Source of the DNA: a candidate division WOR-3 bacterium
GTDB lineage: Bacteria > Hydrothermota > Hydrothermia > Hydrothermales > JAJRUZ01
Direction: 5' to 3'
NCBI GenBank assembly: GCA_039803925.1
Contig: JBDRZL010000020.1
Span: forward strand, 1 to 33,378
Length of the DNA stretch: 33,378 bases
In this document: positions 1 through 33,378 of the stretch, piece by piece
How the letters are laid out: every line of letters begins with the position of its first letter
How positions within the stretch are numbered: the first letter of the stretch is position 1
Program-made: the position numbers and the translations under genes
The notes under the pieces: model-generated
Databases searched by the model: none
The model's input: the letters and a program-made list of their open reading frames with translations, nothing else
Told to the model about the DNA's origin: nothing

Positions 1-228
1 AGAAGCTCCTTTTTCTGTAATGAATATACCAAGTCCAGGAAGTTTTGCCCTTAAAAGAACCTCTTTTGCAAATTCTCCTTCAAAATTCTGAATCTGCCCA
101 AGATTTTTTTCAAATCCTATATAATCATTCGTCCAGCTTTTCACCATTTTTTCCGGAATACCAGATTGATTACCTTCAAGAGCATAAAACCCTGTTATCG
201 CTAAGAGCATTGCTACCATTTTTTTCAT
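1..228 (-). CDS. Secreted SBBP-type protein, 5' part (runs off the left edge)
   Basis: The first 76 codons of a secreted protein; the rest lies outside the window. It opens with a signal peptide (MKKMVAMLLAITGFYA, then LEG), followed by VKSWTNDYIGFEKNLGQ. This start resembles the N-terminal domain found before SBBP beta-propeller-type repeats, and it matches the full-length paralogue at 18433-20913 over the whole visible part. The start is fixed by a strong Shine-Dalgarno (AAGGAGG, 236-242) and a consensus promoter upstream. The first 41 codons are identical at the nucleotide level to the copy beginning at 33256. The repeats and sorting domain expected from the paralogue cannot be seen here. 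Exact function is unknown; a surface or secreted role is inferred. Confidence 0.8.
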   Translation of the reverse strand, partial: MKKMVAMLLAITGFYALEGNQSGIPEKMVKSWTNDYIGFEKNLGQIQNFEGEFAKEVLLRAKLPGLGIFITEKGAS

Positions 229-353
229 TTTATAACCTCCTTTTTGTTTTAATTTTGTTTTAATTTTAATTTTGAAATAATTTTTATATTATATTAAAAA
301 AAAAGTTTTTGTCAAGATAATGTAGAATACCATGAAAATATTGAATTTTTCTT
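106..353 (-). repeat. Left arm of a window-spanning inverted repeat
   Basis: The reverse complement of this stretch matches 33142-33378. It covers about 40 bp upstream of the -35 box, the promoter, the leader, the Shine-Dalgarno, the signal-peptide codons and on to codon 41. I count three substitutions and one 11-bp indel in the non-coding part, and no difference in 123 coding bases. The right arm stops only because the window ends. The upstream boundary (about 353) lies 1 bp from the stop codon of the CxxCH lipoprotein gene. Confidence 0.9.
288..315 (-). promoter_or_regulatory. Consensus sigma-70-type promoter of the left SBBP gene
   Basis: On the minus strand TTGACA (315-310) and TATAAT (293-288) are both perfect consensus hexamers, separated by 16 bp. 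The predicted 5' UTR is about 53 nt and ends with a near-perfect Shine-Dalgarno. It is the same promoter as at 33180-33207, but this copy carries an extra 11-bp tandem duplication (AAAATTAAAAC type) in the leader. Confidence 0.8.
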
Positions 354-354
354 T

Positions 355-627
355 TTAATGGCATTTGTTACAGTTTTTTTCCCACGGATGTCTAAATTCA
401 GTCCTTTCTTTTTTTGAATTTTTTTCTAAAATTAAAATTCTTGATTCAATGTTTTTTTTATATTCATCAAAATTTTTCTTGATAGAATCTATTTTAATTT
501 CTATTTTGCTTACTTTATTTTTTAAAAAATCTACTTCTTCTTTAACTTTTCTTAACTCCTTTTCATTTCCCTTACAGGCTGAAAAAATAATTAGAGTTAA
601 AATAATTTTTTTAAAAATTTTATTCAA
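355..627 (-). CDS. Small coiled-coil lipoprotein ending in a CxxCH haem motif (possibly truncated)
   Basis: About 90 residues. I prefer the TTG start at 627: it gives a compact lipoprotein signal (MNKIFKKIILTLIIFSAC, Cys18 as lipidation site) and its TTGAATAA overlaps the stop of the upstream GH57 gene. The in-frame ATG at 663 would add 12 residues and a 44-bp overlap. Residues about 20-75 are highly charged and heptad-like, suggesting a coiled coil. The last residues, HPWEKNCNKCH, contain CNKCH, a c-type haem attachment motif, placed exactly at the C-terminus. Monohaem cytochromes normally continue for tens of residues, so the gene may be truncated at the duplicated block starting 1 bp downstream. 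Alternatively it is a natural short protein with a terminal haem, His being the distal ligand. No function is assigned. Confidence 0.65.
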   Translation of the reverse strand: MNKIFKKIILTLIIFSACKGNEKELRKVKEEVDFLKNKVSKIEIKIDSIKKNFDEYKKNIESRILILEKNSKKERTEFRHPWEKNCNKCH

Positions 628-2914
628 TGGGCTTATCAAGAAAATCTGGATATTCTTTTCCAAGAATCCTGTAAATTTCCTTTAAAGTTTCCCTAAAAGA
701 AACATCAAAGAAATTTCCAGGAATTTCCTGATCCTTTCCATACCACCAGAACCAGTCCGAACCCTCTGCTATATATATCATTCTCATAACCTTTTCTTTT
801 TTTTCAGGATCAAGTTCATTCAAATATTTTTCAATATCTTTTCTAACATAAGAAAGGTATTCCCATGCCTTATTTTCTTCAGGTTCCCCTATCCATGTAG
901 AAAAATTGGCTCCTATCCAGGAACCAGGGAAAAGATAATTGAGATTATTTTTGGGTTTATATTTTTCAATATATTCACTGATTGTCATAGTTTTTATAAA
1001 TTTTGCCTCTGATAAAGATTTGTAAAGATTATGCAAAAACTCTTTTCCATCATGAGGGTAATGTTCCCATGCATTCTCACCATCAAGAATAACCGCTATA
1101 ACAGGAGGATTTTCTTTATCCTTCCAGTATTTATAAATATTTTCAAGTTCTAAGATAAATCTGTTAACTGCTTCCACAGGATCCATATTCTGATATACAA
1201 ATCCTATTGCATCAGATAAATGTGTATCTCTAAAAACTACATAAATACTATCCTTATTATTTTTAACCTTGTAAACTCTATATTTTTCTTCAAGACTCAG
1301 AAAGTTTTTATTCAAGGATTTCATTAAAACTTTCTCATCAGTTGCAATCCATTTTATTTCATTTGAAGAAAAAAGGGGAATAAGTTCATAGGCAACGGAA
1401 CCTTCACCAGGCCACATACCAGAAGGTTTTTCCCCAAAAATATTTTCATAAAATTTAACTGCCTCTTTTATATGCCATTCTGCATCTTCTGGATAGGAGA
1501 AATCTGTTTCTGGCATAGGAGTTCCTGGTAATCCCGGTATTGCAAGTTTTATATCGTAAATTAAGGGTAATATTGGGTGATAAAAGGGAGTTGTTGAAAC
1601 TTCTATTTGTCCCTTTTCCATTAATTTTTTATGAAGGGGAATTATAGAATTAACAATTTTTTTATGAATTTCTATTATTTTCTTTACATCTTCTTCAGAA
1701 AATTTTTTTCCTTTTTCTATTAAATCCCTAACACTTATTTTTTCACCATTTTCAAGTGTAACTTCCTTTTCTCTAAAATCAGGGTCAAGCCATGCTAAAT
1801 TAAAATAAGCCTTTAAATCTATTAAATCCTTATCAGAAAATTTTTCACCCCGCAGCTTTTTATCAAGTAATTCAGAATACCTTGGAAAAGTTCTTATAAT
1901 TTTTTCCCAGTTGGCATCAAAAAATCTTTCAACAATATAATTTTTCTCCTCTTCACTTGTTTCCTTAACGGGTTTTAAAGATAGTCTCATTGCTTTATCC
2001 ATTGTTCCCTGCATTAAATCTAAAATCATTTCAAGTAGTGATGGAGTTAAATTTATCGTCAGGTGAATGTTTGGGTAATTTTCAAGAATTTTAGCCATAT
2101 CATAATAATCCTTTGTTCCATGTAATCTTGCCCAAGGGGAAAGATAATCACCTTTTTCATCTTTTGGATACCTTGGCTGATGTTGATGCCACAAAATTAA
2201 AAGAATTAATGGAAAACCTCTATACTCAATTTCCCCTGAAATTAGTCTATCCTTGGGAACTTTTTCTATTTCTTCTGTTTTCATAATTATTTTTCTATCA
2301 GGAGTTAAAATAAAAACTGAATTAAAACCTCCAAAACCATCGGGAGTTTTGGCAGGGTTATTAGGGTCTTCTTTCCAATTTGTATCATCTATTACAAATT
2401 TATACTGGTATTTCCCAGGTGGTAGGGGAATTACTATTTCAAAAAATCCTTCTTCAGTTTTTCTCATAATACTCGAATTTTTATCCCAGTTATTAAATGT
2501 TCCAGCAAGTGAAACCTTTTTAGCAGAGGGATCAAAAAATTTGAATTTAACACCTTCTTCAATTACTTCAAGAGATGATAGAGCTTGTGTTTCTGTTATA
2601 ATTTTTCCATCAGGAGTTAAAATAAAGGCAGAATTAAAACCTCCAAAACCATCATCAATTTTCCATTTATTGTCAGGGTCTTCTTTCCATATATTCCCAT
2701 TTATTACAAATTTATATGCGTAAAAACCGGGTTTTAAAATTAGTTCTGTTTTAAAATTGCCTTCCTGTGTTCTTTCCATAGGATTTAAGTAGGGGTTCCA
2801 GTTATTGAAAGTCCCGGTAAGATTTATTCTTTCTGCTTCAGGAAAATAAACTTCAAAAATTACCTTATTATTTTGGTAAAATACAATTGAAAATATAAAT
2901 AGAATAATTTTCAT
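620..2914 (-). CDS. GH57 alpha-amylase/amylopullulanase with two N-terminal CBM48-like domains
   Basis: A 764-residue glycoside hydrolase family 57 enzyme expected to cut alpha-glucans (starch, glycogen, pullulan). Residues 1-14 form a short hydrophobic signal, so export is likely. Two tandem CBM48/AMPK-type glycogen-binding domains (about 17-108 and 121-212) share GTFNNW, YKFVI and DGFGGFNS. The GH57 domain follows: LWHQHQP at 241-247; GQIEVSTTPFYHPILPL around 435-451; GMWPGEG with the presumed nucleophile Glu504; LDGENAWEHYP with the presumed acid Asp611; and SWIGANFSTWIGEPEE near 665-680. This motif set resembles amylopullulanases rather than branching enzymes or glucanotransferases. The ATG lies 28 nt after the pseudouridine-synthase stop, with no clear Shine-Dalgarno. 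It probably works with the second GH57 protein at 9718-12792. Confidence 0.88.
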   Translation of the reverse strand: MKIILFIFSIVFYQNNKVIFEVYFPEAERINLTGTFNNWNPYLNPMERTQEGNFKTELILKPGFYAYKFVINGNIWKEDPDNKWKIDDGFGGFNSAFILTPDGKIITETQALSSLEVIEEGVKFKFFDPSAKKVSLAGTFNNWDKNSSIMRKTEEGFFEIVIPLPPGKYQYKFVIDDTNWKEDPNNPAKTPDGFGGFNSVFILTPDRKIIMKTEEIEKVPKDRLISGEIEYRGFPLILLILWHQHQPRYPKDEKGDYLSPWARLHGTKDYYDMAKILENYPNIHLTINLTPSLLEMILDLMQGTMDKAMRLSLKPVKETSEEEKNYIVERFFDANWEKIIRTFPRYSELLDKKLRGEKFSDKDLIDLKAYFNLAWLDPDFREKEVTLENGEKISVRDLIEKGKKFSEEDVKKIIEIHKKIVNSIIPLHKKLMEKGQIEVSTTPFYHPILPLIYDIKLAIPGLPGTPMPETDFSYPEDAEWHIKEAVKFYENIFGEKPSGMWPGEGSVAYELIPLFSSNEIKWIATDEKVLMKSLNKNFLSLEEKYRVYKVKNNKDSIYVVFRDTHLSDAIGFVYQNMDPVEAVNRFILELENIYKYWKDKENPPVIAVILDGENAWEHYPHDGKEFLHNLYKSLSEAKFIKTMTISEYIEKYKPKNNLNYLFPGSWIGANFSTWIGEPEENKAWEYLSYVRKDIEKYLNELDPEKKEKVMRMIYIAEGSDWFWWYGKDQEIPGNFFDVSFRETLKEIYRILGKEYPDFLDKPIE
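2279..2866 (-). repeat. Tandem duplication encoding two CBM48-like domains
   Basis: Two in-frame units 312 bp (104 codons) apart inside the GH57 gene. The best-preserved part is about 43 bp coding for NSxFILTPDxKII, for example 2298-2341 against 2610-2653. The remainder has diverged, so this is an old domain duplication still visible at the DNA level. Confidence 0.8.
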
Positions 2915-2942
2915 AACTGAATTTTAAAAAATTTTCATTTAT

Positions 2943-3938
2943 TTACTCAAATTTTGATAGAAATTCAAAAGCTCTTTTAAAATCTTCTGGAAAATCTGCT
3001 ATTACTTCAATCTTTTTATCATATACAGGATGAACAAAAGAGATTTTGTAAGCGTGCAAAGCCTGCCTATCAAAAATTTTGATAAGTTCCTTTACTATTT
3101 CCTTTTTATCGGAACCTATTAAATTTAAAATTTTTCTTCCATCAGTTCCACCATAAAGGGAATCACCCACAACCGGATGACCTATATATTCCATATGGAC
3201 CCTTATTTGATGGGTTCTCCCTGTTAAAAGGTTTACTTTTAAAAGAGAACAAATTTTATCATACTCTTTTAAAACTTCATAAATTGTAATTGCTGGTTTT
3301 GCATTTTCAAAAGTTACCTTTCTTTTCAATCTATTAACAGGGTCCCTTCCTATAGGTGCATCTATTTCCATCATCTTTTGAGGCATTATTCCCCATACAA
3401 GTGTTCTGTATTCCCTTTTTATTTCCCTTCTTTCCATCATTGTTCCTAATTTTGAAAGAGCCTCCTTTGTTTTTGCCACAATCATACATCCTGTTGTATC
3501 CTTATCCAGACGGTGAATTATTCCTGCCCTTATATTCTCCTCCTCATCTTCTTCTGGAGAAGGAAGTTCCCCATATTTGAAAATTAATCCATGAACTAAG
3601 GTTCCTGAATGATGTCCCTTTGCAGGATGAACAACAACTCCCTTTGGCTTATTTATAACAGCAAGATGCTCATCCTCATATAAAATTTCAAAAGGAACTT
3701 CTTCAGGGATTATTTCTTTTCTTGGTTCTTCCTTTATTTTTATAACAATATGTTCTCCCTCTTTTACTCTGTAACTTGGTTTTTTTATTATCTTACCATT
3801 TACCTCAACAAGACCTTCTTCAATTGATTCTTTTATTTTTTCTCTTGATATTCCACATCCACTCTGATAAAGATAAACATCAAGTCTTTTACCCTTTGAT
3901 TTTATATTTACCCATCTTTCAAAAATCCTCTCTGGCAT
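2943..3938 (-). CDS. RluA/RluD-family 23S rRNA pseudouridine synthase
   Basis: A 331-residue enzyme that isomerises uridine to pseudouridine, most likely in 23S rRNA. An S4-type RNA-binding domain occupies residues about 15-70 (SREKIKESIEEGLVEVNGK), and the catalytic domain runs from about 80. The signature HRLDKDTTG (142-150) contains the catalytic Asp145. RTHQIRVHMEYIGHPVVGD is the conserved C-terminal family motif. The S4-plus-catalytic architecture and length match RluD/RluC, but the exact target uridine cannot be read from sequence. The ATG at 3938 overlaps the end of the RNase PH gene by 20 bp, indicating one transcript. Confidence 0.93.
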   Translation of the reverse strand: MPERIFERWVNIKSKGKRLDVYLYQSGCGISREKIKESIEEGLVEVNGKIIKKPSYRVKEGEHIVIKIKEEPRKEIIPEEVPFEILYEDEHLAVINKPKGVVVHPAKGHHSGTLVHGLIFKYGELPSPEEDEEENIRAGIIHRLDKDTTGCMIVAKTKEALSKLGTMMERREIKREYRTLVWGIMPQKMMEIDAPIGRDPVNRLKRKVTFENAKPAITIYEVLKEYDKICSLLKVNLLTGRTHQIRVHMEYIGHPVVGDSLYGGTDGRKILNLIGSDKKEIVKELIKIFDRQALHAYKISFVHPVYDKKIEVIADFPEDFKRAFEFLSKFE

Positions 3939-4647
3939 AAGGATATTTTTTTATAAAATCTCTCTGGATTTTAAAAATTTCCTTTGATTTTTCCCTTGCT
4001 TTTTCAATCATTAAATTCAAAAAATCTGGCTCAATTCCTCTTTCTTCACTTGTCCCCTGAATTTCAACTATCTTTCCTGACTCTGTAAAAAATAAATTTA
4101 AATCAAATTGAGCATTATGATCTTCTTCATAGGTAAGATCAAAGTATATATCCTCTCCTATTTTTCCAGCGGTTATACCACATACAAGTTCAAAATCAGG
4201 AAAAACCCCTATAAGTTTATTTTTTTTCATAAAGTTTAAAGCCTGGTATACAGCACAGGATGCACCTGTTACAGCAAGAGCTCTTGTGCTTCCATCTGCC
4301 TGAAGAACTTCAATATCACATAAAAGAGTGTATTCTCCCATTTTTTTTCTTTCCACACCTGCTCTCAAAACTCTTGATATTATTCTTGATAATTCAATAG
4401 CCCTTTTATCCTTTATTCTCATTTCAATAGATTTTCTCTCTTCAACTGCTCTTGGATGCATAAAATAATATGCTTTTATCCATCCTTCCCCTGTTCCTTT
4501 TAAAAAGGGAGGAACTTTATTTTCTATACTCACTGTTATAAGAATTTTAGTGTTTCCTGCTTCAAGATAAACACTTCCTTCTGCTTTTACCTCTCCCTTT
4601 CTTAAAATAATGTTACGAATTTCCTCTCTTTTATTTTTATCCCTCAA
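3919..4647 (-). CDS. rph: Ribonuclease PH
   Basis: A 242-residue phosphorolytic 3'-5' exoribonuclease of the RNase PH family, which trims tRNA 3' ends using phosphate. Matches include AEGSVYLEAGNTKIL (22-36), PPFLKGTGEGW (46-56), VLQADGSTRALAVTGA (114-129), EEDHNAQFDLN (174-184) and VEIQGTSEE (194-202). The phosphate-binding and metal residues appear conserved by alignment to the family: Arg82, Thr121-Arg122, Asp176 and Asp182. The usual MRxDGR start is replaced by MRDKNKREE. It lies in a run of closely spaced housekeeping genes and overlaps the pseudouridine synthase gene downstream. Confidence 0.94.
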   Translation of the reverse strand: MRDKNKREEIRNIILRKGEVKAEGSVYLEAGNTKILITVSIENKVPPFLKGTGEGWIKAYYFMHPRAVEERKSIEMRIKDKRAIELSRIISRVLRAGVERKKMGEYTLLCDIEVLQADGSTRALAVTGASCAVYQALNFMKKNKLIGVFPDFELVCGITAGKIGEDIYFDLTYEEDHNAQFDLNLFFTESGKIVEIQGTSEERGIEPDFLNLMIEKAREKSKEIFKIQRDFIKKYPYAREDF

Positions 4648-4653
4648 TTTTGT

Positions 4654-4902
4654 TCATTCACCTTTGAGTTTTTTAATTTCTTCTTCAAGTTCTTTAATTC
4701 TCTGTATTAGTTTTTCCTTCACCCCCTTTCTTTGAAGGTAATACATTCTATAAAGAATTCCAAGGGTAATTAATAAAAAGAGAATGTTAAAAAAGGAAAT
4801 ATACAGCGGGTCTATTGGTTTTATTGCCCCAAGCCATAAAAGGGCATCATAAAAAAAATTTAAAAGTGAAAGTATAAATAAAATAAAAACCCATAAAAGC
4901 AT
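4654..4902 (-). CDS. Small membrane protein with C-terminal coiled coil, unknown function
   Basis: An 82-residue protein not recognised as a known family. Two hydrophobic segments (about 2-24 and 33-52) are followed by a basic and acidic heptad-like tail (QRKGVKEKLIQRIKELEEEIKKLKGE). This suggests a two-pass inner-membrane protein with a cytoplasmic helix. A clear Shine-Dalgarno (AAGGAGG) lies 7 nt before the ATG. It sits between dapB and rph with 6-14 bp gaps, so it is co-transcribed. Confidence 0.8.
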   Translation of the reverse strand: MLLWVFILFILSLLNFFYDALLWLGAIKPIDPLYISFFNILFLLITLGILYRMYYLQRKGVKEKLIQRIKELEEEIKKLKGE

Positions 4903-4916
4903 AAAAAAACCTCCTT

Positions 4917-5663
4917 TTAATACTCGCCCAGTAACTCTTTAAAAGTATAAAATCCTTTTTTGAAACTTAAAATCTTTTTTGCTACAAAAAGAGCTCCCCT
5001 TGCGAAAACTTTTCTTGAATATATTTTATGGGTTAATTCAATTACCTCATCGCCCTTTGAAATAAAAAGGGTATGCTCACCCGGTATATTTCCCACTCTG
5101 AAACCTGCTAATAGAACTTCATTTTTCTTTTTCATTTCTCTTCTTTCAAATACTGGATAAGAATCCTTATTAACATTTTCCTTCCATTCGTTAAATAAAA
5201 AAAGGGCAGTTCCACTGGGTGCATCCTTTTTACCTGTATGATGTAATTCCATAATTTCAAGTTCATAATCCTTTAAAAATTCTGAGAATTTTTTAAAAAA
5301 ACCTGCTATAAGATGAATTCCTAAAGACATGTTTGGAGAATAAAAAACAGGAACTTTGTTAGATAATTCCTTAAATTTTTCAAAATGAATTTCCTTTAGA
5401 GATGTTGTTCCTACAACATAAGGTTTAGGTTTTTCTATTAATTTAAGTGTATTCTGCAAAGTTGCCTCTGGATCCGTGAACTCTAAAAATACATCAACTC
5501 TATCATAAACTTTTCTTAAATCATCTTCATATTTTATACCCTTACACTCACCTTCTACCCCCTCCTTTTCTATAAGTGCTCCTATTTCTATTTTATCCTC
5601 TTCTGCAACTTCAATAAGGGCTTGACCCATTCTTCCCTTTGCTCCTATAATTCCAATTCTCAT
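4917..5663 (-). CDS. dapB: 4-hydroxy-tetrahydrodipicolinate reductase (DapB)
   Basis: A 248-residue enzyme of lysine and diaminopimelate biosynthesis that reduces 4-hydroxy-tetrahydrodipicolinate to tetrahydrodipicolinate with NAD(P)H. The N-terminal nucleotide-binding loop is GAKGRMG (7-13). VVGTTSL (83-89) and PNMSLGIHL (110-118) are family motifs. The active-site signature ELHHTGKKDAPSGTA (139-153) has both His141 and His142 and the catalytic Lys. FRVGNIPGEH (189-198) is also conserved. It is slightly short for the family but complete. Its ATG overlaps the stop of the M42 peptidase gene (ATGA), indicating translational coupling. No other dap genes are in the window. Confidence 0.96.
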   Translation of the reverse strand: MRIGIIGAKGRMGQALIEVAEEDKIEIGALIEKEGVEGECKGIKYEDDLRKVYDRVDVFLEFTDPEATLQNTLKLIEKPKPYVVGTTSLKEIHFEKFKELSNKVPVFYSPNMSLGIHLIAGFFKKFSEFLKDYELEIMELHHTGKKDAPSGTALFLFNEWKENVNKDSYPVFERREMKKKNEVLLAGFRVGNIPGEHTLFISKGDEVIELTHKIYSRKVFARGALFVAKKILSFKKGFYTFKELLGEY

Positions 5664-6742
5664 AAATAATTTGAGAATTCTTTTAACTTTTCGGCATTAA
5701 GATTTAATACGAAAGAAACAGAAAGTTTAAGAGCATTATCAAAATCATCCCTGTGCATTAAAGAATGAAATCCATGGATATATCTTGTTGGAACTCCTAT
5801 AATTGCAGAAGGGACTCCTTCTTTAAAAAGATGAACTCTTCCCGTATCATATCCACCCATTGGAACAGCTACAATATGATGTTTGATATTTTCTTTTTTT
5901 GCGATTTCCCTTAAAAATTCTGTTAATTTTCTGTTTGCAATCATTGTTGCATCAAGAACAACTATTGAGCAACCATTCCCCATTTTTGCTTCACTTTTAT
6001 CTTTTGAAGCAGGTGTATCATCAGAAATTGAAACATCAAGGGCAATACAAACATCGGGTTCTACTACCCAGGAAGAGGTTCCTGCTCCTCTTAATCCAAC
6101 TTCTTCCTGAACAGAGAAAACTCCGTAAACTGTTCCTTCAAATTCTTTATCCTTTAATTCTTCAAGTATTCTTACAAGAAGCCCTGCCCCATATCTATTA
6201 TCAAAGGCTTTTGAGGAATAAATTTTTTCATTACCAAGTATTTCAAATTGTGAATAGGGAACAAGGACATCACCTATTTCAATACCAAGTTTTTCTTTTG
6301 GATTAAATTCAGTATCAACTCCAAAATCAATCCAGAGGTCATCAAGCTCAGGAATTTTTGCTTCCTCCCTTTTCCTCAAAAGATGAGGCGGGGTTGAACC
6401 TATTACCCCTTTAAATTTTCTTCCATCTTTTGTTTTCAAAGTTACCATCTGGTCAATTAAAGTTCCACTCCACCAACCACCAAGGGGCAAAAATTTAACA
6501 TATCCTTCCTGGGTAAATCCTTTTACCATTAACCCTATTTCATCCATATGAGCAATAAACATTATCCTGGGATTTTCTTTTTTCCCCCTTTTAATAGCTA
6601 TAAGAGAACCAAGTTTATCAGTTTTGACCTCATCAACAATATCTTTTATGTAGTTATAAATTACACTCCTTACTTCCTCCTCAGCTCCAGGAGGACCAAA
6701 AGCTTCTGTTAGATCCTTTAATAGTTTTTCTGTGTGTTCCAT
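5660..6742 (-). CDS. M42-family metal-dependent aminopeptidase
   Basis: A 360-residue cytosolic dinuclear-metal aminopeptidase of the M42 family (TET-type, FrvX/YsdC/PepA-like). Metal and catalytic residues are visible: His65 and Asp67 in AHMDE, Asp181 in KAFDNRYG, Glu213-Glu214 in VQEEVGLRGA, Asp236 in ALDVS and His323 in RYIHGFHS. The family's usual inserted domain (about 75-165) is present, with the GGWW and TPPH segments. These enzymes form dodecamers that degrade peptides released by proteases. A Shine-Dalgarno (AAAGGAG) lies 9 nt before the ATG. The gene follows the membrane-protein gene by 24 bp and overlaps dapB by 4 bp. Confidence 0.95.
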   Translation of the reverse strand: MEHTEKLLKDLTEAFGPPGAEEEVRSVIYNYIKDIVDEVKTDKLGSLIAIKRGKKENPRIMFIAHMDEIGLMVKGFTQEGYVKFLPLGGWWSGTLIDQMVTLKTKDGRKFKGVIGSTPPHLLRKREEAKIPELDDLWIDFGVDTEFNPKEKLGIEIGDVLVPYSQFEILGNEKIYSSKAFDNRYGAGLLVRILEELKDKEFEGTVYGVFSVQEEVGLRGAGTSSWVVEPDVCIALDVSISDDTPASKDKSEAKMGNGCSIVVLDATMIANRKLTEFLREIAKKENIKHHIVAVPMGGYDTGRVHLFKEGVPSAIIGVPTRYIHGFHSLMHRDDFDNALKLSVSFVLNLNAEKLKEFSNYL

Positions 6743-6766
6743 TATTTTTTTCTCCTTTATTTTTTA

Positions 6767-7909
6767 TTAAGATTCTCCAGTTTCCTTTTGAACTTTTTCC
6801 TCTTCAATTTCTGGCATATAACTTTCAGGTTCTTCCTCTTCCTTTAAAAGATCAATATCATCTTTTTTCTTATAGAGGGCTATAAATATGAAATTGTTTC
6901 CCGCAAAAAACATACTTGTTAAATAAGATAAGACCATAAAAATAACAGCATAACCAAATAAACCAAGAAACCAACCTAATATATTTCCCCATAAACCAAG
7001 GTTACCTGGATCAGAAGGTATAAATAAAAGCGCACTTGCACCGATTAAATTAAAGTAATCATAGAATTTTCCTAAAAATCTGTAATCAGGAAATAATGAG
7101 TTAGCTTTCTGAATAATTAAGGGGAAAAGTGGATAGGCTTTTGAAAGCACACTTACTGCTACAAGAATTGCTTTTGAGACAAAAAGAGTAAATATTGAAC
7201 CTGCTACAAAAATAGTTCCAAGAAGTAAAAGTTCATAAAGGAAAAGTCTCCAAGGCTCCTCATTTATTGTTGAAAAAATCTCAAAAAGAGTATCAAAAGT
7301 ATCATTACCTGTTGTTCCCACTATAGAAGGTGAAATAAAAAGAGAAACTAAAAGAGATACAAAAATATAAATTAAAAATAAACAGGTAAAAAATGCAGGT
7401 ATGGAAAATAAAATAAAAATTAAAGTTCCAAAAAAGGGAATTCTCGTAATTAATCCCCAGATAAATCCTGTTAATAATATTAAGGCTATTAAAACTATTA
7501 ACAAAAGAGGAGTTAAAAAGGATGCCTTACCTTTTGTTATTGAAAATTTTAAAGATTCCCTTATTTCATAAAATTCATCTCCTTTTAATTGTTCAAAATG
7601 AATCTTTGAAACCGCTGTTCCAAATATAAAAAAAGTAATTAAAAAGAGGATCATTCCGATCAGATGGAGAGCATTCCCAGTTCCTGAAAGGGGTTCAAAG
7701 CAAGCGATGGGTAATAATTTATAAATTCCCCATATTTCTTTAAAACTCCAACCACTCTGTAAAAGGGCAAGGTATGAAAATATTGAATAGAAAAAACCTC
7801 CAATTATAAAACCTAAAAACTGAACCCACATCTTCTTTACAGAAAGTCCAAATCTTGCAGCCCTGAATACATCTTTAAAGTTATAGTGAAGTTTTACTGG
7901 CATTTCCAT
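6767..7909 (-). CDS. Polytopic inner-membrane protein, unknown family
   Basis: About 380 residues with hydrophobic segments near 31-53, 83-102, 133-157, 160-195 (probably two), 226-257 and 310-335, and an acidic soluble tail (about 350-382, rich in Glu). I do not recognise the family. It may be a membrane-organisation or transport-associated protein, but nothing in the sequence decides this. The start is uncertain: TTG 7915, ATG 7909 and ATG 7903 are in frame within MEMEM, and none has a good Shine-Dalgarno. It heads the run of minus-strand genes reaching to 355. Confidence 0.75.
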   Translation of the reverse strand: MEMPVKLHYNFKDVFRAARFGLSVKKMWVQFLGFIIGGFFYSIFSYLALLQSGWSFKEIWGIYKLLPIACFEPLSGTGNALHLIGMILFLITFFIFGTAVSKIHFEQLKGDEFYEIRESLKFSITKGKASFLTPLLLIVLIALILLTGFIWGLITRIPFFGTLIFILFSIPAFFTCLFLIYIFVSLLVSLFISPSIVGTTGNDTFDTLFEIFSTINEEPWRLFLYELLLLGTIFVAGSIFTLFVSKAILVAVSVLSKAYPLFPLIIQKANSLFPDYRFLGKFYDYFNLIGASALLFIPSDPGNLGLWGNILGWFLGLFGYAVIFMVLSYLTSMFFAGNNFIFIALYKKKDDIDLLKEEEEPESYMPEIEEEKVQKETGES

Positions 7910-7945
7910 TTCCAAATTTTAAAAGGGACTTGAACCCAAATTAAA

Positions 7946-7975
7946 ATTTTATTCAAAGAATTTTATAAAATTCAA
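7946..7975 (-). promoter_or_regulatory. Possible promoter before the membrane-protein/pepM42/dapB/rph gene row
   Basis: On the minus strand TTGAAT (7975-7970), an 18-bp spacer and TAAAAT (7951-7946) lie in the 72-bp gap upstream of 7909. Both hexamers differ from consensus and the region is very AT-rich, so chance is possible. Confidence 0.35.
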
Positions 7976-7981
7976 TATAAT

Positions 7982-9721
7982 TTAAAACCTTATTTCAATT
8001 CCAATTTTTAAAAGAATTAAGTTCTCTAAATCCCTTTCAGCTAACAAGGATTTTCTTCCATACCTTAAATATGAATCACTTATAAGCTCCATATTTGCTC
8101 CCCTTTCTGTTAAATAAATCCTCCTTGCCCATTCATCCTCTTCAAGGGTAAAGGGGTCAAGTCCATATGATAAAAATACATAACTTCTCTCATAAATAAT
8201 TTTCCTTAATTCTAAATAGGGAGATAAAAAGGAATTTTTAATTCTTAAATGGGGTGCATCAAAGTTAATAAATCTAACATCACAAAAAATTTCATAATCT
8301 TTAAATATTTTCTGAATCCATTTAAAAATTATCTCAGAAGAATAAGGATAATAGCCAAAACCAGGTGAGGAGAATTTTCCAGTTATAAAAAAGGGTAATT
8401 TTTTTGTTTTAAATTCAACAACAAGTGATAAGAGTTCTTTAAAACCAAGAGAAAAGGTTTCAAAATACATAAGCTGATTTAAACGATGAAAATAAAAAAG
8501 ATTACTGAAAGGTTTCTCACTACCGACTATAAAATAATAATGTTTTAAAATTAAGTTGAAATTATTCTCTTTAAAGAAAAGACCTGAAAATAAAAGACCT
8601 TCCCTGTAATTACCAAAAAATTTTTTTAAATCAAAAACATCATACTCTGTAAAAATTCCTGTTTCAAAATTTGATATATATCTGATAGAACTGTAAAACC
8701 TTGAAAAATTACATATTTTTAAATAATGTTTGAAGTTTTCTCCATTAGATTTTTCATCTGCTTTCCAGAAGATTTCTCCTTTTCCTGAGGCAATGTTAAA
8801 CTCAAAATTTTTAATATTTTTTTTGATATCAGAGCTTATAAAGTTTTCTTCCTTGTAAGAGTTAAAAAGTAAAAGTTCACCGTTTGCTGAAAGGGAATCT
8901 GGTGATATGGTGCTATATTTTCTATCAAATCCTTTGTTTTTAAAGTAATTAATTGATAGAAAATTATAAAAGGTAAATCTATTAAAAATTAAATCTCTAC
9001 CTTCTCTCCAGCCATTGGAATAAAGAAAATTTAAATTTAAAATTTTAGATTTATAACTCAAAACAAAACCCTCCTCCTCTCTTCCAAAATCCTTATGAAA
9101 TTCTCCTATATTACCTGTTAAGTCAAAGGGTTCAAGAGAGGAAAGAATAAATTTGTTATAAAATCCTCTTAAGGATAAATTTTTTTCCCTTAAAATAAAT
9201 TCAGCCCTTTCAAAAAATACAGGTATTGAACCGTCACTCTGAAGATTTTTATTCTGGTATCTCAATCTTACCCATAAAAGAGAGTTATAAGGAAGATAAC
9301 CTTTTAAATCAAGTTTTGAGTCAGAAAGTGTTTTGAATTTTTTTAATGTATCTTCTAAATTCAGATGAAACCTTATATCACCTGAAAAATTAATAGCAGT
9401 ATTCCATCCAGTATTTGAAATTGTCTTAGGGATAATAACTTCTCCCTTATCTGTTATTTCAATTAAAGAATTTCCATAAGGACCAACTTTTAAAGGATTT
9501 TCAGGATCACTTATCCAGTTTCCATCAACAATAAATTTATATTCATATCTTCCTGGTTCAAGGTCGAGAGTAACTTCCCATATATCCCCCCTTTTTTCCA
9601 TTTTTAATGGATTTTTTTCCCAGTTTGTAAAATCTCCAGCGAGTAGAACAGAATTTGCTTTTCCTTCTTTTAATTTAAACTTAACAGGATATAAAAATAT
9701 TATTAAAAAAATTAATTTCAT
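7982..9721 (-). CDS. Predicted outer-membrane beta-barrel with N-terminal CBM48-like domain
   Basis: A 579-residue protein. After a very short hydrophobic start, residues about 12-95 form a CBM48/glycogen-binding-type domain (LLAGDFTNWEKN, GRYEYKFIVDGNW, DPENP, YGNS) like the two in the GH57 enzyme at 620-2914. The remainder (about 110-579) has alternating aromatic and hydrophobic residues and many Tyr and Phe, and ends in IEIRF. A terminal Phe is typical of Gram-negative outer-membrane barrels. I infer an alpha-glucan-binding porin or docking protein. It is the last gene of the six-gene operon, and its ATG overlaps the upstream GH57 stop by 4 bp. I know of no named family with this domain order. 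Confidence 0.72.
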   Translation of the reverse strand: MKLIFLIIFLYPVKFKLKEGKANSVLLAGDFTNWEKNPLKMEKRGDIWEVTLDLEPGRYEYKFIVDGNWISDPENPLKVGPYGNSLIEITDKGEVIIPKTISNTGWNTAINFSGDIRFHLNLEDTLKKFKTLSDSKLDLKGYLPYNSLLWVRLRYQNKNLQSDGSIPVFFERAEFILREKNLSLRGFYNKFILSSLEPFDLTGNIGEFHKDFGREEEGFVLSYKSKILNLNFLYSNGWREGRDLIFNRFTFYNFLSINYFKNKGFDRKYSTISPDSLSANGELLLFNSYKEENFISSDIKKNIKNFEFNIASGKGEIFWKADEKSNGENFKHYLKICNFSRFYSSIRYISNFETGIFTEYDVFDLKKFFGNYREGLLFSGLFFKENNFNLILKHYYFIVGSEKPFSNLFYFHRLNQLMYFETFSLGFKELLSLVVEFKTKKLPFFITGKFSSPGFGYYPYSSEIIFKWIQKIFKDYEIFCDVRFINFDAPHLRIKNSFLSPYLELRKIIYERSYVFLSYGLDPFTLEEDEWARRIYLTERGANMELISDSYLRYGRKSLLAERDLENLILLKIGIEIRF

Positions 9722-12700
9722 TTTATTTTAATAATTTTAAAGTTTAAAACTTTTTTATTTTCATCTTCAATTCTTATAAAAAATATGCCATTTCTTTTTA
9801 AAGGAAGGTATGTTTTACCCTTTAAAATTTTTCTTTCAAAAATTCTTCTTCCTGATAAATCATAAATTTTTAAATTGAATGTTTTGTTATAGGGATTTGT
9901 CAGGTAATCAGGATTAATTGTTTTTAATAAAAATGATATTTTTTTGTTTTTAATTTCCTCTTTTATCTTTAATTTTTTTAAAAGAACAAATTCCTCTGGT
10001 TCAATTCTTTTATTTAATATTCTTGGTCTTGGAACTTGCCACTCAAGACTCCCTCCATCATATGTTTTATATGTTCCAACAGCAAGGTATAAAGATTCAG
10101 GGTCAAATCCATATAAATTTCTTAAATAAATAATTCCTTCCAGAATTCCTGTATCAGAATTAGAAGAGAAAAATTTAAAATTAACTGTATCATTTATTAT
10201 GTTTTCAAGAGAATCAAAAAAGGAAACAAACTCGTTATCATTTTCATCAGCAAGGAAAAAGTTATAAAATGAAAGACTGTCAGTTTTATTCCAAGGTGAT
10301 TTTACAAGTTTTTTATAAGGGTTGAAACTTATGAAAATAAAATGGTCATTCGAAAATCTATCAGGAGAATTTCCAGCAGATTCTGTTGCTATGTAAAGTC
10401 TTCCTGAATCTTTATCATAAACTCCCCAAAGATGCATTTCAGGATTTTCAGCAATAAGGGGAACTCCTGGATCTAAAATTCCATCCATTAAAAAATTTAA
10501 TTTTCCTACAATAAAACTGTCGTTTTTCCCGAGCCAGGAAATATTTGAAAGAGAATCCCTTGAATAAATTGTATAAATAACTTTTGTTCCTGATGGATGA
10601 GGAGGTATCATTCCTTTATAAATATTTAAAGTATCAAGTTTCATTAAGGTTTTAAAAATTGAGTTCCAGTTATTATTTGTCCAGTAAAGAAAAACTGAAT
10701 CAACACCTGAAGGATCCTGAGCAGAAATTTTTACTTTAACTGAATCAGAATCAGTAATGTTGTAAAGAGGAATTCTTGAAAGGTTATAAAGAAGAGGACC
10801 TTCAAGGTCACCAGGTCCTGGAAAAGGTAAATCCGGCACTCCACTTCCAGCATAGAAATATATATCGAAGTTTCCTGAAATCCCTCCAATTTCCAGTTTT
10901 TCACCGGCAGGAACTTTTGAAATTAAGTTAAATTTAAGTCCTACTCCTGATTTCCATAAAATAAATGCTCCCTTGCCTGATTTTAAATTCCTAAATCCAG
11001 CATACATCCATCCATTTGGTGAGATATCATTTTCAAAATTTAAAGAGTAATAATTAAATATAATTTTATATAAATCAGGTGATAAGACAGATTTTGAAAA
11101 GATAATAAAAGGAGAATTGTAATTTAGTTTTATAAATTTTTGATTCTTTTTAAAAGAGTATGTTTTAATCATACCCTGATTTTCAAAGGTTATAAAAGCA
11201 GAAGCTGTATCTGAGTAAAATCCCATGATATTATATAAATCATTTTCATGCCATGCATCCTCACCAAAACCTGAATGACTGTAATCAGAAAAATCTCCTT
11301 CACCTCCCCAGTTTGTAAAGAAATTACCAATATAAACTGTCCCTGAAGAATCACATAAAAAAATTATTTTTCCGCCTCTTTTTTCAAAAACCGATAGGAA
11401 GTAATCGGTTCCAATGACGAATTCCATAAATCCATCACCATCAATATCAAGGGAATCGCGAAAAACAAATTTAGGTGATGTAAGCCAGTTTGAGGCATAA
11501 GAAAAAATATTTGCCTTACCTGTATGATTCCATAAATTTTTTCCCCAATAGATAAGTTCTCCACCTGGTCCAGTATGCCATGCTGTTTCATATAAAAGGG
11601 AATTTAAAGTGAGAAAACCAAGTAATTTTAATTTATTATCAGGAGAATTTTTTAAATTGTTCCAGGAAAAAAGCCATAGGTCCTCATAATCTCCGTTTAT
11701 TCCATTTAAATTTAAATCAGGTGCATTTGTACCAGTTCCATAAGCCTTTGTATTTTTAAAATCATAATACCAGTTATCATAATTTCCACCAGTCCAACTA
11801 TGTAATTCTTGATATGCTGAATAATTTATATAAATTGTTGGAGGATCATTGTAAGGATCAGAATCATAAATTCTATCAACACCCCACCATTTTGCAGCTT
11901 CGGCTACATGTATTGGCTGTATCCATGATGTATTTTTAGCCCATTGAATATTTGCATCATAGGAATTTGAAGGAGCACCAGGATAACCGAAATCCCAACC
12001 TGCAACACCTGCTGCTTTTTCCCAGTCATCTCCATAAACACAAATTTGCTCCTGATCCCAGGAATTGGCTAAATCCTGAAGATGATTATATAACCATGTC
12101 TCAGGAATATAATTCCATACCCAAAAATCCCTTGCATGTTTCTGAATGAATATTACAAATATTCTGTGATTATTTTCTATCATCTGATGAACCTTGTGAC
12201 TATTATAACATGGTGAGCCATCTGGGAAATTATGAGGATACCATTCATGAACATTGTCATCAACCAAAATGCAAGGGGGAATATGATTTCCATAAGAATC
12301 AGTTTTTCCATAAAGGGAATCAATAAGTGCAACAAGGGAGTAGGGCATTAAATTTTTACTCTTAAAAACCCTTTCAGGAATCCATATCACAGTAGGATGA
12401 AAGGGCCAACCTTCACCTTTTATTATAGAATCATCCTGAATTTTTTTTATTAAAAACCCGTATTCATTTATTTCCTTCGCTGCATAAGGTAAAATATTTT
12501 GACCATAAACACTTCCCACAATATCAACAAGGTGGCTTTTAAGTCTTTCTAAAAGTCCGTTATCATTTAAAAACCACGCATAGGAACTTGTTAAAGTCCC
12601 TGAAATATGAATATCAACTGGAACATTATAATAAAAATGAGTATCAAGTATTCTGTGGTATGAATTTCCATTATAACCTTCTCTTCCTGGTACCAGAGCA

Positions 12701-12792
12701 TATTTTCCATTATCACCAAAATGCTGATTTCCATGATGGAGGAAGGCAATTTTTGCAGTTCCACCGAATAAAAAAAGAATTATCAAAACCAT
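9718..12792 (-). CDS. Large secreted GH57-like glycosidase with C-terminal sorting domain
   Basis: A 1024-residue protein. After a short signal (MVLIILFLFGGTA), the N-terminal about 400 residues carry GH57 features: FLHHGNQHFGDNG (17-29) as motif 1, TVIWIPERVF (134-143) with presumed nucleophile Glu140, and VYGDDWEKAAG (252-262) with presumed catalytic Asp255 or Asp256. This pattern resembles 4-alpha-glucanotransferase or amylase-type GH57 more than pullulanase. The middle (about 400-940) is a series of beta-rich domains, including an Ig-like part (SAQDPSGVDSVFLYWT). The end (about 950-1024, NLKIYDLSGRRIF to GIFFIRIEDENKK) resembles a T9SS type-A sorting domain, so delivery to the cell surface is inferred. 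It overlaps both neighbouring genes of the operon. Confidence 0.8.
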   Translation of the reverse strand: MVLIILFLFGGTAKIAFLHHGNQHFGDNGKYALVPGREGYNGNSYHRILDTHFYYNVPVDIHISGTLTSSYAWFLNDNGLLERLKSHLVDIVGSVYGQNILPYAAKEINEYGFLIKKIQDDSIIKGEGWPFHPTVIWIPERVFKSKNLMPYSLVALIDSLYGKTDSYGNHIPPCILVDDNVHEWYPHNFPDGSPCYNSHKVHQMIENNHRIFVIFIQKHARDFWVWNYIPETWLYNHLQDLANSWDQEQICVYGDDWEKAAGVAGWDFGYPGAPSNSYDANIQWAKNTSWIQPIHVAEAAKWWGVDRIYDSDPYNDPPTIYINYSAYQELHSWTGGNYDNWYYDFKNTKAYGTGTNAPDLNLNGINGDYEDLWLFSWNNLKNSPDNKLKLLGFLTLNSLLYETAWHTGPGGELIYWGKNLWNHTGKANIFSYASNWLTSPKFVFRDSLDIDGDGFMEFVIGTDYFLSVFEKRGGKIIFLCDSSGTVYIGNFFTNWGGEGDFSDYSHSGFGEDAWHENDLYNIMGFYSDTASAFITFENQGMIKTYSFKKNQKFIKLNYNSPFIIFSKSVLSPDLYKIIFNYYSLNFENDISPNGWMYAGFRNLKSGKGAFILWKSGVGLKFNLISKVPAGEKLEIGGISGNFDIYFYAGSGVPDLPFPGPGDLEGPLLYNLSRIPLYNITDSDSVKVKISAQDPSGVDSVFLYWTNNNWNSIFKTLMKLDTLNIYKGMIPPHPSGTKVIYTIYSRDSLSNISWLGKNDSFIVGKLNFLMDGILDPGVPLIAENPEMHLWGVYDKDSGRLYIATESAGNSPDRFSNDHFIFISFNPYKKLVKSPWNKTDSLSFYNFFLADENDNEFVSFFDSLENIINDTVNFKFFSSNSDTGILEGIIYLRNLYGFDPESLYLAVGTYKTYDGGSLEWQVPRPRILNKRIEPEEFVLLKKLKIKEEIKNKKISFLLKTINPDYLTNPYNKTFNLKIYDLSGRRIFERKILKGKTYLPLKRNGIFFIRIEDENKKVLNFKIIKIK

Positions 12793-14111
12793 ATTTTTAC
12801 TTTTATTCTTATTATATCATATATCTTCTGATACTGGGAATCAGCAAAATCATTATCATTTATAAGGTCAAAATCTGTTACATATCCTTCACCATATTCA
12901 ACATAAAATTCCTTTCCTGATATTGTATAACCCATCTGTAAAAAGGCACTTTCCCAGGTAGCAAAATCCCTATTAGCAATAGCACCTCTGAAATAAAAAT
13001 AAAAATTAAGGGGAAGATTAATTTTTCCTTCAAGACCTATAAGATTTCTTTCCCCAATTGAATATGGATTATCTTTTATTCCTATGTCTTTCATTTTGTA
13101 TTGAATTTTTAAAAGGTAGTTTTTTTCCTCTTTTTTAATTTCAAAAAATATGTGTTTCCATTTTGCTCTTTTTTCACTTATAATTTCATAAAAACTTTTA
13201 AAGGAGTATCCATTTATAAATTCCACAAAAATTTCTGTTTGAGAAAAAGTATATTTAAAAGGTTTTTCGTAATATGTTCCAAATAAATATCTTGTTTTAT
13301 AGGAATCAAATCTTTCAGTTAATGTTATAGATTTGTAAGGAAAGAAAAAATTTATTTCTCCCCTAAATCCTTTTCTATCCCATTCTTTTCCCCAGTATGA
13401 AAATCTGTTTGAAAAATTTGTTCTGAAACTGTCATCAATATGGTAGTAAGATAATACAAATCTAAAAGGTCCTAAATAAATATTTGAAATTTCTGAAGAA
13501 AAGGCTTTTCCCTTTAAAATGTCAGAATATTCAAAAGTTAAAAATCCCTGTAATAAAGGAAACCTTATGAATCCTTCATAAATCTTTTCTTTTCTATTTT
13601 CATAATAATTCTTTTTATGCCCGTATAAAAGTTGAGTATCAAAAAATTTTTTGAATTTTAAAGAAAAAATGTTATAATCAGCATTTTCGGTTCTTTTTGA
13701 TTTTGAAAAAAGGTAATTGATTTCTGAAAAAGAAAAAGCTTTTAAATTTAATCGCATTCCCTCTGACTTTGCTCCAAAATCATCATCTCTTATTCTTTCA
13801 GGTGAAATAACAAATAAAAGGGGACTTTCAAAGAAGTGTCTATCTTCCCTTGCAAAAAATATTAAATTGAAAGGATTATAAACTTCTACATGTCCCTGTA
13901 AATAAAGGAGCTTACTTCCTTGGTAAGTATTTTCAAGCATATAAGAGGTATAGGTATTTAAAAATTCTCTTGAATAAAAATATTTAAGTTCAAAATGATT
14001 TCTATAAAAAGACATTTCCCAGTTTACAGGTTTTGATTCTCTTGAAATAGAACATTCATTTTCAAAATAAAAATTTAAAGAATAAAATGAAATAAAAAAT
14101 AAAAAAATCAT
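12783..14111 (-). CDS. Predicted outer-membrane beta-barrel protein
   Basis: A 442-residue protein with a short hydrophobic signal (MIFLFFISFYSLNFYFEN). Alternating aromatic and charged strands follow throughout and the protein ends in KIWF, a terminal Phe expected for barrel insertion by the BAM machinery. No named family is recognised. It lies between the sugar-binding components and the GH57 gene, overlapping the latter by 10 bp, so a role as a glucan porin or as an outer-membrane partner of the secreted enzyme is plausible but not shown. Confidence 0.68.
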   Translation of the reverse strand: MIFLFFISFYSLNFYFENECSISRESKPVNWEMSFYRNHFELKYFYSREFLNTYTSYMLENTYQGSKLLYLQGHVEVYNPFNLIFFAREDRHFFESPLLFVISPERIRDDDFGAKSEGMRLNLKAFSFSEINYLFSKSKRTENADYNIFSLKFKKFFDTQLLYGHKKNYYENRKEKIYEGFIRFPLLQGFLTFEYSDILKGKAFSSEISNIYLGPFRFVLSYYHIDDSFRTNFSNRFSYWGKEWDRKGFRGEINFFFPYKSITLTERFDSYKTRYLFGTYYEKPFKYTFSQTEIFVEFINGYSFKSFYEIISEKRAKWKHIFFEIKKEEKNYLLKIQYKMKDIGIKDNPYSIGERNLIGLEGKINLPLNFYFYFRGAIANRDFATWESAFLQMGYTISGKEFYVEYGEGYVTDFDLINDNDFADSQYQKIYDIIRIKVKIWF

Positions 14112-14818
14112 CTTTTAAATTCTAAGGATGTTCCTAAGGAAATTCCAAGATAAGAGTTATCCTCAAAGGAAAAGATAAAATTTTTGTCATCAAAAATAAG
14201 TCCAAAACCTAAATTTACAAAGTTTTCAGAAAAGGAAAGGAAAATAGCAATTGGTCTTAATAAAAGAGAAAGTCCAATTTTTTTAAATTCCTTTTCTCTT
14301 GAAACAAAAATATAAAATCTTTCAACTGGTGAATAATTAAGTGAAATATAATAATTTTTTGAATCAAAGGAATTTAAAATGTGTTTAAAACTAAGGGAAA
14401 AAATAAGATTTCTGAAAATAAATGAATTAGATAAGTCGAAATCAATTTTTTCTTTTCTTTTTAGAATTGAGTTAAGTAAAAGATAATTTCCTGATATTGA
14501 AAAACCTAAATTTTTAATTTTTTTAGAAAAACCTGTTAAAATTTCAGTTTCTGAATAATTTTTTAAACTCTTTTGAAATATGCTTAAAAATAAAAATCTT
14601 TTAAAGCTAAAAGAAGTATTAATTTCATTCCATTCAATTATTTCGTATGGTTTTCTATAATCTAAATAAAATAAAAAATTTTTATTAAAAAAGGGTAAGA
14701 GGGAGGGGTAAAGGGAAGAGGAGGAAAAAAAGTTTAAATCAGAAGAACCTGTTAATCTTGAAAAGGAGGAAGGTTTAAAATTGAATAGATTAATAAAAAT
14801 TAAAAAAAAGATTTTCAT
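14108..14818 (-). CDS. Predicted small outer-membrane beta-barrel protein
   Basis: A 236-residue protein rich in Phe, Ser and Leu, with a short signal (MKIFFLIFINLFNF) and alternating hydrophobic strands, for example FGLIFDDKNFIFSFEDNSYLGISLGTS cut into strands of about ten residues. It ends in LEFKR, not in an aromatic residue, so the barrel assignment is less certain than for its neighbours. The pattern faintly resembles PorV/PorQ-like barrels. It overlaps the genes on both sides by 4 bp (ATGA), so it belongs to the glucan operon. Confidence 0.6.
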   Translation of the reverse strand: MKIFFLIFINLFNFKPSSFSRLTGSSDLNFFSSSSLYPSLLPFFNKNFLFYLDYRKPYEIIEWNEINTSFSFKRFLFLSIFQKSLKNYSETEILTGFSKKIKNLGFSISGNYLLLNSILKRKEKIDFDLSNSFIFRNLIFSLSFKHILNSFDSKNYYISLNYSPVERFYIFVSREKEFKKIGLSLLLRPIAIFLSFSENFVNLGFGLIFDDKNFIFSFEDNSYLGISLGTSLEFKR

Positions 14819-15789
14819 TCTACTACCTTTATTACCTCTTTTTTTCTCAATTTTCCCTTCACTTCAAGTAAGAGAATATAGATACCGGGCTTATTAATAT
14901 TAAAACTTATTTCCCTTTTTTCGTTTTTAAGAAGTGTTCCTTCAAATATTTTCTTAAAAAGTTTTCCATCTTCTGTTATTAAGGATATGTTTATGTTTGA
15001 ATTTTCGGAAAGTGAAAAAGTCAAATTAACACTTTCATTTATAAAAGTAAGGTTTTTATCAATTTTAAATTCTTTTAATTCAAGTTTTTCAAAAGGAGAT
15101 TCTACGATTTCAGAGTTCTGAATAGGGAAAATATTTGAATCAGGTTTTTTATCAAGATTTTTATCCAGGTTTACTTTTAAAAATTTTCTTACATATTCAG
15201 GAGGTATACCATCCACATCAATGTTATCAGGTGATATATCACCAGAACCTGAATGGTCTCCTCCTGCTATGCATAAGAAAATTTTCAAATTTGAACCTGT
15301 ATTAAAGCCATTTTCAAAAATTAAGGAAAAGGGAATTTTTGCCTCAATATAGCTTTTTTCACCCGATTTCCCTCTATTATAAATTTCAGTATAACTTGAA
15401 AGGTCTGAGGTTGAACCAGAGGGGCTTATTTTACGGAATCCACCCTTTGATAAATCAGCATCCCAGAGAGCAAGTATGTAATTTGCTTCAATTCCATATA
15501 ATTTTAAATTTCTTGGATACCAGTTTAAAATATCAAGGTCAGAGACACCCTTTTGTCCTGTGTCAAAAATTATTAAAAGGGCATTGTTTTTTACAATATA
15601 CTCTGCACCAATATATAGATTATTTTTATCCCATGTTAGAAAAAAATCAGTAATTTCATTTTGAATTCCCCAGAAGCTGTCTCCATATCTATCAGAAAGA
15701 ACCTTTTCGTCCTCAGAAAAATCTTTTAAATCTCCATCAACTTTTATTGTTTTGTATGTAATGTTTATTAAAAAAATTAAAAAAATCAT
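14815..15789 (-). CDS. Secreted CBM9/DOMON-like binding protein
   Basis: A 324-residue protein. After a 10-15 residue hydrophobic start, residues about 14-210 look like a CBM9/DOMON-type beta-sandwich: KTIKVDGDLKDFSEDE, then DFFLTWDKNNLYIGAEY, then a SYIEAKIPFSLIF segment. Such modules bind sugars or haem in other proteins. The last 80 residues (FIDKNLTF onward, ending GIYILLLEVKGKLRKK) form an Ig-like or sorting-type domain. Its ATG overlaps the stop of the binding-lipoprotein gene, so it is expressed with it. Carbohydrate binding is inferred from family resemblance and operon context. Confidence 0.68.
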   Translation of the reverse strand: MIFLIFLINITYKTIKVDGDLKDFSEDEKVLSDRYGDSFWGIQNEITDFFLTWDKNNLYIGAEYIVKNNALLIIFDTGQKGVSDLDILNWYPRNLKLYGIEANYILALWDADLSKGGFRKISPSGSTSDLSSYTEIYNRGKSGEKSYIEAKIPFSLIFENGFNTGSNLKIFLCIAGGDHSGSGDISPDNIDVDGIPPEYVRKFLKVNLDKNLDKKPDSNIFPIQNSEIVESPFEKLELKEFKIDKNLTFINESVNLTFSLSENSNINISLITEDGKLFKKIFEGTLLKNEKREISFNINKPGIYILLLEVKGKLRKKEVIKVVE

Positions 15790-16991
15790 TTAATTACTTT
15801 TAAGATTCTCTCCTGTAAATTTTTTATTGTTTCTTCAATATCCCTTTCTCCTTTTAAAAAAAGAGAAACTTCCTGAATATATATTCTTTCTACTTCAGGG
15901 TATTCAGCAATCTGGGGTCTTGGTTTTGTTTTTTCAATTGCCTCTATTAGTATTTTCATAAATTTATTTTTTTCAAAATTAATGTAATCAATAGCTTTTT
16001 TATTTACTGGAATCTGCCCTAAGGTATTTGCCCATTTTGCCTGCACTTCAGATGATATTATGTATTTTAAAAATTTCATTGCTTTTTCACTATTTTTTGT
16101 ATTTTTAAATATCACCATCTGTGTTCCCCCAAGTGAAGTAAATGAGCCTGCTTCACCTTCTGGAATAAGAGAGATTCCAAAGGGGAATTTAATTTTTTGT
16201 AAATCTTTTATTTTCCATGGACCTGAAAAAATCATAGCATATTTTTCATTTATAAATCCCATATCAGGATTTATAGCACCTTCAAGAAATGCCCCACCTT
16301 CTATTTTGTATTTAAGATATAAATCTCTTTTAAAAACGAGAGCTTTTTTAAATTTTTCATCTAAAAATTGCGGATTTCCCTTTTCATCAAAAACTTCTGA
16401 GCCAAAGGTATAAAAGAAAGGTAAATCCCACCATAAAGTATTTCTCATTCCAAAACCAAAAATTTCTTTTTTTTCATCAGTTAATTTTTTTGCATAAATT
16501 AAAAATTCTTCCCAGTTAGAAGGAGGTTTTAAAGTATCAAGTCCTTTTTCTTTAAATAATTTTTTGTTATAGAAAAGTAATATGCATGTTACTTGGTCAG
16601 GGATTCCGTAAAGTTTACCCTCATAATAAGAAGATTTTAGGGGAGCTTCATAAATATCCTTTAAAATATCTTTAAAATAAGAGGTATCAAGGGGAAATAG
16701 AATTCCTTTTTTGGCAAGTAAATAGACCTGTGCTATATCAAGTCTTGCAATATCCGGATTCTGTCCACTTATAACTGATGTTAATATTTTTTCAAACATT
16801 CCTTCAAAGGGAACTCTCTGGACTAAAATTTTAATATTTTCTTTTTCTTCAAATTCTTTAACTATTTCATTGAAGACTTTAAATTCTTCATCGTTATAGG
16901 ATACCCATATTGATAATTCTTTTCTTTCAACCCTTTTACACATTAAAAAGAAAAATGTGAATAAAAAAATTAATGTTAAATTTTTTTTCAT
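15786..16991 (-). CDS. ABC sugar transporter substrate-binding lipoprotein (MalE-like)
   Basis: A 401-residue extracellular solute-binding protein of family 1. Residues 1-18 are a lipoprotein signal with Cys18 in FFLMC. The mature part shows the family features: IWVSYNDEEFKVFNEIVKEFEEKENI, SGQNPDIARLD, YGIPDQVTCILLFYNKKLFKEKGLD, and PFGISLIPEGEAG with GGTQMVIFKNTKNSEKAMKFLKYI. It delivers an oligosaccharide, probably a maltodextrin judging by the operon, to membrane permeases. The likely partners are the MalF/MalG-like proteins at 23704-25385 in a separate plus-strand operon. This is the first gene of the six-gene operon. Its ATG begins 6 nt after a TATAAT box, suggesting a leaderless mRNA. 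Confidence 0.9.
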   Translation of the reverse strand: MKKNLTLIFLFTFFFLMCKRVERKELSIWVSYNDEEFKVFNEIVKEFEEKENIKILVQRVPFEGMFEKILTSVISGQNPDIARLDIAQVYLLAKKGILFPLDTSYFKDILKDIYEAPLKSSYYEGKLYGIPDQVTCILLFYNKKLFKEKGLDTLKPPSNWEEFLIYAKKLTDEKKEIFGFGMRNTLWWDLPFFYTFGSEVFDEKGNPQFLDEKFKKALVFKRDLYLKYKIEGGAFLEGAINPDMGFINEKYAMIFSGPWKIKDLQKIKFPFGISLIPEGEAGSFTSLGGTQMVIFKNTKNSEKAMKFLKYIISSEVQAKWANTLGQIPVNKKAIDYINFEKNKFMKILIEAIEKTKPRPQIAEYPEVERIYIQEVSLFLKGERDIEETIKNLQERILKVIK

Positions 16992-17030
16992 TTTTTTATT
17001 ATAAGATAATTTATTTTTTATAATAAAAGC
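16992..17030. promoter_or_regulatory. Symmetrical divergent promoter region (leaderless type)
   Basis: The 39 bp between the two divergent start codons carry a 9-bp inverted repeat, TTATTATAA (16996-17004) and TTATAATAA (17018-17026). Each arm contains a perfect TATAAT: 17003-16998 on the minus strand and 17019-17024 on the plus strand. Each box is exactly 6 nt from its ATG. The -35 positions overlap the opposite -10 boxes and are poor (TTATTA), so the two promoters probably compete. No Shine-Dalgarno fits on either side. Confidence 0.6.
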
Positions 17031-18335
17031 ATGATTTCTGAAATTATAAAAAAAATTAAAAAAAGGGATTTAAAAATTGGTATAATAGGACTTGGTTATG
17101 TGGGACTCCCTCTTGCTGAACTTTTTTTAAAAAAAGGTTTTAAAGTTTTAGGATTTGATATATCTGAAGTAAAAATTAAAAATTTTAAAAAGGGTATATT
17201 CGGAATTGAGGATATAAATGAAGAATTTTTAAAGGAAAAAATTAATAGCAGTGAGTTTAATGTGAGTTATGATGAAAGAATAATAAAGGAAATGGATGCA
17301 ATTTTTATATGTGTTCCAACTCCTGTTACAAAGGAAAGGGTCCCTGATCTTTCTTTTGTTTTAAATGCAGCAAATTCTGTTAAGAGAAATATAAAAAAGG
17401 GAGATATTATAGTTCTTAAATCAACTACTTTTCCTGAAACCACTGAAAAAATTTTATTGCCTATTTTTGAAGAAGATAATTTTAAAGTAGGAAGGGATTT
17501 TTATTTAGGTTATGTTCCTGAAAGGGTAAATCCTGGTGATAAAGAATTTACAATTGATAAAATTCCTGTTGTAACAAGCGGTGTTACAAAAAATTGTTTA
17601 AAGGTTATAAATGAGATTTATAAGGAAATAGTCCCTATGGTATTTCCTGTTTCTTCACCAAAAGTTGCTGAGATGGCAAAAATTTATGAAAACATGTTCA
17701 GGAATGTTAATATAGCCCTTTCAAATCAGATGGCTATTTTATGTGACAGAATGGGGATTGATGTATGGGAGGTGATAGAAGCAGCAAAGACAAAGCCTTT
17801 TGGTTTTATGCCCTTTTATCCAGGTCCTGGTGTTGGTGGTCATTGTATTCCTGTTGACCCTTATTATTTATCCTTTAAAGCAAAGGAATATGATATGGAG
17901 ATTGATTTTATAACCCTTGCCGCAAAGGTTAATGATGATATGCCCTATTATGTAGTGGATAGAATTTTAAAAATTTTAAACAGGGAGAAAATACTTCCAT
18001 CAGAATCAAAGGTGCTTATCTTTGGTGTTGCTTTTAAAAGGGATATATCTGATGTAAGAAATTCGCCCGCTATAAAAATTATTTCTATTTTAAAGGATAT
18101 GGTAAAGAAAGTTGATTATATTGACCCTTATGTCCCTGAGATAAAAGAATTTAATAAAAAAAGTTTAAATTATAAAAAGAATATTTTAAAGAAATATGAT
18201 TTAGTAATTATTTTAACTAACCATTCTATTTTCCCTTATGAGGAGATACTTGAAAATTCAAAATTGATATTTGATACAAGAGGGGTCTATAGAATAAAAA
18301 ATAAGAAAATTTATAAACTTGGAGGAGGTAATTAG
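17031..18335 (+). CDS. UDP-N-acetylhexosamine / nucleotide-sugar 6-dehydrogenase
   Basis: A 434-residue member of the UDP-glucose/GDP-mannose dehydrogenase family. It oxidises C6 of a nucleotide sugar to a uronate with NAD+, for surface polysaccharide synthesis. The NAD-binding loop is GLGYVGLPLAE (20-30). Other motifs are VPTPVT (95-100), VLKSTTFPETTE (128-139), GYVPERVNPGD (160-170), AEMAKIYENMFRNVNIA (213-229) with Lys217, and GPGVGGHCIPVDPYYL (265-280) with catalytic Cys272. The GxGGHCIPVDPYYL form and the length favour the WbpA/TviB type (UDP-GlcNAc or UDP-ManNAc) over plain UDP-glucose dehydrogenase. The ATG is 6 nt after a TATAAT box. No glycosyltransferases are nearby. Confidence 0.92.
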   Translation: MISEIIKKIKKRDLKIGIIGLGYVGLPLAELFLKKGFKVLGFDISEVKIKNFKKGIFGIEDINEEFLKEKINSSEFNVSYDERIIKEMDAIFICVPTPVTKERVPDLSFVLNAANSVKRNIKKGDIIVLKSTTFPETTEKILLPIFEEDNFKVGRDFYLGYVPERVNPGDKEFTIDKIPVVTSGVTKNCLKVINEIYKEIVPMVFPVSSPKVAEMAKIYENMFRNVNIALSNQMAILCDRMGIDVWEVIEAAKTKPFGFMPFYPGPGVGGHCIPVDPYYLSFKAKEYDMEIDFITLAAKVNDDMPYYVVDRILKILNREKILPSESKVLIFGVAFKRDISDVRNSPAIKIISILKDMVKKVDYIDPYVPEIKEFNKKSLNYKKNILKKYDLVIILTNHSIFPYEEILENSKLIFDTRGVYRIKNKKIYKLGGGN

Positions 18336-18363
18336 GCTAATTAAAAAATGTGACTTAAATCAC

Positions 18364-18392
18364 TTGACAGATTCTACAAATAGATATATAAC
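18364..18392 (+). promoter_or_regulatory. Promoter of the full-length SBBP-repeat gene
   Basis: TTGACA (18364-18369), a 17-bp spacer and TATAAC (18387-18392) lie 40 bp before the ATG at 18433. This position shows that the gene starts at 18433, not at the upstream in-frame TTG at 18319 that overlaps the dehydrogenase gene. Confidence 0.65.
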
Positions 18393-18432
18393 AATAGCAA
18401 GGTTCAAATCCTTTAAAACTCTTAAAATAAAA

Positions 18433-20913
18433 ATGGATAAATTAATTTTCTTCATCTCAATAACCTGGGCATATGCCCTTGAAGGAATAAATCCAAACCA
18501 GTTGTCTTCTCAAAATGTTAAATCTTGGATAAATGATTATATTGGATTTGAAAAGAATTTCGGACAGGTAAAAGATTTTGAAGGAAAACCTGTAAAGGAT
18601 GTTCTTATAAGGGCAAAACTTCCAAACTTTGGTATTTTCATAACAAGGAAAGGAGTATCTTATGTTATATACTCATATATAGGAAAGAAAAATTTTGATA
18701 AAAGGAATAGATTACTTCATCCAGAGGAAAACAAAAGTGAAGTTTCCTATGCAAGGATTGATGTTGACCTTATAGATGCAAATATAAAAGAGGAGAATAT
18801 AGATTTTGAAGACCCTTTACCTGGATATACAAACTATTATCTTCCATCATGTCCAGATGGAGTTCTTGGAGTTATAACTTATAGAAAGGTGAGGATAAGG
18901 GAAATTTATCCAGGTATTGATTGGGTATGGAGATATGAGGATGGTAAAGTTCATCATCAGTTTGAGTTAAAGCCCTTTGCTGATATATCAAGGATAAGGA
19001 TGGATATAAAGTATGCAGATGTTGAGATTAAAGATGGTAAGAAACTTATACTTAAAACTCCTATTTCTCAAATAGAGGATGGTGAAATTCTTGCGTATCA
19101 AGCTTCAAAAGAGGCAAAAGTTCTTTATGATTTTAAGGAAGGTTATATTACCTTTACTGCAAATTATTCAAGGGAAAATACTTTAATAATAGATCCACCA
19201 CTTGCACTTTTATGGGCTACTTATTATGGAGGAAGTGATTGGGATGAAGGCTGGTCAATTGCAACGGATGTAGGTGGTAATGTTGTTCTAACAGGAGTAA
19301 CTCATTCAGCTGATTTTCCAACATATAATCCAGGTGGAAATACTTATTATCAAGGAACAATAGCAGGATATGATGATGCATTCATATTAAAATTCAACAA
19401 TTCCGGAGTAAGAATCTGGGCTACTTATTATGGTGGAAGTGATTACGAGTTTAGCTTTTCAATTACAACAGATCCAAATGCTAATATTTTTGTAACTGGA
19501 CGCACAAGGTCAACTGATTTTCCAACATATAATCCAGGTGGAAATGCTTATTATCAGGGAACAATTGCAGGAGGTAGTGATATATTCATTTTAAAATTTG
19601 ACATTTCCGGGGAAAGAGAATGGGCAACTTATTATGGAGGAAGTTCGTATGAAAGTGGTTATTCAATTACAACAGATGCAGATGCCAATGTTTTTTTAAC
19701 CGGAGAGACTTCTTCAACTAATTTTCCCACTTATGATCCGGGTGGAAATGCTTATTATCAGGGAACATATGGTGGAGAATGGGCTGATGCCTTCATTTTA
19801 AAATTTGATAATTTTGGTGTTAGAAAATGGGCTACTTATTATGGTGGAGATTCTGCAGATGTTGGCATATCAATTACAACGGATGCAAGCGGTAATGTTT
19901 TTTTAACAGGAGGAACTCGTTCAGCTAATTTTCCTCTACAGGACCCAGGTGGAGGTGCATATTATCAGGGAACAAAGGCTGGATATAGTGATGTATTCAT
20001 TTTAAAATTTGACAATTCAGGTGTAAGGAAATGGGCTACTTATTATGGAGGAAATTATAGAGAAGGTGGCTATTCAATTACAACAGATGTAAGTGGTAAT
20101 GTTTTCTTAACAGGAAGGACTGAATCAACTAATTTTCCTACACAGGACCCAGGTGGAGGTGCTTATTATCAAACAAACGCAGGAGGAGATGATCCATTCA
20201 TTTTAAAATTTGATAATTCAGGAGTAAGGCTATGGGCTACTTATTATGGAGGAAATGATAATGATGAGGGCACATCAATTACAACAGATGCAAGTGGTAA
20301 TGTTTTCTTAACAGGAATAACTTGTTCAATTGATTTTCCTACATATAATCCGGGTGGTTATGCTTATTATCAGGGATATGTCGGAGCTTGTGAGGCATTT
20401 ATTTTAGAATTTAACAATTCAGGTGTAAGAAAATGGGCTACTTATTATGGAGGAAGTGATGGTGAGTGGGGGGTCTCAATTGCAACAGATGTAAGTGGTA
20501 ATATTTTTGTAACAGGAATTACTTCTTCAAATGATTTTCCAACATTTTATCCGGGTGGAAATACTTATTATCAGGTAGTATATGCAGGAAATGGTGATGC
20601 ATTTATTTTAAAATTTGAAAGCAGTATTTCAGTTAAGGAAAATTTAAATTCTTTTAAGGAAAAAAATAATCTTTATGTATTAAGGAACTCAAAATCCCTT
20701 GTTTTAGTTTTTGATATAAAAAATCCCTCTGAAATAGAATTAGATTTCTATAACATAAATGGTTCATTAATTGAAAAGAGAGATTATGGGTATTTTGAGA
20801 AAGGGATGCAGAGGCTTGAAATAAACTTATCTGGAATTAATAAGAACACCTATTTTATAAAGGTTAAGATGGGAAAATATACGGAAACTATAAAGGTTTT
20901 AAATGTTGAATAA
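18433..20913 (+). CDS. Secreted SBBP (beta-propeller-type) repeat protein with sorting-type C-terminus
   Basis: An 826-residue secreted protein. The signal peptide is MDKLIFFISITWAYA, then LEG. Residues about 25-255 match the domain that precedes SBBP repeats (VKSWINDYIGFEKNFGQ; later CPDGVLGVITYRKVRIREIYPGIDW). Seven repeats begin with WATYYGG at residues 261, 329, 397, 466, 534, 601 and 668. Each has a SITTDxxGNVFLTG core, DFPTxxPGGxAYYQG, and DAFILKFDNSG. The C-terminal about 90 residues (YVLRNSKSLVLVFDI to NTYFIKVKMGKYTETIKVLNVE) resemble a T9SS sorting domain. I chose the ATG at 18433 because it gives the signal peptide and follows a promoter. It is a diverged paralogue of the two partial copies at the window ends. 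Its role is unknown; a surface or adhesive structure is likely. Confidence 0.85.
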   Translation: MDKLIFFISITWAYALEGINPNQLSSQNVKSWINDYIGFEKNFGQVKDFEGKPVKDVLIRAKLPNFGIFITRKGVSYVIYSYIGKKNFDKRNRLLHPEENKSEVSYARIDVDLIDANIKEENIDFEDPLPGYTNYYLPSCPDGVLGVITYRKVRIREIYPGIDWVWRYEDGKVHHQFELKPFADISRIRMDIKYADVEIKDGKKLILKTPISQIEDGEILAYQASKEAKVLYDFKEGYITFTANYSRENTLIIDPPLALLWATYYGGSDWDEGWSIATDVGGNVVLTGVTHSADFPTYNPGGNTYYQGTIAGYDDAFILKFNNSGVRIWATYYGGSDYEFSFSITTDPNANIFVTGRTRSTDFPTYNPGGNAYYQGTIAGGSDIFILKFDISGEREWATYYGGSSYESGYSITTDADANVFLTGETSSTNFPTYDPGGNAYYQGTYGGEWADAFILKFDNFGVRKWATYYGGDSADVGISITTDASGNVFLTGGTRSANFPLQDPGGGAYYQGTKAGYSDVFILKFDNSGVRKWATYYGGNYREGGYSITTDVSGNVFLTGRTESTNFPTQDPGGGAYYQTNAGGDDPFILKFDNSGVRLWATYYGGNDNDEGTSITTDASGNVFLTGITCSIDFPTYNPGGYAYYQGYVGACEAFILEFNNSGVRKWATYYGGSDGEWGVSIATDVSGNIFVTGITSSNDFPTFYPGGNTYYQVVYAGNGDAFILKFESSISVKENLNSFKEKNNLYVLRNSKSLVLVFDIKNPSEIELDFYNINGSLIEKRDYGYFEKGMQRLEINLSGINKNTYFIKVKMGKYTETIKVLNVE
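19213..20640 (+). repeat. Seven in-frame SBBP repeats of about 204 bp
   Basis: Repeat starts (TGG of WATYYGG) are at 19213, 19417, 19621, 19828, 20032, 20233 and 20434, giving periods of 201-207 bp. Units share long stretches such as GGCTACTTATTATGG and TCAATTACAACAGATG. They are similar enough to allow copy-number change by recombination. Confidence 0.9.
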
Positions 20914-20967
20914 AAGATAATAGAAAATTTTATGTAAGAGTTTGTTTTTCATTAAAAATAGCAACTT

Positions 20968-21190
20968 TTATAGTCCAAAATTTTTAATTATTTCGGCAAG
21001 TTCAGGATTTTTCTTTATTTATTTACAAATAAGTCTTGGGTGCTGTTTTTCTATCCCATATTGCAAATCCTATTGTAAAAGCTACAATCCCTGCAAAAGC
21101 AGCAACAATCCCAATAAAAATATGAATAATTTTATAAAATCTTCTTTCAATTTGATAAAATTTTTTTAGTATATTCCTTGAAAAATCACA
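20968..21190 (-). pseudogene. Decayed small membrane/coiled-coil protein gene
   Basis: On the minus strand, 21190-21023 reads as an open frame without a usable start codon. It encodes a helical part (RNILKKFYQIERRFYKII), a transmembrane segment (HIFIGIVAAFAGIVAFTIGF) and AIWDRKTAPKTYL, then stops. Just downstream, in a shifted frame, KKNPELAEIIKNFGL ends at 20968. This order (coiled coil, membrane helix, IWDR-T, charged linker, final LAEI--FG-L) resembles small IWDRRT-type membrane proteins I know from other genomes. I infer a gene that lost its start and most of its linker. The family resemblance is from memory and unconfirmed. Confidence 0.55.
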
Positions 21191-21244
21191 TAGTTATACA
21201 GGTATTTACAGGGTTCTAATTAAATTTTAAGAGTCAGATTAAGC

Positions 21245-21658
21245 CTATTCTCCTAAGATTTTTACAACAACTCTTTTTCTTCTCTGCCCATCAAATTCAG
21301 CATAAAAAATTCTCTGCCATGGACCTAAATCAAGTTTTCCATCTGTAACGGGAACTATAACTTGGTGATGCATTAAGAGAGATTTTAAATGAGCATCAGC
21401 ATTATCTTCACCTGTTAAGTGATGTTTATAATCTTTTTTATAGGGAGCCAATTTCTCAAGCCAATCTATTATATCCTCCATTATCCCTGATTCATAATCA
21501 TTAACAAATACAGAAGCCGTAACATGCATTGCTGATATAAGACAAAATCCCTCTTTGATTCCGCTTTTTTTTACAATTTCCTCTATTTTATCAGTAATAT
21601 GAACAAGTTCTTTTTTCTTCTTTGTATTAAACCATATATACTCTGTATAGGATTTCAT
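21245..21658 (-). CDS. yjbQ: YjbQ / UPF0047 family protein
   Basis: A 137-residue protein of the YjbQ (UPF0047) family, annotated in many genomes as a secondary thiamine-phosphate synthase. Diagnostic motifs are [18 protein letters not shown] (42-59), [15 protein letters not shown] (80-94), [20 protein letters not shown] (97-116) and [12 protein letters not shown] (120-131). Conserved His residues suggest a metal site. The length is normal. TTG at 21661 is also in frame, but the ATG at 21658 is more likely. A TATAAT box lies 8 nt before that ATG and there is no Shine-Dalgarno, so the mRNA may be leaderless or nearly so. The gene is divergent from the operon beginning at 21731. Confidence 0.93.
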
Positions 21659-21666
21659 CAATTGAA

Positions 21667-21696
21667 ATTATATTTTTAAATTTGATTTTAAAACAA
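21667..21696 (-). promoter_or_regulatory. Promoter of yjbQ
   Basis: On the minus strand TATAAT (21672-21667) lies 8 nt before the ATG at 21658. A weak TTGTTT (21696-21691) precedes it with an 18-bp spacer. It overlaps the divergent plus-strand promoter. Confidence 0.5.
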
Positions 21697-21710
21697 ATTT
21701 TTTTTATAAT
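21682..21710 (+). promoter_or_regulatory. Promoter of the binding-protein/MalF/MalG operon
   Basis: TTGATT (21682-21687), a 17-bp spacer and a perfect TATAAT (21705-21710). AAGGAG at 21718-21723 is the Shine-Dalgarno for the ATG at 21731. Expected 5' UTR is about 14 nt. Confidence 0.65.
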
Positions 21711-21730
21711 TTTTTAAAAGGAGAGTTAAA

Positions 21731-23707
21731 ATGGGTCTAATAAAGTTTTTAATAATTTTTCATACTATAACTGTAGATGGAAATATAACAGACTGGATAG
21801 GAACTCCTCCGTTAAAAATTCATGATTATACATTTTCTAATGGTGAATTTATTTATAAGGGAGATTTAAATGATTATAGAACAGACCTTGGAAATACTTT
21901 ATATCTTGATTTAACAGAATTTAGATTAACATGTGATAATAACTGGATGTATTTTTTAATAAAATTTCAGGATATTGGACCATCAGATAAGGATTCAATA
22001 CATGTTGAAATTTCTCTTGGAAATCCTGCTGATCCAACATCCTATAACTGGATAGGAGATGATGCTCAACTTGGTCTTTCAAACAGGGCACTTGCAGATA
22101 GAATAATAGCTTTTCATTCTACCTCGGAAGGTAATTTTGATATTGAACTATGGGATGGTGGTATATGGTATTCACCACCTACTTCAGGATATCTTGCTGT
22201 TATTAGTGATGTTAATGATTGTATTGAGGCAAGAATTTCTTTAAATGATATTGCAGATGGCTCATTACATTTACCTTCTGCTATTAGAATAACTCTTGTT
22301 ACTTTTAAAAATGTTGTAGGATGGAATAATGATATTGATGCTACACAGGATATAGGTGGTTTTTTAATAAATGATGCAATTGATGTTATGGGAGGAAAAG
22401 TAAGTATAAATGAAAATGCCTGGTTTAGAGATTTAAATGATAATAAAGTAGATAAATTCTTTGATATACTTTTAAATAAAATTGGTAATGCAATAGAATT
22501 TACAAGGAAAATTGATGGAGACTTTTCAGATTGGATAGGTTCTTTACCTTCAAATATTCATGAAACAGTTATTTCAAAAAATGAGTGGATTTATAGAGGT
22601 GATACAAGTGATATGAGGCAAGATCCTGCAGGTGAGGATAGGTATTATGACTTAACTGAATTAAGATTAACTTGTGATTCTGTAAATCTTTATATACTTG
22701 CAAAATTTTATAAAATGATTTTTGAAGAAACTCAAATTGCTATTTCTCTTGATATTGATTCCAATTCCTATGATGATAAATTAATTCAAAATGGAGATGA
22801 CACAGGGACACTTTTAGGATCCAATGTTCAATATTCAGAAAGGGAAATTCTTTTAACTGCTGATTCAGTAAATCATTCAGAAATCTTTCTTTTTGCTGAT
22901 GATGGCTTTTTGTGGTATAACCCTGTATCACCTTATAAAATTGTAATAGACCCTTTTAATAAAACTCTTGAGGCAAGAATTGAGCTTGTTGATTTAAATT
23001 TAAATCCACAAAGCAGAATGATTATTTCAGCAGCCACTTATGATGCAAATGTTCAAGGTATTGGAAATTCACCAAACGGATCCGATGACCCAAATACTCC
23101 GATTGAAGAAGGTGATATGAGTGTAGATTATAATGTTTGTGATGCTATTGATGTAGTGGGGGGTAATGTAGGACAAAGGCAAAGTTCATGGGATAGAGAT
23201 TTATCTGATGGAGATATAGATTTTTATTATGTTATCAGAATACAAAATATAATTCAACCTTTGGGGACAGAAGATGAATTTTTATATGTTGAGAATTTAA
23301 AAGATGGAATTTTGATAAAATACAGTTTATCTACTGGTTCAGAGATTAAAATACTTAGAAAAGACAGAAATTCAGATTTTAAAGAAATTTTTAGAACCAA
23401 TATTAAAAGGGGAAGTTATTTTGATAGAAATGTAGTAAAAGGAGTTGAATATACTTATATATTGAAATCAGAAGAAAAGATTTTGGGGCCAATAAAGATT
23501 AAATATGAAGGGAGGATTGATAATGTAAAGGTTTATAATTTTAATTCTTTGTATCTAAGTTCATTAATAGAATTTAAAGTGATAGATTTAAGTGGAAGAG
23601 AAAGATTACTGAAAGGAAAGGGGATGGTAAGATTCCCAAATTTTAAAAAGGGTGTTTATTTTATAAGAGCAGATAATAGCACATATAAAATTTTAAAAAT
23701 AAAATGA
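21731..23707 (+). CDS. Secreted protein with two tandem DOMON/CBM9-like domains and a sorting-type C-terminus
   Basis: A 658-residue protein. A very short hydrophobic start (MGLIKFLIIFHT) precedes two homologous units (about 13-250 and 258-510). Each begins ITVDGNITDWIG or RKIDGDFSDWIG, continues FIYKGDLNDYR or WIYRGDTSDMR with YYDLTELRLTCD, and ends with DAIDVxGGxV, then W-RDL-D. They resemble beta-sandwich modules found at the C-terminus of secreted amylases and glucodextranases. Residues about 520-600 are Fn3-like. The end (about 605-658, FKVIDLSGRERLL to GVYFIRADNSTYK) resembles a sorting domain. It is the first gene of a three-gene operon with two sugar permeases (4-bp overlap), which supports surface glucan binding. 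Exact ligand unknown. Confidence 0.72.
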   Translation: MGLIKFLIIFHTITVDGNITDWIGTPPLKIHDYTFSNGEFIYKGDLNDYRTDLGNTLYLDLTEFRLTCDNNWMYFLIKFQDIGPSDKDSIHVEISLGNPADPTSYNWIGDDAQLGLSNRALADRIIAFHSTSEGNFDIELWDGGIWYSPPTSGYLAVISDVNDCIEARISLNDIADGSLHLPSAIRITLVTFKNVVGWNNDIDATQDIGGFLINDAIDVMGGKVSINENAWFRDLNDNKVDKFFDILLNKIGNAIEFTRKIDGDFSDWIGSLPSNIHETVISKNEWIYRGDTSDMRQDPAGEDRYYDLTELRLTCDSVNLYILAKFYKMIFEETQIAISLDIDSNSYDDKLIQNGDDTGTLLGSNVQYSEREILLTADSVNHSEIFLFADDGFLWYNPVSPYKIVIDPFNKTLEARIELVDLNLNPQSRMIISAATYDANVQGIGNSPNGSDDPNTPIEEGDMSVDYNVCDAIDVVGGNVGQRQSSWDRDLSDGDIDFYYVIRIQNIIQPLGTEDEFLYVENLKDGILIKYSLSTGSEIKILRKDRNSDFKEIFRTNIKRGSYFDRNVVKGVEYTYILKSEEKILGPIKIKYEGRIDNVKVYNFNSLYLSSLIEFKVIDLSGRERLLKGKGMVRFPNFKKGVYFIRADNSTYKILKIK

Positions 23708-24594
23708 AAAGATTTTTTCCTTTTATTTTCATAATCCCCTTTTTAATTGTTTTTACTCTTTTTCTTTTTTTACCTCTTTTTTTTTCTCTTTACATAAGTT
23801 TTTGTAAAATAGAAAACTATTATAACATTTTTGAATCTTTAAAATTTGTTGGATTGAACAATTTTTTAAAAATTTTAAAAGACCCTGAAATTATATGGTC
23901 AATTATTGCAAGTTTTATTTATGGAATTTTATATGTCCCACTTTTAGTTATTATTTCATTATTTCTTGCAAATCTTTTAAATAATCCTTTACTTAAACTT
24001 AAAAGATTTTTTAGAACAATTTACTTTTTTCCTTTTTTACTTGATACCTTTGTTGTTGGTATTGTTTTAACTTTGATTTTTGCTTTCCCTTATGGTTTTA
24101 TTTATAAAATTCTTTCCTATTTAAAACTTACAAGTTTTTTTAAAAAGGGATTTTTACAAGACCCTTATCTTGTTTTTTTAACTGTTTCAATTTCAATGGC
24201 TATAAAAAATTCAGGTTTTGGAATGCTTTTATTCCTTGCAGGAATGCAGTCAATACCAGAATCTATATATGAGGCTGCAAGAATTGATGGAGCAAATTCC
24301 ATTCAGATTTTTAAAAAAATTACCTTTCCCCTTATAAAGCCAATTGTTTATTTTGTGGCTTTTTTTGGATTTATAGGAGCTTTTTCTGCCTTTTCAGAGT
24401 TTTATTCAATGACAGGAGGTGGTCCGCAGATTAATATTTTAAATTACACTTTAAGTGAAACAAGTGTTTCAGGTTTAGTTCTTTATAGATTTGCTTCTCA
24501 ACTTAAGTTACCTGAAGCAGCCAGTTTTTCCTTTGTTCTTTTTATTCTCTTTTTAATTATATATTTTTCAACAAAAAAGTATAAGGAAGTATGA
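23704..24594 (+). CDS. ABC sugar transporter permease (MalF/UgpA type)
   Basis: A 296-residue inner-membrane permease of the MalF family with about six transmembrane segments (the first around 8-33). The EAA loop that docks the ATPase is EAARIDGANSIQIFKKITFPLIKP (190-213, read in two parts). Length and topology match CUT1 sugar importers. The ATG overlaps the stop of the secreted binding-protein gene, and the TGA overlaps the next permease start. It probably forms the channel with the protein encoded at 24591-25385 and receives sugar from the MalE-like lipoprotein at 15786-16991. Confidence 0.92.
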   Translation: MKRFFPFIFIIPFLIVFTLFLFLPLFFSLYISFCKIENYYNIFESLKFVGLNNFLKILKDPEIIWSIIASFIYGILYVPLLVIISLFLANLLNNPLLKLKRFFRTIYFFPFLLDTFVVGIVLTLIFAFPYGFIYKILSYLKLTSFFKKGFLQDPYLVFLTVSISMAIKNSGFGMLLFLAGMQSIPESIYEAARIDGANSIQIFKKITFPLIKPIVYFVAFFGFIGAFSAFSEFYSMTGGGPQINILNYTLSETSVSGLVLYRFASQLKLPEAASFSFVLFILFLIIYFSTKKYKEV

Positions 24595-25385
24595 GAAGAT
24601 ATATATTGCTTTTTCTTTTTTCAATTCTTTATATTTTTCCCTTTTATTATATGATTCTTGTTGCTTTAAGACCTGAGGTTCTTTCATTTTCTATGAACAT
24701 TTTACCTAAGAATTTAACCTTGGAAAATTTTGAAAGGATCTTCAAGTATCATTCTTTTGGGAGATATTTTTTAAACAGTTTAATTGTTTCTTTTTCAGGA
24801 GCCTTTTTTTCAACTCTTTTCGCCTTTTTGTGTGCTTATGCTTTTGCCAAGGAGGATTTTCCCTTAAAGAATTTTCTTTATAACATATTTGTTTCCACTC
24901 TTTTAGTTCCAGGTATTCTTTTTATGATTCCTCAATTTTTAATTGTTGTTTATTTAGGATGGCTAAATACCTTCTGGGGGCTTGTTGTTCCTCATCTTGC
25001 CAATGTTTTTGGTTTTATCTTTTTAACTGAATACATAAAAAAAATTCCCGATGATTTAATACATTCTGCTTTGATTGATGGTGCTTCAAAATTTTTGATT
25101 ATTTTTAAAATTATTTTCCCCCTTTCTTTACCTATGCTATTAACAATTTTCTTATTATCCTTTCAATTTCACTGGAATAATTTCCTGTGGCAACTTCTTG
25201 TAACGACAAAGAGTAGTATGTTTACAATTCCTGTCGGTCTTGCCAGCTTAAGTTCTATGTATCAGGAATATTATGGTGCAAAAATGTCAGGGGCAACTCT
25301 TTCAATATTACCGATTGTTATTTTATTTTTAATCTTTCAGAGATATTTTATTCAGGGTATAATAAGGGGAGGATTAAAATTTTAA
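24591..25385 (+). CDS. ABC sugar transporter permease (MalG/UgpE type)
   Basis: A 264-residue permease of the MalG family with about six transmembrane segments. The EAA-like loop is DDLIHSALIDGASKFLIIFK followed by IIFPLSLP (154-181). It carries the MalG-type end QRYFIQGIIRGGLKF. It overlaps the upstream permease gene by 4 bp. The expected ATPase (MalK/MsmX type) is not in the window and is probably shared from elsewhere. The gene ends 1 bp before the convergent HtrA-like gene. Confidence 0.92.
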   Translation: MRRYILLFLFSILYIFPFYYMILVALRPEVLSFSMNILPKNLTLENFERIFKYHSFGRYFLNSLIVSFSGAFFSTLFAFLCAYAFAKEDFPLKNFLYNIFVSTLLVPGILFMIPQFLIVVYLGWLNTFWGLVVPHLANVFGFIFLTEYIKKIPDDLIHSALIDGASKFLIIFKIIFPLSLPMLLTIFLLSFQFHWNNFLWQLLVTTKSSMFTIPVGLASLSSMYQEYYGAKMSGATLSILPIVILFLIFQRYFIQGIIRGGLKF

Positions 25386-25386
25386 A

Positions 25387-26397
25387 CTATTCTTCAAACC
25401 AATCCTTGAATAAATCTTTTAATTTTTCTTTTAATTTGATTTTATAACCTTTTTCTCTTTTTCCTATTTTTACCTTAACAGTTTTGATTTCATCATTTCT
25501 TTTTATTTCCATTTTTACTTCACTTCCTGGTGTTGTATTTTTTACATCATCAACAAAATCCTTTAAATCCTTATATTCATTTCCAGCGTAACTTAAAATA
25601 ATATCACCTTCATTTAATCCAGCTTTCTCTGCAGGTGAGTCTTTAAGAATTCTTTTAATATAAATTCCTTCCTTTTCTTTATAATCTATCAAGACTCCAA
25701 GGAAACCTTCATAAATTTTACCTTTTTCCTTTATAAGATTAACTCTTTTTAAGATATGGTCATAGGTGTAACCTATTGTTTTATAAGGAAATTCAGAAAG
25801 TTTTGATTCAGGATAAAGGATAAATGGATGTTTTTCTTTTAATTCTTCAATATCTATACTTTCAAAAATCTCAAAAGAAACTCTTTTTCCTCTCAAAATT
25901 CCAACTATTTTTCCTTCTGTATTTAAAATTGGAGCTCCAGAAAAAGAAGGTGGAACATTACCTTCTATGAAGATTTTTCCTTTTTTTTCGTCGTATACAG
26001 TGAGTAGTAAGAAATTTCCTTTTCCCTTTATAGAGAAAGAAATTAGAAGTTTCGGAAAATTATGCTCGAATTTTGAGAATTCTGGAACTTTCAGATTTTC
26101 CTCAGTTTTTATAAGGGCAATATGAGTTGCTTCATCCCATCCCTCAATTTCTCCTTTATATTCCTTTCCCTCTATATCGTAAAAATATATATTTTCACCT
26201 TCTTCTACTTCTGGTAAAATTGTAATTATTCTATTTTTTTCAAAAGAAAATCCTGTGCTCCAGAGGTTTTTAAATTTTAATTCAAAGATTGAAGGTGAAA
26301 CCTTTTTATAGAATTCAATTATTTCATCTTCAATTTTTTTAAGATTCTGTGAGTTTAAAAGATTTATGAAAATTAAAGTTAAAGTGATTTTTTTCAA
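25387..26397 (-). CDS. HtrA/DegP-like PDZ protein with a degenerate catalytic triad
   Basis: A 336-residue exported protein (signal peptide about 1-17) with a trypsin-like region (about 25-200) and a C-terminal PDZ domain (about 228-310; GFLGVLI, SPAEKAGLNEGDIILSYAG). The serine position is kept in SFSGAPIL (Ser153, for the usual GNSGGP). The histidine of the usual TNxHV motif is replaced in RIITILPEV (56-64). The aspartate of the usual DxxTDLAVLK is His in WDEATHIALIK (88-97). I therefore infer that it is inactive or has a changed mechanism, perhaps sensing envelope stress. Its start overlaps the anti-sigma gene by 4 bp, so it belongs to the sigma operon. Confidence 0.8.
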   Translation of the reverse strand: MKKITLTLIFINLLNSQNLKKIEDEIIEFYKKVSPSIFELKFKNLWSTGFSFEKNRIITILPEVEEGENIYFYDIEGKEYKGEIEGWDEATHIALIKTEENLKVPEFSKFEHNFPKLLISFSIKGKGNFLLLTVYDEKKGKIFIEGNVPPSFSGAPILNTEGKIVGILRGKRVSFEIFESIDIEELKEKHPFILYPESKLSEFPYKTIGYTYDHILKRVNLIKEKGKIYEGFLGVLIDYKEKEGIYIKRILKDSPAEKAGLNEGDIILSYAGNEYKDLKDFVDDVKNTTPGSEVKMEIKRNDEIKTVKVKIGKREKGYKIKLKEKLKDLFKDWFEE

Positions 26398-26804
26398 GGC
26401 AAAATCTCCTCGTAGGAAACTTCGTAAATTGTGTCAGTATAATAAATTTTCACCGGTTCAATTTCCCTTTTATTTATTATGTTTTCCTTGATAGGTTTTT
26501 TTACAATACTTTTAACTTTACCTATTTCAAATATCTTACTTTCAAATATTATTCCGAGAATTATTAAAATAATAAGGGCAAAAGTAAGGGCTAATCTCAA
26601 ATAATTTCTTTTTTCCCTTTTTATCTCATATGGAAATCTATTTTTCAGGGAGAAAGTTATAATTTTAATTGTCATTATATCTTCATAAATTTTTTTGCAG
26701 GATTCGCATATATTAATGTGTTTTTCAACTTCTTCTTTTTCTTTACTGTTTAGATATCCATCAATATAAAGGGAAATTTTATCAAGGAATTTCTTACAGG
26801 ACAT
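26394..26804 (-). CDS. Anti-sigma factor with zinc-finger (zf-HC2) domain
   Basis: A 136-residue single-pass membrane protein. The N-terminal zinc-binding anti-sigma domain has Cys3, His29, Cys33 and Cys36 (EKHINICESC). One transmembrane helix lies at about 68-87 (YLRLALTFALIILIILGIIF). The C-terminal about 45 residues face the periplasm. It should bind and hold the ECF sigma factor encoded immediately upstream (11-bp overlap), and be controlled through its periplasmic part. The downstream HtrA-like protein is a candidate partner. Confidence 0.88.
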   Translation of the reverse strand: MSCKKFLDKISLYIDGYLNSKEKEEVEKHINICESCKKIYEDIMTIKIITFSLKNRFPYEIKREKRNYLRLALTFALIILIILGIIFESKIFEIGKVKSIVKKPIKENIINKREIEPVKIYYTDTIYEVSYEEILP

Positions 26805-27273
26805 TTTTGAGCCTCCCTCTTAAATAAAATCTTGCCCTTGATATTCTTGATTTTACTGTTCCAATTGGTATTTTTAAAATTTTTGAAATTTCTTCATAGG
26901 AGTATCCATGGACATCTCTTAAAATGAATATATCTTTTAAAATAAGAGGCATTTTTTCTATCTCTTCTTCAATTTTTGATTTTAAAAGGTATATTTTAAC
27001 AGGTTGAGTATTAATAAGGGGTTCTTTTTCTTCATCAAGGGGTATTTCTTTTTCCTTTTTCTTTTTTCTTAAATAGTCAATACTTTTATTTTTTGCCACT
27101 TTATATAAAAAAGCACTTGGATGTTTCACATTATCCATATTTTCATAAAATTTTATAAAGGTCTCCTGGACAATATCTTCTGAAATATCCCTGTCATAGA
27201 CAATACTTTTTACATATCTTAAAAGTTTTTCTTTCATTTTACTATAAATTTCATTAAATTTTTTATCCTTCAT
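26794..27273 (-). CDS. ECF-type RNA polymerase sigma factor
   Basis: A 159-residue sigma-70-family factor of the extracytoplasmic-function group. Region 2 spans about 5-72 (DISEDIVQETFIKFYENM; FLYKVAKNKSIDYLR). Region 4 spans about 98-153 (LILKDIFILRDVHGYSYEEI; KILKIPIGTVKSRISRAR). No extra C-terminal domain is present. It precedes its anti-sigma factor, with overlapping genes. A typical ECF promoter upstream implies autoregulation, and the start codon lies 7 nt after its -10 element. Confidence 0.94.
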   Translation of the reverse strand: MKDKKFNEIYSKMKEKLLRYVKSIVYDRDISEDIVQETFIKFYENMDNVKHPSAFLYKVAKNKSIDYLRKKKKEKEIPLDEEKEPLINTQPVKIYLLKSKIEEEIEKMPLILKDIFILRDVHGYSYEEISKILKIPIGTVKSRISRARFYLRGRLKNVL

Positions 27274-27280
27274 ATATTTT

Positions 27281-27308
27281 AAGACGATTTTTTTATATTA
27301 ATGGTTCC
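27281..27308 (-). promoter_or_regulatory. ECF-type autoregulatory promoter
   Basis: On the minus strand GGAACC (27308-27303), a 16-bp spacer and CGTCTT (27286-27281) precede the sigma gene. GGAAC with CGTC at 16 bp is the known form of ECF promoters. The start codon at 27273 lies 7 nt beyond the -10, which suggests a leaderless transcript. I noticed no second complete copy in the window, but I did not scan exhaustively. Confidence 0.72.
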
Positions 27309-27334
27309 ATAATAAAAAATCAACTTTTATTAAT

Positions 27335-28648
27335 TTATCTCAGAATTTTTATTGTTTTTAGAATTTTTTCTTCTCTCTCATGAGAAATTTTTAAAAAATA
27401 TACTCCTCTTATATCAGGTAATAAAACAGGTATAATATAATTCCCAGGGGTTAAATTGTGGGATTTTTCTGAGAGTTTTTGGCCGAGAACATTTATTATT
27501 TCAATTTTTACAGTTTTTCTCTCAGGGATAGAGAGTTTTAAAAATAGTCTGGAATCAGATAAAGAATTTAAAATTTTAATATCATAGGGTGGAAGAGGTG
27601 GTATTCTTACCTTTATTTTGTTTAAGATTCTTGAATCTCCTTTATTGTAATGTCCTATAAGTGTATAAGTATAAACTTCATTCTCTTTAACATTTTCATC
27701 TATGTAGTTATAAATTTTTCCTTCTCTTTGAATTCTTGTTAAAAATTCTTGATTTTTCCTTAACTCAAAATAAAGTATTTCAGAGGATTCTGAATACCAT
27801 TTCAATATAACCTTTGTTGGAAAAGGAAGTGCGATAAAATAAATTTCCATATTTCCTAAGGGCACATCAATATTTGCACTACCTTTCTGGTATCCAATCG
27901 AGTTTGATGCAAAGGCACTTGACCAGCCAGATAATCCCACTGCAAACCAGTCATAGGGAAGTAGTCTTTTCATTTGTAGAGCTGCAGAGTCAGTGGATTC
28001 ATCTGATAATAACCATGTTTTTATTCCTGTTGTGTAGGGACAGTAATCAGATATATACTGATCTCCATCTATTGCATCAATATATAAATCACATCCATTA
28101 CTGAAAGTCTGAGTGGTTCTGATTTCTACAATATCATGTTTTGCCGTGCACGAAAAAGGTGTTCCAGGATTTACACAGTTCATAGAAAGTTTTATGGTAT
28201 CAATGTTTGCACTGTCAGGAATTGACGATGTGTTAAAAAGGACAAATCCATTAATAAGATAGGCTTCATTAATCCATATGTAATATCCGCAACCAATATC
28301 ACAAGATCCTGAACAGTTATCAAAAAGACAGAAAAACCCATCATTCTCTCCGCATAATGAACCATCAGAACTATCTTTTGGAGCAAGAAGTTGATTTTTA
28401 AATTGAGGATAGATTAAGGTATCCTTGGTTAAATTATTAAATGGTATGTCAACAAAATTTCCGTTTTCATCAAAATAATGAATTGTCCTTGAAAAGATTC
28501 TAAGAACCAGTTTCCCTTTTTTATTTTTAAATAATTTTGAATTTTCAGTTCTTAATTCTTTAATCTCGTCTTTCTCGGAAAAACCCCTGTAATAATAATC
28601 TGAATTAATTGATAATATTAAAAGTAAAGTAAACATATATGATTTCAA
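27335..28648 (-). CDS. Secreted cysteine-rich protein with sorting-type C-terminus
   Basis: A 437-residue exported protein (signal about 1-16). Residues about 85-265 form a beta-rich domain with nine cysteines (99, 107, 112, 116, 120, 158, 167, 186, 203), five of them in one short loop (CGENDGFFCLFDNCSGSC, then GC). The stretch NGFVLFNTSSIPDSANIDTIKL resembles a DNRLRE-type stalk domain. An Fn3-like segment (about 280-345) and a sorting-type end (about 352-437, KIEIINVLGQKLSE to GVYFLKISHEREEK) follow. No enzyme motif was seen. The ATG overlaps the stop of the 1275-residue protein gene, so the two are co-expressed. Confidence 0.7.
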   Translation of the reverse strand: MKSYMFTLLLILSINSDYYYRGFSEKDEIKELRTENSKLFKNKKGKLVLRIFSRTIHYFDENGNFVDIPFNNLTKDTLIYPQFKNQLLAPKDSSDGSLCGENDGFFCLFDNCSGSCDIGCGYYIWINEAYLINGFVLFNTSSIPDSANIDTIKLSMNCVNPGTPFSCTAKHDIVEIRTTQTFSNGCDLYIDAIDGDQYISDYCPYTTGIKTWLLSDESTDSAALQMKRLLPYDWFAVGLSGWSSAFASNSIGYQKGSANIDVPLGNMEIYFIALPFPTKVILKWYSESSEILYFELRKNQEFLTRIQREGKIYNYIDENVKENEVYTYTLIGHYNKGDSRILNKIKVRIPPLPPYDIKILNSLSDSRLFLKLSIPERKTVKIEIINVLGQKLSEKSHNLTPGNYIIPVLLPDIRGVYFLKISHEREEKILKTIKILR

Positions 28649-31600
28649 ATTTTTATTAATTTTTTTATTATTTCTTTTTCTTTGTATTTACCCTTTAAGA
28701 AAAATGTTCCCTTGGGGAGTTTTATTTCATCCGTGTCTAATGTAATTTTGTAAATTCCTGGAGATTTAATGAGATATTTTTTAAGGTGAATCCTTCTCCC
28801 AGAGTTATCAAAAATTTCTAAAAGAAATTCTCCTTTTTCAGGTATAAAAACTTTGAAAAAGAAAAATTTTTTAAAGGGGTTTGGGTAAGGCTCAGTAATA
28901 GTGAACTTTAATCCCTTAATATAAACAGTTAAAGGTCCTAAGGTTTTTATTGTTTCTCCATTTTCTTTTATGTCAATCTTATAGTTATATTCACCTTCTT
29001 GAAGGTTTTCGTCCTTGTAAGTATTATTTCCTTTTTGAAGGGATGCTATTTTCTCATAATCAGTGTTTTCTTTTTTTCTGAAAATTTCAAAATATTCACC
29101 TGTATTACTTTTCCATTTTAAAATAACGGAATTTCCCTGTGGAATAAGTATAAAGAAGGTTCCTTCCTCACCCAGCTGTTTTAGTATATCATATCTCACA
29201 GAGCCATAATAGGTTGAAAAGGTTATAGAATCACCGGGGTTTAGTGCAACAGGGTAATACCATAATAAAATTGCTGAATCTGTCCCAATAGCTCTTGATG
29301 AATCAACACGATAAGAGTATCCCGGATATGTGTTGGGGTGAACCCAGTGAATTATTGCAAGGGCATCCGGGTTGGTTGCTACACCGAAATCCTTTAAATA
29401 TCCCATAGTTCTTGCAAGTGGGGTCTCATGAGAACCGGGTATAGAATCCTGACAAACAAAAAAATTATTGAGATTAGGTGAATAAAATTTTTCATTTGTA
29501 AGGAAAATGGATTCATTCTCAGGTTTTATTATTGCTCCATCATACACATCTATTTCTATATCCCATTCAATTCTCAATCCTACCCATTTTGGTGAAAGAG
29601 ATTTGTTTTTAAATGTATACCTTGTTAAAATCTGATCATAATGCTGTCTTGAATTTCCCCAGACTGGACCATAAGAATAGTATCCATAGGCAAATATAAG
29701 ATCCTGTCTTACAGAAACACCGTTATACCACCAGGTTTGAGTTAGCCCTGTTGAATTATCTGGCATAACCGGATTATTTGGCTGTGTTGTTGGTATATTT
29801 TGATTTCCAATTAATCTTTTCAAAGACACTTCCCTCACCCCTTCACCGGGTTTCGCATAAATAAAATTCTGTCCATCAATTCTTATAACTGCATCAGAAC
29901 TCCAGGGAGAAAAAGATGTCCCAAAAAGTATGTTTAAACCATCATCTGAAGTTACAGCAGTATCACCCTCTTCATTTGAAAAGTGAGCAATTGAGCCATC
30001 GGTATTGTTATCGGTAGCTATTATTTTTACCCATCTATTCTTTACAGTATCAAGACCAGTTGGATTTTGCTCAGCTGGAGGATTTAGTGCCTGAAGTCTG
30101 ATTCTTGCACTGTAGTTACTATTAATTGTTATAAATTGATCAGAGATTTTAGCATATATGTAATAATTTCCTGGTGTTAAACCTCTTGTATCCCACCTGA
30201 AAGAATCTGATGGGGAATCCTCAGAAATTCCAGAGACAATTAAAGTTCCATCATATCCTGCCTGGTTATTATCATAGAAAAGTGATATTACTGCGTCATC
30301 ATCTAAATCTTCATCAATCCATTTTATCCATACATAACCATCGGCATTTATGTTAGAGTTTGGAAAATTTATTGTTATTGTTGGAGAAAGATTTGAAGGT
30401 TTCACAATTATATCTTCTAAATTTGAATCCTTACTTTCTTTATAAGGTGAATTCTTGATTGATCTTGCTACATAAAAATATTTTCCTGGTGATTTTCCTG
30501 TGATATTGTAAAAGGTATCTGTTATGTTATTAGATATGAGTGTTTTGGAAGAAAAGGACCATACTTTAAAATCATCAAAATAAAACCCAGGGTCATCTAT
30601 TGCATCCCCAATAAATCTAAATCTAAATTTAACTGATTTTCCAGCATAACTAATAAGGGAATATTCCTTCTTTATCCAGTTACTATTACCACCCCTTTGT
30701 TCCCAAAGCACATTCCAGGATATACCGTTATTATCTGAAATTTCAAAATAAATAACATCATTGGAACTAAGGGAGTATTTTGTATTGAATTCCACTTTTC
30801 CCCCTTCTTCTATAAAGTAACTCACCTTAGTTGAAATATAAGAAGAGTAATTATTTGTATTCTCTCCTGACCAGAAACAGTATCCCTCAGAGAAAGCTGC
30901 CTCACCAGTTGGTATAAAGAAATCAGTTGACCAGTTATTAAGATTATCACAGGGGTCGTTTAAAAGAAGATTTGGAGAAGATAATTCCCATAGGACATAT
31001 CTGTCAGCATTTTTAACCTTTGACCAGTATACTGTATAATTTCCGTCAGAATCCGTACCAAGAGGATAAATGTAAGGTGGAGATAATTTGTAAAATACAC
31101 TGAAATTATCAACATGAAACCCTGCCTTTTGAACACTTCCGTCTGTTTTTAATCTGAATCTTACTCTTATAGTATCTCCATAATATATAGGTGGAATTAG
31201 GAGAGTATGAAGAACCCACGAAGCTAAATAACCTGTAAATGTATCTAAATCATTCCAGTTAAGATTATCTCTTGAAATTTGAACATAGATGTAATCGTAG
31301 TTTGTTTCAAGAGAGTCAAAATGATAAAAAGAAATGAAAACAGAATCATTTAAAGGATTAAAGGAAGATAAATTAATATAAGGTGAAAAAAGGTAATTAT
31401 CTGAATTATTTTCATAGGTATTATCTAAATCTGTGGCAAAACAGTTTGGTGGTGAATAGGAACTTTTAGGTCCTCTCACCGGAGTGCCTAATTCCCACTC
31501 ATCATAAATTCCACTGTGAGTCCATCCGCCTGGATTGCCTTGTAAGTCATAATTATCTGACCAATCAGGAACGATAACAGGTATTGCTGTAAATCTACCT

Positions 31601-32472
31601 GTTTTTTTATCATTTCCTGAAACTTCGTCACCTGTTAATTCTGTGGTGTCCACTACATAATATTCTCCACCGATGAGAGGTGTATAATTCCATACTTTTG
31701 TACTTTCTGCTCCAGAAGGTAGAGTAAAAATAGTTTTCAAATTATTAAATACCCATGTTCCATCTGTTTCCCTTTTTATTTTACATCTGACAGGGACATT
31801 TGATTGGTTATTTGTTCCATAGTTTCTTATTAAAGCACTTATTGTAATATTTTTGCCCACTATAGGATTAATCGGTGTAAATGAAAGGATTTTTACTCCC
31901 ACATCATTAGGTTTTGAAATGGTCTTTGTAACAACTACATTATCTATACCCCATTCCCAATCATTATTACCCACATATTTAAAAGCAATTTTCACATTAG
32001 TTTGACCGATATAGGAAGAAAGATCATAGGTTCTTATATTTCCTAAATCATCATAAGTAAAAATTGCTATAATATTTGAAAATGTGCTCCCACCATCAGT
32101 GCTTAAAAGGACATAACCAGTGTCAGTTTGGTCACCTGAGTAATCATCATAATAATTCCAGAAGTAAAGAGAACATGCACTTGCACCTGAAAAATCAAGA
32201 AGAGGGGTTATAAGCCATTCTTTTTGATTTTCTATAGGAGAATAGTATACCCTTGCAATATTTCCCTGTGTTCCTCCGTAGTTATATTTATACCAATCAT
32301 TGGTATTCCAAGTTGGAGGAGATTCATTTCCCTGATCAATAATTGACCATCCAGTAGGTGGATTATTTCCATAGGGACCCCAGTTAGATTCAAAATTTTC
32401 ACTTAGAATTATTATTCCCCTTAAAGAGGAAAAGATAAGAAATGGAATTAAAATTTTAATTAATCTCTCCAT
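28645..32472 (-). CDS. Large secreted multi-domain protein with MAM/choice-of-anchor-like domains
   Basis: A 1275-residue exported protein (signal about 1-19). Three jelly-roll-like modules of the MAM or choice-of-anchor J type lie at about 25-185, 310-465 and 505-665 (ENFESNWGPYGNNPPTGWSI; WEWGIDNVVV; KAGFHVDNFSVFY; DDPGFYFDDFKVW). A CARDB-like domain (about 190-300) is between the first two. After an Ig-like part (690-790) comes a large beta-rich region (about 800-1085), then Fn3, and a sorting-type end (about 1190-1275, EPYPNPFKKFFFFKVFIPEKG split by motif; GTFFLKGKYKEKE). No catalytic motif was recognised; an adhesive or surface structural role is likely. The Shine-Dalgarno is AAGGGGGT. 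Confidence 0.75.
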   Translation of the reverse strand: MERLIKILIPFLIFSSLRGIIILSENFESNWGPYGNNPPTGWSIIDQGNESPPTWNTNDWYKYNYGGTQGNIARVYYSPIENQKEWLITPLLDFSGASACSLYFWNYYDDYSGDQTDTGYVLLSTDGGSTFSNIIAIFTYDDLGNIRTYDLSSYIGQTNVKIAFKYVGNNDWEWGIDNVVVTKTISKPNDVGVKILSFTPINPIVGKNITISALIRNYGTNNQSNVPVRCKIKRETDGTWVFNNLKTIFTLPSGAESTKVWNYTPLIGGEYYVVDTTELTGDEVSGNDKKTGRFTAIPVIVPDWSDNYDLQGNPGGWTHSGIYDEWELGTPVRGPKSSYSPPNCFATDLDNTYENNSDNYLFSPYINLSSFNPLNDSVFISFYHFDSLETNYDYIYVQISRDNLNWNDLDTFTGYLASWVLHTLLIPPIYYGDTIRVRFRLKTDGSVQKAGFHVDNFSVFYKLSPPYIYPLGTDSDGNYTVYWSKVKNADRYVLWELSSPNLLLNDPCDNLNNWSTDFFIPTGEAAFSEGYCFWSGENTNNYSSYISTKVSYFIEEGGKVEFNTKYSLSSNDVIYFEISDNNGISWNVLWEQRGGNSNWIKKEYSLISYAGKSVKFRFRFIGDAIDDPGFYFDDFKVWSFSSKTLISNNITDTFYNITGKSPGKYFYVARSIKNSPYKESKDSNLEDIIVKPSNLSPTITINFPNSNINADGYVWIKWIDEDLDDDAVISLFYDNNQAGYDGTLIVSGISEDSPSDSFRWDTRGLTPGNYYIYAKISDQFITINSNYSARIRLQALNPPAEQNPTGLDTVKNRWVKIIATDNNTDGSIAHFSNEEGDTAVTSDDGLNILFGTSFSPWSSDAVIRIDGQNFIYAKPGEGVREVSLKRLIGNQNIPTTQPNNPVMPDNSTGLTQTWWYNGVSVRQDLIFAYGYYSYGPVWGNSRQHYDQILTRYTFKNKSLSPKWVGLRIEWDIEIDVYDGAIIKPENESIFLTNEKFYSPNLNNFFVCQDSIPGSHETPLARTMGYLKDFGVATNPDALAIIHWVHPNTYPGYSYRVDSSRAIGTDSAILLWYYPVALNPGDSITFSTYYGSVRYDILKQLGEEGTFFILIPQGNSVILKWKSNTGEYFEIFRKKENTDYEKIASLQKGNNTYKDENLQEGEYNYKIDIKENGETIKTLGPLTVYIKGLKFTITEPYPNPFKKFFFFKVFIPEKGEFLLEIFDNSGRRIHLKKYLIKSPGIYKITLDTDEIKLPKGTFFLKGKYKEKEIIKKLIKI

Positions 32473-32484
32473 TTATACCCCCTT

Positions 32485-32751
32485 TTATTTTTCTTTTAAT
32501 TTTTTATCTTTTTCAAAATTTTTCAGATATTCCTCAACTTTATTGTTTTTGATTATTTCCAGTGCTTTTTTTATCTCTTCATCAGGATGATTTAGAAGTT
32601 CTTTTTCAATATTTTTTAGGAAGAGTTCTTTATTTTCTGATTTTTTATATTTACTTAAAATCCACCTTACTCTCTTTTCATTTATTTCAGAGGCATATAT
32701 TACCCCTGAGATTATGATAAATCCCAAAAATATCTTAAAAAATTCCTTCAT
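32485..32751 (-). CDS. Small exported helical protein, unknown
   Basis: An 88-residue protein with a signal peptide (MKEFFKIFLGFIIISGVIYA, then SE). A charged, mostly helical mature part of about 68 residues follows (ILSKYKKSENKELFLKNIEKEL; HPDEEIKKALEIIKNNKVEE). No family is recognised. A good Shine-Dalgarno (GGGAGGTG) and a promoter precede it. It is the first gene of the three-gene secreted-protein operon, 12 bp before the next gene. Confidence 0.75.
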   Translation of the reverse strand: MKEFFKIFLGFIIISGVIYASEINEKRVRWILSKYKKSENKELFLKNIEKELLNHPDEEIKKALEIIKNNKVEEYLKNFEKDKKLKEK

Positions 32752-32772
32752 ACTTCACCTCCCACTACTAAA

Positions 32773-32802
32773 ATTATACAGTTTAGTTTATAAAAATTGC
32801 AA
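32773..32802 (-). promoter_or_regulatory. Promoter of the secreted-protein operon
   Basis: On the minus strand TTGCAA (32802-32797), an 18-bp spacer and a perfect TATAAT (32778-32773). Transcription should begin about 15 nt before the ATG at 32751, leaving room for the GGGAGGTG ribosome-binding site. Confidence 0.6.
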
Positions 32803-32895
32803 TTTTAATAAACAAAATAAAAAAAATTTAGGTTAAAAAACATATATTTTTGACAAAATAAAATATTCCATTATTTCTCAAATTTTTTTCTGTTC

Positions 32896-32918
32896 CTTTG
32901 TTATTTATTTTAACAAAG
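32896..32918. repeat. Perfect 8-bp inverted repeat (hairpin) in the intergenic region
   Basis: CTTTGTTA (32896-32903), a 7-nt loop and TAACAAAG (32911-32918). No T-run follows on either strand, so it is not a typical terminator. It lies between the promoter of the minus-strand operon and a decayed reading frame, and could be an operator or an element end. Confidence 0.5.
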
Positions 32919-32936
32919 AAAAAAGTATAAAAAATA

Positions 32937-33119
32937 ATGATAGGGGAAAAATTAAGGGAGATTATCAAATTTTTTGAAAAATAGGCGAGGATATAGCAAA
33001 AGATGTTTTTTAAAGTTAAGGCTTACAAATTTTTAAAGATGAAGTGCAAAGGATTTTATGGAAAATTGCCTATGTTGAAAGATTTAAAGAGTAAATGTAG
33101 AAACATTTTGAAGTAGGCA
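32937..33119 (+). pseudogene. Possible decayed reading frame (frameshifted remnant)
   Basis: This is the main content of the 500-bp gap 32752-33255. Alternating between two frames gives protein-like pieces: MIGEKLREIIKFFEK (from 32937), IGEDIAKDVF (from 32981), KVKAYKFLK (from 33015) and DEVQRILWKIAYVERFKE (from 33038), then stops and KHFEVGTP. The pieces are helical and of similar character, as in a gene broken by several single-base shifts. I cannot name the family. In such AT-rich DNA this could also be chance. Confidence 0.3.
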
Positions 33120-33179
33120 CCCCCTAAAAATCTTATTGAGTAAGAAAAATTAAATATTTTCATGGTATTCTAAATTAAC

Positions 33180-33207
33180 TTGACAAAAACTTTTTTTTTA
33201 ATATAAT
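33180..33207 (+). promoter_or_regulatory. Consensus sigma-70-type promoter of the right SBBP gene
   Basis: TTGACA (33180-33185), a 16-bp spacer and TATAAT (33202-33207), both perfect. AAGGAGG at 33242-33248 lies 7 nt before the ATG. Expected 5' UTR is about 42 nt, some 11 nt shorter than in the left copy. Confidence 0.8.
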
Positions 33208-33255
33208 ATAAAAATTATTTCAAAATTAAAATTAAAACAAAAAGGAGGTTATAAA

Positions 33256-33378
33256 ATGAAAAAAATGGTAGCAATGCTCTTAGCGATAACAGGGTTTTAT
33301 GCTCTTGAAGGTAATCAATCTGGTATTCCGGAAAAAATGGTGAAAAGCTGGACGAATGATTATATAGGATTTGAAAAA
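33256..33378 (+). CDS. Secreted SBBP-type protein, 5' part (runs off the right edge)
   Basis: The first 41 codons of a second copy of the gene at 1-228: signal peptide, LEG, then VKSWTNDYIGFEK. All 123 visible coding bases are identical to the left copy, including synonymous positions, while the paralogue at 18433 differs at many sites. What follows the shared block is outside the window, so whether the two genes differ downstream is unknown. Confidence 0.8.
   Translation, partial: MKKMVAMLLAITGFYALEGNQSGIPEKMVKSWTNDYIGFEK

Follow-up and report, generated by a model that had tools for sequence, protein, structure and literature searches.

The Sus system of Bacteroides (SusRABCDEFG) unites, in clustered genes, a surface amylolytic enzyme, surface glucan binders, passage through the outer membrane and periplasmic processing. 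The MalEFGK-LamB system of Enterobacteria links a MalE-like binding protein and a MalF/MalG-type permease to an outer-membrane barrel that has no plug. Other outer-membrane proteins, the DUF5916-type CBM9-barrel fusions, carry a carbohydrate-binding module N-terminal to the barrel. Each of these features has a predicted counterpart in the gene set described here, which was found in a 1.84-Mb genome of the candidate phylum WOR-3. This phylum is widespread, mostly associated with heat and almost uncultured. For the only cultured WOR-3 strain, starch and maltose were among the tested substrates that gave no growth (PMC12285271), a result that would count against the uptake reading proposed below if this strain carries the gene set.

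The window, i.e., the whole stretch of DNA that was analyzed, comprises 33,378 nucleotides. With a probability of roughly two in three, we consider that a gene block at positions 7982-16991 represents a conserved, T9SS-fed uptake system for alpha-glucans (starch or glycogen) that operates without SusD and with barrels other than those of Sus. No description of such a system was found in open-access papers, and the two large barrel families involved have apparently not been described before.

A six-gene block conserved within one genus

The initial annotation of this DNA had proposed an alpha-glucan uptake operon of six overlapping genes. Open reading frames for all six were present on the minus strand, with adjacent genes sharing 4-10 bases (Table 1). 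From the first to the last gene, they encode a MalE-like substrate-binding protein (SBP), DOMON324, a 236-aa protein, a 442-aa predicted barrel, a GH57-like enzyme of 1024 aa and a 579-aa fusion of a CBM48 domain to a predicted barrel. The two further genomes that represent the genus (L038, L039) showed an identical gene order. Since the block was kept across three genomes with protein identities down to 55-76%, it is not an accident of assembly. Full synteny of the six genes was confined to this genus. A scan for promoters and terminators returned sites that were no more numerous than in shuffled sequences.

The annotated sugar-binding lipoprotein, CBM9/DOMON-like protein, 442-aa barrel, secreted GH57 enzyme with sorting domain and CBM48-bearing barrel all agreed with the analyses presented below. 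The annotated gene set was nevertheless incomplete, as it missed an inner-membrane permease (23704-25385) and a second secreted GH57 protein (620-2914) in the same window.

Directly downstream of the block, and conserved in the genus, lies a gene for a 382-aa multi-span membrane protein without a family match (6767-7915, minus strand). Signal peptides of secreted proteins of this lineage, as seen across 7982-16991, are unusually short, with about 8-12 hydrophobic residues followed directly by the mature domain.

Table 1. Genes and domains assigned to the proposed system in the analyzed window.
Feature	Position	Strand	Basis of assignment
Second secreted GH57, 764 aa, two N-terminal CBM48, no sorting tail	620..2914	-	PF03065 E 6e-66; PF16561/PF02922, two copies
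CBM48-barrel fusion, 579 aa (barrel predicted)	7982..9721	-	AlphaFold, Foldseek, C-terminal Phe
CBM48 domain, fusion residues 12-85	9467..9688	-	PF16561 E 2e-16
Secreted divergent GH57 enzyme (putative), 1024 aa	9718..12792	-	hhalign to GH57 4-alpha-glucanotransferase profile
T9SS type-A sorting domain, enzyme residues ~965-1022	9727..9900	-	TIGR04183
CBM21-like glycogen/starch-binding domain, enzyme residues ~682-762	10507..10749	-	profile match
GH57-like catalytic region, enzyme residues ~14-435; predicted nucleophile E140, predicted acid D255/D256	11488..12753	-	alignments
442-aa outer-membrane beta-barrel (predicted)	12783..14111	-	AlphaFold model, Foldseek, C-terminal Phe
236-aa secreted protein, possible small barrel	14108..14818	-	similar-sized genes after DOMON324 in families f3 and f29
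DOMON324, DOMON/CBM9-type protein, 324 aa, weak T9SS type-A tail at residues ~254-321	14815..15789	-	
MalE-like substrate-binding lipoprotein, 401 aa, first gene of block	15786..16991	-	PF01547/PF13416
DOMON658, DOMON-like secreted protein, weak T9SS tail, overlaps MalF-like gene	21731..23707	+	profile homology
MalF/UgpA-type ABC permease	23704..24594	+	PF00528
MalG/UgpE-type ABC permease	24591..25385	+	PF00528 E 3e-19

Substrate-binding proteins and inner-membrane permease

The SBP, in which a Cys follows the signal peptide, was identified as a family-1 substrate-binding protein (PF01547, E 6e-43). It scored 86 bits against the NCBIfam MalE model, which is under the equivalog cut-off of that model, and its closest solved relatives included GacH and other maltose-binding proteins. 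Orthologues in other families showed 43-48% identity, and a lipobox-like Cys was present in nearly all of them.

DOMON324 itself had no Pfam match. By profile comparison, it proved homologous to further WOR-3 proteins of the DOMON/CBM9 type, namely a DOMON lipoprotein (E 2e-37), DOMON proteins linked to MalF (E 4e-10) and DOMON658 (E 5e-6). TIGR04183 was matched at E<=0.01 by 11 of 16 DOMON324 orthologues, with the protein from the window lying under the cut-off; because DOMON324 carries this weak T9SS tail, it is probably located on the cell surface. In the other families that were read, too, its gene and that of the SBP are neighbors.

Further along the window, on the opposite strand, a MalF-MalG-like pair was found that is likely to be the permease of the SBP. 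MalF orthologues with 39-45% identity occurred in most system-positive genomes; in the system-negative genome G001, only a match with an E-value of 3e-8 was found. MalG adjoins MalF in relatives, and a single further permease pair of this kind is present in the genome of the window. Together, the family-1 SBP and the two BPD permeases have the composition of a MalE-MalF-MalG importer, with all three remaining below the MalE/MalF/MalG equivalog cut-offs. In several families a DOMON gene directly precedes MalF, and some of these genes encode PF09985 (Glucodextran_C), the binding module of glucodextranase. DOMON658, which holds this position in the window, showed profile homology (E 4e-11) to the PF09985-bearing proteins encoded ahead of MalF in other families and scored 15 bits against TIGR04183, under the cut-off.

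A divergent, secreted GH57-like enzyme

Sequence searches of the 1024-aa enzyme against Pfam and PDB yielded no GH57 match above cut-off; the best score with Pfam GH57 was 18.3 vs. 21.2 bits, and 1 of 17 homologues reached an E-value of 0.0016. Profile-profile alignment was more informative: with hhalign, the catalytic part matched a GH57 4-alpha-glucanotransferase profile over 359 columns (probability 94.6%, E 7e-8) with a score of 70.8; none of 20 column-shuffled controls scored above 32. This profile consisted of the 4-alpha-glucanotransferases of the phylum and the Thermococcus litoralis enzyme, whose identity as 1k1w was confirmed by search. Against a profile of three sequences built on the other GH57 gene of the window (620-2914), hhalign gave no match. 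Seven residues (H20, Q23, E140, D255, D256, W405, and H406) were invariant in the 17 enzyme sequences, and E140 and D255/D256 aligned with the ERV and DDGEK motifs of 1k1w. The enzyme profile also matched the CBM21 domains of the PP1 regulatory subunits 3C/3A (E 3e-4 to 1e-3), and 5 of the 17 members had a CBM_21 match (best 1.2e-5). Based on the profile match, the invariant catalytic Glu and Asp residues and the CBM21-like domain, the protein thus appears to be a divergent secreted GH57 enzyme directed at alpha-glucan, either as a hydrolase or as a transferase.

At its C-terminus, the enzyme scored 25.1 bits against TIGR04183 (NCBIfam cut-off 23), and a Por_Secre_tail match at E<=0.05 was found in 13 of 17 homologues. 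With this sorting domain, and with the SprA translocon encoded in the genome, the enzyme is a predicted T9SS type-A cargo. The second GH57 protein has a short signal peptide, as read from its sequence, and is probably periplasmic; its gene is found at this position in L038 and L039 as well.

T9SS tails also occur on other proteins in the window. An 864-aa secreted protein (18319-20913, plus strand) combines DUF7948 and six SBBP beta-propeller repeats with such a tail, and its gene adjoins a gene of the UDP-glucose/GDP-mannose dehydrogenase family (17031-18335). A 1275-aa secreted protein (28645-32472, minus strand) has MAM-like, CARDB and T9SS sorting domains, and the product of the neighboring gene (27335-28648) ends in a weak T9SS tail as well.

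Two predicted outer-membrane barrel families

For both the 442-aa and the 579-aa protein, AlphaFold models and a C-terminal aromatic beta-signal pointed to outer-membrane beta-barrels, in agreement with the annotated barrels. The model of the 442-aa protein was all-beta with ~24 strands (pLDDT 77.6, pTM 0.72), and its top Foldseek matches were the outer-membrane barrels FimD/PapC, BtuB and AlgE. That of the 579-aa protein had ~22 barrel strands (pLDDT 75.6, pTM 0.63), with porins, AlgE and LptD as Foldseek matches of its barrel. Strand counts are DSSP readings of predicted models, which were of moderate confidence and built from shallow alignments of 17-21 sequences; superposition of the Foldseek matches on both barrels was poor, with an rmsd of about 10 Å or more. 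A C-terminal Phe was invariant among the 21 homologues of the 442-aa barrel and in the 17 sequences of the 579-aa family.

Homologues of the 442-aa barrel outside the genus showed 30-35% identity. None of the 21 homologues matched a Pfam family, and LamB was matched neither by these homologues nor by the CBM48 barrel. A single scan across species genomes returned the 442-aa family from WOR-3 and its relatives only. Its members have a conserved segment of 30 residues between strands 5 and 6. When compared with the barrel part of the CBM48 fusion, the 442-aa barrel showed no detectable homology.

The 579-aa protein was recognized in Pfam only by its CBM48 domain, and its homologues were searched for within the phylum. 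By Foldseek, this CBM48/AMPK-CBM domain superposed on the glycogen-binding domain of AMPK beta1 (1z0m) with a TM score of 0.86 over the target, 33% identity and 1.7 Å. W34, K62 and N84 were invariant in 17 of 17 sequences and position 69 was occupied by W or Y; in AMPK beta1, the corresponding positions are those that contact glucan. In fold as well as in presumed contact residues, the domain conforms to CBM48.

In most genomes, the gene for the CBM48 barrel adjoins a gene pair for a CBM48 lipoprotein and, after it, a lipoprotein of DOMON or similar type (e.g., L122:10393-12462). In the genome of the window this pair is located on contig 25 (L138:9218-10968).

Distribution of the gene set across WOR-3

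Among 147 WOR-3 genomes, the enzyme was found in 18, the 442-aa barrel in 21 and the CBM48 barrel in 20. All 18 genomes with the enzyme were among the 21 with the 442-aa barrel, and the remaining three are 75-85% complete. Of 37 families, 7 had all three genes, and in the other 30 no convincing copy of any of them was found. Their co-occurrence had a hypergeometric probability of 2e-20 by genome and 1e-7 by family, neither of which is corrected for shared ancestry. G001, a close relative from the same family that is 96% complete, had none of the three.

Genes for the 442-aa barrel and the CBM48 barrel were adjacent in 17 genomes, those of the genus included, and the SBP-DOMON324 pair occurred in families f3, f9, f10, f11, f28 and f29. 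Family f29, which belongs to a different class, has the order SBP, DOMON, 219-aa protein, barrel and CBM48 barrel, i.e., the order of the block minus the enzyme. The arrangement in f9 and f10, where the barrel pair is followed by the CBM48 lipoprotein and the DOMON lipoprotein, is the usual one outside the genus. There, the set is distributed over three or four places: SBP-DOMON, barrel-CBM48 barrel-lipoproteins, a solitary GH57 gene, and DOMON-MalF-MalG. The enzyme gene then stands alone among housekeeping genes (CDP-alcohol transferase, CTP synthase, diacylglycerol kinase). In f9 (L040:13384-14603) and f10 (L051:12904-14149) it is followed by genes for a CDP-alcohol phosphatidyltransferase and a HAD hydrolase, a conserved neighborhood without an obvious link to glucan.

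These patterns qualify the annotated operon. Synthesis from one transcript, as annotated, is consistent with the clustering in this genus only, the parts being split over several loci in other families. Barrel and GH57 genes proved to be neighbors in the genus only; elsewhere, the 442-aa barrel is paired with the CBM48 barrel and the lipoproteins. Because of the perfect co-occurrence at family level, and because five of the six positions are in order in another class, interpretation of the block genes as one functional unit is supported.

Alternative roles for the block genes

The 236-aa protein, which the initial annotation had listed as a barrel, can be regarded as no more than a possible one. 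It matched no family in Pfam or NCBIfam, including PorV/PorQ, and no sequence relatives were detected outside the genus. Genes of similar size come after DOMON324 in f3 and f29, with no detectable sequence homology between their products and the 236-aa protein. An amphipathic-strand statistic calculated for the 236-aa protein was dropped, as it failed to tell predicted barrels and controls apart.

The positional counterpart in f3 gave a weak PorV/PorQ match (24.8 bits vs. a cut-off of 90). Together with the T9SS tails on the enzyme and the DOMON proteins, this match would fit a role of the barrels as PorV/PorQ-like accessories of T9SS or cell-surface assembly, which display the GH57 enzyme and the DOMON proteins while sugars enter via a general porin. 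However, SprA was found in 137 of the 147 genomes, that of the window included, vs. about 21 for the barrels, which argues that the barrels are not general T9SS parts. In addition, one of the two large barrels bears a glucan-binding CBM48 domain in which the contact residues are kept. We therefore consider a role in assembly unlikely.

An origin of the glucan in the cell itself, with the barrels and CBM proteins exporting a glycogen-like capsule or coating the cell with it and the GH57 enzyme remodeling it, seems very unlikely. In line with this explanation, AlgE, an alginate exporter, ranks among the best Foldseek matches of both barrels, and the enzyme is related to 4-alpha-glucanotransferase rather than to a pure hydrolase. 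The set, however, includes an SBP lipoprotein and an importer-type permease, and the block contains neither a polymerase nor an export ATPase. Finally, a chance neighborhood of independently acting secreted proteins with roles of their own, for which the restriction of the full order to one genus and the scattering of its parts elsewhere could be cited, is highly improbable in view of the perfect family-level co-distribution and the repeated pairing of the same parts.

Discussion

An alpha-glucan theme of the block is supported by the co-occurrence of a CBM48, a CBM21-like domain, a GH57-like enzyme and a MalE-like SBP. Substrate and direction of transport in the proposed uptake system are inferred from the families present, and the identity of the conducting barrel and the cellular locations are inferences as well. 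In this system, the GH57-like enzyme would be exported via T9SS, bind glucan through its CBM21-like domain and cut or transfer alpha-1,4 chains. Glucan would be held by the DOMON proteins and, from other contigs, by CBM48 and DOMON lipoproteins. Maltodextrins would diffuse through the outer membrane via the 442-aa barrel, the CBM48 barrel or both. The N-terminal CBM48 of the latter, which is probably periplasmic, could then catch the chain, a second, periplasmic GH57 with two CBM48 domains would trim it, and the MalE-like lipoprotein would pass oligosaccharides to the MalF-MalG-type permease.

In a more far-reaching version, the 442-aa and CBM48 barrels would together form a TonB-independent importer of large alpha-glucan chains, with the 30-residue segment forming an internal gate and the CBM48 working like a ratchet. 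Such a two-barrel importer would represent a new class of glycan import machine, and we regard its existence as quite unlikely. For WOR-3, the co-inherited set provides a testable substrate, alpha-glucan, as well as two predicted outer-membrane barrel families.

Differences from the Sus system start at the outer membrane, as the initial annotation had anticipated. SusD (PF07980) was absent from all 21 positive genomes and detected in the Bacteroides control; no block protein matched a TonB plug, for which four Plug matches were found elsewhere in the genome; and the barrels are unrelated to SusC by sequence. The predicted surface enzyme is a GH57 protein with a T9SS tail instead of a GH13 lipoprotein, and the inner-membrane step would be carried out by an MBP-type ABC importer. 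The CBM48 lipoprotein and the DOMON-type lipoprotein, in turn, resemble SusE/SusF in role.

With respect to MalEFGK-LamB, the WOR-3 barrels differ by absence of similarity to LamB, by about 22-24 predicted strands vs. 18, and, in one of them, by the presence of a CBM48. The WOR-3 binding protein is a predicted lipoprotein encoded beside a DOMON gene, and the surface enzyme is predicted to be exported by T9SS. The fusion differs from DUF5916-type proteins in that its module is a CBM48, and it had no DUF5916 match in Pfam. The enzyme shares its catalytic motifs, and a fold profile over 359 columns, with the 4-alpha-glucanotransferase 1k1w; unlike that protein, it is a predicted secreted protein of 1024 aa with CBM21-like and T9SS domains and lies under the Pfam GH57 cut-off. 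If the interpretation as an uptake system is correct, these genes would encode a third route, besides SusCD and LamB-type porins, by which cleavage of starch at the cell surface is coupled to import across the outer membrane, and would tie T9SS to an MBP-type ABC importer.
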